Positions 1-64,000 of a stretch of DNA of 64,000 nucleotides are shown here, piece by piece (positions within the stretch are counted from its first letter, which is position 1; each line of letters opens with the position of its first letter). The notes below the pieces were generated by a model. The model searched no databases. It was not told the origin of the DNA and saw only the letters and a program-made list of their open reading frames with translations. The stretch covers positions 1 to 64,000 of the forward strand of contig JAKPQE010000170.1 of the NCBI GenBank assembly GCA_029572955.1, given 5' to 3'. This stretch comes from Pseudomonadota bacterium (GTDB lineage: Bacteria > Pseudomonadota > Alphaproteobacteria > Rhizobiales > JAKPQE01). The position numbers and the translations under genes are program-made.

Positions 1-183
1 CACACGGTCGCCGTCGAGCTTGGCGACGGCCGCCTCGCCGAGCTCGCCGTCGAAGGCCTTCCGGTGCGGCGGGAATGGTTCGTCGTCAAGCGCTCGGACA
101 AGCGTTTCCTGCCGGCCGCCGAGGCATTCCACGATTTCCTCGTCTCGGAAGGGCCGAGCTTCCTGCCGGGCCGGCCGCACTGA
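1..183 (+). CDS. LysR-family regulator, CbbR-like, C-terminal end only
   Basis: Frame 1 is open from the first base to a TGA at 181-183 and gives the last 60 residues of a protein whose start lies outside the window. The segment with L-P-V-R-R-E-W-F-V-V-K-R-S-D-K-R followed by L-P-A-A-E-A-F-H-D-F-L matches the end of the effector domain of LysR regulators, and most resembles CbbR-type activators, where a similar W-[FY]-V-V-[HK]-R ... L-[SP]-[PA]-[AV]-A-E-A-F pattern occurs. The DNA-binding half is not present, so the regulated genes cannot be named; the CbbR assignment is by resemblance only. Confidence 0.7.
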   Translation, partial: HTVAVELGDGRLAELAVEGLPVRREWFVVKRSDKRFLPAAEAFHDFLVSEGPSFLPGRPH

Positions 184-230
184 AGGCCGCGAGGGCGCCG
201 GTCGCGGCCCGGCGATCGCCGCGGATACTC

Positions 231-248
231 TTATCAATCTATTGATAA
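231..248. promoter_or_regulatory. AT-rich palindrome, possible operator
   Basis: TTATCAAT at 231-238 and ATTGATAA at 241-248 form a perfect 8-bp inverted repeat with a 2-base spacer, in an AT-rich island right after the LysR-like gene. The ATC-N8-GAT core fits a LysR-type box in outline. A T-run follows at 255-260, so a weak terminator for the upstream gene is an alternative, but the stem is too AT-rich to be convincing. Confidence 0.35.
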
Positions 249-313
249 TGAACGGTTTTTTGTCGAACGGCCGACTGTCCTCCGGCGGCGCTCAGGCTCG
301 AAGAATTCTATTG

Positions 314-350
314 TGATCGTTTGATCATCTATATTATGATCAAACGATCA
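314..350. promoter_or_regulatory. Large palindromic operator ahead of the cytochrome-TetR pair
   Basis: TGATCGTTTGATCAT (314-328) and ATGATCAAACGATCA (336-350) are perfect reverse complements around a 7-base AT-rich centre (329-335). Each arm is itself a small inverted repeat (TGATC-GTTT-GATCA), so the site looks like two dimer sites arranged symmetrically, as bound cooperatively by pairs of TetR dimers. It lies 23 bases before the cytochrome start, where a bound repressor would block transcription. The likely ligand is the TetR protein encoded just downstream; this is inference from position and symmetry. Confidence 0.7.
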
Positions 351-373
351 TAAAAGACTATTCGGAGGAAACC

Positions 374-1051
374 ATGGACCAGTTCATCAAGAAATGCCTC
401 GGCATAGCCGGGGTTGGCTTCGTCGCTGCGGTCGTTGCCGGCAGCATCACGGCGGCGCGTTCGCAGACCGCGCCCGCGGCCGAGGGTACAGGCATGTCCG
501 GTATGGGCGGCATGTCGGGCATGTCCGGTATGGGCGGCATGTCCGGTATGGCCGGCATGGGCGGCCCGATGGGCAATCTCATGATGCTCGCGCCGGAATA
601 CCGCGAGCGGGTCGGCAAGGTCTCCAAGGAGACGCTGATGGAGGTGCAGCATCTGACGAAGCAGCACACCCGCTACAGCGACGAGATGACGCTGCGCCAG
701 GTCATGCAGGAAATCCTGACCGACATGCAGGGCGTCATGGCGGGCATTGCCATGCACAATGGCCGCCTTGCTTCGGAGCGGGCCCGGAGCGTCGCCAATC
801 ACTATATTCCGCGCGGCGGCATCATCCCGTATCTGCGCCTCGAGGACATCACCGACGAGAAGCTCTCCGTGCTTTCGGGCATGAACGCCGCCGTCGAGGG
901 TGGCGCGCGGGCGATCGCCGATGCGGTCGACGCGGGCGACTACGAGACGGCGACGGCCCGCCTCGGCGACGTTTTGACCGCTTGCGTTCAGTGCCATGAT
1001 ATATTTCGTGGGGTGCCGGGCGTTTCCCCTGCATTGCCAGCTAAGAAATGA
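374..1051 (+). CDS. Secreted class II-type cytochrome c with Met/Gly repeats
   Basis: The 225-residue protein starts with a signal peptide (about residues 1-31, positive start, hydrophobic core, A-R-S end) and is followed by a low-complexity Met/Gly/Ser stretch at 41-71 made of repeats such as MSGMGG. The rest is predicted helical and ends with a single heme-binding motif C204-V-Q-C207-H208 close to the C-terminus, the placement seen in cytochrome c' and related four-helix class II cytochromes. It is therefore probably a periplasmic monoheme protein. The Met-rich stretch could bind copper(I) or silver, which is a guess from composition. A GGAGGAA ribosome site sits just before the ATG, and a TetR gene follows after 4 bases. 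Confidence 0.7.
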   Translation: MDQFIKKCLGIAGVGFVAAVVAGSITAARSQTAPAAEGTGMSGMGGMSGMSGMGGMSGMAGMGGPMGNLMMLAPEYRERVGKVSKETLMEVQHLTKQHTRYSDEMTLRQVMQEILTDMQGVMAGIAMHNGRLASERARSVANHYIPRGGIIPYLRLEDITDEKLSVLSGMNAAVEGGARAIADAVDAGDYETATARLGDVLTACVQCHDIFRGVPGVSPALPAKK

Positions 1052-1055
1052 GGTC

Positions 1056-1679
1056 ATGGATATTTCAGCCGCTCCGAAGAAGCGTGCCCGCAAGGACAAG
1101 GACACGCGCCGTCGCGAAATCCTGATGGCGGCTCTGGATATCGTCGGTGAGGCCGGGATGACCGGCCTCACGACCCGCGAGGTTGCATTACGTGTCGGCA
1201 TCGCACAGCCGACGGTCATGCTGCATTTCGGATCCAAGGACGAATTGCTCAAGGAAATGATCGGCCTGGCGCATTCGCGCCTGGTCGAGGGGCTGGATGC
1301 GGAACATTTCGACGAACGCGCGCCGAGGGTGGCGATCGCCGCTCTCGTCGCGTTTCATTTCCGTTTCCTGGAGCGTCTGCCGGCGATGCCGAAGATCCTC
1401 TTTTCCGAGGAAACGCGCATACGCGACGTCGCGATCTATTCGCGCTTGATGCAGATGGTCGGCGATTACACCACGAGAATCGCCGCGATCGTGCGCGCCG
1501 GGCAGGAGGCGGGGATTTTCTCGACGACCTATCCGGCCGAGGAACGCGCGCGGCTCATCGTCGCGCTGTTCCAGGGAATCGCCTTCCGCTCGCTGATCGA
1601 GAAGGATCGGCCGATGTCCGAGGCACTGGCCGATATGGTCATCGACCAGATTCTCGAAGGACTGGCCTGCGGACGGTGA
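1056..1679 (+). CDS. TetR/AcrR-family transcriptional regulator
   Basis: This 207-residue protein has a basic N-terminus and a TetR helix-turn-helix at about residues 20-65 (REILMAALDIVGEAG ... LTTREVALRVGIAQPTVMLHF), followed by an all-helical ligand-binding domain. The reading frame is open further upstream, but the ATG at 1056 is preferred because it lies 4 bases after the cytochrome stop with AATGAGG in front, giving a normal TetR N-terminus. It forms a two-gene unit with the cytochrome and probably represses it and itself through the palindromes at 314-350. The inducer is unknown. Confidence 0.85.
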   Translation: MDISAAPKKRARKDKDTRRREILMAALDIVGEAGMTGLTTREVALRVGIAQPTVMLHFGSKDELLKEMIGLAHSRLVEGLDAEHFDERAPRVAIAALVAFHFRFLERLPAMPKILFSEETRIRDVAIYSRLMQMVGDYTTRIAAIVRAGQEAGIFSTTYPAEERARLIVALFQGIAFRSLIEKDRPMSEALADMVIDQILEGLACGR

Positions 1680-1692
1680 GGCACGTCACGAG

Positions 1693-1718
1693 GCGACGGA
1701 ATCGGCCGATTCCGTCGC
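1693..1718. terminator. Perfect 26-bp palindrome after the TetR gene
   Basis: GCGACGGAATCGG at 1693-1705 is followed directly by its reverse complement at 1706-1718. In RNA it would fold as a stable hairpin 13 bases after the TetR stop. There is no T-tract, so it may be a processing or Rho-assisted terminator, or alternatively a protein-binding site upstream of the por operon. Confidence 0.4.
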
Positions 1719-1901
1719 TGCGGCGCCGGGCAGCGGCCCCGCGTTGTGCTGTGTCAATGCATAAGCCCAAAGTTTGAGCTTTAAGGCGAGCGACAAGCGC
1801 GCTCTCATACGAAGGTCGCGTGCGTCGAGGGGCGCGAGGAAGCCCGCGGCAAGATCGCGGGCCGGTGCGGCAAGACCCGTTACTCCGACGCGGGGGTCCA
1901 T

Positions 1902-2480
1902 ATGTTTCAGGTGAGAATTCACGGACGCGGGGGCCAGGGTGTGGTCACGGCGGCCGAATTGCTATCGGTGGCGGCGTTCCGCGAAGGCCGGAACGCCCAG
2001 GCGTTCCCGAGCTTCGGCTCGGAGCGGACGGGGGCGCCGGTGGTCGCGTTCTGCCGCATCTCCAACAAGGAGATTCGCCTGCGCGAGCCGGTGCTCGAGC
2101 CGGACTGCCTCATCGTCCTCGACGCGACGCTGTTTCGCGCCGTCGACGTCTTCCAGGGCCTGAAGCCCGACGGATGGCTGCTGATCAACACCAACAAGCC
2201 GCTCGCGGAGCTGCACATCGATCCGGTGGTGCAGCGTCTGCCGAAGGGCCACACGGTGATCGTGCCGGCGACGGAGCTTGCCCTCAAGCACGTCAAGCGG
2301 CCGGTACCCAACGCGGCACTGCTCGGCGCCTTCGCGGCGCTCGGCGGGCAGGTTCACATCGATGCGGTCGAGGCGGCGATCCGGGAGGCCTTCGCGGGGC
2401 CGGTCGGCGAGGCCAATGTCGCTGCCGCGCGCGAGGCCTACGACGCCGCGCTCGAGCAGGAAAAGATCCTGACCGCCTGA
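1902..2480 (+). CDS. porG: 2-oxoacid (pyruvate):ferredoxin oxidoreductase, gamma subunit
   Basis: This 192-residue protein carries the gamma-subunit signature G-R-G-G-Q-G-V-V near its start (residues 8-15), then F-G-S-E-R-T-G-A-P-V, and matches the POR/VOR gamma family over its whole length. In the multi-subunit enzymes the gamma subunit helps form the CoA-binding region and completes the thiamine-diphosphate enzyme, which oxidatively decarboxylates a 2-oxoacid to acyl-CoA with reduction of ferredoxin. It begins a four-gene operon (gamma, alpha, beta, delta-like) with 14-18 base gaps. Pyruvate is the likeliest substrate but specificity is not readable from sequence alone. Confidence 0.9.
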   Translation: MFQVRIHGRGGQGVVTAAELLSVAAFREGRNAQAFPSFGSERTGAPVVAFCRISNKEIRLREPVLEPDCLIVLDATLFRAVDVFQGLKPDGWLLINTNKPLAELHIDPVVQRLPKGHTVIVPATELALKHVKRPVPNAALLGAFAALGGQVHIDAVEAAIREAFAGPVGEANVAAAREAYDAALEQEKILTA

Positions 2481-2494
2481 GGAGGCCGAGACCC

Positions 2495-3742
2495 ATGCTG
2501 AAACAGATCGAAGGCTCCCGGGCGATGGCCGAGGCGATCGCGCTCTGCCGACCGGAAATCATCTGCGCCTATCCGATCACGCCGCAGACCCACATCGTCG
2601 AGGGGGTCGGCGCGCTGGTGCGCGACGGAACGCTGCAGAACTGCGAGTTCATCAACGTCGAGAGCGAGTTCGCGGCGCTGTCGGTCGCCATCGGCGCGAG
2701 CGCGGCGGGCGCGCGGGCCTATACGGCGACGGCGAGCCAGGGGCTCCTGTTCATGGCCGAAGCGGTCTACAACGCCTCCGGCCTCGGCCTGCCGATCGTC
2801 ATGACCCTCGGCAACCGGGCGATCGGCGCGCCGATCAACATCTGGAACGACCATTCGGAAGCGATGAGCATGCGCGACGCCGGCTGGATGCAGCTCTTTG
2901 CCGAGACCAATCAGGAAGCGGTCGACCTGCACATCCAGGCGTTCAAGCTCGCCGAGGAAATGTCGATGCCGGTGATGGTCTGCGTCGACGGCTTCATTCT
3001 CACCCACGCGGTCGAGCGGGTCGACATTCCCCAGCAGGAGGACGTCGACACCTATCTGCCGCCCTACGAGCCGGTGCAGGTGCTCGATCCGGCCGATCCG
3101 ATCTCGATCGGCGCGATGGTCGGCCCGGAGGCCTTCACCGAGGTGCGCTTCCTGCAGCACTACAAGCAGCAGCAGGCCCTCAGCCTCATTCCGGTGCTCG
3201 CCGACGAGTTCGAGGACCTGTTCGGGCGCCGCTCCGGCGGGCTGCTCCGGACCTACAAGACCGAGGATGCCGAACTCATCGTCGTTGCCATGGGTTCGGT
3301 CTGCGGCACGATCAAGGACACGATCGACGAGCTGCGCGAGGAAGGCTTCCTCATCGGCCTCGTGACGCTGATCTCCTACCGGCCGTTCCCGGTCGACCAG
3401 CTGCGCGACGCGCTCGCCGAGGCCGAGCACATCGTCGTCGTCGAGAAGAGCGTTTCGGTCGGCATGGGCGGACCGCTCGCCAACGACATCGACCTTGCCC
3501 TGCGCAACATGGCGCATCCGCCGCGGCTCCATTCGGCTGTCGCCGGTCTCGGCGGCCGTCCGATCACCAAGAATTCGCTCGCCGATCTCTTCCGCCAGTC
3601 GCTGGTGCAGCCCTGGGAGGGCACGCATTTTCTCGACCTCAACGAGAGGATCGTGGCGCGCAACATCCATCGCAGCCGCAAGGTTCGCCGTTCCGGCCCG
3701 ATCGCGGAAAACCTCATCCGCCAGATGGCGACAGAGAACTGA
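2495..3742 (+). CDS. porA: 2-oxoacid (pyruvate):ferredoxin oxidoreductase, alpha subunit
   Basis: The ATG at 2495 is chosen, giving 415 residues, because GGAGG stands just before it and the protein then begins like other alpha subunits (M-L-K-Q-I-E-G-S-R-A-M-A-E-A). The open frame upstream only overlaps porG in another frame. Residues about 22-36 hold the conserved C-A-Y-P-I-T-P-Q-T segment of the pyrimidine-binding domain, followed by the E-S-E-F-A-A region and a T-A-T-A-S-Q-G-L loop. The C-terminal transketolase-like domain (about 265-360) contains V-V-A-M-G-S-V and V-V-E-K-S. It pairs with PorB to build the thiamine-diphosphate active site. Confidence 0.9.
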   Translation: MLKQIEGSRAMAEAIALCRPEIICAYPITPQTHIVEGVGALVRDGTLQNCEFINVESEFAALSVAIGASAAGARAYTATASQGLLFMAEAVYNASGLGLPIVMTLGNRAIGAPINIWNDHSEAMSMRDAGWMQLFAETNQEAVDLHIQAFKLAEEMSMPVMVCVDGFILTHAVERVDIPQQEDVDTYLPPYEPVQVLDPADPISIGAMVGPEAFTEVRFLQHYKQQQALSLIPVLADEFEDLFGRRSGGLLRTYKTEDAELIVVAMGSVCGTIKDTIDELREEGFLIGLVTLISYRPFPVDQLRDALAEAEHIVVVEKSVSVGMGGPLANDIDLALRNMAHPPRLHSAVAGLGGRPITKNSLADLFRQSLVQPWEGTHFLDLNERIVARNIHRSRKVRRSGPIAENLIRQMATEN

Positions 3743-3754
3743 GGGGGCGGGGCC

Positions 3755-4792
3755 ATGGAAAAGGACAATCCGATGACCAGCGAAACGACCCCGGGCGACG
3801 GCGTGCAGAAGCTGCATTTCTACCAGAAGGGCACCTTCACCGTCGGCAACCGCCTCGTCTCGTCCGACGAGCGCTCGGTGCAGTCGTCGATCGACCGCTC
3901 CAATGCGCTGACCTGCGGCCACCGCGCCTGCCAGGGCTGCGGCGAGGCGCTCGGCGCCCGCTATGCGATCGACACGGCGATGGAGGCGGCGGGCGGCAAT
4001 CTCATCGCGGTCAACGCGACGGGCTGCCTCGAGGTGTTCACCACGCCCTATCCGGAAAGCGCCTGGCAGCTGCCCTGGCTCCATTCGCTGTTCGGCAATG
4101 CCGCGGCGGTGGCGACCGGCGTTGCCGCGGCGATGCGGGTGAAGGGCCGGCGCGAGGTGCGGGTCGTTGCCCAGGGCGGCGACGGCGGCACCACCGACAT
4201 CGGCCTGCAGTGCCTGTCGGGCATGTTCGAGCGCAACGACGACGTGCTCTACATCTGCTACGACAACGAAGGCTACATGAACACCGGCGTGCAGCGCTCG
4301 TCGGCGACGCCGCCGGCTGCGCGCACCGCGACGACCCCGGTGCTCGGCGACGAGCCGGGCAACGTGTTCGGCACCGGCAAGTCGGTGCCCAAGATCGCCG
4401 TCGCGCATGAAATCCCTTACGTCGCCACGGCGACGGTCGCCGACCTGCGCGACCTCGAGGCCAAGGTGAAGAAGGCGATGTCGATCCACGGCGCGCGCTA
4501 CATCCAGATCGACGTGCCCTGTCCGCTCGGCTGGGGCGCGGCCTCGCACGAGACGATCCACCTCGCACGCCTCGCCGTCGAGACCGGCTTCTATCCGATC
4601 TTCGAGGCCGAGCACGGCCGCGTCACCAGTGTGCGCAAGATCCGCCACCAGGTGCCGGTCACCGAATATCTGAAGCTGCAGAAGCGCTTCGCCCATCTCT
4701 TCAAGGGCGACAAGGTCGATCCGCGCGTCGCGCGCCTGCAGGCGCGGTGCGACGCCAATATCGCCGAATACGGCCTTCTGGACGCCGCGTGA
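3755..4792 (+). CDS. porB: 2-oxoacid (pyruvate):ferredoxin oxidoreductase, beta subunit (TPP-binding)
   Basis: This 345-residue subunit binds thiamine diphosphate and a proximal [4Fe-4S] cluster. Candidate cluster ligands are C59 and C62 (A-C-Q-G-C-G), C91 (A-T-G-C-L-E) and C256 (D-V-P-C-P-L). The diphosphate/Mg motif is G-D-G-G-T-T-D-I-G at 142-150, continuing into Y-D-N-E-G-Y-M-N-T-G-V-Q-R-S, typical of PorB. A GAGGGGGCGGGG ribosome site precedes the ATG. The N-terminal 45 residues before the cluster domain are somewhat longer than in many PorB proteins. It is followed 18 bases later by the flavoprotein-ferredoxin gene, the likely electron acceptor of the enzyme. Confidence 0.92.
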   Translation: MEKDNPMTSETTPGDGVQKLHFYQKGTFTVGNRLVSSDERSVQSSIDRSNALTCGHRACQGCGEALGARYAIDTAMEAAGGNLIAVNATGCLEVFTTPYPESAWQLPWLHSLFGNAAAVATGVAAAMRVKGRREVRVVAQGGDGGTTDIGLQCLSGMFERNDDVLYICYDNEGYMNTGVQRSSATPPAARTATTPVLGDEPGNVFGTGKSVPKIAVAHEIPYVATATVADLRDLEAKVKKAMSIHGARYIQIDVPCPLGWGAASHETIHLARLAVETGFYPIFEAEHGRVTSVRKIRHQVPVTEYLKLQKRFAHLFKGDKVDPRVARLQARCDANIAEYGLLDAA

Positions 4793-4810
4793 GAGCCGAG
4801 GACGAGATCC

Positions 4811-6436
4811 ATGGAACATCCTTATGCGATTACCCTCGACGTCGGCACGTCGCTGGCCAACCACACCGGCAGCTGGCGCACCAAGCGCCCGGTCTATGTC
4901 GACCGCCTGCCGCCCTGCAACGCGGCCTGTCCGGCCGGCGAGAACATCCAGGCCTGGCTGTTCCGCGCCGAGAGCGGCGACTACGAGGCGGCGTGGCGCA
5001 AGCTGACCGAGAACAACCCGCTGCCGGCGATCATGGGCCGCGTCTGCTATCACCCGTGCCAGGGCGCCTGTAACCGGGGCGAGGTCGACGAGGCGGTCGG
5101 CATCAACTCGGTCGAGCGCTTTCTCGGCGACGAGGCGCTGAAGCAGGGCTGGGGCTTCGACAAACCGGAGACGGAGAGCGGCAAGCGCGTGCTCATCGTC
5201 GGTGCCGGACCGTCTGGGCTCTCGGCCGCCTATCACCTGCGCCGGCTCGGCCATCAGGTGACGATCAAGGAAGCCGGGCCGCTGCCCGGCGGCATGATGC
5301 GCTTCGGCATTCCGAAATACCGCCTGCCGCGCGAGATCATCGACGGCGAGGTGAAACGCATCACCGACATGGGCGTTGCCATCGAATATGGCGTGAAGGT
5401 CGACGACATCGCCGAAACCATGAGGGAGGGCAGGTTCGACGCCGCCTTCCTCGCCGTCGGCGCCCACATCGCCAAGCGCGCCTACATCCCGGCCGGTGCG
5501 GCGGCGCGCGTCCTCGACGCGGTCTCGGTGCTGCACTCCATGGAAGACGGCGAAAAGCCGATGCTCGGCCGCCGCGTCGTCGTCTATGGCGGCGGCAACA
5601 CGGCGCTCGACGTTGCCCGCACCGCCAAGCGCCTCGGCGCCGAGGAGGCGGTGATCGTCTACCGGCGCACCCGCGACAAGATGCCGGCGCACGACTTCGA
5701 GCTCGAGGAGGCGCTGCAGGAAGGCGTGCTCGTCAAGTGGCTCTCGACCATCCGCAATGTCGAGGAGGGCGAGATCACGGTGGAGCGCATGGAGCTCGAC
5801 GCGAGCGGCTTCCCGCAGCCGACCGGCGAGATCGAGACGCTCGCGACCGATTCCGTCGTCCTCGCGCTCGGCCAGGACGTCGACCTCTCCCTGCTCGACA
5901 ACGTGCCGGGGCTCGAGATCGACAAGGGCGTCGTCAAGGTCGGGCCGAACATGATGACCGGCGCGCCGGGCATCTTCGCCGGCGGCGACATGGTGCCCTC
6001 GGAGCGCACGGTGACGGTCGCGGTCGGCCACGGCAAGAAGGCGGCCCGCCACATCGACGCCTGGCTTCGCGGCGAGACCTACGAGCCGGCCGAGAAGCAC
6101 GAGCTGGCGAGCTTCGACAAGCTCAACACCTGGTACTACGACGACGCGCCGCGCACGATCCAGCCGGTGCTCGCCGACGTGCGCCGCACCTCGACCTTCG
6201 AGGAGGTGGTCGGCGGCCTCGACGAGACCAACGCGCTCTACGAGGCGCGGCGGTGCCTGTCGTGCGGCAACTGCTTCGAATGCGACAATTGCTACGGGGT
6301 GTGTCCGGACAATTCGGTGATCAAGCTCGGGCCCGGCAATCGCTTCAAGTTCAACTACGACTACTGCAAGGGCTGCGGCGTCTGCGCCGCCGAATGTCCG
6401 TGCGGCGCGATCCAGATGGTGCCCGAGGCGATCTGA
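4811..6436 (+). CDS. GltD-like FAD/NAD(P)H oxidoreductase with C-terminal 2[4Fe-4S] ferredoxin (POR delta-like)
   Basis: This 541-residue fusion has three parts. Residues about 30-90 contain a GltD/DPYD-type cluster domain (C36 and C40, then V-C-Y-H-P-C-Q-G-A-C). Residues about 125-460 are a two-dinucleotide-fold flavoprotein with G-A-G-P-S-G for FAD, P-G-G-M-M-R-F-G-I-P, a second G-G-G-N-T-A-L-D-V-A-R fold for NAD(P)H, and the FAD-closing A-G-G-D-M. Residues about 482-541 are a bacterial 8Fe ferredoxin with two cysteine sets (C-L-S-C-G-N-C ... and C-K-G-C-G-V-C-A-A-E-C-P). It takes the place of the small PorD ferredoxin, so electrons from 2-oxoacid oxidation could pass to NAD(P)+ or back. 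The direction is inferred. Confidence 0.85.
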   Translation: MEHPYAITLDVGTSLANHTGSWRTKRPVYVDRLPPCNAACPAGENIQAWLFRAESGDYEAAWRKLTENNPLPAIMGRVCYHPCQGACNRGEVDEAVGINSVERFLGDEALKQGWGFDKPETESGKRVLIVGAGPSGLSAAYHLRRLGHQVTIKEAGPLPGGMMRFGIPKYRLPREIIDGEVKRITDMGVAIEYGVKVDDIAETMREGRFDAAFLAVGAHIAKRAYIPAGAAARVLDAVSVLHSMEDGEKPMLGRRVVVYGGGNTALDVARTAKRLGAEEAVIVYRRTRDKMPAHDFELEEALQEGVLVKWLSTIRNVEEGEITVERMELDASGFPQPTGEIETLATDSVVLALGQDVDLSLLDNVPGLEIDKGVVKVGPNMMTGAPGIFAGGDMVPSERTVTVAVGHGKKAARHIDAWLRGETYEPAEKHELASFDKLNTWYYDDAPRTIQPVLADVRRTSTFEEVVGGLDETNALYEARRCLSCGNCFECDNCYGVCPDNSVIKLGPGNRFKFNYDYCKGCGVCAAECPCGAIQMVPEAI

Positions 6437-6461
6437 CAATCGGGGTGCCCGGCAGACCGTT

Positions 6462-6485
6462 GCGTCGCGGCTTCGGCCGCGGTGC
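6462..6485. terminator. UUCG-capped hairpin between converging genes
   Basis: CGCGGC-TTCG-GCCGCG at 6466-6481 is a perfect 6-bp stem with a stable tetraloop, extended outward to 6462-6485 by two G-U and two G-C pairs. It lies 25 bases after the por operon and 53 bases past the end of the opposing CBS gene. No T-tract follows on either strand, so efficiency is uncertain. Confidence 0.5.
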
Positions 6486-6538
6486 GGAGAGGGGCATTGC
6501 CGTACCGGGCGCTCCCTCCGCCCGGTCCGGCGCGACGG

Positions 6539-6979
6539 TCAGGCGGCGAGCCGCTCGGCGGTCTGGTAGTCGGCCGTGAAGTCGGCGATGCAGTACATCT
6601 GGTCGAGGCTCCTGACGACATCGGTCGCCGAAAGCATGCCACAGATGGCGTCGCCCCGCTGCACCGGGATATGGCGGCAGCCGCCCCTCGCCATGAGGTT
6701 CATGACGAATTCGAGGGTGTCGTCCTCGCGGCAGGCGATCACCGACGTCTTCATGAAATCGCAGACCGGACGGGCGAGAACGGTGAGATCGTTTTCGCCG
6801 ATGATCCGGACGATATCCCGTTCGGACAGAATACCGACCAGACGATCGTTGTCGTCGCAGACGAGGACGGCGCCGATATTCTTGTCGGCAAGGCGTTTCC
6901 CGGCATTCGAAAGGGGCTCGCTCGAATAAATGTACTCGACGTCGCGACCTTTTTGCAAAAGCAGATACTTGACGAGCAT
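6539..6979 (-). CDS. CBS-domain pair protein
   Basis: The 146-residue protein consists almost entirely of two CBS domains, about residues 10-67 (ending G-I-L-S-E-R-D-I-V-R) and 76-132 (ending G-M-L-S-A-T-D-V-V-R). Such stand-alone Bateman modules bind adenosine nucleotides or related ligands and usually act as regulatory partners. No catalytic domain is attached. The ATG at 6979 is preceded by GGAGCAGGAACC. It converges on the por operon. Its ligand and target cannot be told from sequence; sensing of energy status for the neighbouring ferredoxin/NAD(P)H enzymes is only a suggestion. Confidence 0.85.
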   Translation of the reverse strand: MLVKYLLLQKGRDVEYIYSSEPLSNAGKRLADKNIGAVLVCDDNDRLVGILSERDIVRIIGENDLTVLARPVCDFMKTSVIACREDDTLEFVMNLMARGGCRHIPVQRGDAICGMLSATDVVRSLDQMYCIADFTADYQTAERLAA

Positions 6980-7148
6980 GGTTCCTGCTCCATACTTCGG
7001 AATTTGCTAAAATTGTAACTTTCAGGCGCTAATATTCCGCCAAGAAGCGTGCTGAATTTGCGATTAACTTTCCAGGCCGCAACCGGCGGATCGGTGGCCG
7101 TGGTCATGCCCGGGCACCATCACGGAATTGCCGCCACAAGCCTTCTTC

Positions 7149-8633
7149 TCAGACCAGACGACAGGCGGCGGCCTCGGGCTCGGCTCCGTAGAAGCCGGCG
7201 TATTCGCCGCTCCGGGTGGCGAGGTCGGCGACGCTGTCGAGAATGAAGTCGACCGTCGCGTCGTCCATCACGAAGCTGAGGTTGAGGCGGACGAAGCCGG
7301 GCTTCTCGCGCTCGTCGCCGGCGAGGATGCGCTCGCGGATGTGGGCCGACCGGCCGTCGTCGATGGCGAGGAGGCGATGGGCGTAAGGGCCGGCGCAGAC
7401 GCAGCCGCCGCGGGTCTGGATGCCGTAGGCATCGCTCAGCATGCGCGTGAAGGTCTGCTGGTGGACGAAGCCGCCGGCGTCGTCGCGCACCCGGAAGGAG
7501 AAGATCGGCAGGCGATCCCTGTGGTGCGGCGCGAGGATGTCGAGGTTGCGGCAATCCTGCCAGCGGGCGAAGGCGCGCCCGGTCAGTTCGCGGTCGCGCC
7601 GGTCGATGAAGTCCTCGCCGACCGCTTCCTTGACGAGGAAGGCGAGGGCGGCGCGGATGTCGCCGAGGATGTTCGGCGTGCCGGCTTCCTCGCGGTCCTC
7701 GATGGTGTCGCTGTAGTCGTGAAAGAGCGAGGAGACGAACTTCACCGTGCCGCCGCCCGGCCAGGACGGCGTGCGCGCTGCAAGGGCGTCGCGGCGGATG
7801 ACGAGCACGCCGGAAGCGCCGGGACCGCCGAGGAACTTGTGCGGCGAGAGGGCGATCGCGTCGATCGAGAGGCCGGGCGCCGGGGCCATGCGGATCGGCA
7901 GATAGGGGCCGCCGCCGGCATAGTCCCAGACGGCGAGGGCGCCGTGCGCCTTCAGCACCGTGGTGACGGCAACGACGTCGCTGACGATGCCGGTGACGTT
8001 CGAGGCGGCCGAAAAGGCGCCGATCTTCAGCGGCGTGTCGCGATGGGCGGCGAGCACGCCGGCGATCATGGCGAGGTCCGGTCCGCCTTCCGGGGCTTCG
8101 GCGATCTCCACGACCTTGGCGCCGCTCTCGCGCCAGGGCAGGAGGTTGGAATGGTGCTCGTAAGGGCCGACGAGGACGAGCGGCGTCTCGCCCCGACGCA
8201 CGGCGACGTCGACGCCGAGGAGATGGACGAGCCGGTTGAGGCCGGCGGTCGCGCCCGAGCCGGCGAAGATCACCGCGTGTTCCGTCGTGGCGCCGCAGCC
8301 GCGCGCCACCACCTTGCGCGCCTCTTCGCGAAGGCGCGTGGTGCGCGCGCCGCAGAACGAGGATTCGGTGTGGCTGTTGGCGTAGGTCGGCAGCACCTCG
8401 TCGAGAATGAAGGCCTCGACCTGGCGCAGGGCACGGCCGGAAGCGACATAGTCGGCATAGACGAGCTTTCGCGCGCCGAACGGCCCGTCGACCATGACGT
8501 TGCCACCGACGAGGCCGCCGCGCAGGGCGGCCAGCACATCGCCTTCGGCAAGCTGCTCGGAAAACCGCCGGTACGGGTTCGGCTCGAGGCCGGAGCCGCC
8601 GCGCCGATCGGTCGTTTCGCAATCCTGAGGCAT
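7149..8633 (-). CDS. Class V aminotransferase, cysteine desulfurase/selenocysteine lyase-like
   Basis: This 494-residue enzyme has the fold type I PLP layout of the NifS/CsdA family. Visible marks are Y-A-N-S-H-T-E-S-S near the N-terminus, G-S-G-A-T-A-G-L-N-R for phosphate binding, E-H-H-S-N-L-L-P-W, D-Y-A-G-G-G-P-Y, the PLP-lysine motif S-P-H-K-F-L-G-G-P-G, and a late G-G-C-V-C-A-G-P-Y. The cysteines in the last motif sit where desulfurases keep their catalytic cysteine loop. It is longer than housekeeping IscS (about 400) because of a C-terminal extension. It is divergent from an Lrp regulator. Supplying sulfur to the Fe-S-rich neighbours is plausible but unproven; another aminotransfer or lyase reaction is possible. 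Confidence 0.8.
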   Translation of the reverse strand: MPQDCETTDRRGGSGLEPNPYRRFSEQLAEGDVLAALRGGLVGGNVMVDGPFGARKLVYADYVASGRALRQVEAFILDEVLPTYANSHTESSFCGARTTRLREEARKVVARGCGATTEHAVIFAGSGATAGLNRLVHLLGVDVAVRRGETPLVLVGPYEHHSNLLPWRESGAKVVEIAEAPEGGPDLAMIAGVLAAHRDTPLKIGAFSAASNVTGIVSDVVAVTTVLKAHGALAVWDYAGGGPYLPIRMAPAPGLSIDAIALSPHKFLGGPGASGVLVIRRDALAARTPSWPGGGTVKFVSSLFHDYSDTIEDREEAGTPNILGDIRAALAFLVKEAVGEDFIDRRDRELTGRAFARWQDCRNLDILAPHHRDRLPIFSFRVRDDAGGFVHQQTFTRMLSDAYGIQTRGGCVCAGPYAHRLLAIDDGRSAHIRERILAGDEREKPGFVRLNLSFVMDDATVDFILDSVADLATRSGEYAGFYGAEPEAAACRLV

Positions 8634-8746
8634 GATTTCCGTCCTGCCGCCGTCACTCTCTGCAAGCCAGTATCGACGGGCCGGATTGCGATTTCATCGC
8701 CTATTTCATATGCTGATCTGGTCAAAATGCTATCAAATGAACGAAT

Positions 8747-9229
8747 ATGCCGCGCAAACTCGACCGTATCGATCTGAAGATTCTCGACCTCCTGCAGCAG
8801 GATTCCTCGCTGTCACAGCGCCAGCTCGCCGAACGCATCGGCCTGTCGCAGAACGTCTGCTGGCGCCGGCTCAACCGGCTCGCCGACGAGGGGGTGCTGA
8901 AAGGGCAGTCGGCGCGCATCGACCGGACCGCGCTCGGCCTCGACCTCGTCGTCTTCGTGCTGATCCGCACGCGGCACCACTCGAAAGCCTGGCTCGAGCA
9001 GTTCCGGGCGCATGTGGAATCGATCCCGGAGATCACCGACTTCTACCGGATCGGCGGCGACTGGGACTATCTCATCCGGGTCGTGACCGAGAACATGGCC
9101 GGCTACGACGCGGTCTATCAGCGGCTGGTTTCCGAGGTCGAGCTCGAGGCGGTCACCGGTCTCTTCACGATGGAGGGGATCCTCGAGAACCGGCCGGTCG
9201 ACCTGCGTCGCGTGCTTCGCGCCGAGTGA
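8747..9229 (+). CDS. Lrp/AsnC-family transcriptional regulator
   Basis: The 160-residue protein has the standard Lrp arrangement: an N-terminal winged helix-turn-helix (about 5-60, D-R-I-D-L-K-I-L-D-L-L-Q and L-A-E-R-I-G-L-S-Q-N-V-C-W-R-R-L-N-R-L) and a C-terminal RAM/AsnC effector domain (about 65-150, with G-D-W-D-Y-L-I-R). Family members respond to amino acids. It is divergent from the class V aminotransferase across a 113-base AT-rich gap, the usual placement for a regulator controlling an amino-acid enzyme, so it most likely regulates that gene and itself. Confidence 0.9.
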   Translation: MPRKLDRIDLKILDLLQQDSSLSQRQLAERIGLSQNVCWRRLNRLADEGVLKGQSARIDRTALGLDLVVFVLIRTRHHSKAWLEQFRAHVESIPEITDFYRIGGDWDYLIRVVTENMAGYDAVYQRLVSEVELEAVTGLFTMEGILENRPVDLRRVLRAE

Positions 9230-9231
9230 CG

Positions 9232-9261
9232 AAAAAGCCCCGGAGCGGAGCGCCCCGGGGC
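9232..9261 (-). terminator. Intrinsic terminator of the Mbx-like operon
   Basis: Read on the minus strand, GCCCCGG (9261-9255) pairs with CCGGGGC (9243-9237) around an 11-base loop and is followed immediately by TTTTT (9236-9232). This is a proper Rho-independent terminator placed 70 bases after the ferritin-like gene that ends the long minus-strand operon, and it abuts the stop of the converging Lrp gene. Confidence 0.8.
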
Positions 9262-9330
9262 AGGTGCACTGTCGCCCGTCGAGGCGACGTGATGGGGCGG
9301 GCTCGCCCGCCAGGGTGGCGTTGCGGCAGC

Positions 9331-9849
9331 TCAGACGCCGCCGGAATGGATGATCTCGTAATAGGTCTTCTCGAGTTCGCCCTTGTGGCGCAGTTCCTCG
9401 TCGGCGAGGAAGCGGAAGAGGTCGCGCAGCGGCCCGTCCGGCGTCGTCTCGGCAAGGGCCGAATACTGCTTGTAGGCGGCGTCCTCGCGGCCCATGGCGT
9501 ATTGCAGGATCGCCTGGTCGTCCGGATTGTCGTCGAGCTTCGGCATCTGCACGAAATCGGCGAACTTGTGGTCCTCCGGCGGGGTGGCGATGAGGTCCTT
9601 GAGGTGGGCGACCGTGTCGGGATGGTCGCGCACGCCGGTGAAGAGGTCGTAGTGGCGCTGCTCCTCCTCGGCGAGTTCCTCGACGAGGGCGCGCATCGGC
9701 TTCGACACCTTCGGGGCGAGCGCCGCATAGAAGGTGCGCGCCGTGTCCTCGAAACCGATCGCGGTGTTCAGCACCTCTTCGAGCGTCTTTGCCGAGGCGA
9801 GGGCGGCATGGGCACCCGAATGGCCTTCGGTCTTCTCGGTGTCGGTCAT
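9331..9849 (-). CDS. Ferritin-like (rubrerythrin-type) diiron protein
   Basis: The 172-residue protein is a four-helix ferritin-like domain with diiron ligand candidates E34, E63-x-x-H66, E122 and E152-x-x-H155, the two E-x-x-H pairs expected in rubrerythrin-like and bacterioferritin-like proteins. No rubredoxin C-x-x-C domain is attached. It is the last gene of the Mbx-like operon and its ATG overlaps the stop of the preceding fusion gene by four bases (ATGA), so it is translationally coupled. A role in scavenging peroxide or oxygen, or in holding iron for the oxygen-sensitive Fe-S enzymes, is inferred. Confidence 0.85.
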   Translation of the reverse strand: MTDTEKTEGHSGAHAALASAKTLEEVLNTAIGFEDTARTFYAALAPKVSKPMRALVEELAEEEQRHYDLFTGVRDHPDTVAHLKDLIATPPEDHKFADFVQMPKLDDNPDDQAILQYAMGREDAAYKQYSALAETTPDGPLRDLFRFLADEELRHKGELEKTYYEIIHSGGV

Positions 9850-11678
9850 TCCGCGGCCTCCAGTTTGCTGCTTCCTCCGCCGAGGAAGGTGTCGATGGCA
9901 CTCGCCGTGCGGTGGCCGGCGGCGACGGCATGGATGACGTCCGGGCCCTCGACCATGTCGCCGGCGGCAAACAGCCAGGGAACGGCGGTCGAGCCGTCAC
10001 GGCCGATCTTGATGCGGCCACGTTCCCATTCGAGCGCTTCGGTCACGTCCTTGCCGAGATAGGAGACGTCGGTCGCCTGGCCGATGGCCTCGACGACCAT
10101 GGCGGCCGGATGGAGGATCACGTCGGCCTCGTCGTATTTCGGATGGAAACGGCCTTCCTCGTCGAAGATCGACAGGCAGAGCACGGTTTCGAGGCCCTTG
10201 ATGGCGCCGTTCTCGACGACGATCTGTTTCGGGCCGCGGCCGGTGAAGACCTTGACGCCTTCCTCGCCGCCCTCGATCACCTCTTCCTCGTCGGCGAGCA
10301 TGCGGTCGCGCGCCTCGAGGGCGACGAGCGTGACGTCGACCTTGCCGAAGGTCTTCTTCTGCAGGCGGGCGAGGCTGCGGGCGATGTCGAAGGCGACGTT
10401 GCCGCCGCCGATCACCGCGGCGCTCTCCTTCAGATCGAAGCTCTCGCCGGCGGTGACGCGGGCGAGGAGGTCGACGGCCGAGAAGACGCCCGGCTGGTCG
10501 CTGCCCGGAATGCGGGTCGAGCGGCCCTGGCCGAGGCCGGTCGCGACCACGACGGCGTCGTTGTCGGACCTGAGGGCATCGAAGCCGATGTCGCGGCCGA
10601 TCGCCTTGCCGCATTCGATGGCAACGCCGGCCGCCTCGATGACGGCGATGTCGGCGTCGAGCTTGTCGTAGGGCAGGCGGTATTCGGGAATGCCGTAGCG
10701 CATCATGCCGCCGGGCTTTTCCTTCGATTCGTAGACGGTCACGGCGTGGCCGAGCTTGGCAAGATCGAAGGCGGTCGTGAGGCCGGCCGGGCCGGAACCG
10801 ACGATCGCGACCTTCTTGCCGCTCTTCTTCTTGGCCTTGTCGGCAAGGGCGATCTTCTTGACCTTGGCCGGCGAGACGGCGTCGATGGCGTAGCGCTTCA
10901 GCCAGCGGATGGCGACGGGTTCACCGCGGCGGCCGATCGAGCAGGCGGTCTCGCAGCGATGGGTGCAGACGCGGCCGCAGACCTGCGGGAAGGGATTGGT
11001 GCGGTAGATCTCCTCGACTGCCTTCTCGACATTGCCTTCCCAGATGGCGCGGATGTACTGCGGCGCGTGCATGTTGGTCGGGCAGGCCTCGTGGCACATG
11101 CCGCACTGGATGCAGCGCGAGGCCTCGATGAGGGCGGTGTGGGCGTCGAAGCCGTCGACGATCTCGTCGAAATTGTCGCTGCGCGCCTCGGGCTCGACCT
11201 CGCCCATCGGCTGGCGCTTCAGGTCGAGGAGGTCGGAATCCTCGTTCTTGCCCCAGCCGATCGGATAGCCGAGGCCGTGCATGCCCTTCTCGTCCGGCAG
11301 GATGAAGAAGGTGTTCATCTCGCGGCTGATGTGGATGTATTCGCGCGACAGGGCGATCGAGCCGGTCGGGCAGATGTCGACGCAGAGCGCGCACCAGCAG
11401 CAGCGGCCGTAGTCGATCGCCGGACGGCGCGGCTTGATGCCGTTCTTGTGGTCCTCCGGCAGATCCGGGATGTGGACCATGCTGATCGCTTCGTTGTCGC
11501 AGATCTCCGCGCAGGTGCCGCAGCCGATGCATTTCTCCCAGTCGTTGACATGGAAGCCCCGATAGTTCTCGGCGGCCGGGCGCGGCTCCATCGGCAGGGT
11601 CACGGGCTCGCGGAAAAGGAAGGACAGAGCCTTCAACGGCCTCAGGAAGCTGCCTTTGTTCTTCGGTGTGACGTCCAT
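9846..11678 (-). CDS. NuoI/MbxN-type ferredoxin fused to a GltD/NfnB-like FAD-NAD(P)H module
   Basis: Numbered from the ATG at 11678 (GAGG in front), the 610-residue protein has two [4Fe-4S] sets typical of NuoI/MbxN (C50, C53, C56, C60; and C93 or C94, C96, C99, C103), then a GltD/DPYD-type cluster region (C189, C192, C195, C199 and C234, C238, C242, C246). A flavoprotein follows with G-S-G-P-A-G for FAD at 294-299, P-G-G-M-M-R-Y-G-I-P, the dinucleotide fold G-G-G-N-V-A-F-D-I-A-R and the closing A-A-G-D-M. An upstream TTG at 11732 is possible but lacks a ribosome site. It occupies the place of MbxN in the operon, so it may dock NAD(P)H or ferredoxin electrons directly onto the membrane complex. 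Confidence 0.85.
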   Translation of the reverse strand: MDVTPKNKGSFLRPLKALSFLFREPVTLPMEPRPAAENYRGFHVNDWEKCIGCGTCAEICDNEAISMVHIPDLPEDHKNGIKPRRPAIDYGRCCWCALCVDICPTGSIALSREYIHISREMNTFFILPDEKGMHGLGYPIGWGKNEDSDLLDLKRQPMGEVEPEARSDNFDEIVDGFDAHTALIEASRCIQCGMCHEACPTNMHAPQYIRAIWEGNVEKAVEEIYRTNPFPQVCGRVCTHRCETACSIGRRGEPVAIRWLKRYAIDAVSPAKVKKIALADKAKKKSGKKVAIVGSGPAGLTTAFDLAKLGHAVTVYESKEKPGGMMRYGIPEYRLPYDKLDADIAVIEAAGVAIECGKAIGRDIGFDALRSDNDAVVVATGLGQGRSTRIPGSDQPGVFSAVDLLARVTAGESFDLKESAAVIGGGNVAFDIARSLARLQKKTFGKVDVTLVALEARDRMLADEEEVIEGGEEGVKVFTGRGPKQIVVENGAIKGLETVLCLSIFDEEGRFHPKYDEADVILHPAAMVVEAIGQATDVSYLGKDVTEALEWERGRIKIGRDGSTAVPWLFAAGDMVEGPDVIHAVAAGHRTASAIDTFLGGGSSKLEAAE

Positions 11679-11783
11679 GTTCGGGACCTCGTAGAGCTTG
11701 CGCGGGCGGGTCTTGGTGCCCTTCTGCTCCAAATGTTCGTTTCGTTGTCCGGTCCCGGCGGGTCGGCCCGCCGGGCAGCGGCG

Positions 11784-12926
11784 CTAGCGATCGACCTCAG
11801 GCGGGCAGGCGTCGAGCGAGAACATGATCTGGGCGATGTCCTCGAGGCGGCCGCGGGCGAGCAGCCGTTCGAGCACCTGCACCGCATGCATCTGGGACGG
11901 CCCGCGCACATGCACACGCCAGGGCTTGGCGCCGCCGGTCGAGACGACGAAGAAGCCGAGCTCGCCCTTGGAGGATTCGACCCGGGCGAAGGTATCGCCG
12001 GCCGGGATGTTCCAGGCGAGCGGATTGGGCAGCGGACAGCGCACCGGGCCCTCGATATGGGGCAGCCGGGCGATGACCTGGCGCAGGATCTTGATCGATT
12101 CCAGCACCTCGGCCTTGCGCACCATCATGCGGGCGAGGGCGTCGCCGTCCTTCATCGTCGGCACTTCGAACTCGAGTTCGGGATAGACGAGGTAAGGATC
12201 GTCGCGGCGCACGTCGAAGGGCAGGCCGGAGGCCCGGAGGTTCGGGCCGGTGACGCCCCAGGCGAGCGCCTCCTCGGCGCTGATCGTGCCGGTGCCGGTG
12301 GCGCGGTTGATGACGACGGTGTTCGAGAAGAACAGGTCCTCGAAGTCCGGCAGGCGGCTTTCGAGGTCGTCGAGCAGCGCGGCGAGCCGGTCGAGCAGGC
12401 CCTCGGGCAGGTCGCGGCGGACGCCGCCCGGGGTGATGTACATGTGGTAGATGCGGGCGCCGGTGATCTCCTCGAACAGGTCGAGGAAGAGATCGCGCAT
12501 CGACACGCCCCAGAACATGTTGGTGTAGAAGCCGATCGTCGCGGCGTTGCCGCCGAAGGTGAAGAGATGGGCGCAGATACGCGACATCTCCAGCATCATG
12601 ACGCGGATCCACTGGGCGCGGGCCGGCACCTCGAGACCGCCGAGCTGTTCGACGGCGCGCGAGTAGCACTCCTCCATCGGCACCGGATCGGGCACGCAGA
12701 TGCGCGGCACGAGGGCGACGTTCTGGATCCAGAGCCGCTCCTCCATGATCTTCTCGAAGCCGCGATGCAGGTAGCCGCCGTCGGCGATCGCCTCCTGCAC
12801 CTCGTCGCCCTTGAGACGGACGCGAATGGCGTAGTTGCCCTCGATGCCCGGATGGTTCGGGCCGAAATAGAGCTCGTATTCGTGGCTCGGCGGATGGCTG
12901 ACCGGACGGTAGTTCTCGGGTCTCAT
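11784..12926 (-). CDS. mbxL: NuoD/MbxL-like large subunit (49-kDa type), partial loss of [NiFe] ligands
   Basis: The ATG at 12926 overlaps the NuoC-like stop by four bases; the longer frame upstream lies inside that gene. The 380-residue protein aligns with the complex I 49-kDa/group 4 hydrogenase large subunit: H-x-x-x-E-L-Y-F-G-P-N-H-P near the start, G-Y-L-H-R-G-F-E-K, N-V-x-L-V-P-R-I-C, and a C-terminus D-A-C-P-P-E-V-D-R. In [NiFe] enzymes the two metal pairs are C-x-x-C. Here they read C77-V-P-D80 and C374-P-P-E377, so one cysteine of each pair is replaced by an acidic residue. A [NiFe] site is therefore unlikely, as in MBX and complex I relatives. Confidence 0.88.
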   Translation of the reverse strand: MRPENYRPVSHPPSHEYELYFGPNHPGIEGNYAIRVRLKGDEVQEAIADGGYLHRGFEKIMEERLWIQNVALVPRICVPDPVPMEECYSRAVEQLGGLEVPARAQWIRVMMLEMSRICAHLFTFGGNAATIGFYTNMFWGVSMRDLFLDLFEEITGARIYHMYITPGGVRRDLPEGLLDRLAALLDDLESRLPDFEDLFFSNTVVINRATGTGTISAEEALAWGVTGPNLRASGLPFDVRRDDPYLVYPELEFEVPTMKDGDALARMMVRKAEVLESIKILRQVIARLPHIEGPVRCPLPNPLAWNIPAGDTFARVESSKGELGFFVVSTGGAKPWRVHVRGPSQMHAVQVLERLLARGRLEDIAQIMFSLDACPPEVDR

Positions 12927-13465
12927 TTCTCGACACCTCCGCCCTTGGCCTCGACGTCCTTCAGCCAGTCGGGCTGATAGTCGACCCACTCGTAGGTCTG
13001 GTTGACGTACTCGCGGGTGTTGAACGACTTCAGCATCGGCGGCGGGCCGCCCCAGCTGGTCAGAATGAAGGGCCGGAGATTCGGCGCGCCGACGAAGACG
13101 ACGCCGAACATCTCGTGGATGTCGCGCTCGTAGAAGCCGGCCGGGGTGTGGATGTCGTAGACCGAGACGAAGCGGCCGGGATTGCGCGGAATGGTGATGT
13201 GGGCCGAGGCGAGGGTTTTACGCTCGTAGGACCAGACGTGATAGACGAGCTCGAACTCGTCGGTCTCGGGCCAGTCGACGCAGGAAATCGCCGACAGGTG
13301 GATGAAGCCGAGGCGGCCCTTGAGGAGTTCGAGGAGCGCCGGCAGGCTGTCGCGGGCAACGTCGATGCGCAGCCGCCGCTCGCCCTGCTTGGTCACCTTG
13401 ATGCCGGGGATCTCGTGCTGGATCGTGTCGACGATGGTCGCCGGGGTGCCGGTTTCGACGGTCAT
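12923..13465 (-). CDS. mbxK: NuoC/MbxK-like subunit (30-kDa type)
   Basis: The chosen ATG at 13465 overlaps the NuoB-like stop by four bases (ATGA) and gives 180 residues. The C-terminal half shows the NuoC hallmark P-A-G-F-Y-E-R-D-I-H-E-M-F-G-V-V-F and then N-L-R-P-F-I-L, with an N-terminal alpha/beta domain containing S-C-V-D-W. The protein has no cofactor of its own and links the NuoB- and NuoD-like subunits in the peripheral arm. The stop overlaps the next start, so B, C and D are made in fixed ratio. Confidence 0.9.
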   Translation of the reverse strand: MTVETGTPATIVDTIQHEIPGIKVTKQGERRLRIDVARDSLPALLELLKGRLGFIHLSAISCVDWPETDEFELVYHVWSYERKTLASAHITIPRNPGRFVSVYDIHTPAGFYERDIHEMFGVVFVGAPNLRPFILTSWGGPPPMLKSFNTREYVNQTYEWVDYQPDWLKDVEAKGGGVEK

Positions 13466-14214
13466 GGCCGGCTCCTCTCGTTGCGACCGCGGGCCGGATA
13501 GAGTTCCGGCACCGTGTCGAGGGACCAGGTGGCGCGCTGATCGAGGAGCGCGGTGTGCTCGCCGGTCGTGCCGTTGCCGACATAGCCGTAGTGCTTGGCC
13601 TCGGCGACGACGTCGGTCGGGGTGTGCCAGTCCTGGCCGAAGAGGTTCATCTGGCGGCCGAGATAGGCATCGTAGTTGAGGTAGTAGTCCTGCCAGGCGG
13701 TTGCCTTGCCGGCGTCGATCTTGGCCATCAGGTCGAGGAACACCTGCTGGATGGCCTCGGGGCGCGGCATGCAGCCGGCGATGTAGCTGTCGACCGGAAT
13801 GTACTGGTCGAGGCGTTTCACCGTCGCATAGGAGTTCCAGTACATGCCGCCATTGATGGTGCACGAACCGAAGCCGACGACGTATTTCGGCGCCTGCATC
13901 TGCTCGTAGGAGAGGATGACGCGCTTCAGCGTCTTCACCGACAGGTAGCCGGTGATGAGCAGGAGGTCGGCCTGGCGCGGCGTGACCATCGGCGAGACAC
14001 CGACCCGCTCCATGTCGAAGCGGGAGGTGATGGTCGGCGGCAGCTCGATGGCGCCGCAGCCGGTGCAATAGTGCAGCACGAACAGCGAGCGGGAGCGGCA
14101 GTGATCCGCGAAATTGTCCATCACCTTGCGCAGCAGGCTTTTTTCCTCTGCGTCGGCAACCCGGCAGGTTTCCGGCTGGTCGGTGACGACAGGTACTTTT
14201 TCGGAGCCGGTCAT
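13462..14214 (-). CDS. mbxJ: NuoB/MbxJ-like [4Fe-4S] subunit
   Basis: This 250-residue subunit should carry the terminal (N2-like) [4Fe-4S] cluster. The four ligands are visible as Y-C-T-G-C-G-A-I-E (two cysteines), G-F-G-S-C-T-I-N-G-G and I-A-G-C-M-P-R-P-E. The C-x-x-C-G-x-I-E form at the first site is that of group 4 hydrogenases and MBX; complex I NuoB has adjacent cysteines. The C-terminal 70 residues beyond the conserved core are an extension. AAAGGA lies before the ATG, 19 bases after the NuoH-like gene. Confidence 0.9.
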   Translation of the reverse strand: MTGSEKVPVVTDQPETCRVADAEEKSLLRKVMDNFADHCRSRSLFVLHYCTGCGAIELPPTITSRFDMERVGVSPMVTPRQADLLLITGYLSVKTLKRVILSYEQMQAPKYVVGFGSCTINGGMYWNSYATVKRLDQYIPVDSYIAGCMPRPEAIQQVFLDLMAKIDAGKATAWQDYYLNYDAYLGRQMNLFGQDWHTPTDVVAEAKHYGYVGNGTTGEHTALLDQRATWSLDTVPELYPARGRNERSRP

Positions 14215-14233
14215 GGTTGGTTCCTTTCCCGCC

Positions 14234-15136
14234 TCAATTCACTTTCAGCATCACGAAGGCGAGGCCGACGAGACCGATGGCGGTCGGCCAGCGCCACATC
14301 CAGCGGATGACGTCTTCGGTCTTGTAGCGGCCGAACACGTTGGTGATCGCCACCGAGATGAAGATCACCGCGGCCACCTTCGGCAGGAAGGTCAGCCACA
14401 TCTCGCCGCCGCCGAGGAACATCGTCACGTAGAGCACGCCGACGGTGTAGAACTGGAAGCACTGCATGACGAACAGCGCGCCCATGTACTTGCCGCTCAT
14501 CTCGACCATCGGGCCGGTGGCGATCTCGGCCGGGGCGATATAGAGCTCGAACGGCTCCTTGCCGAGCATGCCGTGCATGGCGATGAGGCCGGCGAAGGCG
14601 AGCAGCGGCATCGTGGTGACGCCCCAGGTCGACACGCCGCCTTCCTGCTGGATGCGCACGACGTCGATGAGGTTCGACGAGCCGTAGTGGATCAGCGCGC
14701 CGGCGATGACGACGACGAACGGCACGTCGTAGGCGAGCATCGAGGTCAGCGCGCGGCTGATGCCGATCGAGCCGTTCGGGTTGGCGCACGAGCCGACGCC
14801 GAGGGCGAGGCCGAGCATCGGCACCATCATGATGTAGACGAGGGTGACGAGATCGCCCTCTGCGGCGAGGCCGTCGAGGCCCGGCACCGGCAGGAAGATC
14901 TCGGCCGTGATGAAGCCGCCGAGCAGCATCATGATCGAGACGTCGTGCATCAGGCCATGGGAGATCTGCGTCTTCTTGGCGTAGAGCTTGACGATGTCGT
15001 AGATCGGCTGGAGCACCGGCGGGCCGACGCGGCGCTCGATCTTGGCGCGCACGCGGCGCGCCATGAGCACGAGCACCAGCCCGAACAGGAAGGCGATCAG
15101 CGGCATCAGGACCAGATCTGCGAAGAGTTCGAGCAT
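14234..15136 (-). CDS. mbxM: NuoH/MbxM-like membrane subunit
   Basis: The ATG at 15136, with GGAAAG eight bases before it, gives 300 residues; the longer frame upstream overlaps the preceding gene. It is a multi-spanning protein (about eight helices) of the complex I subunit 1 family, with R-R-V-G-P-P-V-L-Q-P-I-Y-D-I-V-K-L after the first helix and E-x-x-x-A-P-A-E-I-A-T-G-P-M-V-E-M-S-G in the acidic loop that forms the quinone/E-channel region in complex I. It anchors the peripheral arm to the antiporter-like subunits. Confidence 0.92.
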   Translation of the reverse strand: MLELFADLVLMPLIAFLFGLVLVLMARRVRAKIERRVGPPVLQPIYDIVKLYAKKTQISHGLMHDVSIMMLLGGFITAEIFLPVPGLDGLAAEGDLVTLVYIMMVPMLGLALGVGSCANPNGSIGISRALTSMLAYDVPFVVVIAGALIHYGSSNLIDVVRIQQEGGVSTWGVTTMPLLAFAGLIAMHGMLGKEPFELYIAPAEIATGPMVEMSGKYMGALFVMQCFQFYTVGVLYVTMFLGGGEMWLTFLPKVAAVIFISVAITNVFGRYKTEDVIRWMWRWPTAIGLVGLAFVMLKVN

Positions 15137-15138
15137 GA

Positions 15139-17019
15139 TCAGATCTTTCCGAAGAGGCCGACCCACAGGAGGCCGAGGGAGACGGCGACGAGCAGGTAGA
15201 ACGGCGTATGGGCAAAGCGGAAGACGCCGCCCGAGAGGTCGCCGAGGACGGCGACGAGGGTCTGCAGGCCGCGCTCCATCTTGACCACCCAGCCCCGGTA
15301 CCAGGGCCCGATGACACGGGCGAGGCCGGGATAGAATTCATGGCTGAAGTGGTAGCGGACGTCGGCCGACAGGAAGTGGCCACCGGCGTAGTTGTCGTAC
15401 TGGCTGACCTCCCAGCGGCGATTGCCGAGGAAGTAGAAGATCAGGGCGCCGACGCCGATGGCGGCGATCAGCACGCCGACCACCCAGAGCATGTTGAGCG
15501 AGCCGTTGGGCAGGTCGACGCCGCCGAGATGGTGCGGCTGCAGGCCGATGCCGAGGGCGCTCTGGGCGATGTCGACCATCGACAGGGCAAGGCCCGGCAT
15601 CCAGCCGGTGACGAAGCCGATTCCGGCGAGCGTCAGCATCGGCAGCAGCATCGACAGCGGCGCTTCCTTGACCTCGCGGTGCTCGAGGCGGAGCTGGCCG
15701 AGGAAGATGTTGTGGATCAGCTTGTAGACCGAGAGGATCGTGCCGAGCGTGCCGATGAAGGCGGCGATCAGCAGCAGCGGCTGGGCCGTGTTGAGCAGCG
15801 ACTTGTAGATCATCCACTTGGAGACGAAGCCGTTCATCGGCGGCAGGCCGGCAAGGCCGATGATGCCCATCAGGAGCGTGATGTAGGTGAAGGGCATGCG
15901 CGTGATGAGGCCGCCGAGCTCGTCGAGATCGGCCGTCTTGGTGCGGTGGACGACGGCGAAGACGGCGAGCATCAGCGCCATCTGGTAGGTCGCGTAGTTG
16001 AAGGTGTGCAGCAGGCCGCCGGCGAGGCCGAGGGGCGTGCCGACGAGGATGCCGAGCAGCATGTAGCCGCCCTGGCCGATACCGTGCCAGGCGAGCAGCA
16101 TGCGCGCGTCGGTCTGCATAAGGGCGATGTAGGTCGGCACGATCATGGTGATCGCGGTCAGCCACAGGAGCGCCGAGCGGGCATCGAACCAGGTGTAGGC
16201 GATGTCCATGCCGGCGAGCAGGGCCGGGCCCATCAGCTTGATCAGCACCAGCGTCAGGGCGAAGAGGCCCATGCGCGCCGAGACGGCGTTGAGGAAGCTC
16301 GAGGAGGCGCCGGGCGTGAAGGAATAGGCGGGTGCCTGCCAGAGATGGAACGGCACGATCGCCATCTTGACGCCGAAGCCGGCGGTGAAGAGGACGAACA
16401 GCACCCACTTGGTCGCCGTCGGCAGGTTCGGCACCGCCGCGGCGAAATCCTCGAAGGCGAAGCTGCCGGTGGCCGAGCGAACGATCAGGATGCCGGCAAA
16501 CAGCGCCATGGCGCCGGCCAGCGCGTAGAGCAGGTAGCGCAGGGCCGCGGTCGCGGCCGGGCCGCCGAGCTGGGTCATCATGGCGAAGGCCGCCCAGGAG
16601 ACGATTTCCCAGCCGATGAAGAGGCTGAGGAAGTCGCCGCTCGAGACGAGCAGCAGCATGGCGAGCACGTTGAGCGCCAGCGTGCCGTGCTGGATGCGCT
16701 TGTTGGGCTGCGCCTCGTTCCACTCGCCGCTCATGTACCAGGCGGCGAAGAAGCCGGCGCCGGTGGTGAGCAGGGCGAAGAACCAGCCGAGGCCGTCGAT
16801 CCGCCAGGTCATCGGATAGCCGAGGACGGTGAAGGCCATCGCCGAGGGGACGGCGGTCTCGCCGCCGGAAAGCGTCTGGCCGACGAGGACGACGATCACC
16901 GTCATTGCCGCATAGGCGGCCATGCCGATGTAGCCGGCGAAGCGGTTGGCGCCGAAGACATAGAGGCCGACGGTCGTCAGCAACGCCAGAACGAGCAGGG
17001 TGTCGAGCAAGCCGATCAC
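15139..17019 (-). CDS. NuoL/M-type antiporter-like subunit (MbxH'-like)
   Basis: The GTG at 17019 is preferred over the annotation-length frame because GGGAGG lies seven bases before it and it starts two bases after the MrpD stop. The 626-residue membrane protein belongs to the proton-conducting NuoL/M/N and MrpA/D family, with the helix-5 glutamate in F-I-G-W-E-I-V-S, the helix-7 lysine in F-G-V-K-M-A-I-V-P-F-H-L-W-Q-A-P, and H-x-F-N-Y-A in the discontinuous helix. It extends past the 14-helix core with an additional C-terminal membrane region. It is the second antiporter-like subunit of the operon, which distinguishes MBX-type from MBH-type clusters. Confidence 0.85.
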   Translation of the reverse strand: MIGLLDTLLVLALLTTVGLYVFGANRFAGYIGMAAYAAMTVIVVLVGQTLSGGETAVPSAMAFTVLGYPMTWRIDGLGWFFALLTTGAGFFAAWYMSGEWNEAQPNKRIQHGTLALNVLAMLLLVSSGDFLSLFIGWEIVSWAAFAMMTQLGGPAATAALRYLLYALAGAMALFAGILIVRSATGSFAFEDFAAAVPNLPTATKWVLFVLFTAGFGVKMAIVPFHLWQAPAYSFTPGASSSFLNAVSARMGLFALTLVLIKLMGPALLAGMDIAYTWFDARSALLWLTAITMIVPTYIALMQTDARMLLAWHGIGQGGYMLLGILVGTPLGLAGGLLHTFNYATYQMALMLAVFAVVHRTKTADLDELGGLITRMPFTYITLLMGIIGLAGLPPMNGFVSKWMIYKSLLNTAQPLLLIAAFIGTLGTILSVYKLIHNIFLGQLRLEHREVKEAPLSMLLPMLTLAGIGFVTGWMPGLALSMVDIAQSALGIGLQPHHLGGVDLPNGSLNMLWVVGVLIAAIGVGALIFYFLGNRRWEVSQYDNYAGGHFLSADVRYHFSHEFYPGLARVIGPWYRGWVVKMERGLQTLVAVLGDLSGGVFRFAHTPFYLLVAVSLGLLWVGLFGKI

Positions 17020-17020
17020 G

Positions 17021-18475
17021 TCACATCCTCCCAGGCAGGACGCGCGCCACATAGGACCCGGCGTCGGCGGCGCTGGCGGCGGCGCCCGAGAGGGCGGTGC
17101 CGATCGGCGCGACGAACAGGGTTGCGACGATGAGGATCACGCCGAGCAGCAAGGCCGGCGACAGATCCGAGAAGGCGAAGTGTGCGGGTTTGGCCCCGGC
17201 GGCGGGCTGCCAGATGCGGGCGACGACGCGGAAGAGGTAGGCCGCCTCGACGACGGTCGCGGCGAGTACCACGGCGGCGGCGAAGGCATAGGCTCCGCCG
17301 GCGTCGAAGGCGCCGCCGAGCAGCACGAGCTTCGCCCAGAAGCCGGGCAGCGGCGGAATGCCGATGATGCTGAGGGCGAGGAGCACGAAGAGGCCGGCCG
17401 CGGCGGGGGCGACCCTGGCGCCACCGGCGAGCCCGGCGAGCGGGCCGCGCCACTTGGCGGCGATGACGAAGAAGGCCGGCTTGACCACCGCGTGATGCAG
17501 CGCCACCGCGATCGCGGCGAGGATGCCGGCGGTGGCCGGGATCGTCAGAGCGAGGGCGACGAGGCCGAGCTGGGCGATCGAGGAATAGGCGAAGGTGCGG
17601 TTGAGGTCGCTGGCGCGATAGGCGGCGAACTCGCCGGCGACGATCGTCACGATGGCGACGGCCATCAGGAGGCTGATCGCGGCCGGATCGTGGAAGACCA
17701 GAACGAGGAGCCGGAGGATCACCACCATGGCGAGCTTGGAGACGACGCCGGCGAGGATCGCGGTGACCCGCATCGGGGCGGCGGCGTAGACCTCGGGCAC
17801 CCAGGTGTTGACCGGGAACAGCTCGGCCTTGACGCCGAAGCCGAGGACGAGGAGCAGGAACGCGGCAAGGCCGGTCGTGCCCGACAGCTTCTCGGGGGCG
17901 AGGCGGGCGATGTCGGCAAGGTTCAGCGTGCCGGCGGCGGCGTAGACGAGGCCGATGCCGATCAGCACCAGCGAGGAACCGAGGGCGCCGAGCACGAGAT
18001 AGCGCAGGGCGGCGCCGAAGCCGGCCTTGTCGCCGGACGAGGCGGCGAGGCCGTAGGACGCGACGGCGACGATCTCGTAGAAGACGAAGATGTTGAAGAG
18101 GTCGCCGGAAAGGACGAGGCCGGAGCCGCCGGCAACGAGCAGCAGCGTCAGCGTGTAGGCCTTGACGCCGCCATGCTCGGCGCGCGGCCAGAAGATCAGC
18201 GCGCCGACGGCGAGCACCGCGACGAACAGCGCGGCGAGGCGGTCGCCATAAAGAACGATGCCGAGCGGGGCTTCGAAGCCGCCGAGGGCGGTGACCGCCG
18301 CCTCGGTTCCGACGGCCGACCACAGGGTCCAGCCGAGGAAGATGTTGACGACGACGAGGACGATGCCGAGGGCGCGGGCGAGGCCGTCGCCGAAGCGGGC
18401 GACGAGCGGCAGCAGGAACGCGCCGAGCAGCGGCAGGACGATGGGCAGTACCAGGGTGTTGGCGCCGGAGGTCAT
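17021..18475 (-). CDS. mrpD: Mrp-type Na+/H+ antiporter subunit D homologue (MbxH-like)
   Basis: This 484-residue, about 14-helix protein is the MrpD/NuoN-like antiporter subunit. The conserved glutamate appears in F-V-F-Y-E-I-V-A-V-A-S-Y and the key lysines in F-G-V-K-A-E-L-F-P-V-N-T-W-V-P and H-H-A-V-V-K-P-A-F-F. Its ATG overlaps the MrpC stop by four bases. In Mrp complexes this subunit moves protons through the membrane; in MBX-like complexes it is thought to be driven by the attached redox arm. Confidence 0.9.
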   Translation of the reverse strand: MTSGANTLVLPIVLPLLGAFLLPLVARFGDGLARALGIVLVVVNIFLGWTLWSAVGTEAAVTALGGFEAPLGIVLYGDRLAALFVAVLAVGALIFWPRAEHGGVKAYTLTLLLVAGGSGLVLSGDLFNIFVFYEIVAVASYGLAASSGDKAGFGAALRYLVLGALGSSLVLIGIGLVYAAAGTLNLADIARLAPEKLSGTTGLAAFLLLVLGFGVKAELFPVNTWVPEVYAAAPMRVTAILAGVVSKLAMVVILRLLVLVFHDPAAISLLMAVAIVTIVAGEFAAYRASDLNRTFAYSSIAQLGLVALALTIPATAGILAAIAVALHHAVVKPAFFVIAAKWRGPLAGLAGGARVAPAAAGLFVLLALSIIGIPPLPGFWAKLVLLGGAFDAGGAYAFAAAVVLAATVVEAAYLFRVVARIWQPAAGAKPAHFAFSDLSPALLLGVILIVATLFVAPIGTALSGAAASAADAGSYVARVLPGRM

Positions 18476-18936
18476 GACGCGCTCCCCGCGTTGACGGTTT
18501 CACGGGCCGGCGTCCCGGCGACGGCGGTGCCGGCGGCCGGGGCGGCATCGGCCGGCTCGGCAGCGAGGAACTTCGCCACCTCGCGGGTGTCGAGCGTGCC
18601 GTAGGTTTCCTTGACGCGGATGAGAAGCGCGGCGGCGAGGGCGAGGACGCCGACGCCGATGACGATCGCGGTGAGCACCAGCGCCTGCGGCAGCGGGTCG
18701 ACCATCGGCACGTCGGTGACGCCGCCGACGATGATCGGGGCCGCCGCTTCCGGCCGGAAGCCGATCGCCACGAGGAACAGGTTGACGCCGCTCTCCACCA
18801 GGGCGAGGCCGAGGAGCACGCGCATCAGGTTGTAGCGGGCGACCATGGCGTAGATGCCGATGGCGATCAGCAGGATCGCGCCGCCATAGAGGGCCCGGCC
18901 GAGATATTCGGCGACGAGCAGTGCGTCGGGGCTCAT
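18472..18936 (-). CDS. mrpC: Mrp-type antiporter subunit C homologue (NuoK-like, MbxG-like)
   Basis: The ATG at 18936 overlaps the MrpB-like stop by four bases and gives 154 residues with three transmembrane helices of the NuoK/MrpC family (G-I-Y-A-M-V-A-R-Y-N-L-M-R-V-L-L-G-L-A-L-V-E-S-G-V-N-L, and P-L-P-Q-A-L-V-L-T-A-I-V-I-G). The membrane glutamate of the L-V-E-S motif is the conserved proton-path residue. A 35-residue Ala/Pro-rich C-terminal tail goes beyond the usual end of the family. Confidence 0.9.
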   Translation of the reverse strand: MSPDALLVAEYLGRALYGGAILLIAIGIYAMVARYNLMRVLLGLALVESGVNLFLVAIGFRPEAAAPIIVGGVTDVPMVDPLPQALVLTAIVIGVGVLALAAALLIRVKETYGTLDTREVAKFLAAEPADAAPAAGTAVAGTPARETVNAGSAS

Positions 18937-19631
18937 GACTTCCCTCCGACTTCGACGATGCGGGCCATGAGGCCGGCGAGTTCGGATCCGACCTTGAGGC
19001 CGATCGCCAGATAGAGCAGCGGCAGGCTGCCGGCCGAGAACAGGTCGCCGAGCGTGCCCTTGCCGAGGAAGGGCGTGAGGAACGCCTCGCCCCACATCAG
19101 GCTGGCAAGGCCGATGACGATGAAGGCGGTGCCGGCAAAGCCCTCGACGAGCGCCGCGGTCGAATGGTTGAGCGGGCTGGTCGGGCTGGCGAGCAGCGGG
19201 ATGAAGAAGGCCGCGGCCATGATGGCGCCGCCCTGGAAACCGCCGCCCGGGGTCAGATGGCCGTGCAGGATGATGTAGGCGCCGAGCACGACGAGGAACG
19301 GGAACAGGAGGTCGGCGGCGGCCTTGAGAATGAAGCCGCCGGGCGCCTTCGGCAGGTCGCCGGCGCCGGCACCCGACAGGATGAGGCCGGCGGCGGTGGC
19401 GGCGACGAAGAGGATCGTCACCTCGCCGAGGGTGTCGAAGCCGCGATAGCCGAGGAGGATCGCGGTGACGATGTTGGCGGCGCCGGTCTCGCCGGGAGCC
19501 CGCGAGACGATCTCCTGGCCGACCTGCATCGGCGCTGCGCCGAAGGGCAGGGCCTGGAACAGCGCGTAGAGCATCACCACCAGTCCGGCGAGGAAGAGGA
19601 GCGACGCGGTGGTGCGACCGTAGCCGTGCAT
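18933..19631 (-). CDS. mrpB: MbhE-MrpB fused membrane subunit
   Basis: The 232-residue protein joins two pieces. The first about 95 residues resemble MbhE / the C-terminal end of MrpA (N-I-V-T-A-I-L-L-G-Y-R-G-F-D-T-L-G-E-V-T-I-L-F). The rest is MrpB (Y-I-I-L-H-G-H-L-T-P-G-G-G-F-Q-G-G-A-I-M-A-A). Both parts are membrane-embedded, in about seven helices overall. There is no full-length MrpA in the operon; its C-terminal functions are covered here and in the DUF4040 gene before it, as in archaeal MBH/MBX. It starts nine bases after that gene. Confidence 0.85.
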   Translation of the reverse strand: MHGYGRTTASLLFLAGLVVMLYALFQALPFGAAPMQVGQEIVSRAPGETGAANIVTAILLGYRGFDTLGEVTILFVAATAAGLILSGAGAGDLPKAPGGFILKAAADLLFPFLVVLGAYIILHGHLTPGGGFQGGAIMAAAFFIPLLASPTSPLNHSTAALVEGFAGTAFIVIGLASLMWGEAFLTPFLGKGTLGDLFSAGSLPLLYLAIGLKVGSELAGLMARIVEVGGKS

Positions 19632-19640
19632 GGGACGCTC

Positions 19641-19901
19641 CTATTTCTTGCCGTCGCCGGCGTCGGACCGCCAGAGGCCGGTGCGACGCACGGTGAGTGC
19701 GAGGAGGACGCCGGAAAGCCCGGCCGCGACCGCGGCTTCGGCGAGCGCCACGTCGGGCGCGCGCAGCAACGCGAAGATGACGGCAAGGGCGAGCGAGACG
19801 ACCGAAACGGCGGCGACCGCGGCAAGGTAGCTGCGCAGGAACACCGTCAGCAGGGCGGCGGCGATCATCACCACAACGGCGAGAATGACGAGCCAGAGCA
19901 T
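19641..19901 (-). CDS. DUF4040/MbhD-like small membrane subunit
   Basis: This 86-residue protein with three transmembrane helices corresponds to MbhD (DUF4040), a small piece homologous to part of MrpA, with A-L-L-R-A-P-D-V-A-L-A-E-A-A-V-A-A-G as its conserved core including the membrane-embedded acidic residues. Its ATG shares one base with the MrpG stop (TGATG), so the two are translationally coupled. Confidence 0.85.
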   Translation of the reverse strand: MLWLVILAVVVMIAAALLTVFLRSYLAAVAAVSVVSLALAVIFALLRAPDVALAEAAVAAGLSGVLLALTVRRTGLWRSDAGDGKK

Positions 19902-20206
19902 CACACGGTCTCCTCGTCTTCGGCCTGGTGCCAGGGGCGCAGGCCCGTGGCGAGCGCGGCGCGGGCGATGATCGAGGAGCCGACCGGCGAGGTCACCAGC
20001 ACGAAGACGGCGAGCACCACGAGCTTGGCCCACCAGTCCGGGTGATGGAAGAAGACGCCGATCAGCACCGACAGTGCGCCGAGCGTCGAGCCCTTGGTGC
20101 CGGTCTGGATGCGATTGAAGACGTCGGGCATGCGCACCATGCCGAGGGCGGCAAGGCACAGGAACACCGCGCCGACGAGGAGGAAGATGTCGCCGATGAC
20201 TGTCAT
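19901..20206 (-). CDS. mrpG: Mrp-type antiporter subunit G homologue (MbxC-like)
   Basis: The 101-residue protein has the three helices and the R-M-P-D-V-F-N-R-I-Q-T-G-T-K-G-S-T-L-G motif of MrpG/MnhG/PhaG. It starts 12 bases after MrpF with a GAGGGAGAG ribosome site. It is a structural part of the sodium-path side of Mrp-type complexes. Confidence 0.92.
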   Translation of the reverse strand: MTVIGDIFLLVGAVFLCLAALGMVRMPDVFNRIQTGTKGSTLGALSVLIGVFFHHPDWWAKLVVLAVFVLVTSPVGSSIIARAALATGLRPWHQAEDEETV

Positions 20207-20218
20207 GACCTCTCTCCC

Positions 20219-20491
20219 TCAGGAGCGCTTTTCGAGGGCGCGGGCGATCGCCACGACGCCGACGAAGGACAGGGCGCCGAAGACCAGCGCGATGTCGAGG
20301 ACGATGGCGCTGTCCTGGACGAGGGCCAGCCACACCAGCGCGGCGGTGGTGATGATCGTCAGGATGTCGGCGGCGACGACGCGGTCGGCGACCGTCGGGC
20401 CGAGGACGAGGCGGGCGGCGCCGAGAAGCACGGCAATGCCGAGCAGCGCCACGGCGATGCCGCCGAGGATGCCGATCTCGAGACCCATCAT
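20219..20491 (-). CDS. mrpF: Mrp-type antiporter subunit F homologue (MbxB-like)
   Basis: Beginning at the first of two adjacent ATGs at 20491, which overlaps the MrpE stop by four bases, the product has 90 residues and three helices, with the MrpF pattern G-P-T-V-A-D-R-V-V-A-A-D-I-L. The long open frame that continues upstream lies inside mrpE and is not used. Confidence 0.9.
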   Translation of the reverse strand: MMGLEIGILGGIAVALLGIAVLLGAARLVLGPTVADRVVAADILTIITTAALVWLALVQDSAIVLDIALVFGALSFVGVVAIARALEKRS

Positions 20492-21057
20492 TTCAGGAAC
20501 TCCTTGAGGACCTTCTCGAAGCCGGCGACGATTTCGCGCGTCGCGGTCTCGAGGTCCGTGCCGGGGGTGGCGTCGATCCAGTGGATCAGCAACTCCTGGC
20601 CGTCGAGGTCGACGGTCAGGGTGCCCGGCGTCAGCGTGATGGAATTGGCCAGCCACAGCTTGCCGAGGTCGGAGTGCAGCTCGGTGTGCACCCTGACGAC
20701 CGCCGGCCGGATCGCCATGCCCGGGGTCACGACACGGCGCGCGACGTCGAAGTTGGCGAAGATCAGCGCCTTGAAGAAGGTGAAGAAGTAGCGGCCGAGA
20801 TGCAGCGGCAGCAACGGCGTCAGCATGACGTCGTCGAGCCATTGCAGATGGCGGATCGAGATGGCCGCGGTGCCGGCAGCGACAAGAATACCGACGATGA
20901 TCTCCTGCACCGCAAGGGTTCCGGTAAGCAGGATCCAGACGAACAGCAGTCCGGCAAACGTCATCGCAAAGCGGCGGGTCATGCGACCGCCGCCGAATAC
21001 GGCAACAGCGCCGGCGTCATCTCCGGTCGCAGATGATTCGTGGGGATTAGTCGACAT
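20488..21057 (-). CDS. mrpE: Mrp-type antiporter subunit E homologue (MbxA-like), first gene of the operon
   Basis: The protein core (about 165 residues from M-T-R-R-F-A-M-T at 20982) is MrpE/MnhE: two or three N-terminal helices, then a soluble part with N-S-I-T-L-T-P-G-T-L-T-V-D and I-H-W-I-D-A. The true start is uncertain. The ATG at 21057 adds 25 residues of unconserved sequence with no clear ribosome site; 20982 would give the usual family length. As first gene it sets the operon promoter somewhere in the AT-rich region 21060-21240. Confidence 0.85.
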   Translation of the reverse strand: MSTNPHESSATGDDAGAVAVFGGGRMTRRFAMTFAGLLFVWILLTGTLAVQEIIVGILVAAGTAAISIRHLQWLDDVMLTPLLPLHLGRYFFTFFKALIFANFDVARRVVTPGMAIRPAVVRVHTELHSDLGKLWLANSITLTPGTLTVDLDGQELLIHWIDATPGTDLETATREIVAGFEKVLKEFLK

Positions 21058-21515
21058 AGATGGAATTTCCATTGGTATAGAACACAGTCCAAGGCGCGCG
21101 AATGCGGCCCCGAAATCGTGACTCAATGGCTCGACACAGCATGATTACGGTAAATTCGCCCGAAAGAACCGCACCACTCACCGATTCTCATTCCGGTACC
21201 TCTTATACGCCTTTCTTGCGAAAATTAGAATGACACAATTTGTGCAGTGCGAAACTTCGACGACATGGCTGCCATGCAGTAAAGGCGGGGCGTTTGGCAT
21301 GGCGCCGCAGGCGTCATAATCGAGCTGCGGTTTTTTCGTCTATTCAATGGGTTGAGGTAACGCGCTGCGGTCTTTCGACTGCTGGTCGTTGCCGTTCGCG
21401 GCCTCGCATGGCAGTTTGTAGCCACGTTTGAACATGCGTGGCGGACCAGTCGGCAGGGGCGTTGGAGCCCTGTCCCAGCGTCCAGACAGGGAGAAGACCC
21501 ATAGCGCCCCGACCG
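21058..21515. other. Intergenic region between the Mbx-like operon and the amylosucrase gene
   Basis: This divergent gap holds no supportable gene. It is more AT-rich than its surroundings, especially 21190-21250 and 21320-21360, and must contain the leftward promoter of the operon and the rightward promoter of amylosucrase. A TATAAG-like element on the minus strand near 21203-21208 is the only recognisable -10 candidate; no well-spaced -35 was found. A GTG at 21438 in frame with amylosucrase could extend that protein by 26 residues. Confidence 0.5.
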
Positions 21516-23471
21516 ATGTCCGATGCCGACGAGCACTGGTTCCAGGCGGAAAGCCGGACCACCCTGCGGCGCCTGATGCCGCGGCTCGAGACGAGGTTTT
21601 TCGATCGGGTCAACACGCCGGACTGGGAAGCCTTCACCGGGCGGCTCAACGCCTACTTCCCGCAGCTCTTCGGGGTGCTCTACCGGCTCTACGGCACCCG
21701 CTACGACTTCTTCTATCACCTCGAGAAAATCCTCGTCACGGCCTCGCTCGCCTGGATGGAGCGGCCGGACGACCTGCGCGGCCTCGACGCGATGCGGGCG
21801 AGCAACCCGCAATGGTTCCAGTCGCAGCGCATGGTCGGCGCGGTCTGCTATGTCGACCTCTTCGCCGGCGACCTCACGGGCCTGCGCGAGCGCATTCCGT
21901 ATCTCTCGGAAATGGGCGTCACCTTCCTGCATCTGATGCCGATCTTCCGCTCGCCGGACGGCGACGACGACGGCGGCTACGCGATCTCGAGCTATCGCGA
22001 GCTCGATCCGGCGCTCGGCACGATGGAGGAACTCTCCGACCTTGCCGACGAGCTGCGCCATTTCGGCATCTCGCTCTGTCTCGACTTCGTCTTCAACCAC
22101 ACCGCCGACACCCACGAATGGGCGCAGAAGGCGCTCGCCGGCGACGAGGAGTATCAGGCCTACTACCGCATGTTCCCGGACCGCCGGATGCCGGACGAAT
22201 ACGAGCGGACGATCCGGGCGGTGTTCCCGGAGGAGCATCCGGGCTGCTTCACCTATCGCAGCAAGCTGCGCAAATGGGTGTGGACGACGTTCCACAACTA
22301 CCAGTGGGACCTCAACTACGAGAACCCGGCGACCTTCGACGCGATGGCGGCGGAGATGCTGTTCCTGGCCAATGCCGGGGTCGAGATCCTGCGCCTCGAC
22401 GCGGTCGCCTTCACCTGGAAGAAGCTCGGCACGGGCTGCGAGAACCTGCCGGAAGCCCATCTCATCGTGCAGGCGTTCAACGCGCTGACCTCGATCGTCG
22501 CGCCCTCGCTGCTGTTCCTGTCCGAGGCGATCGTCCACCCGGACGAGGTGATCAAGTACATCCGGCCCGACGAGTGCCAGCTGTCGTACAATCCGCAGCT
22601 CATGGCGCTCCTCTGGAGCACGCTCGCGACCCGCGACGTGACGCTGCTCCGGACGGCGATGCAGCGGCGCTTCCGCATTCCGAACGAATGCACCTGGGTC
22701 AACTATGTGCGCTGTCACGACGACATCGGCTGGGTGTTTTCGAACGACGACGCCGTCGATTGCGGTATCGACCCGGACGGGCACCGGCGCTTCCTCGGCG
22801 ATTTCTACACCGGGCGCTTCACCGGGAGCTTCTCCCGCGGCCTGCCGTTCCAGGAGGACCCGACGACCGGTGACATGCGGATCTCCGGCATGGCGGCCTC
22901 GCTCGCCGGCCTCGAACTGGCGCTGGCGGCCGAGGACGAACTCGAAATCGAAGCCTCGGTGCGGCGCATCCTGCTGCTCTACGGCGTCGCCATCACGATC
23001 GGCGGCATTCCGCTGATCTATCTCGGCGACGAGCTGGCAGCGCTCAACGACTACAGCTTCAACGAGGACCGCGAGAAGCTCGGCGACACGCGCTGGGTGC
23101 ACCGGCCGGCGCTCGACGAAGCGCGGCTCGCCGAACGGCACGACCGCACGACGGCCTCCGGCCAGGTGTTCCACGGGCTGATGCGGCTGTTGCAGGTTCG
23201 TCAGCAGAATCGGGCATTCAACAGCGCCGATACCGAATTCATCGACACGCAGAATCCGCACGTCTTCGGCTATTTCCGCCGCCACGAGGGCCAGAGCGTC
23301 CTCGTTCTGGCGAACTTCTCGGAAAAGCCGCAGATGGTCGCGGCGCGGCTGCTGCGCACGCTCGGTTTCCGCAAGACGGTCACCGACATCCTGAAGGGTG
23401 CGATCATCGTCGCGACCGACGAGCTCGAACTCGAACCGTACCAGATGGCGGCGCTGCTCGCTGCGGACTGA
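21516..23471 (+). CDS. ams: Amylosucrase (GH13)
   Basis: The 651-residue product (ATG 21516; an in-frame GTG lies 78 bases upstream) matches amylosucrase, which converts sucrose into alpha-1,4-glucan plus fructose. The GH13 motifs are in order: D-F-V-F-N-H-T-A-D-T-H-E-W, the nucleophile aspartate in I-L-R-L-D-A-V-A-F, the acid/base glutamate in L-F-L-S-E-A-I-V, and the stabilising aspartate in V-R-C-H-D-D-I-G-W. The N-terminal helical domain and C-terminal beta domain typical of the enzyme are present and the length is normal. No signal peptide is seen, so it acts in the cytoplasm. It is followed 39 bases later by sucrose-phosphate synthase. Confidence 0.9.
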   Translation: MSDADEHWFQAESRTTLRRLMPRLETRFFDRVNTPDWEAFTGRLNAYFPQLFGVLYRLYGTRYDFFYHLEKILVTASLAWMERPDDLRGLDAMRASNPQWFQSQRMVGAVCYVDLFAGDLTGLRERIPYLSEMGVTFLHLMPIFRSPDGDDDGGYAISSYRELDPALGTMEELSDLADELRHFGISLCLDFVFNHTADTHEWAQKALAGDEEYQAYYRMFPDRRMPDEYERTIRAVFPEEHPGCFTYRSKLRKWVWTTFHNYQWDLNYENPATFDAMAAEMLFLANAGVEILRLDAVAFTWKKLGTGCENLPEAHLIVQAFNALTSIVAPSLLFLSEAIVHPDEVIKYIRPDECQLSYNPQLMALLWSTLATRDVTLLRTAMQRRFRIPNECTWVNYVRCHDDIGWVFSNDDAVDCGIDPDGHRRFLGDFYTGRFTGSFSRGLPFQEDPTTGDMRISGMAASLAGLELALAAEDELEIEASVRRILLLYGVAITIGGIPLIYLGDELAALNDYSFNEDREKLGDTRWVHRPALDEARLAERHDRTTASGQVFHGLMRLLQVRQQNRAFNSADTEFIDTQNPHVFGYFRRHEGQSVLVLANFSEKPQMVAARLLRTLGFRKTVTDILKGAIIVATDELELEPYQMAALLAAD

Positions 23472-23510
23472 CGGAACGCTTCACCACCGGCGGGAACGAC
23501 CGCCACGGAA

Positions 23511-25682
23511 ATGATGGAGACGAAGGGGGACCCGCGCGGCGGGTTGAGCGAATTCATGACCGAGACGACCGGCAAGGGCCGATATCTCCTGCTCATCAGC
23601 GTGCATGGGCTCATTCGCGGCGAGAATCTCGAACTCGGGCGCGATCCGGACACCGGCGGACAGACGCTCTATGTCGTCGAACTCGCCCGGGCGCTCGCCA
23701 AGCGGCCGGACGTGGCACGGGTCGACCTGATGACCCGGCTGGTGCGCGACCCCTCGGTCAGCGCCGACTATGCCGAGCCGATCGAGGAGATCGGGGAGGG
23801 CGTGCGCATCGTGCGCATCGAGGCCGGGCCCGACGCCTATCTGCGCAAGGAAGACCTCTGGGACCACCTCGACAGCTTCTCCGACGCCGCGGCGATCTAC
23901 CTGCAGGAGACGGTCGGGCGGATGCCCGACATCATCCACAGCCACTATGCCGATGCCGGCTATGTCGGCACCCGCCTGTCGCACCGCTTCGGCGTGCCGC
24001 TGATGCACACCGGCCATTCGCTCGGCCGGGTGAAGCGGCTGCGGCTGCTCGCGAGCGGTCTTTCCAACGACGAGATCGAGGCGCGCTATGCGATGTCGCG
24101 CCGGGTCGAGGCCGAGGAAGCGACGCTGGCGACCGCCGAACTCGTCATCGCCTCGACCCGCAACGAGGTCGTCGAGCAGTATGGCCTCTACGACTGCTAC
24201 CACCCGGCGCACATGGCGGTGGTGCCGCCGGGCACCGACCTGATGCGCTTCCATGCCCCGGACGGCACGGCGATCCGGCCCGAGGACACCGGCCGGGTCG
24301 GCCGCTTCCTCGACGATCCGGCAAAGCCGATGATCCTCGCCATCGCCCGGGCCGACGAGCGCAAGAATCTCGGGGCGCTCGTCGTCGCCTATGGCGAGAA
24401 CGAGGCGCTGCAGGAGCGCGGCAATCTCGTCATCGCCGCCGGCACGCGCGAGGACATCCGGCAGATGGAGGAGGGGGCGGCGAACGTCCTCACCGAGCTG
24501 CTCTACCTCGTCGATACATATGATCTCTACGGCAAGGTCGCCTATCCGAAGACCGTGGTGAGCGTGCCGGAAGCCTATCGCCTCGCCGCGACGACCGGCG
24601 GCGTGTTCGTCAATCCGGCGCTGACCGAGCCCTTCGGCCTGACCATCCTCGAGGCGGCGGCCTGCGGCCTGCCGATCGTTGCGACCAATGACGGCGGACC
24701 GACCGACATCCTCGCCAATTGCGAGAATGGCCTGCTCGTCGATCCGCTCGACACGGCGGCGATCGGCGAGGCGATCCAGACGATCCTCGAAGACAAGGCG
24801 ATGCACGCACGCATGCGCGAGAACGGCCTTGTCGGCGTCGCGCGCCACTATTCCTGGGACGCGCATGCCGAGAGCTACATGCAGCGGATCAAGCCGATCG
24901 TCGGTGCGGCGGCGACACCGCGCCCGGCGGTGCGGCGCGCCAAGATCTATCGCGACCGAGCGATCTTCTCCGATATCGACCAGAGCCTGCTCGGCGACCG
25001 GGAGAGCCTCGCGGCACTTTCCGAGGTGGTCGCGGGCAACCGCCGGAGCACGGCCTTCGGCATCATCACCGGGCGGCCGCTCGATGCGGCGCTGCGGGCG
25101 ATCCGCGCCAACAAGATTCCGATGCCGGACATCCTGATCACGGCGCTCGGCACCGAGATCCACTACGCCCCGGATCTCATCGCCGACGACTGGTGGGCCC
25201 GCCATATCGACCATCACTGGGAGCGCAAGGCGATCCAGCGGGTGCTCGACGAGCTGCCCGGGCTCGAGCTGCAGCCGCGGGAATTCCAGAGCCGCTACAA
25301 GATCAGCTACTACATCGATCCGCAGCACGCGCCGTGCCTCGAGGACATCCAGGCGCTGATCTACCAGGGCGAGTTCAACGTCAACATGATCCTGTCCTTC
25401 GGGCAGTATCTCGACGTCACACCGGCGCGCGCCTCCAAGGGTCTCGCCCTGCGCTACGCCGTCGAGCAGCTCGGCATCGCGTTCGACAACGTCCTCGTCG
25501 CCGGCGGCTCGGGCGCCGACGAGGACATGATGCGCGGCAATGCGCTCGCGGTCGTCGTCGCCAACCGGCACAACGAGGAACTCTCCTCGCTGACCGACAC
25601 GACGCGGATCTATTTCGCGACGCGGGAATATGCCGGCGGCATTCTCGAGGCGATCGACCACTACGACTTCTTCGGGCGCTGA
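23511..25682 (+). CDS. Sucrose-phosphate synthase with C-terminal sucrose-phosphatase domain
   Basis: Residues about 20-470 form a GT-B glycosyltransferase (family GT4): H-G-L-I-R-G-E-N-L-E-L-G-R-D-x-D-T-G-G-Q near the start, H-T-G-H-S-L-G-R-V-K, A-R-A-D-E-R-K-N and the sugar-nucleotide E-P-F-G-L-T-I-L-E-A. Residues about 490-723 are a HAD domain of the sucrose-phosphatase type with the D-I-D nucleophile motif, T-G-R-P, the lysine in A-S-K-G, and a final G-G-S-G-A-D-E-D. The HAD catalytic residues look intact, so one protein could make sucrose-6-phosphate and dephosphorylate it. Two start codons are adjacent at 23511/23514; 23556 is an alternative. It is probably co-transcribed with amylosucrase. 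Confidence 0.88.
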   Translation: MMETKGDPRGGLSEFMTETTGKGRYLLLISVHGLIRGENLELGRDPDTGGQTLYVVELARALAKRPDVARVDLMTRLVRDPSVSADYAEPIEEIGEGVRIVRIEAGPDAYLRKEDLWDHLDSFSDAAAIYLQETVGRMPDIIHSHYADAGYVGTRLSHRFGVPLMHTGHSLGRVKRLRLLASGLSNDEIEARYAMSRRVEAEEATLATAELVIASTRNEVVEQYGLYDCYHPAHMAVVPPGTDLMRFHAPDGTAIRPEDTGRVGRFLDDPAKPMILAIARADERKNLGALVVAYGENEALQERGNLVIAAGTREDIRQMEEGAANVLTELLYLVDTYDLYGKVAYPKTVVSVPEAYRLAATTGGVFVNPALTEPFGLTILEAAACGLPIVATNDGGPTDILANCENGLLVDPLDTAAIGEAIQTILEDKAMHARMRENGLVGVARHYSWDAHAESYMQRIKPIVGAAATPRPAVRRAKIYRDRAIFSDIDQSLLGDRESLAALSEVVAGNRRSTAFGIITGRPLDAALRAIRANKIPMPDILITALGTEIHYAPDLIADDWWARHIDHHWERKAIQRVLDELPGLELQPREFQSRYKISYYIDPQHAPCLEDIQALIYQGEFNVNMILSFGQYLDVTPARASKGLALRYAVEQLGIAFDNVLVAGGSGADEDMMRGNALAVVVANRHNEELSSLTDTTRIYFATREYAGGILEAIDHYDFFGR

Positions 25683-26071
25683 GCGTTTCGGGCTCGATCA
25701 CCGTCGGCATCGCCGCCCGTCGCGGGGATGCCGGCGGCGCCGTGCCTGCCCCGGCCGGTCCGCAAGGTATCCAAGATTTTACTTTTTCCAATGTGTGCAG
25801 CGCAGTAATTAGGAATTGCCCCGGCAAGCGCAATTTGCCGCTTCCTCCAGGAAATCAGGAAATTCGGGCCATGACCGACCTGATGATCGCCATGATGCGC
25901 ACCCCCGACGTGCGACACCGACGAGGCTCCTGAAGCCGGAGCCGCGACGCCGTGACAATCGCACGGCGCAGCCGCTGATCCGCCCTCGCATCCGACACCT
26001 CGACGCCGCGTGCCCTCGACTGCGCGGCGAAGGCGGTTCTTTGCCGCCACGATCCCCGCAAGGCCGAAAAA
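25683..26071. other. Intergenic region upstream of the SulP gene
   Basis: No credible gene was found; the open frames here are short, arginine-rich and without family resemblance. An AT-rich stretch at 25768-25815 probably holds the promoter. A 20-codon frame at 25871-25933 has a purine-rich stretch upstream and could be a leader peptide, but nothing else supports it. Confidence 0.4.
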
Positions 26072-27895
26072 ATGTCCTCATCCCTCGCTTTCAATCAGCC
26101 GTTCCTCGGACGCCTGTCGCAGAGCTTCCTTCCCTTCCGGCTCTGGATGCCGCTCGTCGACAAGAAGACGCTGACCGCGGATTTCTGGGCCGGCCTGACG
26201 GGTGCCGTGGTGGTGCTGCCGCAGGGCGTCGCGTTCGCCACCATCGCCGGCATGCCGCCGGAATACGGCCTCTATGCCGCGCTCGTGCCGACCATCATCG
26301 CGGCGCTCTTCGGCTCGTCCTGGCATCTCGTCGCCGGTCCGAGCACGACGGCCTCGCTGGTGCTGTTCTCGGCGCTCGCCACCCATGCCGATCCGGGCTC
26401 GGCCCACTATGTCGAGCTGGCGCTGACGCTCGCCTTCATGGTCGGCCTCATGGAGCTGTCGCTCGGGGTGTTCCGCCTCGGCGCGGTGGTCAACTTCATC
26501 TCGCACTCGGTGATCGTCGGTTTCACCGCCGGCGTCGGCATCCTCATCATCCTGACGCAGATCCGCAACTTCGTCGGCATCGAGGTGCCGCGCGGGCTGC
26601 ACGTCTACCAGCTCGTTCCCTATCTCGTCGCGCACGTGCCCGATTTCGATCTGGCGACCACCGTGGTCGGTGCCGTGACGCTGGCGACGGGCATCCTCGT
26701 GCGCCGCTTCCTGCCGCGCGTGCCGTTCATGATCGTCGCCATCGTCGCCGGCAGCCTCGTCGGCTACGCCTTCACCCGCGAGGGCCATGCGATCGCCACG
26801 GTCGGCGCGCTGCCTGCGCACCTGCCGCACCTCACGGCGCCGAGCTTCGATCCGCATGTCTGGATCATGCTGCTGCCGACCGCCCTCGCTCTCGCCATCT
26901 CGGCGCTCAACGAGTCGGTTTCGATCTCGCGGGCGCTCGCCATCCGCAGCGGCCAGCACGTCGACGCCAATCAGGAGTTCATCGGCCAGGGCCTCGCCAA
27001 CACCGTCGGCAGTTTCTTTTGCGGCTATGTCGTCTCGAGCTCGTTCAACCGCAGCTCGCTGAACTTCACGGCCGGGGCCAAGACGCCGATGTCGGCGCTG
27101 ATAGCCAGCGGCCTGCTCGCCGGCGTCATCTCGTTCGCCGCCCCGCTCGCCGCCTATCTGCCGTATTCGGCGATGGCCGCCTCGCTGTTCCTCGTCGGCT
27201 GGAGCCTGTTCGATGTGCAGAGCATCCGCCAGATCGCCCGCACCAGCCGGGTGGAGGCGGGCATTCTCGGGGCGACGCTGGTTGCCAGCCTCGTCGTGCC
27301 GGTGCAGTTCGCGATCCTTGCCGGCGTCTTCCTGTCGCTGCTCGTCTACCTCTATCGCACCTCGAACCCGCGCATCGTGCACTACGTGCCGGATCCGGAG
27401 AGCGCCGGCCGCAAGCTCGGCGAGGCGCGCGCCGACCTGCCGGAATGCCCGCAGTTCAAGATCGTGCGGATCAACGGCTCGCTGTTCTTCGGGGCGGTCA
27501 ACGCCTTCAAGGAGACGCTGCTCACCTACGAGAAATACGACCCGACCCTGCGGCATCTGGCGATCGTCATGTCCGGCGTCAATTTCATCGATGTCGCCGG
27601 CGCCGAGGCGCTGGCCCAGATGGCGCGCCGCTACCGCGGACGTAACGGCGCCATCTACCTGATCGGCACCAATTCCTACGTGATGGAGGTGCTGGAGCGC
27701 GGCGGCTATCTCGCGAGCATCGGCGAGCACAACGTCTTTGCCTCGAAGACCCATGGCCTGCGCGAAATCTACCGGCGCCTCGACTACTCGATCTGCGCCG
27801 AGTGCAAGCTCAACGTCTTCGTCGAATGCCGGCGCAAGGGCCGACAGGAGCCGGTGGTGGTGGAGGAGGTGGCCGGCGAGGACATGGCCGCCTGA
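26072..27895 (+). CDS. SulP-family anion transporter with STAS domain
   Basis: The 607-residue protein has the SulP layout: about 12-14 membrane helices from residue 35 to 430, with G-L-T-G-A-V-V-V-L-P-Q-G-V-A-F-A-T-I-A-G-M-P and P-E-Y-G-L-Y-A-A-L, and a cytoplasmic STAS domain from about 455 to 560 (V-M-S-G-V-N-F-I-D-V-A-G-A-E-A-L). Bacterial SulP proteins carry sulfate, bicarbonate or dicarboxylates; the substrate is not evident. The C-terminal tail after the STAS domain contains three closely spaced cysteines (S-I-C-A-E-C ... V-E-C), which is unusual for the family and could bind metal. It ends at a strong terminator and has no obvious partner gene. Confidence 0.88.
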   Translation: MSSSLAFNQPFLGRLSQSFLPFRLWMPLVDKKTLTADFWAGLTGAVVVLPQGVAFATIAGMPPEYGLYAALVPTIIAALFGSSWHLVAGPSTTASLVLFSALATHADPGSAHYVELALTLAFMVGLMELSLGVFRLGAVVNFISHSVIVGFTAGVGILIILTQIRNFVGIEVPRGLHVYQLVPYLVAHVPDFDLATTVVGAVTLATGILVRRFLPRVPFMIVAIVAGSLVGYAFTREGHAIATVGALPAHLPHLTAPSFDPHVWIMLLPTALALAISALNESVSISRALAIRSGQHVDANQEFIGQGLANTVGSFFCGYVVSSSFNRSSLNFTAGAKTPMSALIASGLLAGVISFAAPLAAYLPYSAMAASLFLVGWSLFDVQSIRQIARTSRVEAGILGATLVASLVVPVQFAILAGVFLSLLVYLYRTSNPRIVHYVPDPESAGRKLGEARADLPECPQFKIVRINGSLFFGAVNAFKETLLTYEKYDPTLRHLAIVMSGVNFIDVAGAEALAQMARRYRGRNGAIYLIGTNSYVMEVLERGGYLASIGEHNVFASKTHGLREIYRRLDYSICAECKLNVFVECRRKGRQEPVVVEEVAGEDMAA

Positions 27896-27940
27896 AAGGG
27901 TAACCCCTGACGGGGCCCCTTCGATCCATCGGCTTTCCAG

Positions 27941-27982
27941 CCGCCGCCCGGTTGCGAGGAACCGGGCGGCGGTCCTTTTTTT
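27941..27982 (+). terminator. Strong Rho-independent terminator after SulP
   Basis: CCGCCGCCCGGTT (27941-27953) and AACCGGGCGGCGG (27960-27972) form a perfect 13-bp stem with a 6-base loop, followed by TCC and seven T residues (27976-27982). It lies 45 bases after the SulP stop. Confidence 0.93.
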
Positions 27983-28461
27983 GCCGTTGCCCGCGCCTTT
28001 CGGCCCGGCGGCGGGATGCTTCGCGCTGCCGCTGCCGGCGGCTTCGTCTCGTCCTGTCCTGTCCCGTACCGCGCGTGCGGGGTCGGGAAGCGGCAGGCCG
28101 CTCCCGCGTTTGCCGAGGATCGATCGGACCGGCGAGCGGTCCGGCGTCTCACCCGCCGGTGACCGGAATGAAGACTGTCCGTCGTCGTCGCGGCGCGGGG
28201 GGCGGGGCCGATACCGCGGGCCGTCCTCTGACGCCTGATACCGATACCGATACCGATACCTGTCGGCAACAGCCTCTGGCGCCCTTGGTCGGGCGGTGCG
28301 TGAGGTGGGGTCTGCGAGGGTCCGGGGCGCTGGCGATCGGTCCGTCGGCCGTCTCGTCTACTTGCTGCAAAACGCGACACCGGCCCGGCATGTCCAGCTC
28401 CTGTCGGGCTGGTGGCCGGGCCGGCGCCGCTGCCGGGGGACGTTTCAGGCGGGAATAGAGA
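27983..28461. other. Gene-free GC-rich stretch
   Basis: No gene is supported between the SulP terminator and the end of the opposing membrane-protein gene. The only marked structure is a short tandem repeat at 28237-28260. Open frames here are arginine/proline/alanine-rich on both strands, as expected from high GC. Confidence 0.5.
28237..28260. repeat. Short tandem repeat, four copies of GATACC
   Basis: Four perfect head-to-tail copies of the hexamer GATACC lie in non-coding sequence; a related GATACC stands alone about 30 bases upstream. The copy number may vary between strains. Confidence 0.85.
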
Positions 28462-28508
28462 GGGGTTGAGCCACCATTGCGGGGGTACGCAGGAGTCGGC
28501 TCAACCCC
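28462..28508 (-). terminator. Hairpin spanning the stop of the membrane-protein gene
   Basis: GGGGTTGAGCC (28462-28472) and GGCTCAACCCC (28498-28508) are perfect 11-base inverted arms 25 bases apart. On the minus strand the gene's TGA lies inside the first arm, and TCTCTATTCC follows the second. The position suits a terminator, though the T-run is poor. Confidence 0.5.
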
Positions 28509-29481
28509 CGTTGGACCACAGGGCGTTCAACGGACGCTCCAGCGCGTCGCCACGATCCGAGACCGAACGGATCGCGCGGCGCGCGAGGGGGGCGGAGCCG
28601 GTGATCGCCAGGGCCAACAAGATCGCGGCGGCGATCTGCGGGGCACCGAGGTCGCTGCCGAGGGCAAGCGTGATGCCGAGGGCGAGGAAGGGGGCGCTCG
28701 CCGAGGCGATGCGCGCGGTTTCGCGCGGCAGCCGGGCGGTGCCGAGCTGCGCGGCGGCGCCGTAGCAGATGCCGGCGAGGAGCGCCATCAGCAGCGCCGC
28801 GTCGCCGGGAAGGGCGATGCCCTCGTCGAAGCCGATCGCGGCACCGGCGGCGCAGAGGAAGCCGGTGACCGCCCATTTCAGCCACGGCGCATCGCGGCGT
28901 TCGTCGGACAGACCGCGCTGCCAGGCGCGAACCGCCGCGGCAACGGCGAGAACGGCGAGCGAGGCGACGAAGCCGTGCCAGCCGGCGATCTCGCTCATCG
29001 AGGCGGCGGTGATCAGCGGGATGGCGAGGTAGAGGGTGTCTTCGCCGGAGACGCGCCGGGTGCGCGCGACATGCACCAGAACCCGCGACAGGATGACCGT
29101 GCCGGGAATGAGCAGGATCATGCCGACGATGCCGATGATCGGGGCGGCGGCGAGGAGAACGGCCAGCGAGAGGGCATCGTGCAGCGCCAGGTCGTCGGCG
29201 GCGCCGGCCGGCGCAGCGCCGGCCGAGGCGGGCCGCGAGACGAACCTGCCGACGGCGAGCGCGGCGAGGGCGGCGGCACCGCCGAAGACGGCGGCGATGA
29301 GCCAGGGGTCGACGCCGGCCGCGCCTTCGACGAGGGGCAGGGCAACGGCCTGGCCGACCGCGGCAAGGCCGGCGACGGCGAGCACGGCGGGCGTCGCGCG
29401 GCCGGCGGTCGCAACGGACGGGGTCGGCAGGCGCAGACGGGCGCGGTCGGCTTCGATGGCTTCGACGGTGTTGATGGTCAT
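28501..29481 (-). CDS. Multi-spanning membrane protein of unknown function
   Basis: From the ATG at 29481 the product has 326 residues; upstream in-frame sequence is arginine-rich and unlikely to be coded. After a 35-residue hydrophilic N-terminus, about eight to ten Ala/Leu/Gly-rich transmembrane helices follow, interrupted by short charged loops (for example R-T-R-R-V-S-G-E-D and Q-R-G-L-S-D-E-R-R-D). I do not recognise a family. It is transcribed away from the response-regulator gene across a 190-base gap. Confidence 0.65.
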   Translation of the reverse strand: MTINTVEAIEADRARLRLPTPSVATAGRATPAVLAVAGLAAVGQAVALPLVEGAAGVDPWLIAAVFGGAAALAALAVGRFVSRPASAGAAPAGAADDLALHDALSLAVLLAAAPIIGIVGMILLIPGTVILSRVLVHVARTRRVSGEDTLYLAIPLITAASMSEIAGWHGFVASLAVLAVAAAVRAWQRGLSDERRDAPWLKWAVTGFLCAAGAAIGFDEGIALPGDAALLMALLAGICYGAAAQLGTARLPRETARIASASAPFLALGITLALGSDLGAPQIAAAILLALAITGSAPLARRAIRSVSDRGDALERPLNALWSNGG

Positions 29482-29671
29482 TGGATTTCTCGGTCTGGTG
29501 GCGGCCTCGGGATGCCGATAGCATTGACGTCGAAACGGCGGCTGCAGGGGAATGCGGTGGCCGTCGGCGGGCAGGGCTCTTTGCCCGCAACGGCAAAATA
29601 GGATAGGCCTCCGAGGGGACCTAGTTACCATTCGGATACCTTTGCCGGACCCTGCGGAACGAGGGCGAGCC

Positions 29672-30346
29672 ATGAAGGTTCTGGTCATCGAAGACGATCC
29701 CGGCGGGCGCGCGGTGATCGCCCAGGGCCTCGAGGAATCGGGCCACGAGGCGGTGTGCGCCGAGGACTTCAAATCCGGCCTGAGACTGGCGCGCGAGGGC
29801 GGCTACGACGCCCTCATCGTCGACCGCATGCTGCCGGACGGCGACGGCGTCAACATCGTCAAGAGCCTGCGCGAGGCGCGCGACACGACCCCGGCGGTGT
29901 TCCTCACCGCCCTCAACGACGTCGACGAGCGCATCAAGGGCCTGCGTGCGGGCGGCGACGACTACGTCGCCAAGCCGTTCTCCTTCCTCGAACTCCTGGC
30001 CCGTCTCGAGGCGGTGACCCGGCGCCTGGAAGCCGCGGTGCCGGAGACGGTGCTGAAGGTCGGCGATCTCGAGGTCGACGTCATCGAACGCAGCGTCCGG
30101 CGCGGCGGCACCGAGATCCTGCTGCAGCCGCGCGAGTTTCGCCTGCTCGAATTCCTCATGCGCCATGCCGGGCGTACCGTGACCCGGTCGATGCTGCTCG
30201 AGGGTGTGTGGAAATACCACTTCGAGCCGGAGACCAAGGTAATCGACGTGCAGATGAGCCGGCTGCGCCAGAAGATCGACAAGGACTTCGACCACCCGCT
30301 CATTCATACGGTGCGCGGTTCGGGATACTGCATCCGTGCGGATTAG
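29672..30346 (+). CDS. OmpR/PhoB-type response regulator
   Basis: This 224-residue protein has a receiver domain (about 1-118) with acidic pocket E7-D8-D9, the phospho-acceptor aspartate in A-L-I-V-D-R-M-L-P-D-G-D-G, a threonine in F-L-T-A-L and the lysine in Y-V-A-K-P-F. A winged-helix trans_reg_C domain follows (about 128-224: L-Q-P-R-E-F-R-L-L-E-F-L-M-R-H and V-I-D-V-Q-M-S-R-L-R-Q-K-I-D). The start at 29672 has GAGGGCGAG before it. The kinase gene begins inside its last codons, so the two form a coupled two-component pair with unknown signal. Confidence 0.93.
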   Translation: MKVLVIEDDPGGRAVIAQGLEESGHEAVCAEDFKSGLRLAREGGYDALIVDRMLPDGDGVNIVKSLREARDTTPAVFLTALNDVDERIKGLRAGGDDYVAKPFSFLELLARLEAVTRRLEAAVPETVLKVGDLEVDVIERSVRRGGTEILLQPREFRLLEFLMRHAGRTVTRSMLLEGVWKYHFEPETKVIDVQMSRLRQKIDKDFDHPLIHTVRGSGYCIRAD

Positions 30347-31724
30347 GCTGTTCCAGACGACGACCTTCCGGCTGACGGTGATCGCCAGCTTCGCCTTCGT
30401 GCTGGTCGGCGCGGCGGTGCTCGCCTTCGTCTATCTGTCGATGCTCGCCGTCATCGACCGGCAGATCGACGGCGCCCTCGATCGGGAATATGCGGATCTC
30501 ACCTCGGCCTACGAGGCCGGCGGTTACGATCGGCTGAAGCGGACGATCTTCGACCGCGCCTCGCCGCACTACGACAGCCTGCGGCTCTACGTACTCATCG
30601 GGCCGGACGGGGCGCTGTGGGGCAATCTCGCCAAATGGCCGGCGGAGGCGCCGGGGCCGGGGCCGGCGCGCGACATCGCGGTCGACCATGCGGCGGGCAA
30701 GGCGCGGGTGCGCACCATTCTCTTTGCCGACGGCAGCCGGGTGCTGGTCGGCCGGGCGCTCAGCGAGCGCAGCAACTTCCAGGCGCTGATCGAGCAGTCG
30801 CTGCTGTCGGTTTTTCTCGCCACCCTCGTGCTCGGCATCGCGGCGAGCGTCGTGCTCGCGCGCTATGCCCGTCTGCGCCTCGAGCGGATCAACGCGACGG
30901 CGGAAGAGGTGCTGGGAGGCAATCTGGCGGGGCGCGTGGCGGTCGGCGAGGGCGGCGACGAATACGACCATTTGTCCCGCAACATCAACGCCATGCTCGA
31001 CCGTATCCAGAAGTTGGTCGGCACTATCCGCGGCGTTACCGAGAACGTCGCCCACGATCTCCGGACGCCGCTCAACCGGCTGCGCGGCCGGCTGGAGGTC
31101 GCGCTGATGGCCGAGCGCAGCGGCGAGGAATACCGCGCGGCGCTGCAGCGGGCGGTCTCGGATGCCGACACGATCGTCGATACCTTCAACGGGTTGTTGA
31201 AAATCGCCCGGATCAGGGCCGGCGCGGTCGAATTGCAGCGCCAGCCGGTGGACCTCAGGGAGGTCGTCGCCGAACTCGTCGATCTCTACGATGCCTTCGC
31301 CGAGGAGAGCGGGGTCAAGGTCGAGGCGCGACTGCCGATCGACCGCACCAACCTCACGGTGCTCGGCGACGGCCATCTCATCTCGCAGGCGGTCGCCAAT
31401 CTTCTCGACAATGCGATCAAATATTCACCGGCGGGCGGCGTGGTGGTCGTCACGGCGCGGCGCGACGCGACCTCGGTGACGCTCGGCGTCGCCGACAACG
31501 GCCCCGGCATCCCGGCCGAGATGCGCGAGGTGATCCTCGGCCGCTTCGTGCGCCTCGACAACAGCCACGACAAGCAGGGCTTCGGCCTCGGGCTTTCCTT
31601 CGCCGCGGCGGTGGCCGAGTGGCACGGCGCGGACCTCGCCCTCGCCGACAACGAGCCGGGGCTCCGGGTATCGCTGCGCCTGCCGGCGGGCGATGCGCCC
31701 CGGCTCACCGAACGGCCGGCCTGA
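30336..31724 (+). CDS. Membrane sensor histidine kinase
   Basis: A GTG at 30336 overlaps the response-regulator gene by 11 bases. The 462-residue kinase has a first transmembrane helix (about 12-35), a periplasmic segment of about 120 residues, a second helix (about 155-178), a HAMP linker, the HisKA box N-V-A-H-D-L-R-T-P-L-N-R-L, and an ATPase domain with N-L-L-D-N-A-I-K-Y, D-N-G-P-G-I-P and G-F-G-L-G-L-S. It resembles QseC/TctE-type partners of OmpR-class regulators. The gene ends only 7 bases from the opposing RND gene, with no terminator between. Confidence 0.92.
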   Translation: MRIRLFQTTTFRLTVIASFAFVLVGAAVLAFVYLSMLAVIDRQIDGALDREYADLTSAYEAGGYDRLKRTIFDRASPHYDSLRLYVLIGPDGALWGNLAKWPAEAPGPGPARDIAVDHAAGKARVRTILFADGSRVLVGRALSERSNFQALIEQSLLSVFLATLVLGIAASVVLARYARLRLERINATAEEVLGGNLAGRVAVGEGGDEYDHLSRNINAMLDRIQKLVGTIRGVTENVAHDLRTPLNRLRGRLEVALMAERSGEEYRAALQRAVSDADTIVDTFNGLLKIARIRAGAVELQRQPVDLREVVAELVDLYDAFAEESGVKVEARLPIDRTNLTVLGDGHLISQAVANLLDNAIKYSPAGGVVVVTARRDATSVTLGVADNGPGIPAEMREVILGRFVRLDNSHDKQGFGLGLSFAAAVAEWHGADLALADNEPGLRVSLRLPAGDAPRLTERPA

Positions 31725-31731
31725 GCGGCAC

Positions 31732-34700
31732 TCAGGTGCCGGCTTCGGCGCCGGCCTCGGTCGTTGCCGGCTCGCCGCCGTGGTGATGGCGCTTGCGGGC
31801 GAAGATCGTGACGATCAGCCAGAAGAACAGCGGCACGAAGAACACCGCAAGGACCGTTGCCGTCAGCATGCCGCCGATGACGCTGGTGCCGATGGCGATA
31901 CGGCCGCCGGCGCCGGCGCCGGTGGAAATGGCGAGCGGCAAGACGCCGAGCATGAAGGCCATCGAGGTCATGATGATCGGCCGCAGGCGCTGGCGGGCCG
32001 CCTCCTTGGTCGCCTCGACGAGGTCCATGCCGTCGTCGTAGAGGTGGCGGGCGAACTCGACGATCAGGATCGCGTTCTTGGAGGAAAGACCGATCGTGGT
32101 CAGCAGGCCGACCTGGAAGTAGACGTCGTTCGGCAGGCCGCGCAGAAGCGAGGCGAGGACCGCGCCGAGCAGGCCGAGCGGCACCACCATCATCACCGAG
32201 ACCGGGATCGACCAGCTCTCGTAGAGCGCGGCGAGGCACAGGAACACGACGATCAGCGAGAGCGCGTAGAGCATCGGCGCCTGCGAGCCGGAGGCGCGCT
32301 CCTCGTAGGAGAGGCCCGTCCATTCGTAGCCGATGCCCGGCGGCAGGCGCCGGGCGAGGGCCTCGATCTCGGCCATCGCCTGGCCGGAGCTGACGCCGGG
32401 GGCGGGCGAGCCGAGGATCTGCATCGACGGGGTGCCGTTGTAGCGCTCGAGGCGCGGCGAGCCCGACGACCATTCGGTGTCGACAAAGGCGGTGAAGGGC
32501 ACCATGTCGCCGGCCTTGTTGCGCACGTACCACTTGGCGAGGTCTTCCGGCATCATGCGGGCGTCCGGCTCGGCCTGGATGTAGACCTTCTTGATCTGGC
32601 CGCTGTCCATGAAGTCGTTGACATAGGCCGAGCCCCAGGCGGTCGAAAGCGTGGCGTTGACGTCGGCGAGCGAGATGCCGAGGGCGCTCGCCTTTTCCCG
32701 GTCGATCTCGAGGCGGAACTGCGGCGTGTCGCTCATGCCGTTCGGGCGCACGCCGACAAGCACCGTGGACTGGGCGGCCATGCCGAGCAGCTGGTTGCGG
32801 GCGCCCATCAGGGCGTCGTGGCCGAGGCCGCCGCGGTCGACGAGCTGCAGGTCGAAGCCGGTGGCGTTGCCGAGCTGGATGATCGGCGGCGGCGCGAAGG
32901 CGAAGACCATGCCCTCGGCGATGCGCTGAAAGGCGCCCATGGCGCGGCCGACGATCGCCTTGACGGAGGCCGTCGGGGCGGTGCGCTCCGACCAGTCCTT
33001 GAGCTGGATGAAGGCCATGCCGGTGTTCTGGGCGCTGCCGGCGAAGCTGAAGCCGGAGACCGTGAAGAGGCCGTTGACCGTGTCCTTCTCGCCTTCGAGG
33101 AAATGGCGCTCGATCTTCGAGAGCACGGCGTCGGTGCGCTCCTGCGAGGCGCCGGCCGGAAGCTGGACCATCGAGAACATGATGCCCTGGTCCTCGTCGG
33201 GCAGGAAGCCGGTCGGCAGGCGCATGAACGAGAAGGCGAGGGCGCCGACGATGGCGAGGTAGAGCGCGAGGTAGGGCAGGCGGCGACGGATGACGTGGCC
33301 GACGCTGGTGCGATAGAACTGGCTGCCGGCATCGAAGGTGCGATTGAACCAGCCGAAGAGGCCGCGCTTGGCGTAAGGGTCGCCGTGCACCGGCTTCAGC
33401 ATGGCGGCGCAGAGGGCCGGCGTCAGCGTCAGCGCGACGACGACCGAGAGCGCCATCGCCGAGACGATGGTGATCGAGAACTGGCGATAGATGGCGCCGA
33501 CCGATCCGCCGAAGAAGGCCATCGGCACGAACACCGCCGAAAGCACGAGGGCGATGCCGACGAGGGCGCCGGTGATCTGGCCCATCGACTTGCGGGTCGC
33601 CTCGCGCGGCGGCAGGTCGTCCTCGCCCATGACGCGCTCGACGTTCTCGACGACGACGATGGCATCGTCGACGAGGAGGCCGATGGCGAGGACCATGCCG
33701 AACATGGTCAGCGTGTTGATGGTGAAGCCGAAGGCCTCGAGGATGCCGAAGGTGCCGAGCAGCACCACGGGCACGGCGATCGAGGGAATGAGGGTCGCCC
33801 GGAAATTCTGCAGGAAGAGATAGATGACGAGGAAGACGAGGACGATCGCCTCGGCGAGGGTCTTGAACACCTCGGTGATCGAGATGCGGACGAAGGGCGT
33901 CGTGTCGTAGGGGTAGATGACCTCGAGGCCCTTGGGGAAGAAGCGCTGCAGTTCGCCCATGCGGGTCCGCACGGCTTCGGCGGTGTCGAGCGCGTTGGCG
34001 CCGGTCGCCAGCGAGATCGCCATGCCGGCGGCGGGCAGGCCGTTGTGCTTGGCGCGGACCTGATAGCTCTCGGCGCCGATCTCGACGCGGGCGACGTCGC
34101 CGAGGCGCACCTGCGAGCCGTCGGCGTTGACGCGGATCAGGGTGTCGGCGAACTGCTCGGGCGTCTCGTAGCGGGTCTGGGCGATGATCGCGGCATTGAC
34201 CTGCTGGCCGGGCATCGCCGGGGCGCCGCCGATCTCGCCGGCCGAGACCTCGGCGTTCTGGGTGCGGATGGCCGAGACCACCTCGGTGGTGGTCAGCCCG
34301 AAGCTGAGGAGCCGGGCCGGGTCGAGCCAGATGCGCATGGCGTGCTTGGCGCCGAACAGGCGCACGTCGCCGACGCCGGCGACGCGGCTCAACGGGTCCT
34401 GGATGTTGGAGCCGACATAGTCGGCGATCTCCGGCTGGGCCATGCTGCCGTCGGTCGAGATGAAGCCGACGACCATCAGGAAGCTGCTGTTGGCCTTGGC
34501 GACCGTCAGGCCCTGGCGCTGCACCTCCTCGGGCAGGGTCGGCATCGCGCGCTGCAGCTTGTTCTGGACCTGCACCTGGGCGATGTCGGGATCGGCGGCC
34601 GGATCGAAGGTCAGCGTGATCTCGGCCATGCCGTTGCCGCTGCTGGTCGCCGAGATGTAGCGCAGATGATCGAGGCCGTTCATCTGCTGCTCGATGACCT

Positions 34701-34887
34701 GGGTCACGGCGTTTTCGACCGTGGCGGCCGAGGCACCGGGATAGACGGCGGTGATCTTGACCGATGGCGGGGCGATCGTCGGGTACTGCTCGATCGGCAG
34801 ATTGACGAGCGACAGGCCGCCCGCCAGCATGATGACGATGGCGATCACCCAGGCGAAAACCGGACGGTCGATGAAGAATTTGGCCAT
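31732..34887 (-). CDS. RND efflux transporter, HAE-1 (AcrB/MexB) type
   Basis: At 1051 residues the protein has the normal length for hydrophobe/amphiphile RND pumps. It starts [14 protein letters not shown] like AcrB, carries the proton-relay aspartates in [16 protein letters not shown] of helix 4, two large periplasmic loops (about 40-330 and 555-870) and twelve helices, and [14 protein letters not shown] near the end. It acts with the adaptor encoded just upstream (26-base gap). No outer-membrane channel gene is adjacent, so a TolC homologue elsewhere is presumably used. Substrates are not predictable. Confidence 0.93.
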
Positions 34888-34913
34888 GACGGGCTATCCG
34901 TGGCGACGCGCGG

Positions 34914-36101
34914 TCATTTCGCGGGGGCGGCGGGGGCACCACCGGCGCCCTCGGCGGGCGCAGCGGCATCGGCGGGTGGATTGACCGTCACCTTGGCGCC
35001 GTCGGAGACCTTCATCACCGCGTCGACGACGACGCGGTCGCCATCGACGATGCCGGTGGTGACGAGCCAGTCGTTCTTCACGGCGCGTTCGATGGTCAGG
35101 ACGCGGCGGGCGATGACGTCGCCCTCGTCGACGATCCAGACGAAGGGGCTGCCGTTCGGCGCACGGGTGACGGCGGCCTGCGGCACGAGGATGCCGTTGG
35201 CAATCCGTCCCTGGGCAAGCTCGCCGCGCACGAACATGCCGGGCAGCAGCACCTTGTCGGGATTGGCGAACACGGCACGCAGGGTGACCGAGCTCGTGCC
35301 CGAATCGACGATGACTTCGGAGAACTGCAGCGTGCCCTTGTGCGGATATTCGGTGCCGCGACTGTCGAGAAGGAGCGTGACCGGCACGTCGGTCGTCGCC
35401 GAGACCGCACCGCTGGCGATCTTCTGGCGCAGGTCGAGCAGGCTGGTGCTCGACTGGGTGAGGTCGACATAGGTCGGGTCGAGCACCGTGACGGTGGCGA
35501 GCGGCGTCACCTGACGGGCGGTGACGAGCGCGCCCTGACTGACGGCCGAGCGGCCGATGATGCCCGAGATCGGGGCGGTAATGGTGGTGTGCTCGAGGTC
35601 GATCTCGGCCGCGACGACCCGCGCCTCGGCGGCGGCGAGCGCGGCGCGGGCCTCGGCCTCGCCGGCGACGGCGTCGTCATAGGACTGCTGGCTGGCGGTG
35701 CGCGAGCGCAACAGGGTCGCGTAGCGCTCCAGCGTCTTTTCAGCGAGGGCGACGCTCGCCTGATAGCGGGTGACGTCGGCGCGGGCCTGATTGAGCGCGG
35801 CGCGGTAGCTGTCGGCGACGATCTGGTAGAGCGGCTGGCCGGCGGTGACGGTCGAGCCTTCCTCGAACAGGCGCTTCTCGATGATGCCATCGACCTGCGG
35901 CCGGATCTCGGCCTGCTGGTGGGCGACGACGCGGCCGGGCAGGACGTCGGTCAACTCGACCGGGCCCGCCTTGGCGACGATGACGGTCACCGGCTGCGGC
36001 GGGCGCTCGCCCGGCGGCTGCTGCGCGGCGGCCGGCAGGAGGCCGGCGCCGAACGAGGCGGCCAGGAGGACGGCTGCGAAACGAAGCGTGCGAATTGCCA
36101 C
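34914..36101 (-). CDS. RND pump periplasmic adaptor (membrane fusion protein)
   Basis: The 395-residue adaptor begins with GTG at 36101 behind GAAGGTG and has a cleavable signal peptide ending A-A-A-Q at about residue 27, without a lipobox cysteine. Family marks are the lipoyl half-motifs (P-G-R-V-V-A-H-Q-Q-A-E-I-R-P-Q-V-D-G-I-I and T-T-I-T-A-P-I-S-G-I-I-G-R-S), a coiled-coil hairpin between them (about 95-165) and the beta-barrel and membrane-proximal domains. The C-terminus is Ala/Pro-rich. It forms an operon with the RND transporter and is divergent from the TetR repressor. Confidence 0.92.
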   Translation of the reverse strand: MAIRTLRFAAVLLAASFGAGLLPAAAQQPPGERPPQPVTVIVAKAGPVELTDVLPGRVVAHQQAEIRPQVDGIIEKRLFEEGSTVTAGQPLYQIVADSYRAALNQARADVTRYQASVALAEKTLERYATLLRSRTASQQSYDDAVAGEAEARAALAAAEARVVAAEIDLEHTTITAPISGIIGRSAVSQGALVTARQVTPLATVTVLDPTYVDLTQSSTSLLDLRQKIASGAVSATTDVPVTLLLDSRGTEYPHKGTLQFSEVIVDSGTSSVTLRAVFANPDKVLLPGMFVRGELAQGRIANGILVPQAAVTRAPNGSPFVWIVDEGDVIARRVLTIERAVKNDWLVTTGIVDGDRVVVDAVMKVSDGAKVTVNPPADAAAPAEGAGGAPAAPAK

Positions 36102-36120
36102 GGTGTCACCTTCGAGAAAC

Positions 36121-36141
36121 GAACTGTACAGTACAGTACAT
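36121..36141. promoter_or_regulatory. GTACA-repeat operator between the efflux operon and TetR gene
   Basis: GAACTGTACAGTACAGTACA contains three overlapping GTACA units and the perfect palindrome ACTGTACAGT (36123-36132). It lies 20 bases before the adaptor start and about 45 bases before the TetR start, in the position expected for the repressor to control both directions. Confidence 0.65.
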
Positions 36142-36185
36142 TATGCTAGGCTGCATGCAAGGCCAAAGTCGCAAACGGAGCGAGG

Positions 36186-36845
36186 ATGACGGAGCGGGAA
36201 GACAGATGCCCCTGCACGCCGCGCGGCGAGGCCCGGCGCCAGGCGATGATCGAGGCGACCTGGGACGCGGTGCTCGAAAAGGGCTTTGCCGCAGTGACCC
36301 TCGCCGACATCATCGAGCGCTCGGGCGGCTCCAAGTCAACCCTCTATGCGAGTTTCGGCGGCAAGGAGGGCCTGCTGTTCGAGGCGCTGCGCCAGCGCGT
36401 TCAGGTCTTTGCCGCGCAGTTGCGCGTCACGCTGCGCAGCGACGAGGATCCCGCCAGGGCCCTGCGCGAATTCGCCCGCGCCTTCGCCCGGCGCATGATG
36501 GACAAGGACGCGAGCCGCTTCTACTACCTGATGGTGGCCGAGGCGCAGCACATGGGTCCGCTGATCGCCCAGTTCCTCGAGGAAGGCCCGGCCGAGACGC
36601 AAAGGTGCCTTGCCGAATACCTCGCCGAGGCGAATCGCGACGGCAAGCTGGTGGTCGAGGACCCCGACGCGGCGGCCGATCTCTTCCTGTCGATGCTTCA
36701 GGGCCAGTGCGTCTTCAACGCCTTCGCCCACGCGCTCGACGGCGAGGCACTCGAGGCGCACAACCGCCAGATCGCTGCGCGGGCCGAGGCGACGGTCGGC
36801 CATTTCCTGCGCGCGACGCTGCCGCGCGAGGCGGCGGCCCGCTGA
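36186..36845 (+). CDS. TetR/AcrR-family repressor of the divergent efflux operon
   Basis: This 219-residue regulator has the helix-turn-helix at about residues 18-60 (A-V-T-L-A-D-I-I-E-R-S-G-G-S-K-S-T-L-Y-A-S-F-G-G-K-E) and a C-terminal ligand domain of the AefR-like/TetR_C type. The short N-terminal part before the HTH includes two cysteines (C8, C10). It is divergent from the RND adaptor gene with a GTACA-repeat palindrome between, the standard arrangement of an efflux repressor released by pump substrates. The target is inferred from location. Confidence 0.88.
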   Translation: MTEREDRCPCTPRGEARRQAMIEATWDAVLEKGFAAVTLADIIERSGGSKSTLYASFGGKEGLLFEALRQRVQVFAAQLRVTLRSDEDPARALREFARAFARRMMDKDASRFYYLMVAEAQHMGPLIAQFLEEGPAETQRCLAEYLAEANRDGKLVVEDPDAAADLFLSMLQGQCVFNAFAHALDGEALEAHNRQIAARAEATVGHFLRATLPREAAAR

Positions 36846-36856
36846 TCTTGGCGGCG

Positions 36857-38533
36857 CTATTGCCGGTTGGCCCAGATCGAATAGACCAGCCAGGCGCCGC
36901 CGACGATCGCGGCGAAGAAACCGAGCATGGCGAAGAACGGCACGCCGAACGGCACCTCGACGCCGGAAGCGGTCATCACCGTCGATGAGCCGAGGATCAG
37001 CGCGGCGATGACGATGCCCATCGTGAGCCGGCTGATGGCCCGGTCCATGCGACCGACGACCTGATCGAGGCGATCGACCCCGACCCGCATCCTGAGGCTG
37101 CCCTTCTGGGCCGAGCGGATCAGCTTCTTGAGGTCGGCCGGCAGGTCGGCGAGCAGATCGACGAGATCGGTGGCGCTGCGCCGGCCGCGCGCGGCGATCG
37201 CGGCGAGGGTGAAGCGGGCGAGCAGCAGGCGCTGGACATAGGGCATCGCGGCGGCGCCGACGTCGAAATCGGGATCGAGCTGGCGGCCCATTCCCTCGAG
37301 CGTCACGAAGGCCTTGGTGAGGAGGCTGAGATCGGGCGGCAGCGAGAGCCTGTGTTCGCGCATGAGAGCGACGAGATCGAAGATCAGGTTCGGCAGGTCG
37401 AGCGCCTTCAGCGGCAGGCCGTGGACGCGATCGATGAAAGCGTCGAGTTCGGTCGCGAGCACGGCCTCGTCGGTATCGCTGTCGGGCGACCACGCCAGGA
37501 GGACGTCGAGCACATGGCCGGTGTCGTGCTCGATGATGCCGCCAAGCAGGTCGGTGAGCTGGCGGGCGCGCGGCTCGGAGAGATAGCCGGTCATGCCGAA
37601 ATCGATGAAGACGATGGTGTTGCCGGGCAGATAGAAGACGTTGCCGGGGTGCGGATCGGCATGGAAGAAGCGGTCCTCGAGGATCATCTTGAGGACGGCG
37701 TCGGCGCCGCGCGCGGCCAGCAGCTTGCGGTCGAGACCGGCGGCGTCGACCGCGTCGAGATCGGTGCCCGGCACGCCGGCAACGTATTGCTGGACGTTCA
37801 GCCGCTCGGCGGTCCATTCCCAATAGATCGTCGGGATGGTGATGAACGGATCGTCGGCGAAATTGGCGGCGACGCGCTCGGCGTTGCGGCATTCGTTGGC
37901 AAGGTCCAGCTCCTGGCGCAGCGACCGCGCGAACTGCGAGGCGATCTCCTTCGGCCGGAACTGCGCCATCTCCTCGATCTCGGTCTCGGCGATCTCGGCA
38001 AGGCGCAAGAGCAGGCGCAGATCGGCCTCGACCTTCGGGCGGATGCCGGGGCGGCGCACCTTGAGGACGACGTCCTCGCCGGACTTCAGCCTCGCCCGGT
38101 GGACTTGGGCGATCGAGGCGGCGGCGAGCGGCGCGGCGTCGACTTCGGCGAAAACCACTTCGAGTGCCTGGCCTATATCCTCCTCGACCTGGGCGCGGAT
38201 TTCCGCGAAAGGAACCGGCGGCGCGTGGTCGTGCAGCTTCTCGAACTCGGCGAGGTATTCGGGCGGGAAGAGATCGATGCGGGTGGCGAGGATCTGGCCG
38301 AGCTTGACGAAGCTCGGGCCGAGTTCCTCGAGCGCCCGGCGGATGCGCTCCGGCGGCTTCAGGGCGGCGAGTTCCTGGGCTTCCTTCCAGTGCAGGATGC
38401 GGCCGGCGCTTTCCAGCGCCTTGCCCATGCCGAGACGGCGCACCATGTCGCCGAACCCGAAGCGGATCAGGATCGAGGCGATCTCGTGCAACCGGCCGAG
38501 GTCGCGGGCAGCTTCCAGTGCCTCGAACAACAT
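36857..38533 (-). CDS. ubiB: UbiB/ABC1 (ADCK)-family kinase-like protein
   Basis: The 558-residue protein carries the family-specific KxGQ motif (S-F-V-K-L-G-Q-I-L-A-T-R), the Ala-rich nucleotide loop A-A-A-S-I-A-Q-V-H-R-A, the lysine in V-V-L-K-V-R-R-P-G, the catalytic-loop H-A-D-P-H-P-G-N and metal-binding I-D-F-G-M. Two transmembrane helices close the C-terminus (about 500-552), as in UbiB, which acts as an accessory ATPase in ubiquinone synthesis. Other ABC1 paralogues exist in alphaproteobacteria, so the exact ubiB role is not certain; no other ubiquinone gene is adjacent. It converges on the TetR gene with 11 bases between. Confidence 0.85.
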   Translation of the reverse strand: MLFEALEAARDLGRLHEIASILIRFGFGDMVRRLGMGKALESAGRILHWKEAQELAALKPPERIRRALEELGPSFVKLGQILATRIDLFPPEYLAEFEKLHDHAPPVPFAEIRAQVEEDIGQALEVVFAEVDAAPLAAASIAQVHRARLKSGEDVVLKVRRPGIRPKVEADLRLLLRLAEIAETEIEEMAQFRPKEIASQFARSLRQELDLANECRNAERVAANFADDPFITIPTIYWEWTAERLNVQQYVAGVPGTDLDAVDAAGLDRKLLAARGADAVLKMILEDRFFHADPHPGNVFYLPGNTIVFIDFGMTGYLSEPRARQLTDLLGGIIEHDTGHVLDVLLAWSPDSDTDEAVLATELDAFIDRVHGLPLKALDLPNLIFDLVALMREHRLSLPPDLSLLTKAFVTLEGMGRQLDPDFDVGAAAMPYVQRLLLARFTLAAIAARGRRSATDLVDLLADLPADLKKLIRSAQKGSLRMRVGVDRLDQVVGRMDRAISRLTMGIVIAALILGSSTVMTASGVEVPFGVPFFAMLGFFAAIVGGAWLVYSIWANRQ

Positions 38534-39295
38534 CCGCCTTCCTTCCCCGTTGTGCCGGCAAAGGGCGAACCGGCCGGCGACACGCCGTCGTCGGCATCAT
38601 AGCGCCGGCCGGCGACACGGCATCATCGAAAGCCGATCGCCGAACCGACGCCAGCCTGCGGGACCGGCACGACATTTCGGCGCGGAGCGATGCGCTTTTC
38701 CTGAAGATGGGGGTGCGACGCGGGTTCCGGAAGGTCTTCCAGGGCCGGGGCGTGACCGGCGCCGGCGGAATGCGCCAACGCGACTGCTGCCGGACGGCGA
38801 GCCGGGCAGGAATGCCCTGCAAGCAGAGGATTGTAACCCGGAAAACAACTTCCCGAAGCCGCGACCCGGGAAGCAGCGCCTGCCGCATGTACACCAAATG
38901 AGGTATGCGGCCTGTCACAATCGCATTTTCAGGTTCTTGAAACGGCGTTTTGCCGGTTTTCGCCGGTCATGCCGGAAATTCGGCTTTGACCGGCCTCTGC
39001 GAGCCATTCTTACTAAAATCTAAAGAAGTCGATTTCCCGCCGGGGGGCGCATGCACGCCCGATCGGCGGACAGGGAGCAGGCGAGGGTGCCTTTGCGGCA
39101 AGCGGCACCCGACAACGGCAGGGGCAAGACGTGGTCGGGCATCGACCCAGGGGCATTGCCGATCGAGGCGCCGGCCGGATGACGGCCGAAGACCCTCGCG
39201 TGCGCCACGCCGACCCCGCCGCCGCCGCCGACCCCGCACCCCTTACCAGTCTCGTGACCTGCTCCAACCCTGCGCTTGCGCAGCCAAGGTGAGCC
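38534..39295. other. Long intergenic region upstream of the giant RTX gene
   Basis: About 760 bases without a supportable gene. It contains a 15-base direct repeat (CCGGCCGGCGACACG at 38570-38584 and 38605-38619, period 35), then GC-rich sequence, and an AT-richer stretch from 38930 to 39030 with three spaced GCCGG elements (38952-38975). The last part is probably the control region of the 24.6-kb gene that follows. Open frames here on both strands are arginine-rich. Confidence 0.5.
38986..39016 (+). promoter_or_regulatory. Possible sigma-70 promoter of the RTX gene
   Basis: TTGACC at 38986-38991 followed after 18-19 bases by TTACTA/TACTAA (39010-39016) within the only AT-rich segment before the gene. 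It would leave a leader of about 275 bases. The -10 match is weak, so this is a suggestion. Confidence 0.35.
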
Positions 39296-42200
39296 ATGGC
39301 CAGTCCCAGCAGTTCGCCCGCCCCCGAATACGACATCTACAAGCCGATCTACGGTGACGAGCAGTGGAGCGGGATCATCTCGATCTACTACGTAACCGAG
39401 GCGGACTGGCTTCCGTATTACCAGGCACTCTACTATCCGTGGCAGCAATGGACGCCTGTCTATGACGATCAGAAATGGCCGGATGGGTGGGTCGACGACT
39501 GGAAGCAGGTCATAGAGGTCTGGCAGAGCTACATCAACATCGACATTGTCGAGTCCGCGGCTATGGCGGGCGCAGATTATTGGCTTGGAAACCTCGGAGA
39601 CAGCCTGGGGTTTGCGCTCGATCCCCACGATTCTCCGCAGCACTTCATCGGGATCAATCTTGCCAGACTTTCGACCGAAGCAGAGATCGGCGGCGGCAAT
39701 CATCGTCTGGCCACCATGATCCACGAGTTCGGGCACGCGATCGGGCTCGGGCATCCCCACGACAAAGGCCAGAAATCGACTGAGGTGCTTGGCGATCCCT
39801 TCAACATGTTCCCGCCCTACGACCGGCGCTATACGGACTTGTCGTATACCAAGCCGCCGGGGATCGAGACCGATTCCGCCTTCGGCATGCCGGCCTCGCC
39901 GATGATGCTCGACGTCGCCGCGGCGCAGCGAAAATACGGCGCCAACACCGAGACCAACAAGGGCGAGACAATCTACAACCTGACCGATCCGCAGACCGTC
40001 GGGCTCGACCTCGACGGCAGCGACGGTTCGGTCTCCATCGGCCGCGCCTACTACGCCATCTGGGACAATGGCGGCAATTTCGACCGCATCTCCTACGAAG
40101 ACGCCAACAACACCATTCTCAACCTCAACGAAGCGCCGCTGACGACCGACGACGATACTCTCCGGGCGATCCTGGAAGACGTCGTCGAGACGAACGCGCA
40201 ATCGATCCTCGACTCCGAGGTCGTCGAGCGATTGCTCAACCGCGACATCTACGCGGCCGGGTTCCTGTCCGAAATCCTCACCTCCGGCGGTGCGACCACC
40301 AACAGCGCCTACGGGATCACCAAGGGTTCCAAGATCGAGGATGCGCTCAGCGGCGACGGCCGCGACGTCCTCATCGGCAACAAGCACGACAATCGCCTGT
40401 CGGCCGGCGCGGACGACGACTTTCTCGTCGGCGGGCAGGGCAAGGACCAGCTCAAGGGCGGACCCGGCAGCGACATCATCCACGGTGGCGACGATATCGA
40501 CGTCGCGAGATACGATCTCTTCGATCTCGACGACCCCTCGCTCTTCGCCTCGGCCGGCATCGAAATCGGCAACTTCCGCAATACCGACGAATTCAGCCTC
40601 GCCGGACCGGGGATCATGCTCGATCACGTCGGTCTCGGTGGCGAATCCAATACCGGCACCGACACGCTGATCGAAATCGAGCATATGCTCCTGACCCGGC
40701 GCGGCGACATTGTCGACATCACCCCGGACGCGCCCAAGCTCAGCTTCGATCTCGTCGTCGACCTCAACGACTTCGCGCCGGTGACGGTGAGCAAGGACGA
40801 CTGGGATGAGGTCGATTTCCGCTTTCTCGACACCGGCATCGTCTTCATGAACGGCGCGACGATGACCAAGGCCGGCGACAGCAACGGCCCGGTCGACATG
40901 TCGCTTGCCGGCAAGTTCTGGGAACTCGGCTGGTTCCTGCCGACGCTTGTCGGCGTCACCCCGGAGATCCTGCTCGCCAGCGTCGACGAGTACCAGCATC
41001 CGCTGACCTTCTACGGCACCGAGAAGATCACCGGCACCATGCTCGACGACACCATCTGGGTCGGCTGGGAAGGGGAGGCCTCGCCGCTCAAGTGGACCGA
41101 CCAGGAAGGGCAGAAGTCGACCCATTCGACCAGCACCCCGCGCATCGGCGAGATCGACGGCAACAAGGGCAACGACTACATCGTCCACTGGGGCGCCGAG
41201 TACATCAAGGCCGGCGAGGTGGTTCCGGAGGAACTCGGCGGCACCCAATGGATCTTCGACGGCGAGGTCATCAGCGAGACCAAGGCCGCCCAGGACTTCC
41301 AGATGACCCTGAAGGGCGGCGAGGACAGCGACCGCGTCTACGCCGTCTCGGGCACCAAGGCCGTCGTCTCCGGCGGCACCGGCAACGACATCCTCTTCAA
41401 CCAGACCTTCAAGGGCGAACTCTGGGGCGGCGACGTCGACGGCTTCGGCGACGGCGAGACCGACATCTTCTGGTTCTGGCCCGGCACCTTCATCAAGGAC
41501 GCCGAGGAGTTCGATCTCCTCGAGATGTTCGGCATCCCGCTCTCCGGTGGCACCAACCTGCCGCAGATGGGCGCCGATGCCTTCTCCAACATGGCCTTCC
41601 TCCAGATCATCGCCCAGAACTCGCTGGCGATGGACTGGATCTTCCCGTTCATCTTCTACGGCCGCACGAAGGGCGGTCAGCTCCTCGTCTACAACGTCCT
41701 GATGGACACCTTCGACCTCGGGCCGGACAACACCGATTTTCCGCAGGGCGTGATGGTCGTCGAGGACTTCGACTTCGGCGGGCTGGAGGACGAGGACTGG
41801 GCGACCTTCGCGCGCAGCGACCTCAACATGACCTTCCGGACCTTCGGGCCGGAGGGGGACTCGGTCGAGATTTCGCAGTGGACGCTCGCCTTCGGTTACA
41901 TCTTCGATTTCATCGACGCGATGTTCGACCTCGCCAAGGCGATCCACTGGCAGCCGTCGGACGACCCGCTGGTCCTCGACCTCGACGGCGACGGCATCGA
42001 GACGGTCGGCCTTGCGCAATCGGGCACGCATTTCGACCTCGACGGCGACTTCTTCGCCGAGCGGGCCGGCTGGCTCGGCCCCGACGACGGCTTCCTTGCC
42101 GTCGATCGCAACGGCAACGGGCGCATCGACGACATCACCGAGATGTTCGGCGGTCCGGACCTTTCGGCCTTTTCCGACCTTGCCGCCCATGACGACGACG

Positions 42201-45200
42201 GCGACGGCGCGATCACGGCCGCCGACGCCATCTTCGCGGACCTGCGCGTCTGGCGCGACCTCGACCAGGACGGCGTCACCGACGAGGGCGAGCTCGAGAC
42301 GCTCGATTTCTTCGACATCGTCTCGATCGGCGTCGGGGCGACCGACCTCGGCGACCGCGAGGTGTTCGGCAACCGCTTCCCGCAGGAGGGGACGTTTACC
42401 CTCGGCGACGGCACGGTGAACCGCAGCTACGGCGTCGTCTTCGGCGTCGACGCCACCGACACCATCTACCGCGGCGAGCGCGGCACGGCCGAATGGCTGA
42501 AGACCACCGCCGTGCCGGATGCCAAGGGCTTCGGCGCGATCGCCGATCTCGCGGTCGATATCTCCAACGATCTCGACCTCGCCGAGACCGTCTTTGCCGC
42601 GGCCGCGGCGATGACGACGCCCGACCTGAAGCTCATCCGCGAGCAGGCGACGCCGATCTACGGTGCCTGGGCCCAGTCGCTCGAGTTGACGCGCGAGCTG
42701 ACGGCGGTGCTCGTTGCCGACGGCGGCAGCGGCGCGACCTTCGTCGACAGCGCCATCTATATCGAGGACGCGGCGGGCGGCTACTACACGCTTTCGAGCG
42801 GCAGTCCGGTGCTCGATGCCGGCGGCGTCGCCATCGACCGTCCGACCTTCGAGGACGTCGTCGGCCAGACCGTCGGGGCCGGGGAGGTCTGGCGCGTCGA
42901 GCAGATGTTCTCGCCGCAGACCCGGGAGAGCGCGGTCGAGCACCGCGCCAACGCACCCTATCTCGGATCCGTCGTCGACGGCCGCTTCGTCGTCACCGAC
43001 TACGGCATCGAGAACCCGGACGGTTCCTGGCGCCTGGCCAGCGGCACCGCGATCGTCGATGCCGGCGGGGCGCCCGTCGCCGCGCCGACCGTCGCCGACA
43101 TCGTCGCCATGCCGCATGCCGAGGGCGAGGAATGGCGCCTCGAGGAGATCGGCTTCAATCCCTATGCCGGCGTGCCCGTCGACCTGATGGGCGTCTATTT
43201 CATCGACGGCAAGGTCGTCGACTACTCGGTCGAGGTCACCGACGCCGACGGCACCTTCGCCGTCTGGGCGCGCAATCTCGACCGCGCCCTCGAGCTGCAG
43301 CACAAGCTCGGCTATCCCGGCGAGTTCAACCTGCGCAACTACGAGGTCGATTTCGCCACCCTCGACGAGGTCAATTCCACCGACGACAGCGCCTATCGCG
43401 TCGAGCTGATGACCGCGGGCCAGCTCCATTTCGCGACCTCGATCTACGGCATCGATTTCCAGCCGGACATCATGGCGGCCGCGACCGATCCCGATACCGG
43501 CGTCATCAGCTATTCGCCGGGCAGCTTCACCGGCCAGGAAGCCTCGACCGTCGACGAGAACGGCGACTACGTCTCGTTCATCGACACGGCGATCGATCTC
43601 TTCGACGCGATGATGCAGGTCTATATCGGCGTGAGCCGGGCCTTTGCCGTGCGCGTCGCGCTGCAGGGCGGCCTTGCCGATTTCGCCGCCGGCCTCGAAT
43701 ACGTCGCCGACAGCGACGAATTCCGCCCGGCGACCGATCTCGAACTCGCCCCCGTCTTCGATGCGATCTTCGCCGCGACGCCGTCCGGCGCGCAGGCCGC
43801 CTACGACTATCTCGCCGGCTGGCAGGAGATCCTCGAGGTCGTCTATCCCGACTACCACCTCGACCCGAGCAAGAACCTGCTCAGCAACACGGTGCGCCTC
43901 AACGAGGCTTTCGTGCTGCAGAACGTCATCGCCGGCTTCGAGAAGTACCCGCCCGACCTCGATCTCGCCGGGGTCATGAATGCCCTGAAGCTCGACGACA
44001 CCAAGCTCGTCACCCACACGGAGGCCGACACCGTCGTCGTCGGCACCGACGGCGACGACTACATCTACCTGACCGGCGGCGACCAGACCTATCGCGGCGG
44101 CCACGGCAAGGACGTCTATTTCGTCGGTTCGGGCTTCGGCCACGACGTCATCGACGATGTCGAGGAGGCCCTCGTCGCCAAGGCGCAGGTCGACGAGCTG
44201 CGCTTCACCTCGGCGAAGTCCACCGACATCTACGCCACGGCGGACGGCCTCGACCTCGTGCTCGAGGTGATCGGCACCGACGACGTCCTGCGCATCAAGG
44301 ACCAGTTCCTCGGCGACCTCATCGACCCGCTGTTCGGCAACAACTTCGCCAACGACACCGGCGTCCACGCCATCGTCTTCGCCGACGGCGAGCTCTGGAG
44401 CTGGTACCAGATCGCCGAGGCCGTCAGCCATCCGCTCGACACCGACGACCTCGTTCTGGGCACCGAATCCCGCGATTTCCTGGCCGGCGGCCTCGGCAAC
44501 GACGTGTTGCGCGGCGGCCGCGACGGCGACATCTACGCCTACCATGTCGGCGACGGCGACGACCGCATCGCCGACAACAACGACCGGCCGACCGACGATC
44601 CGACCAAGCACCTCGACCTGTTGCAGGTCTTCGGCGACGCCACGGCGGACAGCCTGTCCTACGGCCGCGCCGGCGAGAGCAACGACCTCGTCCTCACCTT
44701 CCTCGACGCCGACGGCAACGCCACCGGCGACCGGGTCACCATCGAGGGCCAGTTCGCCTGGTTCAACGTGCCCTTCCTCGGGCTCTACTTCGGCGACGCC
44801 ATCGAGCGCATCGTCTTCGAGGACGGCTCGTTCCTGACCCAGACCGACGTCATGGCGCGCGTTCTCGCCGAGGCCAAGACCGACGGTGCCGATCCGATCT
44901 ACGGCTTCCACAACGACGACGTGCTCGACGGCGGCGCCGGCGACGACCTGCTCGTCGGCAAGGACGGCAACGATACCTACGTCTACGGCCGCGACTACGG
45001 CTCGGACTCGATCTCAGACCGCGCCTACGACCTTTTCGCCACGAGCTTCGACACGCTGAAGTTCATCGACGACATCCGCTGGACCGACATCGCCTTCGAG
45101 CGCGACGGCGCCTCGGCGACAATCGCCCTGCGCGTCGAGGGCACGACCGACCGCGTCATCCTCGAGGACCAGTATCACGCCCGGCCGCTCCTCGGCTTCA

Positions 45201-48200
45201 CCAACCTCGTCGAGCAGGTGGAGTTCGGCGACGGCGTCGTCTGGGACTACGCCAAGCTTGCCCAGCACTACATCGACCTTGCCGCCAGCGACGGCGACGA
45301 CACGATCTACGGCTTCGAGATCGCCGATCGCCTCGACGGGCGCGCCGGCAACGACCGGCTGGAGGGCGGCGACGCCGCCGATACCTACATCTACGGCCTC
45401 GGCTACGACAACGACACGATCTTCGATTCCGGTTCGGGCGGGCAGGGCGACAGCCTCGTCTTCCAGGACATCGCGCTCGGCGACGTCGGCATCGACCGCG
45501 ACGGCCGCGATCTCGTCTTCACCGTGACGGCGACCGGCGACCGCGTCGTCGTCGAGGGCCAGTACAATCGCGAATACCAGCAGGGCAACGCGATCGAGAC
45601 CTTCGCCTTCAGCGACATCTCGGTCGACTTCACCGCCCTCAATCCGGGCGACGTCGACGTCGTCGGCACGGCTGCCGGCGAGACGCTCTACGGCAGCGAC
45701 TTCGCCGAACTCATCGACGGGCGCGGCGGCGACGACACCCTCGTCGGCGGCTCGGACGGCGACACCTATCTGTTCGACGTCGGCTATGGCGACGACGTCA
45801 TCATCGACAGCCAGGTGCGCGTCGCCTGGTTCGATCGCGGCGGCCGCGTCATCGAGACCGACGACACGGTGCGCTTCGGCGCCGACATCACCATTGTCAA
45901 TGCCGTCTTCTCCAAGGACGGCGACGACCTCGTCGTCTCGATCACCGATCGCACCGACACGCTGCGCATCCGCAACCAGTTCCGCTCCATCGCCGACGGC
46001 GTCGAGTGGTTCGAGTTCCAGGACGGCACCCGCTGGCACATCTCCGACATCGAGGAGCAGCTGGCGATCGTCGGCGGCAGCCGCGGCGACGACTACATCG
46101 AGGGCGCCCTCGACGCGCCGAACGTGCTCGACGGGCGCGAGGGCGACGATACCCTCGTCGGCGGCCGCGAAGGCGACACCTACGCCTTCGGTGGTGCCTA
46201 CGACCTCGACCAGATCATCGAACGCACCGACGCGACGCCCGGCGCCATCGACCGCGTCGTCTTCGACGCCCTCGTCGACCCGGCGCTCGTCCAGCTCATC
46301 CGCGACGGCGACAACCTCATTGTCGACCTCGGCAACGGCGAGGACCGGCTGACCATCGTCGAGGGCCTTTCGACCCGCCAGGTCGAGGCCTTCCTCTTTG
46401 CCGACGGCACCGAATGGCTGCTCGAGGAAATTCGCGACCGCCTCCTCGTCGGCACCGACGGCGACGACGTGATCGTCGGCTTCGACGATCGCAACGACCA
46501 TCTCGACGGTCTTGCCGGCTCCGATGCGCTCGCCGGCGGCCTCGGCGACGACAGCTACGCCTTCGGCCTCGGCTCGGGCGCCGATTCCGTCGAGGAGACG
46601 GGCGGCGTCGACCGCATCGTCTTCGGCAGCGGCGTTTCGGCGGCGATGGTCGCATTCTCCGACGAGGACGGCAGCCTGCTCGTCTCGCTCACCGGCACGG
46701 ACGACACGCTGCTGATCATCGACGGCGCCGCGACGAGCAATCTCGCCGCGCGCGTCGAGAGCTTCGAGTTCGAGGACGGCACGACGATGTCGATGGAGGA
46801 TGTCCTGCGCATCCTCGTCCAGCAGCAGTCGACCGGCGGCGACGACATCATCGATGCGCGCGTCGGCTTCCCGATCACCGTCGCCATGGGCGAGGGCGAC
46901 GACTACGTCCTCGCCGGCCGCGACGCGACCTTCCTCTTCGTCTCGGGCAACGGCTCCGACATCGTCGACACTGCCGGGCAGGGCGGCTCGAGCAGCCTCG
47001 TCTTCGCCGATCTGCCGGCCAGCGAAGCGGTGGTGCGCCGCGTCGACCTCGATGGCGACGACGTCCTCATCTACTTCCCCTCGACCGGCGATCAGGTTCT
47101 CGTCGTCGGCGCGCTCTCCAATGCCAATGTGCAGACGATCTCGTTCGCCGACAGCATCGAGTGGAGCCGCGCCGATCTCATGGCCGCGGCCGTCGCCTCG
47201 CAGCAGAGCGATCGCGACGACATCGTCACCGGCTCGCGCAATGCCGACGTCATCGAGGGCGGTCCCGGCGACGACGACATCGAAGGCGGCGCCGGCGACG
47301 ACGTCTACTTCTTCCGCCGCGGCGACGGCCGCGACGTCATCGCCGACAGTTCCGGCACCGACCGCCTCGAGATCCGCGGCTATCGGCCCGAGGACGTCGC
47401 CATCACCCGGCCGGTCGACGGTCGCGACGAACTGCTGCTGACCTTCGCCGGCACCGACGACGAAGTGCTGCTGCGCTTCGAGACCGGCGGCATCGAGAGC
47501 GTCGTCTTCGGCGACGGCACGACCTGGACCCGCACCGATCTCTTCGACGCCGTCGTCGGCAAGGGTACGCCCTATGCCGACACGATCGTCGGGACGTCCA
47601 CCGCCAACATCATCGAAGGCGGGCGCGGCGACGACTTCCTCGACGGCACCGCCGGCAACGACACCTATGTCTTCAACCGTGGCGACGGTCGCGACATCAT
47701 CGACGACAATGGCGGCACCTCCGAGGTCAACCGCCTCGTCCTCAACGACTATTTCCCGAACGACGCCTTCCTCGTGCGGGCCTCGGACCGGCCCAACGAC
47801 CTCATCATCCGCCTTGCCGACGGCGACGAGATCGTCGCCGTGAACACCTTCGGCTCGTTCGGCGGTCGCATCACCGAGATCGCGTTCGAGGACGGCACCG
47901 TCTGGACCACCGCCGACATGCTGTTCGTGCTCGACAGCCAGCGCGACGCGGCGAGCGACGAGACGCTGTTCGGCGGTGCCGGCGCCGACGTCATCGCCGG
48001 TGAGGGCGGCAACGACTACATCGAGGGTCGCGGCGGCGACGACGTCTACGTCTTTGCCCGTGGCGACGGCGAGGACATCTACAAGGACAACGGCACCTGG
48101 TCGACGGCCTCGGCCGACGTCATCGAAATTCGCGGCTATCTGCCCGCCGAGGCGCAGTTCGCCCGCTCGAGCCGCGACGGCAACGATCTCGTCATCACCT

Positions 48201-51200
48201 TCGCCGGCAGCAACGACCGGATCCTCGTCGTCGAGGGCCTTTCCGGCTCGCTCTCCAATCTCATCGAGACGGTCCGCTTCACCGACGGCACGGCGCTGGC
48301 GATCGCCGATATCCGCGCCGGCATTCTTGCCGGCGAGGCGACGGCGGGCGCCGACATCGTCACCGGTACCGACTATGACGACGTGCTGACCGGCGGGCCG
48401 GGCAACGACCTCGTCCTCGGCGACGGCGGGGCGGACGTCTACCGCTTCAGCCGCGGCGACGGCTCGGACGTCTTTTCCGACGACAGCTCCGAATACGACA
48501 CGCTCGAGATCTACGGCTACACGCCAGCCGAGGTCACCATCGCGGCGGATGCGGCGCGCCACAATTCGATTGTCCTCACGTTTGCCGGCACCGACGACCG
48601 GCTGCTCCTCGACCAGGGCTCGAACACGGTTCACAGCTTCGACGCGATCGTCTTCGAGGACGGCACCGTCTGGAACCGCGCCACCATCGAGGCGATGGCC
48701 CTCGCCAGCGTTCCGATGGATGCCGGGGCGAACGAGATCTACGGCTACGACGGGTCGGAGACCATCCGCGCCGGCGGCGGCGACGACCTGATCGAGAGCC
48801 GCTACGGCACCGACGTGCTCGAATTCGCCCGCGGCGACGGCCGCGACACGGTGCTCAACAGCTATCCCGACACGCTGCGCCTCATCGACGCCGTGCCCGC
48901 CGACATCGAGATCCTCGGCGAGACCTTCGGCGACGGAAGCGTGACGGTCCACATCCTCGGCACGCGCGACGCCATCCGCTTCGAGAACGGCACGAGCGGC
49001 TTCAACCGCATCGAGTTCTCCGACGGCAGCGTCTGGACCTCGACCGAGATCGCGGCCGCGGTGGTCGCGCGCCCGGAATCCGCCTTCGGCCCGCTGACCA
49101 TCGGCGGCACCACCGGCAACGACACCTTCGACAGCACGCCGCGCGACGAGTGGATCTACGGCTCGCGCGGCGACGACACCTACAATTACGAGCGCGGCGA
49201 CGGCCACGACTTCATCAACGACCTGCGCTCGACCTCGCAGGTCGGCAACATCGATACGCTGAACTTCCTCGACATCGCCTCGACCGAGATCGTTGCCGGC
49301 CACGACCGGCAGGACGCCCAGGACCTCGTCATTTCCTTCCGCGGCTTCGGCGGCTCGATCACCATCGACAATTTCTTCGAGACGAGCCTGCGCTACCAGA
49401 TCGAGCGCTTCGTCTTCTCCGACGCGGTCACCCTCGACGCCGCCGCGATGGCGGCGCTCGCCGCGCCGGCTATCGTTCCGGCGACCTCGGGGGCCGACAA
49501 GATCGTCGGCACCGATGCCGCCGACACCATCGACGCGCTGGCCGGCGACGACGTCGTCGAGGCGGGCGCCGGCGCCGACGACATTACCGGCGGCCTCGGC
49601 AACGATCGCCTTTCCGGCGGGGACGGGGCCGATACCTATCGCTTCGCCCTCGGCGACGGCCGCGACTTCATCGTCGACAACGACTGGGTCGACGCCAATA
49701 CCCTCGTCCTGTCCGGCTATTCGGCCGGCGACCTTGCCTTCCGCTGGGATCTCGTCACCGGCCGCGTCGTTCTCGATCTCGGCGCGAGCGGCGATGCCAT
49801 CACCTTCGCGACCTCGACCGAGGGCTCACTCTCCTATGGCGACGGCGTTGCCGCCTTCGCTTTCGGCGACGTCGCCCTCGACGACGGGACGCTGCTTTCC
49901 GCCGCCGACGTTCTCGGCATGATGGACGTGCCGGCGAGCGACATGCGCTTCGGTACCGACGCCATCGACGACGTCTTCGTGAACGACGCGGTCTCGACCT
50001 ATTTCGAGGACTACGAGGGCAGCGACACCTATGCCTATGCGCGCGGCGACGGCATCGACGCCTTCATCGACTGGAGCGGCGACGCCGGCGAATACGACCA
50101 GCTGATCCTTCACGGCATCAACCCCGGCGACATCACCGCGATCACCGAAGGCTCGTACTGGTTCACCGTCGGCTATGCCGAGAGCGCCCCGGGCGCCGGC
50201 GACGGCGGCACCTTCGCGCTCAATGTCTCGACCCAGGTCGATTTCGGCGAAGGCTTCGTCGACATGACCGGCATCGAGGAGGTCCATTTCGCCGACGGTA
50301 CCGTCTGGACCTATGACGACTTCGCGGCCCGCGTCGTCCAGGAGCCGCAGCCGGTCACCAGCGGCGACGACGCCTATTACGGCAGCGATGCCGCCGACAC
50401 GATCGAGCTGCTCGGCGGCGACGACTTCGCGGCCGGCAATGGCGGCGCCGACACCTACGTCTACACGCGCGGCGACGGCAACGACATCTACGAGGACCAG
50501 GCCGCGACCGGCGAGGTCTCCGGCACCATCGTCCTCCACGACATCGATCCGGCCGAGGTCACCGTCTCGCGCCGCTTCGACGACCTTGCCATCGACATCG
50601 CGGCGCGCGCCGGCGACGGGTCGGATGCCGGCAGCATCCGCCTCAGCTCCTATTTCAGCTATGCCGGAGCCTTCGAGGGCGTCTCCCTCGTCTTCGACGA
50701 CGGCACCATCGTCACCCAGGCCGATCTCGCCGCCGAGTTTCTCGCCCCGCAGCAGACCGCCGGCAACGACCATGTGCTCGGCACCGAGGGCGCCGACCTG
50801 TTCGCGCCCGGCCCCGGCGACGATCTCGTCGATCCGGTCGGCGGCAACGATACCTTCCGCTACGTGCGCGGCGACGGCGACGACATCGTCGCCTCGAGCT
50901 ATGTCGTCGACGGCCACCGCCTCGAGCTCTTCGGCATCTCGCCGGCCGAGGTCTCGGTGCTGCGCCACGCCAGCGACCTCGTCCTCGAATTTTCCGAGAG
51001 CGCCCCGGGCGCCGGGGATGGCGGCAGCATCCGCTTCCTCGATGGCTATGACGCGGCCGGCTACGACATGCTGGCGCTTGCCGCGATCGTCTTCGAGGAC
51101 GGCACCACCTGGAGCCGCGCCGACATCGCCGCGGCCTATGTCGCCGGCCGCACCGGCGGCGGCGACGATGCGGTCGTCAATGCCGGCCCGGCGCTCACCT

Positions 51201-54200
51201 ACGAGATGGGCGCGGGCGACGATACGGTCGAGACCGGCGCCACCGGCGACACCTACGTCTATCGCAACGGCGACGGCAACGACGTCATCGTCGAGAATGG
51301 CGGCACCGGCAATGTCGAGCGGGTCTACGTGCCCGGCAGCGGGGCCGAGGGCGGCAGCTATGTCAGCCTCGCCGGGCCGGACGTCGTCGATTTCGCCGAC
51401 CTCGACGAGGCCGACATTTCCTACGAGCGTTTCGGCGACGACCTCGTCGTCCGGATCGCGGCCGATGCCGGTCGCGGGATCGCGGCGGGATCCGTCACCA
51501 TCCGCGATGCCTTCGCCGGCAACGCCTTCACCGACACCCATGTCGAGACGCTGCGCTTCGCCGACGAGTCCGAGCGCGCCGTCAGCGATGTCCTCGCGGC
51601 CCTCATCGCCGCGGCCCCGACCGCCGGGGACGACCGCCTCGGCGGCTCCGGTGGCGACGATCTCCTCGTCGGCGGCACCGGCGACGACGTCATCGACGGC
51701 AAGGACGGCTCGGACACCTACGCCTACACCCGCGGTGACGGCAACGACGTGATCTTCGACGTGCCCGGCGCCGGCTGGTACGACGAGGTCGATACGCTCG
51801 AACTGCACGGCATCGCCCGAGCCGATGTCACGTTCGTCTCGACCTACAACGGCATCGAGGTCGTCATCGCCGAGAGCGCCCCGGGAGCGGGCGACGGCGG
51901 CAGCATCGTCGTCGACGGCATGGCGGTCGACGGCATGCCGGCCGAGACCGGCATCGAACGGGTGGTCTTCGACGATGGCACGATCGTCGGCCGCGACGCC
52001 ATCGTCGCCGAGGTTCTCCTCAACGCCGCGACCGACGGCGACGACGAGATCACCGGCGATTCCGGCGCCAACGTCATCGCCGGCCTTGGCGGCAACGACG
52101 TCCTCGACGGCGTCGAGGGCGACGACACCTATGTCTACACCCGTGGCGACGGCTACGACGTCATTCTGGAAACCGGCTTCTACGACCAGGACCGGCTCGA
52201 ACTGCACGGCATCGATCCCGCCGACGTCATCGTCCGGCGCGGCGTCGACGCCGACCTCGAACTCGTCATTGCCGAAAGCGCCCCCGGCGCCGGCGACGGC
52301 GGCCGCATCACGGCGCGCGCCTCGTTCCTGCCGAGCGGCCTCTACGGCATCGAGACCGTGGCCTTCGACGACGGCACCGTGTGGACGCGGTCCGAATTCG
52401 AAACACTCGCCACCCGCAACGTCGCGACCGTCGGCGACGATCGCCTGACCGGCACCAGCGCCAGCGAGGAACTTGCCGGTCTCGAAGGCGACGACTACGT
52501 CAGCGGCGGGGTCGGCGACGACACCTATTCCTATCGGCGCGGCGACGGCGCGGACGTCGTGCGCGATTTCGGCTCCGGCTTCGACAGCATCGTCATCTCG
52601 GGCTATGCGGCGGACGAGATCGAGTTCGCCCGGCGCGGCCGCGACGGCACCGACCTCGTCATCCGTCTCGCCGGGACGGGCGACAGCATCACCGTCGTCA
52701 ACGGCCTTCTCGACACGGCGACCGATCGCGTCGAGCAGGTCGTGCTTGCCGACAGCGGCGAGATTTTCGCCATCGCCGAGATCCTCTCGCTGCTCGTCCT
52801 CGGCGACGCGACGGCGGAGGCCGACCAGCTCGTCGGCACGCTCAACGACGACGTCCTCGAAGGCCTTGCCGGCGTCGACCTGATGATCGGCAGTGCCGGC
52901 AACGACACCTATACCTATCGCGCCGGTGACGGCGACGACCGTATCGCCGATGGCTCGACGAGCCCGTTCGACCGCCTGCTGCTACCCGATCTCAACCCCG
53001 GCGACATCGTCTGGGCGCGCCGCAGCCCGGCGGACGGCGACGACCTGGTGCTGCGCTTCGGCGGCGGCACCGACCGCCTCTACCTCGCCGACACGCTCGG
53101 CTCGGGCAGCAACGGCATCGAGCAGATCGAATTCGCCGACGGCACCATCTGGACGCTGGCCGACATGCGCGCCGCGGTGCTCCGCTCCGCCGCCACCATC
53201 GGCGACGAGACGATCCGCGGCTTCGAGGGCGCCGACCTCATGGCAGGCGAGGCCGGCGACGACCGCCTGATCGGCGGCGAGGGAGCCGACATCTACCACT
53301 TCGCCGCGGGCGACGGCCACGACGTCGTCGACGACGGCAGCACCAGCGCCGGCGATCGCCTCGAACTCGTCGACATCCTGTCGTCCGAGACCGCGGTGCA
53401 CCGCCTCTTCAAGGGCAGCGATTCCGTCGTCCTCACCTTCGCCACCGGCGAGGACGCCGTCACCCTGCGCCACATGCTCGCCGACACCGGCGAGGGCGTC
53501 GAGACGATCGTTTTCGGCGACGGCGTCACCTGGACGCGCGACACCATCCTCGGCCTGCTCGACAACCACGCGCCGGTCGCCGTCGACGACGGCATCTTCA
53601 CCGCCAAGCAGCAGGAAGACCTGATCCTCTCGGCGGCGCAGCTGCTCCGCAACGACTACGACGCCGACCTCGAGACGCTCACGATCATCGCGGTCGATGG
53701 CGGCGAGCACGGCACCGCCCAGCTCAACGCCTCGGGCAACATCGTCTTCACCCCCGAAGCCGGCTTCCTCGGCGCCACGACCTTCACCTACACCGTCAGC
53801 GACGGGCGCAACGGCTTTGCCACTGCGACCGTCAATGTGCGCGTGACGCCGGTCGCCGAGGCCCTGGACGACGCGGGCTTCACCGTCGCCGAGGACGGCT
53901 TCCTCACCATCGAGGCCCGCCGTCTCCTCTCCAACGATCTCGACGGCGACCGCATGATCGTCGCCCAGGTCTTCGACGCGGTGAACGGCAGCGCGAGCCT
54001 TGCCAGCAACGGCGACATCACCTTCACGCCGAGCGCCGACTTCAACGGTCTGGCGAGCTTCAAATACGTCGCCAACACGCCGGAGGGCGGCCGCGCCGAA
54101 GCGACCGTCTATATCGACGTCACCGCCGTCAACGACGCCCCGGTCGCCGTCGACGATACCGGCTACAGCGTCAACGAAGCCTCGGCGATCGAGATCGCCG

Positions 54201-57200
54201 CCCGCGATCTCGTCGCCAACGACTTCGACATCGATGGCGACGCGCTGGAGATCGTCTCGGTCACCGGCAATGCCGACCTCGCGGTCGAACTCACCGTCGA
54301 CGGCTATGTCGTCGTCACGCCGACGCTGTTCTTCTTCGGCGATACCTCGTTCTCCTACGTCGTGCGCGACGAGGCCGGGCAGACGTCCACCGCGGTCGTC
54401 GACGTCACCGTCGTGCCGTTCAACCAGGCGCCGTTCGTCAACGACGAGCGCGAGGACGAGGCCTTCGTCACCGACGAGGACAATCCGCTGCTCGTTTCGA
54501 GCGGCGAGCTGCTGGCCAACGACCACGACCTCAATGGCGATCCGCTGACCATCGCCTCGGTGCGCCCCGGAACGGGCGGCTCGGTCGTGCTCAATGCCAA
54601 CGGCACCGTGCTCTTCACGCCGACCCCGGGCTTCAACGGCCAGGCGAGCTTCTTCTATACGGTCGACGACGGCCGCGGGGGTCAGACCGAAGGCGAGGCC
54701 GTCGTCAACGTGATTGCCGTCAACGACCCGCCGGTCGCCAACGACGACAGCTACCAGTCGCCGGGCATCTTCTATCTCGACGGGTTCCAGAACACGCCGC
54801 TCGTCATCGATATCGCCGATCTTCTCGGCAACGACGGCGACCCGGACGGCCCGTCCGTCACCCTCCAGAGCGTTTCGTTCAACGACAACGGCGTCTCCGA
54901 GATCGTCGGGGACACCATCGTCTTCACACCGGACGCCGGCTACTGGGGCGAGGCTTCCTTCCACTACGTCGTCGCCGACGTCTTCGGCGCGGTCGACGAT
55001 GCCACCGTCACCATGTTTTTCGCGCCGACGAGCGACGCGCCGCCGTTCGCCGGCAACGACAACGTCACCATCTACGAGGACGTCGCGACGGCGATCCCGA
55101 TCGCCGCGCTGCTGGCCAACGATTTCGACGTCGACAACGATCCGCTCGAAATCGTCTCGGTCGCCATGGGCCTCGGACAGAAGGGCTCGGTCGCCCTCGA
55201 CGGCGCCGGCAATGTCGTCTTCACGCCGGCGCTCAACTACCACGGCCCGTCGTCGTTCAGCTATGTCGTGACCGACAACGCCGACGGCGAGGACACCGCG
55301 ACGGTCGTCGTCGACATCCTGCCGGTCAACGATGCGCCGACGGCGGCGCCCGACACCGGCGCGACGAGCCTCGACGTGCCGCTCGTGCTGCGCATCGCCG
55401 ACCTGATGGCCAATGACAGCGACGTCGACCTGCAGGACTACCAGTACGACCTCCTCAACTTCGTCGGCGTGCGCTCGACGAGCCTTGGCGTGGCCTCGGT
55501 CTATGGCGGCGAATTCGTCGTCGTCGAATACGACGCGACCTTCTCGGGCGACGTGACGCTCGACTACACCATCGCCGATCCCGAAGGCGTCGAGGACGAC
55601 GGGACCGTCTTTGCGACGGTCTCGGGCGTTCACGCGGACGTCCTTTCCGGCAGCGCCCTCCGCGATCTCGTCATCGGCTCGCAGACCGCCGAGACCATCG
55701 ACGGCGGCGCGGGCGACGACGATCTCTTCGGCCGCGGCGGCGACGATCGCATCATCGGCGGCGATGGCGGCGATGCCATCGACGGCGGCGCCGGCTTCGA
55801 CATCGTCGACTTTGCCGGTTCGAATATCGGCGTGCGCGCCGATCTCGTCACCCGGCTGGGGCAGGGCGGTCATGCCCAGGGCGACCTCTACACCGCGATC
55901 GAGGCTTTCGCCGGAACCGAGTTCCACGACGAACTCTACGGCAACGGCGAGGCGAACCTGCTCTCCGGGCGCGGCGGCGGCGATCTTCTCGACGGCCGTG
56001 GCGGCGACGACAGCCTCGACGGCGGGGCCGGCGACGACATCCTCATCGGCGGCACCGGCGCCGACCTCCTCGACGGCGGCGAGGGCTCCGATACCGCCGA
56101 CTATTCGGCCTCCTCCGCGGCCGTCGACGTGTCGCTCCTTGCCGGCACGGCGAGCGGCGGCGATGCCGAGGGCGACACACTCGTCTCGATCGAGAACCTC
56201 ACCGGCACGCTCTACGACGATCGCCTCGAGGGCGACGACGCCGACAACACGCTTTCCGGCGGACGCGGCGACGACACGCTCATCGGCGGCCTCGGCAACG
56301 ACATCCTCGTCGGCGGTCGCGGCGCCGACGTCATGGATGGCGGCGCGGGCATCGACCGGGTCGACTATTCGCTTTCCGACGCCGGCGTCACCGTCGACAT
56401 GACCGACGGCTCGCTCGGTGGCGGCGATGCCCTCGGCGACACCTTCACCGACATCGAGGAGATCGTCGGCAGCTTCCACGACGACACGCTCATCGGCGAT
56501 GACGGCGACAACGTCCTGACGGGCGGTCGCGGTGCCGACATCATGGATGGCGGCGACGGCTTCGACACGGCCGACTATTCGGAGGCCGACGAGGCGGTGA
56601 CGGTCGATCTCGGCAGCGGCGTCGGCTCGGCCGGCGAGGCGGCCGGCGACCAGCTCGCCAATTTCGAAAAGCTCGTCGGCTCGGCCTATGACGACAGCCT
56701 GTCGGGCGGTGCCGCCGACGAGACCTTCGAGGGCGGCTTCGGCGACGATCTCCTCGCCGGGCGCGCCGGCAGCGACACCTATCTCTTCGGCTACGATTCC
56801 GGCAACGATACCGTTACCGAGGCCGGCGACGTTTCCGACGTCGACCGCATCGAGATCGCGGCGGGCATCCGCCCGGCCGACATCAGCGTCATCCGCGACG
56901 GCGACGACCTTCTCGTCGAACTCGAGCACGACGACGGCCTGCTCATCGATACGCTGCGCGTCACCGATCATTTCCTCGGCGCGGCGAGCGGCATCGAGGA
57001 AATCGCCTTCGCCGACGGCACCGTCTGGGACCGCCAGGCGATCGAGGACCTGGCCCGTGTCGGTCGCTTCAACGCCGTCGACGACCTGGTGCGCTTCGCC
57101 ACCGAGGACGAGCCGCTGGCGATCTCGGCGGCGAGCCTCACCGGAAACGACGCCACGGAAGGCACCGACGCCCTCGCCATCGTCTCGGTCGCGGCCGTCT

Positions 57201-60200
57201 CGGGCGGCACCGTCGAGCTCCAGGGCGACGGCTCGCTGGTCTTCCTCGGCGCCCAGGACCACTGGGGCGACGCCTTCTTCGACTACACCGTGCGCGATCC
57301 GTTCGGCCGCGAGTCGACCGCCCGCGTCGAGGTCAACATCCTGCCCGTCAACGACGCGCCGGTCGCCGCCGACGACGGCATCATCTACGGGCTCGAGGAT
57401 ACGCCGCTCGTCATCCCGATCGCCGACCTCCTCGGCAACGATTTCGACGTCGACGGCGACACGCTCACGATCGACGGCACGGCGTTCACGCCGCTCGTCG
57501 GCCCCGACGGCGAATATCTCTATCCTTCGATGTTCGTCACCGGCAGCAACGGCGACACCTTCACCACCCTCGGCGGGATTCTCTTCGTTCCGACGACCAA
57601 CCATTTCGGCTTTGCCGGCTTCACCTACACGGTGACCGACGGCAACGGCGAGACGTCCACCGCCTCGGTCGAACTCGCTATCCTCGGCGTCAACGATGCC
57701 CCGACCGCGGTGACCGACCACGAGACCGTGCGCCTCGGCGTGCCGACGCTGATCGCCATCGCCGACCTCCTCGTCAACGACCGCGATGTCGAGGACGACG
57801 CCTTCTCGTTCACCGGCGCTGGCCATCCCGTCAACGGCACCATCGAATTCCTCGACGCGGGACAGGCGACGGTCGCCGATCCCTCGGCCGCCACCTACAT
57901 CCGCTTCACCGGCGCCGAGCTCGGCGATGCCTCGTTCAGCTACGAGGTGACCGACGTCCACGGCGCGAGCTCGACCGGCACGGTCGAAGTCTCCGTCATC
58001 CCGGTCAACGATCCGCCGCGGGCGGTCAACGACAGCGGCTACCAGACCATCGAGGACGTCGTCCTCGTCATCGATCCGGCGGCGCTGCTCGCCAACGACA
58101 GCGACCCGAATGGCGATCCGCTCATCGTCTCGGCGCTCGAGCGCTTCCCGCTCAACGGCCGCGTCGAGTTCACCGCCGACGGCATGATCGCCTTCACGCC
58201 GCGTGCCGACTACAACGGCGCCGCCGGCTTCGTCTACACGATCGACGACGGCCGGGGCGGGACCGACACCGCCTTCGTCTCGATCACCGTCATGCCGCAG
58301 AACGACGGCCCGATCCTTCGCGACGACGTGCTCGACGCGGTCGAGGACGAGCCGATCACGGTGCTTGCCGCCGAGGCCTTCGCCAATGACGGCGACCCGG
58401 AAGGCGACGTCATCTTCTTCGAGAGCGCCAGCCTGCTCGGCATCCTCACCGACGATTTCACCGATCGCAGCGTGTTCAGCGACAGCCATTCGGTCGGCTC
58501 GCTGGTGCTCGTCGCGAGTGCCGCCGACGGCGCCACGCTCGAGGACGGCAGCGACCTGCCGGCCTGGCTCGTCTTCGATGCCGCGACGGCGACCTTCACC
58601 GGCACGCCGCCCGAGAGCGGCATGGCGCCGATCACCGTCGCGGTCACGGTCGTCAACACCAACCTCGTCTCGGGTGTGACGGAGAGCTTCGTCGCGCTGC
58701 ATACCGTCGATCCGGCCGACCTCGAGGCCAACCCGGACGGCGTTGCCATCGATGTCGCGACGAGCCAGGTCGTCGCCACCCTCGGCGACGGCTCGCCGCT
58801 GCCCGACTGGCTCACCTTCGATGCCGCGACGCTCAGCTTCGCCGGCACGGCGCCGGCCGGTGTCGTCGACCCGATCGCCCTCGAGCTGACCTTCACCAGC
58901 ACCGATCCGGTGACCGGCGAGGTCGCGACCTTCGTCGGCGACATGATCGTCGATCCGGCCGACCCGGCGCTTGGCACCGGCATCGCCTATAATGCCCATG
59001 TCATCGCCGTCGCCATGGGGGCGGGCACCTTCGCGGCCGCGACCCCTGCCGGCGGACCGCTGCCGGGCTGGCTCGCCTTCGACGCCGAGACGCGCGCATT
59101 CTCGTTCACCGAGATCGTTCCGGCCGTCGACGAGCCGGTCGCCCGGATCCGTGTCAGCTTCACGCCGGACGATCCCTCCGCCGAGGGCTTCGCCGTCGAG
59201 GTGCTGATCGATCCGGCCGAGCCGCTCGATCCGCGCATCAATGCGCTCTTTGCCAACGATCCCTATTTCGCCGCGCACGGCCTCATGGCCCTGCCGTTCG
59301 CCGCCGATGCCGCCGCCACCGCCGAGAAGGCCCATTTCGTGGCGCTGCCCGACTGGCTCGCCTTCGACGCCGACACGCTGACCTTGTCCGGCATGCCGCC
59401 GGCGAAATATGTCGGCAGCATCCCGGTGCGCATCGACCTCGGCGAATCCGCCAGCGAGGACGTTCCGGCCTATTCGCTGATCGTCGACGCCGTCGTCGAC
59501 CCCGACCTCGACCTCGCCGCCGCCGGCGGCTTCTCGATCACCGTCCACGACGAGACGATCGACATCGACGCGCCCCTCGACTTCTTCGGCGCCTTCGCCA
59601 TCGAGTACTATGCGCACGACGAAAAGGGCGGCGTTTCCGAGCAGCCGGCGTCGATCGTCATCAATGTCGAGGCCCGTCCGGAACTGCCGACCGCGGTCGG
59701 CGACACCTTCACGGTGCTCGAGGGCGAGAGCCTGACGATCGCCCTTGCCGATCTCCTGGCGAACGACAGCGACGCCGACGGCGATCCGATCCACATCGTC
59801 GCGATCGGTACGCCGCCGATCGGCGACCTGACGCTGACGATCCCCGAACTCGTCGTCGAGTTGCCGCCGGTCGGCGGCCTTGCCGGCCCCGCCAGCCATT
59901 CGGCGACCCTTGCCGACGGCTCGCCGCTGCCGGCCTGGCTTTCCATCGATCCCGACACCGGGACGCTCTCCGGCACGCCGCCGCTCGCGGCGCTCGAGAC
60001 CCTCGACATCGTCGTCACCTCGAGCGACGGGACGACGACCATCGAGACCGGCCTTGCCGTCGTCGTCGACGGCAATGCCGGCGCGACGCTCGACTACCAG
60101 ACGTTCGGGGACTTCTTCGGCCCGGTCGAGTTCACCTACGAGATCACCGACGACGCGCAGGGCAACGCCACCGCGACCGTCCACATCGACGTCGAGCCGG

Positions 60201-63200
60201 TCAACGACCCGCCGGTGGCCGTCGCCGACGCCTTCGACGGCATCGAGGACACGCCGCTCGTCATCGACGTCGCGACGCTGCTCGCCAACGATACCGACCG
60301 CGACGACGATCCGCTGTCGATCGAACTCGTCCAGAACGCCGTCAACGGCACGGTCGAACTCGTCGGCACCGAGATCACCTTCACGCCGGACCACAATTTC
60401 GACGGCGTCGCCTCCTTCCAGTACGTCGTCGGCGACGGCGCCGGCGGCTACAACACCGGCGACGTCACCATCGACGTCGCCTCGACCAACCGGGCGCCGG
60501 TCGCTGCCCTCGACAGCTTCGCGGGCACCGAGGACGTGCCGTTCTACCTGACGGTCGCCGACCTCCTCGGCAACGACAGCGATCCCGACGGCGACGACAT
60601 CGGCTTCGTCGGCTTCGCCGATCCGGGCCCGAACGCGACGATCTTCCTGCGGCCCGACGGATCCTATGCCGTCACGCCGCGCGACAATTTCTACGGCGTG
60701 CTGACGCTCACCTACACCGTCACCGACGGCCGCGCCGTCTCGGGCGCGACCGGGAACTTCGTCATCGACTTCGCGGCGGTGAACGATGCCCCGATCGTCG
60801 GCGACGACGGCCCCTTCACCACGGCCGAGGACACCCCGGTCGCCATCGCGCTCGCCGACCTTCTCCTCAACGACAGCGACGTCGAGGGCGACAGCCTCGC
60901 GGTCGTCGGCGTCCTCGATCCGGTCAACGGCAGTGTCGTCATCTCCGGCGGCGAGGCGATCTTCACGCCGCGCGCCGACTATTTCGGCAATGGCGGCTTC
61001 ACCTACGAGGTCAGCGACGGCCATGGCGGGCTGACGCGGGGCTTCGTCTCGGTCGCCGTCGTGCCGGCCCAGGACCTGCCGATCGCCGTCGCCGACAGCG
61101 GCTTCGTCGTCGACGAGGACGGCGCCATCGACATCGATCCGGCGACCCTCCTTGCCAACGACGTCGATCCGGACGGCGACGCGATCAGCTTCGTCTCGGC
61201 CGCCGGCCTCGGCGTGTCGATGACCGCCGGCGGTCTCATCCACTACGAGCCCGCGGCCGACGCCAATGGCCGCTTCGGGCTCTCCTACACCATCACCGAC
61301 GGCTTCAATCCGCCGGTCACCGGCACCTTCTACGTCGACGTGCTGCCGGTCGAGGACGATCCGATCGCCGGCGACGACAGCCTCGCCGGCACCGAGGACG
61401 AAACCCTCGTCGTGGCGCTGGCGACCCTCACGGCCAACGACCGCGATCCGGACGCCGGCCAGACGTTCCAGGTGTCCTCGGTCGGCGATGCCGTCGGCGG
61501 CAGCGTGTCCCTCGACGGGCTCGGCAATTTCGTCTTCGTGCCCGATGCCGACCGCAACGGTACGGCCTCGTTCGCCTACGAGATCACCGACAGCACCGGC
61601 CGCGCCGACATCGCGACCGTCACCGTGACCCTCGCGCCGGTCAACGACGCGCCCGTCGTCGGTCCGATCGCCGCCTTCGCGGGCACCGAGGATGTGCGCT
61701 TCACCGGCCAGCTGCCCGACGTCTTCTCCGACATCGATGGCGATCCGCTGACCCTCTCGGTGCGCCAGGCCGACGGCTCGCCGCTTCCCGACTGGCTCGT
61801 CTTCTCGCCGGAGACGCGCGGCCTTGCCGGGACGCCGCCCGCCGACTTCTTCGGCACCATCGCCCTCGAGGTGGTGGCGAGCGACGGCGTCGCCGAGACG
61901 GCCCGCGCCTTCGACCTCGTCATCGCCGGCGTCAACGATGCGCCGGTCGCCGGCAACGACATCTTCGAGACCGACGAGAACCAGCCGATCGTCATCCCGA
62001 TCGCCACGATCCTCGGCAACGACGTCGACGTCGACGGCGACACGCTGACGATCACGGCGGTCGCGCCCGGTGCGGGCTACACCGCCGAATTCGACGGCCT
62101 CGGCAATCTCGTCGTCACGCCGCTCGCCGGCGCGACCGGGCCGCTCCTCATCGACTACACGGTGAGCGACGGTGTCCTCGAGGATACCGGCACGATCACC
62201 GTCAGCCTCGTGCCGGTCAACGAGCCGCCGGTGATGGCGCCGCTCGCCACCGTGCACAGCCCCGAGGACGCGCCGATCGACTTCGTGCTGCCGGAGGATT
62301 TCGTCACCGATCCCGATGGCGACACGCTGACCGTCACCGCGACCCGGGCCGGCTCGACGACCCTTCCGGCCTGGCTCTCCTTCTCGCCCGCGACGCGCCA
62401 GTTCACCGGTACCCCGCCGGCCGACTTCTTCGGCACGATCGCCCTCGTCGTCACCGCCAGTGACGGCGAGTTCACCGTGTCGCGCGGCTTCGACCTCGTC
62501 ATCGACCCGGTCAACGACATCCCGGTGATCTCGGCGCCGTTCTCCGACCGCTTCGTCGACGAGGACGAGAACTTCAACCTGCAACTCCAGCAGGGTCTCT
62601 TCTCCGATCCGGACGGCGACCCGCTGACCTATTCGATGACCATGGCCGACGGTTCGCCGCTGCCGGCCTGGCTGACTGCCGACACTGTGGCGCTCCGCCT
62701 CATCGGCGTGCCGCCGGCGGACTTCAACGGCGTGCTCGACATCCGCGTCGCGGCCTCGGACGGCCAGGCGTCGGTCTCCGACGTCTTCCACCTGACCATC
62801 CGGCCGGTCAACGATGCGCCCCATGTCGCCGAGCCGCTGCCGAACCAGCCGTTGCCCGGCGAACTGCTGTTCACCGGCGATCCCTTCACGATCGACATTC
62901 CGGCCTCGACCTTTGCCGACGTCGACGGCGATCCGCTCGCCTTCGCCGCGCTGCAGGCCGACGGCACGCCGCTGCCGGACTGGATGTCGTTCGACGGGGA
63001 GACGATTTCCGGCGTCGCGCCGCATACCGCGGTCGGCACCTACGAGATCGAGATCCGGGCGACGGACGGGCTGCTCGTCACCTCCGACGTCTTCCTGATC
63101 AACTTCTCGGCGGGGAACCAGGCCCCGACGGCGGTTGCCGACGGACCGTTCGAGACCCGTCCGGGCGTGCCGCTCGAGATCTTCGCCTCGCAGCTCCTCG

Positions 63201-63937
63201 GCAACGACAGCGATCCGGACGGCGACGCGATCTCGATCGCCGGCGTCGCCAACGGTGCCCACGGCACCGCCGAGCTGACCGGGGAGGGGGTCGTCGTCTA
63301 CACCGCCGAGAGCGGCTTCTCGGGCCAGGATCAGTTCGTCTACACCGTGACCGACGGCGAAGACACGGCCGAGGCGCTCGTTACCGTCAATGTCGGCGCG
63401 ACCTTCCAGGACGTCGCGACCGGCGGCGAGGGGACCGATTTCCTGTTCGGCGGTCGCGGCGACAGCTTCCTCAACGGCGGCGACGGCTCCGACTTCCTCT
63501 TTGCCGGTCGCGGCAACGACGTGCTGCGCGGCGGTGCCGGCAACGACTTCCTGTTCGGCGGTCGCGGCAACGACGACCTCGGCGGCGGCGACGGCAACGA
63601 CTTCATCTTCGGCGGCAACGGCAACGACCGCATCTCCGGCGGGCGCGGCAACGACACCCTGTTCGGGGGAAGGGGCACCGACACCTTCGTCTTCTCCACC
63701 GGCGACGGCGCCGACTCGATCATGGACTTCGAGACGCCGCGTGCCGGCCGTCGCTTCACCATCGCCGGCGATACCATCGCGCTCAATGTCGAGGGCATCG
63801 ACAGCTTCGATGATGTGCTCGCCGTCGCCCAGCAGGTGCGCGGCGGCGTGGTGCTCGATTTCGGCAATGGCGACGAGTTGTTCCTCGCCGGCACCCGTCT
63901 TTCGGCGCTCGACGAAGACAGCTTTACCTTCTTCTGA
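39296..63937 (+). CDS. Giant modular RTX protein (8213 residues), type I secreted, protease/adhesin-like
   Basis: A single open frame from an ATG preceded by AAGGTGAG. In order: (1) an M10/serralysin-like zinc-protease domain with H143-E-F-G-H147-A-I-G-L-G-H153-P and the following M-M-L-D-V-A-A-A-Q-x-x-Y-G-A-N segment near 203-217; (2) RTX nonapeptides at about 350-400; (3) a FrpC-type self-processing module starting at D890-P891; (4) about 500 unrecognised residues; (5) 24 RTX-associated modules at about 1576-4758; (6) seven cadherin-like (tandem-95) repeats; (7) an RTX block at about 5445-5920; (8) about 18 more cadherin-like and Ig-like repeats; (9) C-terminal RTX and a D-S-F-T-F-F end typical of type I secretion. 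It is Asp-rich and I noticed no cysteine. It is probably a Ca2+-dependent surface adhesin; the role is inferred. Confidence 0.93.
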   Translation: MASPSSSPAPEYDIYKPIYGDEQWSGIISIYYVTEADWLPYYQALYYPWQQWTPVYDDQKWPDGWVDDWKQVIEVWQSYINIDIVESAAMAGADYWLGNLGDSLGFALDPHDSPQHFIGINLARLSTEAEIGGGNHRLATMIHEFGHAIGLGHPHDKGQKSTEVLGDPFNMFPPYDRRYTDLSYTKPPGIETDSAFGMPASPMMLDVAAAQRKYGANTETNKGETIYNLTDPQTVGLDLDGSDGSVSIGRAYYAIWDNGGNFDRISYEDANNTILNLNEAPLTTDDDTLRAILEDVVETNAQSILDSEVVERLLNRDIYAAGFLSEILTSGGATTNSAYGITKGSKIEDALSGDGRDVLIGNKHDNRLSAGADDDFLVGGQGKDQLKGGPGSDIIHGGDDIDVARYDLFDLDDPSLFASAGIEIGNFRNTDEFSLAGPGIMLDHVGLGGESNTGTDTLIEIEHMLLTRRGDIVDITPDAPKLSFDLVVDLNDFAPVTVSKDDWDEVDFRFLDTGIVFMNGATMTKAGDSNGPVDMSLAGKFWELGWFLPTLVGVTPEILLASVDEYQHPLTFYGTEKITGTMLDDTIWVGWEGEASPLKWTDQEGQKSTHSTSTPRIGEIDGNKGNDYIVHWGAEYIKAGEVVPEELGGTQWIFDGEVISETKAAQDFQMTLKGGEDSDRVYAVSGTKAVVSGGTGNDILFNQTFKGELWGGDVDGFGDGETDIFWFWPGTFIKDAEEFDLLEMFGIPLSGGTNLPQMGADAFSNMAFLQIIAQNSLAMDWIFPFIFYGRTKGGQLLVYNVLMDTFDLGPDNTDFPQGVMVVEDFDFGGLEDEDWATFARSDLNMTFRTFGPEGDSVEISQWTLAFGYIFDFIDAMFDLAKAIHWQPSDDPLVLDLDGDGIETVGLAQSGTHFDLDGDFFAERAGWLGPDDGFLAVDRNGNGRIDDITEMFGGPDLSAFSDLAAHDDDGDGAITAADAIFADLRVWRDLDQDGVTDEGELETLDFFDIVSIGVGATDLGDREVFGNRFPQEGTFTLGDGTVNRSYGVVFGVDATDTIYRGERGTAEWLKTTAVPDAKGFGAIADLAVDISNDLDLAETVFAAAAAMTTPDLKLIREQATPIYGAWAQSLELTRELTAVLVADGGSGATFVDSAIYIEDAAGGYYTLSSGSPVLDAGGVAIDRPTFEDVVGQTVGAGEVWRVEQMFSPQTRESAVEHRANAPYLGSVVDGRFVVTDYGIENPDGSWRLASGTAIVDAGGAPVAAPTVADIVAMPHAEGEEWRLEEIGFNPYAGVPVDLMGVYFIDGKVVDYSVEVTDADGTFAVWARNLDRALELQHKLGYPGEFNLRNYEVDFATLDEVNSTDDSAYRVELMTAGQLHFATSIYGIDFQPDIMAAATDPDTGVISYSPGSFTGQEASTVDENGDYVSFIDTAIDLFDAMMQVYIGVSRAFAVRVALQGGLADFAAGLEYVADSDEFRPATDLELAPVFDAIFAATPSGAQAAYDYLAGWQEILEVVYPDYHLDPSKNLLSNTVRLNEAFVLQNVIAGFEKYPPDLDLAGVMNALKLDDTKLVTHTEADTVVVGTDGDDYIYLTGGDQTYRGGHGKDVYFVGSGFGHDVIDDVEEALVAKAQVDELRFTSAKSTDIYATADGLDLVLEVIGTDDVLRIKDQFLGDLIDPLFGNNFANDTGVHAIVFADGELWSWYQIAEAVSHPLDTDDLVLGTESRDFLAGGLGNDVLRGGRDGDIYAYHVGDGDDRIADNNDRPTDDPTKHLDLLQVFGDATADSLSYGRAGESNDLVLTFLDADGNATGDRVTIEGQFAWFNVPFLGLYFGDAIERIVFEDGSFLTQTDVMARVLAEAKTDGADPIYGFHNDDVLDGGAGDDLLVGKDGNDTYVYGRDYGSDSISDRAYDLFATSFDTLKFIDDIRWTDIAFERDGASATIALRVEGTTDRVILEDQYHARPLLGFTNLVEQVEFGDGVVWDYAKLAQHYIDLAASDGDDTIYGFEIADRLDGRAGNDRLEGGDAADTYIYGLGYDNDTIFDSGSGGQGDSLVFQDIALGDVGIDRDGRDLVFTVTATGDRVVVEGQYNREYQQGNAIETFAFSDISVDFTALNPGDVDVVGTAAGETLYGSDFAELIDGRGGDDTLVGGSDGDTYLFDVGYGDDVIIDSQVRVAWFDRGGRVIETDDTVRFGADITIVNAVFSKDGDDLVVSITDRTDTLRIRNQFRSIADGVEWFEFQDGTRWHISDIEEQLAIVGGSRGDDYIEGALDAPNVLDGREGDDTLVGGREGDTYAFGGAYDLDQIIERTDATPGAIDRVVFDALVDPALVQLIRDGDNLIVDLGNGEDRLTIVEGLSTRQVEAFLFADGTEWLLEEIRDRLLVGTDGDDVIVGFDDRNDHLDGLAGSDALAGGLGDDSYAFGLGSGADSVEETGGVDRIVFGSGVSAAMVAFSDEDGSLLVSLTGTDDTLLIIDGAATSNLAARVESFEFEDGTTMSMEDVLRILVQQQSTGGDDIIDARVGFPITVAMGEGDDYVLAGRDATFLFVSGNGSDIVDTAGQGGSSSLVFADLPASEAVVRRVDLDGDDVLIYFPSTGDQVLVVGALSNANVQTISFADSIEWSRADLMAAAVASQQSDRDDIVTGSRNADVIEGGPGDDDIEGGAGDDVYFFRRGDGRDVIADSSGTDRLEIRGYRPEDVAITRPVDGRDELLLTFAGTDDEVLLRFETGGIESVVFGDGTTWTRTDLFDAVVGKGTPYADTIVGTSTANIIEGGRGDDFLDGTAGNDTYVFNRGDGRDIIDDNGGTSEVNRLVLNDYFPNDAFLVRASDRPNDLIIRLADGDEIVAVNTFGSFGGRITEIAFEDGTVWTTADMLFVLDSQRDAASDETLFGGAGADVIAGEGGNDYIEGRGGDDVYVFARGDGEDIYKDNGTWSTASADVIEIRGYLPAEAQFARSSRDGNDLVITFAGSNDRILVVEGLSGSLSNLIETVRFTDGTALAIADIRAGILAGEATAGADIVTGTDYDDVLTGGPGNDLVLGDGGADVYRFSRGDGSDVFSDDSSEYDTLEIYGYTPAEVTIAADAARHNSIVLTFAGTDDRLLLDQGSNTVHSFDAIVFEDGTVWNRATIEAMALASVPMDAGANEIYGYDGSETIRAGGGDDLIESRYGTDVLEFARGDGRDTVLNSYPDTLRLIDAVPADIEILGETFGDGSVTVHILGTRDAIRFENGTSGFNRIEFSDGSVWTSTEIAAAVVARPESAFGPLTIGGTTGNDTFDSTPRDEWIYGSRGDDTYNYERGDGHDFINDLRSTSQVGNIDTLNFLDIASTEIVAGHDRQDAQDLVISFRGFGGSITIDNFFETSLRYQIERFVFSDAVTLDAAAMAALAAPAIVPATSGADKIVGTDAADTIDALAGDDVVEAGAGADDITGGLGNDRLSGGDGADTYRFALGDGRDFIVDNDWVDANTLVLSGYSAGDLAFRWDLVTGRVVLDLGASGDAITFATSTEGSLSYGDGVAAFAFGDVALDDGTLLSAADVLGMMDVPASDMRFGTDAIDDVFVNDAVSTYFEDYEGSDTYAYARGDGIDAFIDWSGDAGEYDQLILHGINPGDITAITEGSYWFTVGYAESAPGAGDGGTFALNVSTQVDFGEGFVDMTGIEEVHFADGTVWTYDDFAARVVQEPQPVTSGDDAYYGSDAADTIELLGGDDFAAGNGGADTYVYTRGDGNDIYEDQAATGEVSGTIVLHDIDPAEVTVSRRFDDLAIDIAARAGDGSDAGSIRLSSYFSYAGAFEGVSLVFDDGTIVTQADLAAEFLAPQQTAGNDHVLGTEGADLFAPGPGDDLVDPVGGNDTFRYVRGDGDDIVASSYVVDGHRLELFGISPAEVSVLRHASDLVLEFSESAPGAGDGGSIRFLDGYDAAGYDMLALAAIVFEDGTTWSRADIAAAYVAGRTGGGDDAVVNAGPALTYEMGAGDDTVETGATGDTYVYRNGDGNDVIVENGGTGNVERVYVPGSGAEGGSYVSLAGPDVVDFADLDEADISYERFGDDLVVRIAADAGRGIAAGSVTIRDAFAGNAFTDTHVETLRFADESERAVSDVLAALIAAAPTAGDDRLGGSGGDDLLVGGTGDDVIDGKDGSDTYAYTRGDGNDVIFDVPGAGWYDEVDTLELHGIARADVTFVSTYNGIEVVIAESAPGAGDGGSIVVDGMAVDGMPAETGIERVVFDDGTIVGRDAIVAEVLLNAATDGDDEITGDSGANVIAGLGGNDVLDGVEGDDTYVYTRGDGYDVILETGFYDQDRLELHGIDPADVIVRRGVDADLELVIAESAPGAGDGGRITARASFLPSGLYGIETVAFDDGTVWTRSEFETLATRNVATVGDDRLTGTSASEELAGLEGDDYVSGGVGDDTYSYRRGDGADVVRDFGSGFDSIVISGYAADEIEFARRGRDGTDLVIRLAGTGDSITVVNGLLDTATDRVEQVVLADSGEIFAIAEILSLLVLGDATAEADQLVGTLNDDVLEGLAGVDLMIGSAGNDTYTYRAGDGDDRIADGSTSPFDRLLLPDLNPGDIVWARRSPADGDDLVLRFGGGTDRLYLADTLGSGSNGIEQIEFADGTIWTLADMRAAVLRSAATIGDETIRGFEGADLMAGEAGDDRLIGGEGADIYHFAAGDGHDVVDDGSTSAGDRLELVDILSSETAVHRLFKGSDSVVLTFATGEDAVTLRHMLADTGEGVETIVFGDGVTWTRDTILGLLDNHAPVAVDDGIFTAKQQEDLILSAAQLLRNDYDADLETLTIIAVDGGEHGTAQLNASGNIVFTPEAGFLGATTFTYTVSDGRNGFATATVNVRVTPVAEALDDAGFTVAEDGFLTIEARRLLSNDLDGDRMIVAQVFDAVNGSASLASNGDITFTPSADFNGLASFKYVANTPEGGRAEATVYIDVTAVNDAPVAVDDTGYSVNEASAIEIAARDLVANDFDIDGDALEIVSVTGNADLAVELTVDGYVVVTPTLFFFGDTSFSYVVRDEAGQTSTAVVDVTVVPFNQAPFVNDEREDEAFVTDEDNPLLVSSGELLANDHDLNGDPLTIASVRPGTGGSVVLNANGTVLFTPTPGFNGQASFFYTVDDGRGGQTEGEAVVNVIAVNDPPVANDDSYQSPGIFYLDGFQNTPLVIDIADLLGNDGDPDGPSVTLQSVSFNDNGVSEIVGDTIVFTPDAGYWGEASFHYVVADVFGAVDDATVTMFFAPTSDAPPFAGNDNVTIYEDVATAIPIAALLANDFDVDNDPLEIVSVAMGLGQKGSVALDGAGNVVFTPALNYHGPSSFSYVVTDNADGEDTATVVVDILPVNDAPTAAPDTGATSLDVPLVLRIADLMANDSDVDLQDYQYDLLNFVGVRSTSLGVASVYGGEFVVVEYDATFSGDVTLDYTIADPEGVEDDGTVFATVSGVHADVLSGSALRDLVIGSQTAETIDGGAGDDDLFGRGGDDRIIGGDGGDAIDGGAGFDIVDFAGSNIGVRADLVTRLGQGGHAQGDLYTAIEAFAGTEFHDELYGNGEANLLSGRGGGDLLDGRGGDDSLDGGAGDDILIGGTGADLLDGGEGSDTADYSASSAAVDVSLLAGTASGGDAEGDTLVSIENLTGTLYDDRLEGDDADNTLSGGRGDDTLIGGLGNDILVGGRGADVMDGGAGIDRVDYSLSDAGVTVDMTDGSLGGGDALGDTFTDIEEIVGSFHDDTLIGDDGDNVLTGGRGADIMDGGDGFDTADYSEADEAVTVDLGSGVGSAGEAAGDQLANFEKLVGSAYDDSLSGGAADETFEGGFGDDLLAGRAGSDTYLFGYDSGNDTVTEAGDVSDVDRIEIAAGIRPADISVIRDGDDLLVELEHDDGLLIDTLRVTDHFLGAASGIEEIAFADGTVWDRQAIEDLARVGRFNAVDDLVRFATEDEPLAISAASLTGNDATEGTDALAIVSVAAVSGGTVELQGDGSLVFLGAQDHWGDAFFDYTVRDPFGRESTARVEVNILPVNDAPVAADDGIIYGLEDTPLVIPIADLLGNDFDVDGDTLTIDGTAFTPLVGPDGEYLYPSMFVTGSNGDTFTTLGGILFVPTTNHFGFAGFTYTVTDGNGETSTASVELAILGVNDAPTAVTDHETVRLGVPTLIAIADLLVNDRDVEDDAFSFTGAGHPVNGTIEFLDAGQATVADPSAATYIRFTGAELGDASFSYEVTDVHGASSTGTVEVSVIPVNDPPRAVNDSGYQTIEDVVLVIDPAALLANDSDPNGDPLIVSALERFPLNGRVEFTADGMIAFTPRADYNGAAGFVYTIDDGRGGTDTAFVSITVMPQNDGPILRDDVLDAVEDEPITVLAAEAFANDGDPEGDVIFFESASLLGILTDDFTDRSVFSDSHSVGSLVLVASAADGATLEDGSDLPAWLVFDAATATFTGTPPESGMAPITVAVTVVNTNLVSGVTESFVALHTVDPADLEANPDGVAIDVATSQVVATLGDGSPLPDWLTFDAATLSFAGTAPAGVVDPIALELTFTSTDPVTGEVATFVGDMIVDPADPALGTGIAYNAHVIAVAMGAGTFAAATPAGGPLPGWLAFDAETRAFSFTEIVPAVDEPVARIRVSFTPDDPSAEGFAVEVLIDPAEPLDPRINALFANDPYFAAHGLMALPFAADAAATAEKAHFVALPDWLAFDADTLTLSGMPPAKYVGSIPVRIDLGESASEDVPAYSLIVDAVVDPDLDLAAAGGFSITVHDETIDIDAPLDFFGAFAIEYYAHDEKGGVSEQPASIVINVEARPELPTAVGDTFTVLEGESLTIALADLLANDSDADGDPIHIVAIGTPPIGDLTLTIPELVVELPPVGGLAGPASHSATLADGSPLPAWLSIDPDTGTLSGTPPLAALETLDIVVTSSDGTTTIETGLAVVVDGNAGATLDYQTFGDFFGPVEFTYEITDDAQGNATATVHIDVEPVNDPPVAVADAFDGIEDTPLVIDVATLLANDTDRDDDPLSIELVQNAVNGTVELVGTEITFTPDHNFDGVASFQYVVGDGAGGYNTGDVTIDVASTNRAPVAALDSFAGTEDVPFYLTVADLLGNDSDPDGDDIGFVGFADPGPNATIFLRPDGSYAVTPRDNFYGVLTLTYTVTDGRAVSGATGNFVIDFAAVNDAPIVGDDGPFTTAEDTPVAIALADLLLNDSDVEGDSLAVVGVLDPVNGSVVISGGEAIFTPRADYFGNGGFTYEVSDGHGGLTRGFVSVAVVPAQDLPIAVADSGFVVDEDGAIDIDPATLLANDVDPDGDAISFVSAAGLGVSMTAGGLIHYEPAADANGRFGLSYTITDGFNPPVTGTFYVDVLPVEDDPIAGDDSLAGTEDETLVVALATLTANDRDPDAGQTFQVSSVGDAVGGSVSLDGLGNFVFVPDADRNGTASFAYEITDSTGRADIATVTVTLAPVNDAPVVGPIAAFAGTEDVRFTGQLPDVFSDIDGDPLTLSVRQADGSPLPDWLVFSPETRGLAGTPPADFFGTIALEVVASDGVAETARAFDLVIAGVNDAPVAGNDIFETDENQPIVIPIATILGNDVDVDGDTLTITAVAPGAGYTAEFDGLGNLVVTPLAGATGPLLIDYTVSDGVLEDTGTITVSLVPVNEPPVMAPLATVHSPEDAPIDFVLPEDFVTDPDGDTLTVTATRAGSTTLPAWLSFSPATRQFTGTPPADFFGTIALVVTASDGEFTVSRGFDLVIDPVNDIPVISAPFSDRFVDEDENFNLQLQQGLFSDPDGDPLTYSMTMADGSPLPAWLTADTVALRLIGVPPADFNGVLDIRVAASDGQASVSDVFHLTIRPVNDAPHVAEPLPNQPLPGELLFTGDPFTIDIPASTFADVDGDPLAFAALQADGTPLPDWMSFDGETISGVAPHTAVGTYEIEIRATDGLLVTSDVFLINFSAGNQAPTAVADGPFETRPGVPLEIFASQLLGNDSDPDGDAISIAGVANGAHGTAELTGEGVVVYTAESGFSGQDQFVYTVTDGEDTAEALVTVNVGATFQDVATGGEGTDFLFGGRGDSFLNGGDGSDFLFAGRGNDVLRGGAGNDFLFGGRGNDDLGGGDGNDFIFGGNGNDRISGGRGNDTLFGGRGTDTFVFSTGDGADSIMDFETPRAGRRFTIAGDTIALNVEGIDSFDDVLAVAQQVRGGVVLDFGNGDELFLAGTRLSALDEDSFTFF
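39722..39946 (+). other. Zinc-protease motif region (M10/serralysin-like) of the RTX protein
   Basis: Codons 143-153 encode the full metzincin zinc motif H-E-F-G-H-A-I-G-L-G-H-P, with E144 as the general base. About 50 residues later comes P-M-M-L-D-V-A-A-A-Q-R-K-Y-G-A-N, equivalent to the serralysin segment after the Met-turn. The Met-turn itself is not the usual S-x-M-S-Y; the nearest candidate is F-N-M-F-P-P-Y. Activity is therefore plausible but not assured. Confidence 0.75.
41960..42460 (+). other. FrpC-type self-processing module (Asp-Pro) in the RTX protein
   Basis: D890-P891-L-V-L-D-L-D-G-D-G-I-E-T begins a calcium-binding domain with further EF-hand-like loops (D-R-N-G-N-G-R-I-D-D, D-D-D-G-D-G-A-I-T, D-L-D-Q-D-G-V-T-D-E-G-E). 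In FrpC of Neisseria and ApxIVA of Actinobacillus the same start marks a module that cuts the Asp-Pro bond autocatalytically when Ca2+ binds. Cleavage here would release the first 890 residues, including the protease-like domain. Confidence 0.75.
44020..53570 (+). repeat. Array of 24 tandem RTX-associated modules (about 133 residues each)
   Basis: Twenty-four in-frame modules start near 44035, 44452, 44895, 45303, 45683, 46096, 46471, 46850, 47222, 47584, 47965, 48358, 48736, 49102, 49501, 49946, 50372, 50772, 51172, 51638, 52049, 52442, 52828 and 53212; the mean spacing is about 399 bases. Each has a short RTX-type Gly/Asp start, a D-T-Y-x-[FY]-x-R-G-D-G-x-D-x-I-x-D strand, a beta segment with D-L-V-[IL]-x-[FI], and an ending like F-x-D-G-T-x-W. 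A 25th copy stands apart near 56700-57060. The modules are diverged at DNA level, so the array is old. Confidence 0.85.
53570..55625 (+). repeat. First block of seven cadherin-like (tandem-95) repeats
   Basis: Seven repeats of about 95-100 residues, each opening like N-D-A-P-V-A-x-D-D and containing L-x-N-D-x-D-x-D-x-x-x-L-x-I and F-T-P-x-x-x-x-x-G-x-x-S-F-x-Y-x-V-x-D. This is the bacterial cadherin-like/VCBS pattern of large surface proteins, which bind Ca2+ between domains and give stiff extended stalks. Confidence 0.85.
55640..57060 (+). repeat. Central RTX nonapeptide block
   Basis: Residues about 5449-5920 hold at least four clusters of G-G-x-G-x-D-x-h-x nonapeptides (for example G-G-A-G-D-D-D-L-F-G-R-G-G-D-D and G-G-R-G-D-D-T-L-I-G-G-L-G-N-D) separated by D-x-V-D-Y-S/A-D-Y-S segments, the peptidase M10 C-terminal/haemolysin style. 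It ends with one more RTX-associated module. Such internal Ca2+ roll domains fold only after export. Confidence 0.88.
57070..63400 (+). repeat. Second block of cadherin-like repeats with nine Ig-like (putative He_PIG/CADG) segments
   Basis: About 18 N-D-x-P-type openings follow one another. Nine segments read like D-G-S-P-L-P-x-W-L-x-F-D-x-x-T-x-x-x-x-G-T-P-P, the putative Ig/dystroglycan-type cadherin pattern, grouped at about 58540-59410, 59910-59990 and 61760-63030. Several repeats are nearly alike (A-D-F-F-G-T-I-A-L-x-V-x-A-S-D-G occurs twice near 61840 and 62420), which points to more recent duplication here than in the first array. Confidence 0.82.
63415..63937 (+). other. C-terminal RTX repeats and type I secretion signal
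   Basis: About nine consecutive G-G-x-G-N-D-F-L-F-type nonapeptides (63424-63690) are followed by about 80 residues without repeats, ending in a hydrophobic D-S-F-T-F-F. Uncleaved C-terminal signals of this form are recognised by the ABC transporter/adaptor/TolC type I machinery. No such transporter gene lies inside the window. Confidence 0.85.
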
Positions 63938-63972
63938 GAATTCAGCCGGCGCGGGGTGGCCGGAGCATTGGA

Positions 63973-64000
63973 ATGACTGCAGACTACTTGGCGTTAAACG
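63973..64000 (+). CDS. Possible start of the next gene, cut by the window edge
   Basis: An ATG at 63973, with GGAG ten bases before it, opens a frame with no stop for the nine codons available (M-T-A-D-Y-L-A-L-N). It lies 35 bases after the giant gene. A type I secretion component would fit the place, but nothing in nine codons shows it. Confidence 0.25.

Follow-up and report, generated by a model that had tools for sequence, protein, structure and literature searches.

The locus described here raises the question of what a putatively ion-pumping MBX-type respiratory complex does in an alphaproteobacterium that already encodes a complex I of its own. The window, a stretch of 64,000 nucleotides from an alphaproteobacterial contig, contains 14 tightly packed genes of the MBX/MBS type on the minus strand (positions 9331-21057). 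To our knowledge, no enzyme has been assigned to the reduction of stored sulfur in purple sulfur bacteria. According to older work cited in PMC6413534, stores of sulfur, glycogen, and PHB can sustain their growth in darkness. From the genes and their distribution, we give about an even chance to the proposal that the complex is an ion-pumping, probably reversible NADH:sulfane-sulfur oxidoreductase which functions in sulfur bacteria that possess the reverse Dsr (rDsr) pathway, and in which a rubrerythrin-like subunit, R, would guard an exposed cluster.

Read along the minus strand, the gene order is MrpE-F-G-MbhD-MbhE/B-MrpC-H-H'-M-J-K-L-NX-R, and all of the genes listed in the initial annotation are present in the order given there. 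The operon begins with homologues of MrpE (MbxA, 20488-21057; PF01899, E 1e-36), MrpF (MbxB, 20219-20491; PF04066), and MrpG (MbxC, 19901-20206; PF03334, best PDB match 6u8y_C), the last of which keeps the proline in TMH3 of the Na+ path. These are followed by a homologue of MbhD/DUF4040 (MbxD, 19641-19901; PF13244) and by MbxE/F (18933-19631; PF20501 and PF04039), at which the MbhE/MrpB of the initial annotation proved to be homologues of both proteins fused in one gene. Next are the MrpC/NuoK homologue (MbxG, 18472-18936; PF00420, best PDB match 6u8y_G), the MrpD-like antiporter subunit (MbxH, 17021-18475; best PDB match 6u8y_H, 227 bits), and the second antiporter subunit (MbxH', 15139-17019; best PDB match 6u8y_X, which is MbsH', 173 bits). 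The remaining core consists of homologues of NuoH (MbxM, 14234-15136; 6u8y_M is the sole PDB match at 1e-15), NuoB with the proximal 4Fe-4S cluster (MbxJ, 13462-14214; 201 bits to 6u8y_J versus 120 to NDH-1), NuoC (MbxK, 12923-13465; PF00329), and NuoD (MbxL, 11784-12926; 386 bits to 6u8y_L versus 258 to Thermus Nqo4 and 140 to MBH). NX (9846-11678, with the start probably at 11678) and R (9331-9849; PF02915) complete the unit. As noted in the initial annotation, most genes overlap or abut, with intergenic gaps of -4 to +19 nt and the 105 nt between L and NX as the sole exception, and directly past the last stop an intrinsic terminator (9261-9237), in which TTTTT comes after a GC stem of 11 bp, closes the unit. 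The NX fusion, R as a part, and the rDsr link were absent from that reading; the last gene encodes a rubrerythrin-like diiron protein.

The same 14-gene order recurs in three other genomes (G013, G060, and G015) and in many gamma- and betaproteobacterial loci; the arrangement is thus far beyond chance. The genes around the operon (class-V aminotransferase, CBS, Lrp, POR, and sucrose genes) were rejected as parts, as each flanking gene recurred in at most 6 of 33 loci. Assembly contamination is unlikely: in GC content and tetranucleotides, the operon matches the contigs that carry the host's nuo and dsr genes (r about 0.98), and the same operon is present in the clean genome G013 (7 contigs).

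Gene order, signature residues, and phylogeny assign the operon to the MBX/MBS type, and the initial claim of a complete MBX-type operon with a duplicated H is borne out: the full A-B-C-D-(E/F)-G-H-H'-M-J-K-L-N set is found in one operon, and the core subunits that were tested have their best PDB match in the MBS of Pyrococcus furiosus (6u8y). MbxL contains the motifs RICVP and CPPEVDR and retains two of the four NiFe cysteines, as in MBS (C85 and C385, aligned C80 and C377); with a single cysteine at each NiFe position, it lacks the two CxxC motifs of group-4 [NiFe] hydrogenases (MBH, Ech). In MbxJ, the C-x2-C and the two further cysteines of MBS (C25, C28, C93, and C123) are all kept without an indel, a spacing unlike the adjacent cysteines of complex I NuoB. 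A quick tree of one subunit, L, placed the window's protein inside MBX (SH-aLRT 99), apart from Nuo (95) and hydrogenases (99). These residues and the L tree rule out a second Nuo or a hydrogenase, and the ordinary Nuo of the host is encoded separately on contig C160. A stand-alone Mrp antiporter is likewise ruled out by the single packed unit, whose order is conserved across phyla. Compared to MBS, most ion-path residues in H, H', M, C, and G are retained, with MbsM D196E among the substitutions. The differences along the charged axis (MbsH E219K and H330V; MbsH' K248R; MbsM E104M) could alter pumping.

The gene initially read as NuoI-like encodes more than that name implied. MbxN, with two 4Fe-4S clusters, is present, fused to a complete GltD/NfnL-type Fe-S flavoprotein (X); the product scores 841 bits against NCBIfam PRK13984, "putative oxidoreductase," over residues 25-618 (cut-off 946). 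X resembles the DsrL, NfnL, and GltD flavoproteins in domain order. However, it is about 31% identical to the host's DsrL and separate in the tree, and it is joined to MbxN rather than to rDsrAB or NfnS. In DsrL, a YRR motif for the 2'-phosphate is linked to NADP(H), and in oxidizers the NAD(H)-type motif accompanies the reduction of NAD+ (PMC7596348). The YRR site in NX reads A-L-E in the window and A/S/C-L-E across its clade, and deeper NX proteins have YRR. NX carries an NAD(H)-type motif, on which its presumed cofactor preference rests. Ferredoxin as the sole donor is therefore not implied, and the simple ferredoxin oxidizer suggested by the initial annotation is not supported. The same motif is found in NX of Spirochaete and Thermotogae carriers without dsr, which indicates that NAD(H) use would not be specific to sulfur oxidizers. 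Because the L and NX trees differ for two proteobacterial clades, an exchange of the N-X-R block between them is suggested; in an AU test neither alternative was rejected (p 0.27 and 0.40).

R contains two ExxH motifs and two more glutamates, and six residues (E34, E63, H66, E122, E152, and H155) are invariant in the alignment, corresponding to predicted diiron ligands of four Glu and two His; it has no rubredoxin domain. In all complete operons of proteobacteria that were seen, R stands directly after NX; these include the three genomes named above and all 27 gamma- and betaproteobacterial loci that extend far enough to reveal it. Outside proteobacteria, it is absent from most complexes. In Spirochaetes, an R-homologous domain with a ferritin-like fold is fused to NX (hhalign E about 1e-6; score 43 versus at most 20 in 60 shuffles); a single-sequence fold of the whole NX-R protein reached a pLDDT of only 35. 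A further match of R is to the ferritin domain in fusions of NfnSL with ferritin, and in Thermococcus kodakarensis a rubrerythrin co-purified with MBS-L (PMC12016516). On the strength of its constant position in proteobacteria and its fusion to NX in Spirochaetes, R is judged to be a genuine part of the complex. The fused Spirochaete domains have lost the iron ligands while the complex is retained, indicating that the diiron site is not needed for core function.

The distribution of the complex links it to reverse Dsr. The host has a dsr cluster of the oxidative type (dsrB-E-F-H-C-M-K-L with dsrP), and dsrA is present in five of five alphaproteobacterial MBX carriers. With the host left out, 17 of the 442 sampled genomes have dsrA, and all 4 carriers belong to these 17 (Fisher p = 1.5e-6), an association that is not made of independent events because the carriers are related. 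Within the sampled genomes of this class, MBX is confined to bacteria with the rDsr pathway, a pattern suggestive of a role in connecting stored sulfur with NADH and energy. As 13 of 18 dsrA-bearing alphaproteobacteria have no MBX, it is an optional accessory. MBX had been taken to be confined to archaea and some anaerobic bacteria; it is in fact common in sulfur-oxidizing gammaproteobacteria, and 30 of 36 gamma- and betaproteobacterial carriers, the gamma ones being mostly MAGs, have dsrA. None of 11 tested carriers outside the sulfur-oxidizing proteobacteria has it.

The genes predict an Mrp-type ion-translocating arm with H and H', an M anchor, and a peripheral arm of J, K, L, and N whose cluster ligands are of the MBS type. 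Two modules are added to these, an Fe-S flavoprotein of the NAD(H) type joined to N and the diiron rubrerythrin-like subunit. Electrons from NADH would pass through the flavin and clusters of X and the two N clusters to the proximal J cluster; ferredoxin may also be a donor, entering at the N clusters. As in MBS, one iron of the J cluster would not be held by cysteine, and the cluster would cleave the S-S bonds of polysulfide or persulfide in the L/J pocket; sulfane-sulfur catalysis has been shown for P. furiosus MBS with identical J ligands (PMC7684303). Sulfur reduction would then power the transport of ions by H, H', and the Mrp module. Since NADH and polysulfide have similar potentials, the complex is expected to run in either direction. 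When ion-motive force is low, sulfane sulfur would oxidize the NADH that comes from carbohydrate stores or other catabolism, a stored-sulfur respiration, and at high ion-motive force a backward run could yield NADH from sulfide or persulfide. R would bind at NX and probably clear peroxide or O2 near the exposed cluster. Tentatively, and with somewhat less than even confidence, we suggest a dedicated energy-coupled enzyme by which rDsr sulfur bacteria would respire, or draw NADH from, stored or carrier-bound sulfur, and whose built-in diiron subunit would let a bare iron site work in oxygen-exposed cells.

The backward run could instead be the main role, with ion-motive force pushing electrons from sulfide or persulfide to NAD+ and bypassing quinones. 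The hosts are rDsr sulfur oxidizers, RuBisCO is found in four of five alphaproteobacterial carriers, and NX has the motif that is tied to NAD+ reduction in the DsrL of oxidizers. However, the window's genome gave no RuBisCO match and no SoxB match above the cut-off, and fermenting Spirochaetes have the same NX type. Furthermore, MBX of Candidatus Endoriftia is a co-expression neighbor of the rTCA cycle, like the sulfur globule protein genes, whereas the majority of genes for sulfide oxidation are grouped with the CBB cycle (PMC11636981). This role is possible but unlikely. An Rnf-like ion-pumping ferredoxin:NAD+ oxidoreductase without a sulfur substrate, in which X is fed by ferredoxin via N, appears improbable: such a route would skip the membrane-coupling proximal cluster, yet the MBS-type ligands and L cysteines are retained, and the dsrA association is strong. 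In its favor, the MBS N clusters take electrons from ferredoxin (PMC7684303), Mbx was earlier called a ferredoxin:NADP+ oxidoreductase (as quoted in PMC6349859), and a POR operon lies 3 kb past the operon (1902-6436), although POR genes are not conserved neighbors.

Homology to Nuo, together with the hydrophobic pocket lined by J and L in both families (PMC7684303), would allow a second complex I with a quinone or another non-sulfur acceptor; with L grouping with MBX, the MBS spacing in J, and an ordinary Nuo already encoded, we consider this quite improbable. It is also conceivable that R is an electron outlet and not a protector, so that X oxidizes NADH, R reduces peroxide or O2, and the MBX core is secondary. 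R always adjoins NX, Spirochaetes have a homologue of it fused to NX, and relatives of R occur as fusions with NfnSL, but the missing rubredoxin domain, the retention of complexes whose fused copies lost the diiron ligands, and the many complexes outside proteobacteria without R make this very improbable. With a complete MBS-type pump accompanying reverse Dsr in proteobacteria that are partly in culture, the question of the stored-sulfur reductase becomes testable by gene deletion. The finding also extends into proteobacteria with their own complex I a lineage that has been regarded as its archaeal forerunner, and R hints at a way in which an open cluster sensitive to oxygen may have been adapted to these hosts.

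Compared to P. furiosus MBS/MBX (6u8y; PMC7684303), the complex shares the subunit set and order, the two antiporter subunits, the signature cysteines of J and L, and the two-cluster N, and MbxL is 49% identical to MBS L. Unlike in P. furiosus MBS, N continues into an NAD(H)-type flavoprotein, R is added, and the host, an alphaproteobacterium with rDsr, also encodes a Nuo of its own. Thermotoga maritima, a hyperthermophile, has a 13-subunit MBX homologue in which sulfur or thiosulfate induces mbxA; the available text of PMC9431562 describes neither R nor an NX fusion for it. Contrary to the initial suggestion, the system is not wholly undescribed in proteobacteria: a "putative Mrp-Mbx complex," its direction listed as unknown, was reported in 2024 in Candidatus Endoriftia, the Riftia symbiont (PMC11636981). 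Three tubeworm endosymbiont loci (L065, L067, and L069) have the full unit, and the Endoriftia complex is probably in the same clade as that of the window. The available text of that account names the complex without mention of the NX fusion, R, or NAD(H) use. While the NX fusion may have been noticed earlier, what appears to be new is this fusion with its NAD(H)-type motif, R as a part of the complex, and the link to reverse Dsr.

All 14 genes at 9331-21057 lie on the minus strand in the order read by the initial annotation, which was also right about the tight packing (genes overlap or are spaced by at most 19 nt, with the sole exception of 105 nt between L and NX) and about a terminator at the operon end, a strong one at 9261-9237 (minus). 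The gene described as NuoI-like does contain an MbxN part, but that name is too narrow, as the product is an in-frame fusion with a full GltD/NfnL-type flavoprotein (NX, X being the flavoprotein part), with a probable ATG start at 11678, which agrees with homologues. The last gene, R, encodes a rubrerythrin-like product with a complete diiron ligand set.

Among solved structures, P. furiosus MBS (6u8y) is the top match for L, J, H, H', M, MrpG, and MrpC, and again for N once the flavoprotein part is set aside; L scores 386 bits against 6u8y compared to 258 against Thermus complex I and 140 against MBH. The cysteines described in MBS, four in J and two in L (PMC7684303), are all kept in the window (4/4 and 2/2). 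In a quick tree of 71 sequences covering this one subunit, the NuoD-like L falls with MBX (support 99), as had been proposed, and away from Nuo (95) and the hydrogenases (99), the three groups being separate. Within MBX, it belongs to a proteobacterial clade (100) that joins the Spirochaetes (98). An ordinary Nuo is also encoded in the host genome.

Around the loci compared, no neighbors besides the operon parts are conserved. In the window, a 2-oxoacid:ferredoxin oxidoreductase operon (1902-6436, plus; gamma, alpha, beta, and a terminal GltD-PorD fusion carrying a YRR motif) lies near the MBX unit, yet this proximity is not conserved. A divergent class-V aminotransferase, SufS/cysteine desulfurase-like (7149-8633, minus), lies about 0.6 kb past the terminator, and sucrose genes adjoin the operon (21438-25682, plus; an amylase/amylosucrase-like glycosidase next to a fused sucrose-phosphate synthase/phosphatase). 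An 8,213-aa open frame (39296-63937, plus) combines RTX calcium-binding repeats and numerous cadherin/Ig-like domains with an HExxHxxGxxH zinc-protease-like motif near the N-terminus; it probably encodes a giant surface protein that is secreted.

One scan of 84,980 species genomes, from which 80 loci were kept, gives a lower bound on the spread of the operon. The closest relatives among the loci listed are almost all gamma- and betaproteobacteria from sulfidic habitats, including Thiomargarita, Thiodiazotropha, Sedimenticola, Parasulfuritortus, Chromatiaceae, and tubeworm symbionts, so the view of MBX as confined to archaea and anaerobes is not supported. Alphaproteobacterial carriers are few (2/385 class genomes and 4/61 relatives, the host counted in both). 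Transfer of the operon between lineages is probable, since two genomes of one genus (G013 and G060) carry different MBX clades and no MBX was seen in the 84% complete assembly of G001, from the host's own family. One copy (G403) is disrupted as read, L being interrupted by a stop and NX by a frameshift, either genuine or from sequencing error. In Thiotrichaceae and kin (L044, L046, L047, L051), MbxL is 72-76% identical to that of the window and detached from the remaining operon, which seems broken up; in L044 an hcp-like gene separates K from L, and in L051 the gene after L is RnfC-like (both named from N-terminal sequence only). A third MBX lineage in Thiocystis, Thiorhodococcus, and Sulfurovum (L100, L102, L113, L114, L118, L123) has MrpE after N, with no X or R seen. 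An alphaproteobacterium of the host's order (L042, G028:C11) has an operon resembling those of group-4 hydrogenases, in which the C-terminal CxxC is intact (DPCISCTDR).

The N-X fusion, which NCBIfam lists as PRK13984, "putative oxidoreductase", is a general bacterial form, kept whole in 58 of 59 loci having both domains, including Spirochaetes, Bacteroidales, WOR-3, and others. Work on DsrL ties the presence of a YRR motif to NADP(H) and the lack of it to NAD(H) (PMC7596348). By this rule, NX of the window and its clade is predicted to use NAD(H), since A/S/C-L-E (A-L-Q in one member) replaces the YRR that deep-branching NX proteins have. This prediction weakens the earlier reading of a ferredoxin-oxidizing complex, of which it can be retained that the N clusters could still accept ferredoxin electrons.

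R directly follows NX in all 27 gamma- and betaproteobacterial loci long enough to reveal it, and also in G013, G060, a further alphaproteobacterium (G015), one Magnetococcales genome, and one other bacterium; these operons belong to two separate MBX clades. Four Spirochaetes carry an R homologue as a C-terminal extension of NX (hhalign E about 1e-6; the score is 43, whereas 60 shuffled controls gave no more than 20). This extension is modeled as a four-helix bundle (pLDDT 84) with mostly ferritin-like top fold matches of weak E-value, and it has lost the iron ligands. The occurrence of one pair both fused and separate argues for binding of R to NX. A resemblance also links R to the ferritin domain found in NfnSL-ferritin fusions, and in Thermococcus kodakarensis a rubrerythrin was co-purified by MBS-L (PMC12016516). 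From its chemistry and its presence in proteobacterial complexes only, our guess is that R guards the exposed cluster of the complex.

The gene dsrA, of the reverse Dsr sulfur-oxidation pathway (rDsr), is above the curated cut-off in 5/5 alphaproteobacterial carriers. With the host excluded, the four carriers are all among the 17 dsrA-bearing genomes out of 442 (p = 1.5e-6, a guide only as the genomes are non-independent). It is also found in 30/36 gamma- and betaproteobacterial carriers, two Chromatiaceae of the third lineage, and the Magnetococcales genome, and in 0/11 other carriers tested. The host dsr cluster (dsrB-E-F-H-C-M-K-L plus dsrP) is of the oxidative kind. No RuBisCO, and no SoxB over the cut-off, was found in the host; the other alphaproteobacterial carriers have RuBisCO, SoxB, or both.

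Parts, order, ligands, and co-occurrence come directly from sequence. Electrons from NADH would pass through the flavin and clusters of X to N, and then through the open proximal cluster of J to sulfane sulfur, and ion translocation by H, H', and the Mrp arm would be coupled to this flow. The potentials of NADH and polysulfide are close, and therefore the ion-motive force should determine the direction. We favor a role in reducing stored or carrier-bound sulfur at times of acceptor shortage; the main rival is reverse operation with formation of NADH. The Endoriftia complex is a co-expression neighbor of the rTCA cycle, like hydrogenase and sulfur globule genes, and its direction is given there as unknown (PMC11636981).

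In the openly searchable literature, no description was found of an NX of NAD(H) type, of R as a subunit, of the fused form, or of a link to rDsr. The system, earlier put forward as a candidate for an undescribed one, is not wholly undescribed: MBX itself, MBX in a sulfur-oxidizing proteobacterium, and catalysis by MBS on sulfane sulfur are already known.

Follow-up and report, generated by a model that had tools for sequence, protein, structure and literature searches.

A 64,000-nucleotide stretch of DNA (the window) from a Pseudomonadota bacterium of the order Rhizobiales carries an operon that resembles those of the MBX/MBS family of membrane complexes, at the end of which a NuoI-type ferredoxin and an NfnL/GltD-type flavoprotein are encoded as a single chain. 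This raises the question of whether the fused chain belongs to the membrane complex at all and, if so, which nucleotide and which electron partner the complex would use.

The fused subunit and its operon

The operon lies on the minus strand and runs from about 21.1 to 9.3 kb in the order MrpE, F, G, DUF4040, MrpB, C, D, a second antiporter subunit, NuoH, NuoB, NuoC, NuoD, the fusion, and, as the last gene, a rubrerythrin-like protein. Its features are listed below, with the one-to-one names of the small Mrp parts inferred from family matches.

20488..21126, minus strand: MbsA/MrpE-like subunit (PF01899; start uncertain)
20219..20485, minus strand: MbsB/MrpF-like subunit (PF04066)
19901..20206, minus strand: MbsC/MrpG-like subunit (PF03334)
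19641..19955, minus strand: MbsD-like DUF4040/MrpA-C-terminal subunit (start approximate)
18933..19631, minus strand: MbsE/MrpB-like subunit
18472..18936, minus strand: MbsG/MrpC-like subunit (start approximate)
17021..18475, minus strand: MbsH/MrpD-like antiporter subunit (top match 6u8y_H)
15139..17052, minus strand: MbsH'-like antiporter subunit (top match 6u8y_X)
14234..15136, minus strand: MbsM/NuoH-like membrane anchor (6u8y_M is the sole PDB match below 1e-15)
13462..14214, minus strand: MbsJ/NuoB-like subunit with a CTGCG motif (6u8y_J 201 bits, next 120)
12923..13465, minus strand: MbsK/NuoC-like subunit
11784..12926, minus strand: MbsL/NuoD-like subunit (6u8y_L 385 bits, next 258)
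9846..11678, minus strand: fused subunit of 610 aa, with an MbsN/NuoI-type dicluster ferredoxin (aa 1-130) and an NfnL/GltD-type domain for two [4Fe-4S] clusters, FAD and NAD (aa 150-601)
11289..11678, minus strand: MbsN/NuoI-like part of the fusion, with two [4Fe-4S] motifs (C50xxC53xxC56xxxC60 and C93..C96xxC99xxxC103)
9876..11231, minus strand: NfnL/GltD-like part of the fusion (aa 150-601), with cluster motifs C189xxC192xxC195xxxC199 and C234xxxC238xxxC242xxxC246, the FAD motif GSGPAG at 294, the NAD motif GGGNVA at 424, and E455 replacing the second R of YRR
9331..9849, minus strand: rubrerythrin-like di-iron protein with ExxH motifs, overlapping the fusion gene by 4 bases

Without the rubrerythrin-like gene, which comes next after the fusion in almost every proteobacterial MBX locus, the operon comprises 13 parts, with the fusion at the place of MbsN and no second NuoI. 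The top PDB match of NuoB, NuoD, NuoH, both antiporters, and the NuoI part is always the MBS of P. furiosus (6U8Y).

The first-pass annotation of this DNA had described the chain as a NuoI-type ferredoxin joined to a GltD/NfnB-like flavoprotein, and our analysis confirms this architecture. The reading frame is uninterrupted over 610 aa, its ATG at 11678 agrees with the starts of the homologs, and Fer4_7, Fer4_20, and Pyr_redox_2 are recognized as Pfam domains. The N-terminal 130 aa find MbsN (6u8y_N) as top PDB match (E 2.2e-27), while in the predicted model (pLDDT 86, pTM 0.83) the GltD part superimposes on NfnL (5jfc_L) with a Z score of 45.3 and an rmsd of 1.7 Å over 437 residues; this structural match spans aa 149-610, and the NuoI part was assigned from sequence. 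The two NuoI-type [4Fe-4S] sites of the earlier description stand, but the chain total has to be corrected to four [4Fe-4S] motifs, whose 16 cysteines are kept in the alignment of 41 homologs save for one row cut by a contig end. All four motifs, as well as the FAD and NAD sites, are predicted to be occupied by their cofactors.

The fusion is present in Pseudomonadota, Bacillota, Spirochaetota, Mycoplasmatota, Bacteroidota, and Bipolaricaulota, and this spread over six phyla shows that it is no assembly artifact. So far, the protein family is catalogued merely as “putative oxidoreductase”: the NCBIfam entry NF010590/PRK13984, which shares the domain layout of the fusion over the full length (match 7-600 of 611) and carries no assigned function, is matched with 841 bits, under the curated cut-off of 946, and PRK13984 is found above its cut-off in 1 of 14 control genomes. 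A search of mostly open-access literature for an account of the individual MBX genes of T. maritima yielded no text on a fused subunit; a GltD-fused MbxN may have been described elsewhere, for instance in Thermotogales.

Elsewhere in the window, a class V aminotransferase of the SufS/cysteine-desulfurase type, scoring below family cut-offs, is encoded near the operon (7149-8633, minus strand). On the plus strand, porC-porA-porB followed by a GltD-PorD fusion (1902-6436) would encode an NAD(P)-linked 2-oxoacid oxidoreductase similar to PadEFGHI, and this GltD-PorD fusion (4811-6436) retains an NADP-type YRR. A single 8213-aa reading frame (39296-63937, plus strand) combines RTX calcium-binding repeats with about 20 repeats of the cadherin/Ig-like type and resembles a giant surface adhesin, and a tRNA-Arg called by ARAGORN at 397-486 (plus strand) within a Met/Gly-rich reading frame (374-1051) is probably a false positive.

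Association of the fusion with the membrane complex

Synteny and co-occurrence support the proposal, already made in the first-pass annotation, that the fusion is the terminal subunit, at the MbsN/NuoI position, of an MBX/MBS-type complex. The succession of Mrp genes, nuoD, and the fusion recurs in loci from six phyla. When the NuoB-like protein was used as the sole query against 398 Pseudomonadota genomes, five further MBX-type NuoB genes were recovered (51-64% identity, one of them at a contig end), and all five loci continue with nuoC, nuoD, the fusion, and a rubrerythrin-like gene, with the fusion reading frame broken in one draft genome. No separate NuoI was found among the matches in the stretch examined at these five loci. 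In 12 Thiotrichaceae-type loci, the fusion lies away from nuoBCD, yet each of the 12 genomes encodes an MBX-type NuoB (71-76% identity), and 11 of them possess an ordinary complex I NuoB in addition. Moreover, the pairwise divergence of both halves of the fusion correlates with that of NuoD and NuoB (r 0.78-0.95), as is expected from co-inheritance, although this correlation on its own proves little.

Alternatively, the gene might merely be located in the operon and encode a soluble NADH-dependent Fe-S flavoprotein that functions on its own, for instance as a polysulfide or disulfide reductase, given that GltD-type proteins frequently act alone or beside soluble partners and that the fusion gene is unlinked from nuoBCD in Thiotrichaceae. 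We consider this very improbable: the sole NuoI of the operon sits in the fusion, this half matches MbsN best, the divergence of the fusion tracks that of NuoD and NuoB, and the fusion always accompanies an MBX NuoB where tested. An independent soluble gene product was rejected on the NuoB-first search and the co-occurrence.

The MBX genes of the 12 Thiotrichaceae loci are scattered, with mostly just the fusion and the rubrerythrin-like gene adjacent to each other; in two of them, nuoH is located some 6-7 kb downstream. A different arrangement was seen in MBX operons of other Pseudomonadota (L119-L122), where one reading frame of about 1050 aa stands in for the two antiporter genes and where NuoB has a GTGCG motif, without the cysteine equivalent to MbsJ C25.

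Nucleotide specificity and the coupling site

In NfnB of T. maritima, the phosphate of NADP rests on Y310-R311-R312, and this YRR motif decides between NADP and NAD in DsrL and NfnB: DsrL-2, which has the motif, uses NADP(H) only, whereas DsrL-1, which lacks it, prefers or requires NAD(H) (PMC7596348). The corresponding position of the fusion reads ALE (A453-L454-E455), with the Glu found in 39 of 41 homologs as well as in the five additional genomes of the NuoB-first search; the DsrL of the host, encoded elsewhere, has SLF. Because YRR is replaced by ALE, NAD(H) is predicted for the fusion, and its GltD half probably binds NADH. The NAD(P)H port originally suggested for the complex is retained as a pyridine-nucleotide port, while NADPH was rejected with the loss of YRR, following the precedent of DsrL and NfnB (PMC7596348).

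The same position bears on whether the chain could be an electron-bifurcating NfnL-like enzyme joined to a ferredoxin, as its fold, which is nearest to NfnL, might suggest. The missing YRR speaks against such a function, as do the absence of an NfnS partner from the operon and the exchange of the Glu that ligates the proximal cluster in NfnI (E117 in T. maritima numbering) for Lys261, which is invariant in the alignment, and we find bifurcation hardly credible.

We then considered the site at which electrons would leave the cluster chain. The proximal cluster of MBS has three cysteine ligands (MbsJ C28, C93, and C123) and acts as the catalyst itself, and the enzyme lacks the quinone residues H38/Y87 (PMC7684303). 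The NuoB-like protein of the window aligns with 6u8y_J without gaps across the motif and has the equivalents of C28, C93, and C123 as well as the shortened CxxC loop, and these three cysteines are retained in every aligned NuoB homolog. At the positions of H38 and Y87, the NuoD-like protein has E and V, and the Y87 equivalent is missing from every NuoD homolog aligned. Cysteines that are dispensable in MBS (MbsJ C25, MbsL C85 and C385) vary among the homologs, with the equivalents of C85 and C385 retained in the NuoD of the window. Some Bacillota homologs combine a CTGCC motif with an H38-like histidine, and the chemistry of their site may differ. Given an MBS-type site, with a three-cysteine cluster and no quinone residues, sulfane sulfur is expected to be the acceptor or donor of the coupled electrons, beyond a mere exchange between ferredoxin and NAD.

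These residues also weigh against an NADH:quinone oxidoreductase, that is, an alternative complex I in which a GltD module replaces NuoEFG. The homology of NuoBCDH supports a complex I-like reading, and the canonical complex I that is also encoded in the host genome implies that hosts of this type probably respire; however, this complex I is already encoded, several carriers of the fusion belong to largely fermentative lineages, and the tyrosine is lost from all homologs, which makes quinone reduction quite unlikely.

Somewhat less unlikely, though still improbable, is an ion-pumping ferredoxin:NAD+ oxidoreductase in which ferredoxin would bind the NuoI part and NAD the GltD part, leaving the sulfane site unused or vestigial. 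Such an enzyme would be in line with the NuoI/MbsN parts that take ferredoxin in MBS and MBH (PMC7684303), with the description of P. furiosus Mbx in older literature as a ferredoxin:NADP+ oxidoreductase (PMC6349859), and with the nearby porCAB set, which is in need of an electron sink. However, electrons exchanged between two sites of one fused chain would bypass the NuoB/NuoD coupling site, which is our main argument against this function; in addition, the three ligands of the catalytic cluster are preserved in all homologs, and Rnf is already present in the genome. The pumping ferredoxin:NAD(P)+ oxidoreductase of the first-pass annotation is therefore weakened on both the NADP(H) and the coupling side. 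Its other suggestion, that an ion gradient might push electrons up to ferredoxin for nitrogenase, was dropped: nifH is found about 13-15 kb away from rnfC and rnfD, on a contig other than that of the MBX operon, and since it lies near the host's own Rnf genes, a nitrogenase role of the complex is unnecessary.

Sulfur metabolism, proposed mechanism and known systems

The host has a dsr cluster, and its genome contains dsrA (split across two contigs), dsrB, E, F, H, C, M, K, L, and O. As the joint presence of dsrL-1 and oxidative dsr genes identifies a sulfur oxidizer (PMC7596348), we regard the host as one; no SoxB match above cut-off was found in its genome, and dsr was therefore used as the sulfur marker. 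Among 30 fusion-bearing proteobacterial genomes, 21 have dsrA above cut-off and three more have it in pieces. Within the host's class, dsrA occurs in 6/6 fusion carriers versus 4/288 sampled genomes without a full-length fusion, an association (Fisher p about 2e-10) that is weakened by relatedness and sampling. None of the 13 non-proteobacterial carriers has dsrA above cut-off, suggesting that, by this marker, the sulfur role is not universal.

Taken together, we lean toward a reversible, ion-coupled NADH:sulfane oxidoreductase, with the fusion as an MbsN equivalent that brings its own NADH dehydrogenase module, and regard this as somewhat probable; in more general terms, the pump probably transfers electrons between NADH and sulfur compounds, in either direction. 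The complex would be an Mrp-containing, ion-translocating machine of the MBX/MBS type, with the fusion at the MbsN position. We infer that electrons would run from NADH to FAD, over the two [4Fe-4S] clusters of the GltD part and the two of the NuoI part, to the three-cysteine proximal cluster in the NuoB-like subunit; there, polysulfide, persulfide, or another S-S bond would be reduced as the sulfane substrate. This redox step would be coupled, via the NuoH-like anchor and the antiporter subunits, to the translocation of Na+ or H+. A point against this reading is that soluble ferredoxin could nonetheless dock on the NuoI part.

The potentials of NADH (about -320 mV) and sulfane sulfur (about -260 mV) are close, so the machine should be reversible; the energy yield from NADH to polysulfide is small, such that forward pumping may be marginal and the direction may depend on the cell. 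In this host, NADH might serve to reduce sulfane sulfur, or else the ion gradient might be spent on raising electrons of reduced sulfur up to NAD+. It is tempting to speculate that the complex runs in reverse in sulfur-oxidizing proteobacteria, including the large sulfur bacteria, with a Na+ or H+ gradient driving electrons from sulfide, persulfides, or thiols at the Fe-S cluster to NAD+, a tentative idea that we think possible but doubtful. If true, the reversed complex would offer a direct, energetically cheap route to NADH that bypasses reverse electron flow at the quinone level.

Should the prediction hold, many dsr-type sulfur oxidizers (Thiomargarita, Beggiatoa relatives, Magnetospira, and Thiohalobacter, among others) would possess an ion-coupled valve linking sulfane sulfur to NADH, with bearing on NADH production by lithotrophs and on the mobilization of stored sulfur. 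In the Riftia symbiont, a putative Mrp-Mbx complex as such is co-expressed with rTCA genes (PMC11636981). The complex would also represent a second, independent NADH entry into a complex I-type machine, with a GltD/NfnL flavoprotein instead of NuoEFG and a sulfur site instead of quinone, and hence a test case for the modular evolution of complex I.

Among known systems, the MBS/MBX of P. furiosus (6U8Y, PMC7684303) shares with the operon 13 equivalent subunits, the three-cysteine motif, the loss of quinone and NiFe residues, and the Mrp module. However, its MbsN has 208 aa and receives electrons from ferredoxin, whereas the window encodes a 610-aa fusion of the NADH type; judged from its genes, the complex is a variant of MBX rather than MBS itself, since a GltD-type domain is joined to its MbsN part. 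NfnL (the alpha subunit of NfnI, 5JFC/5JCA) and GltD resemble aa 150-601 in their fold, their FAD and dinucleotide sites, and their cluster-binding N-domain, but the fusion has no NfnS or GltB partner, carries ALE for YRR and Lys for the Glu ligand, and has a NuoI domain attached. DsrL-1 (PMC7596348) is likewise a GltD-type Fe-S flavoprotein that has lost YRR and ties NAD(H) to sulfur metabolism; its extra dicluster ferredoxin is C-terminal, whereas that of the fusion is N-terminal, and DsrL partners with the soluble rDsrAB. Finally, respiratory complex I has in common with the predicted complex the NuoB/C/D/H/I core, NADH input, and ion pumping, but the latter would differ in its GltD-type NADH module (no NuoEFG was found in the operon), its Mrp-type membrane arm, and its lack of quinone residues.

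Follow-up and report, generated by a model that had tools for sequence, protein, structure and literature searches.

The window (the whole 64,000-nucleotide stretch of DNA that was analysed) carries a complete set of MBS-type genes, in the order A-B-C-D-E-G-H-H'-M-J-K-L-N (Table 1). The set includes a NuoH-like anchor and a complete Mrp-type membrane arm, in which two large subunits are of the antiporter type, and its gene order is conserved in dozens of genomes. In most proteobacterial relatives the genes of the complex are followed by a rubrerythrin-like gene.

Table 1. Features of the MBS-type locus in the window.
Feature	Position	Strand	Remarks
Rubrerythrin/ferritin-like protein	9331..9849	-	Overlaps the end of the MbsN fusion gene
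MbsN/NuoI-like ferredoxin domain (about 23-133) fused to GltD/NfnB-like FAD/NAD(P)H flavoprotein (about 175-620)	9846..11732	-	
MbsL/MbxL-like large subunit (NuoD fold)	11784..12926	-	380 aa, C77-V-P-D80 and C374-P-P-E377; sequence matches and AlphaFold2 model
Codons around C374-P-P-E377 (second former [NiFe] pair), near the C-terminus	11793..11807	-	Approximate by one codon
Codons of C77-V-P-D80 (first former [NiFe] pair)	12694..12705	-	Computed from the 380-aa frame
MbsK-like subunit (NuoC)	12923..13465	-	PF00329
MbsJ-like small subunit (NuoB family)	13462..14214	-	Match to 6u8y_J and conservation in relatives
MbsM-like membrane anchor (NuoH)	14234..15166	-	PF00146
MbsH'-like antiporter-type subunit, 637 aa	15139..17052	-	PF00361
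MbsH-like antiporter-type subunit, 484 aa	17021..18475	-	PF00361
MbsG/MrpC-like subunit	18472..18942	-	PF00420
MbsE/MrpB-like subunit	18933..19631	-	MnhB and MbhE domains
MbsD-like subunit	19641..19910	-	PF13244
MbsC/MrpG-like subunit	19901..20206	-	PF03334
MbsB/MrpF-like subunit	20219..20491	-	PF04066
MbsA/MrpE-like subunit	20488..21126	-	PF01899

Several other genes surround the operon. Facing it on the plus strand (1902-6436) are genes for a 2-oxoacid:ferredoxin oxidoreductase (POR gamma, alpha, and beta; PF01558, PF01855, PF02775) and, after these, a GltD-like flavoprotein of which the C-terminus matches the PorD/KorD ferredoxin domain (TIGR02179) above cut-off. Here, too, an NAD(P)H-type module is joined to a ferredoxin part. 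The POR neighbourhood was considered as part of the system and dropped, since it does not lie beside the complex in the close relative G013 or at the other loci. A distant relative of SufS-like aminotransferases/cysteine desulfurases (7149-8633, minus strand; 135 bits, cut-off 475) is adjoined by an Lrp-type regulator (8747-9229, plus strand). Directly beyond the MBS operon (21438-25682, plus strand), an alpha-amylase family enzyme (amylosucrase-like) and a sucrose-phosphate synthase/phosphatase-like protein are encoded, which might putatively link stored sugar to sulfur reduction.

Translation of the large-subunit gene yielded 380 residues and a stop codon, with RIC77VPD80 and a C-terminal DAC374PPE377VDR, bearing out the motifs C77-V-P-D and C374-P-P-E claimed in an earlier, sequence-only reading. 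The ATG at 12926 is backed as the start codon by many relatives that align from residue 1 across the 380 residues. In an alignment with L008, a true group 4 [NiFe] hydrogenase from a related genome, C77 and C374 coincided with the first cysteine of each CxxC pair (RVCGIC, DPCISC), and D80 and E377 with the second. Instead of the four-cysteine [NiFe] set of group 4 hydrogenases, the window protein has CxxD and CxxE. Moreover, the catalytic Glu of the hydrogenase (MbhL) is replaced by G30, and the quinone-binding His and Tyr of NuoD/Nqo4 are replaced by E29 and V78, of which V78 is conserved among the compared homologues.

Among solved structures, the best match was MbsL of Pyrococcus furiosus (6u8y_L; E 3e-114), by a wide margin over complex I (1e-75) and MBH (1e-39), and the P. 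furiosus protein has the same motif pattern (RIC85VPE, C385PPD). An AlphaFold2 model built from 43 homologues (pLDDT 88.8, pTM 0.89, with low confidence and a mean pLDDT of 59 in the last block, which holds C374) was also matched best by 6u8y_L in Foldseek (TM 0.92/0.94, rmsd 1.9, 47% identity). In VIA-align, where rows within 1 Z are ties, complex I chains ranked on top (Z about 49) and 6u8y_L was not among the 50 rows listed, so that fold alone does not separate the families. The NCBIfam model PRK06075 (NuoD) was passed with 429 bits (cut-off 360), whereas the cut-off of the NuoD-specific TIGR01962 was missed by the window protein (342 of 459 bits); PRK06075 would name the protein NuoD, a likely source of misannotation. 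The genome itself (182 contigs, 3.6% estimated contamination; many of the relatives are metagenome assemblies) carries a separate, ordinary NuoD. The window protein is the bacterial counterpart of the MBS/MBX large subunit, and its cysteines are the published hallmark of that family and not a new metal site.

For the archaeal enzyme, the question raised by the half-lost cysteines has largely been answered in print. Two of the four MbhL cysteines are gone in MBS, C85 and C385 remain adjoining the proximal cluster, and complex I has lost all four, which supports a stepwise loss in which MBS is a step on the way from hydrogenase to complex I (Yu et al. 2020; PMC7684303). Because C85 and C385 adjoin this cluster in the homologous 6u8y_L, C77 and C374 of the window protein are taken to lie together as well. 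The sequence-only reading had described the site as neither a working [NiFe] site nor that of complex I, and as possibly an intermediate; both descriptions hold and had been published for MbsL (PMC7684303). Its suggestion of a site for a different metal or for sulfur species stands insofar as the family is tied to sulfur, but is not supported for the Cys/acid pair as that site: the MbsL C85A/C385A mutant has an activity comparable to wild type, as has MbsJ C25A, and the catalyst is the proximal [4Fe-4S] cluster, which has three MbsJ cysteines as its ligands, the removal of its free iron abolishing about 98% of the activity (PMC7684303). The cysteine pattern, already published and its role tested, is thus no discovery of the present analysis.

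The small subunit aligned with 6u8y_J gap-free over 161 residues, CTGCG loop included, and has the shortened loop of MBS. Its C53, C118, and C148 correspond to the MbsJ cluster ligands C28, C93, and C123, and C50 to the non-ligand C25. Every relative with sequence at the three ligand positions has Cys there, and at the C25 position 15 relatives have Gly and one has Ala. On the basis of MbsJ C25 and of this loss to Gly/Ala in 16 relatives, C50 is probably not a ligand. As MbsJ C50 and MbsL C77 are never both missing from one genome, a trade-off between these cysteines was considered; it was dropped because each loss is confined to one clade and may represent a single event.

Conservation of the MbsL residues was assessed in relatives with 45-84% identity to the window protein, encountered in archaea and about a dozen bacterial phyla. 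In the alignment of 85 sequences (80 loci among the matches listed from GTDB genomes, a set that favours close relatives, together with the window, three related genomes, and MbsL), position 77 is Cys in 80 and Asn in 5, and all 85 have an acid (Asp or Glu) at position 80; position 374 is Cys in 74 of 83 (Tyr in 4, Val in 3, Thr in 2), and 81 of 83 have an acid (Glu or Asp) at position 377. C77 and C374 are not a matter of chance, because they are kept in most aligned sequences over archaea and many bacterial phyla. Their conservation in close relatives had been set beforehand as a point on which the sequence-only reading could fail, and both were kept in every relative with at least 66% identity.

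The clade that lost both cysteines offers a natural test of their role. The five double losses (L093, L102, L105, L109, and L110, from WOR-3, Stahlbacteria, Sumerlaeota, Bipolaricaulota, and one further MAG) form one clade with support 100 in a quick tree and read N-x-x-E and V/T-x-P-E, with both acids kept; the MbsN fusion is present in 5 of 5, and the MbsJ cysteines in all three in which MbsJ is covered. The four changes of C374 to Tyr form a separate clade (support 99, quick tree). In these clades the gene sets are otherwise intact. The acids outlast the cysteines in the family, E377 being common to complex I and D/E80 not. Because the MbsL cysteines have been lost in some clades while the acids and the MbsJ ligands stayed, they are a conserved but dispensable family trait, and not a metal or substrate site. 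The loss pattern thus matches the published mutants, dispensable residues being lost and needed ones kept. The survey thereby lends the published mechanism independent support from evolution: the MbsJ ligands are constant, while MbsJ C25 and the pair of MbsL cysteines, which are reported not to be catalytic, have each been lost somewhere. In another genome of the class to which the window belongs, a locus (L114; G403:C10:14652-15791) encodes a 78% identical MbsL with one in-frame TAA, reflecting either a broken gene or an assembly error.

The MbsN-flavoprotein fusion is one reading frame in 54 sequences, that of the window included. Sixteen cysteines are invariant across these sequences (eight ligand cysteines in the MbsN domain and eight more in the fused FAD/NAD(P)H module), which is enough for four [4Fe-4S] clusters, and motifs for FAD (GxGPxG, GD) and NAD(P) (GGG[ND]xAxD) are conserved. 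These features suggest that the complex may exchange electrons with NAD(P)H. Among the surveyed loci, the fusion is absent in Thermococcus, a DHVE2 archaeon, Thermoanaerobacter/Caloramator, and the Sulfurovum/Thiocystis group. The nearest named family, NCBI PRK13984 (841 bits, cut-off 946), has the same make-up, so the fusion itself is not new. In L043 and L063 the MbsN-GltD frames measure 988 and 1021 codons from stop to stop, compared with the usual 600-770, and may represent a further fusion or merely an open upstream frame.

Sulfur bacteria reduce stored sulfur in anoxic darkness. In a quick tree, MbsL of the window and of G013 (84% identical) group with Thiomargarita and other Thiotrichaceae (support 96), which suggests gene transfer between sulfur bacteria. 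The window's own genome contains dsrA; its SoxB match stayed below cut-off. Within the order of the window (61 genomes), dsrA was found in 4 of 4 carriers of the MBS-type gene and in 9 of 57 other genomes (Fisher P 0.0014, not corrected for kinship), and a fifth carrier in the class (G403) is also dsrA-positive. Carriers are rare in this class, where an even draw of 385 genomes contained 2, and in a gammaproteobacterial, Chromatiales-like order the gene is present in 97 of 195 genomes. As a marker of carriers within the latter order dsrA was rejected, since it does not discriminate (90 of 97 carriers against 83 of 98 non-carriers, P = 0.11); nearly all genomes are dsrA-positive there (173 of 195), so nothing is concluded from it. 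Overall, the proteobacterial carriers are mostly dsrA-positive genomes resembling those of sulfur oxidisers, and dsrA was not found in the searched carriers outside the proteobacteria. A less expected feature of the bacterial version is its fusion to an NAD(P)H module, along with its occurrence mostly in sulfur-oxidising bacteria. A sulfur role in bacteria is backed in print by two observations: the mbx genes of Thermotoga maritima are induced by S0 and thiosulfate (PMC9431562), and Mrp-Mbx of the Riftia symbiont is co-expressed with a ferredoxin-dependent rTCA cycle and has been proposed to serve S0 reduction (PMC11636981).

By analogy with the archaeal enzyme, the window protein is very probably the MbsL/MbxL-type large subunit of a bacterial MBS/MBX complex predicted to reduce sulfane sulfur and to move ions. 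In such a complex the full Mrp antiporter-like set would form the membrane arm and carry the NuoB/C/D/H/I-like arm. C77 and C374 are the leftover first cysteines of the ancestral [NiFe] CxxC pairs, the second cysteines having become acids, and bind no [NiFe] centre. Electrons, exchanged through the fused module with NAD(P)H alone or alongside ferredoxin, would pass from the clusters of the MbsN part to the proximal [4Fe-4S] cluster of the MbsJ-like subunit (C53, C118, C148), as homology with P. furiosus MBS predicts. The free iron of this cluster would cleave sulfane S-S bonds, and the energy released would drive the movement of H+ or Na+. Both the sulfur chemistry and the ion pumping are thus predicted from the characterised relative. 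What counts against this reading is that the P. furiosus enzyme is fed by ferredoxin and has no such module, that dsrA does not set carriers apart within the Chromatiales-like order, and that many carriers are sulfur oxidisers, so that the reaction could run the other way.

In this reverse direction, sulfide or short polysulfide would be oxidised in sulfur oxidisers, and the ion gradient would push electrons to NAD(P)+ or ferredoxin for CO2 fixation. That carriers are mostly dsrA-positive proteobacteria, that the fused module handles NAD(P)H, and that the Riftia symbiont genes are co-expressed with the ferredoxin-dependent rTCA cycle (PMC11636981) all speak in its favour. However, no reverse activity is known for MBS, direction is not readable from sequence, and fermentative carriers without dsrA (Spirochaetes, Thermotogae, Bacteroidales) share the fusion, which fits reduction better; we consider reverse operation rather unlikely. 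An enzyme resembling complex I but with another input module, which would oxidise NAD(P)H (or ferredoxin) and reduce quinone, would agree with the fold and the many residues common with NuoD, with the name that PRK06075 would assign, and with the resemblance of the fused module to GltD/NfnB. It is nevertheless improbable, given that E29 and the conserved V78 stand in place of the quinone His and Tyr, that the proximal-cluster motif is CxxC (CTGC) as in MbsJ and not the adjacent CC of complex I, and that the genome has its normal NuoD apart.

Binding of a different metal (e.g., Fe or Zn), or of sulfur covalently, by the set C77/D80 and C374/E377 would account for the joint conservation of cysteines and acids in the majority of family members, at what are metal-holding positions in hydrogenases. 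This option is quite improbable in view of the active C85A/C385A mutant, of the structure in PMC7684303, in which no metal is described there, and of the two clades without both cysteines or without C374, which retain the acids and the gene set. A degenerate, no longer working [NiFe] hydrogenase might be read from the missing half of the metal ligands, but most of the family has kept the remaining half for very long, in complete gene sets and alongside conserved partners, making this explanation very unlikely, with a probability close to nil. A bacterial MBS/MBX-type complex, predicted to reduce sulfane sulfur, remains the best explanation of the locus.

The survey shows that the NAD(P)H-fused version is widespread in sulfur-oxidising bacteria, as a candidate electron route to or from stored sulfur. 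Tentatively, and with considerable doubt, bacterial MBS with the MbsN-GltD fusion may be NAD(P)H-linked sulfane sulfur oxidoreductases, which in sulfur-oxidising proteobacteria would place electrons onto stored sulfur under anoxic dark conditions or, reversed, spend the ion gradient to make NAD(P)H with electrons from sulfide. If so, a complex thought to be archaeal and thermophilic would be a common part of the toolkit of sulfur oxidisers. MBS-type complexes are moreover easily misannotated as NADH-quinone oxidoreductases.

Comparison with known systems places the window complex closest to P. furiosus MBS (formerly MBX; PDB 6U8Y), with which it shares the Cys/acid pattern (CVPE and CPPD in the archaeal protein), the MbsJ cysteine set and loop length, and the full Mrp-like set with two antiporter-type subunits, the gene order being the same in Thermococcus loci. 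It differs in that the archaeal enzyme takes electrons from ferredoxin and, like Thermococcus, lacks the fused module present in the window MbsN, and in that the window locus has a rubrerythrin-like gene after the complex and a dsrA-positive proteobacterial host. The 13-gene MBX of Thermotoga maritima is a reported, S0-induced MBS homologue (PMC9431562); a Thermotogae MAG homologue (L091), which stands in here for the T. maritima genes, has the same fusion, but its large subunit is only 48% identical. Tubeworm-symbiont homologues (L055, L057, and L059) share 69% identity with the window MbsL as well as gene order and fusion, and through them the locus can be likened to Mrp-Mbx of the Riftia symbiont, which has a gammaproteobacterial host and is known from co-expression only (PMC11636981). 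MBH (PDB 6CFW) is alike in fold and in the first cysteine of each pair, whereas the window protein has 2 of the 4 metal ligands and G30 for the hydrogenase Glu, and its complex has two antiporter-type subunits. Finally, complex I (NuoD/Nqo4) has the fold (Z about 49), E377, and the C-terminal -E-V-D-R in common with the window protein, which in turn is without the quinone His and Tyr, has a different proximal-cluster motif in its partner, and retains the leftover cysteines that are absent from complex I.
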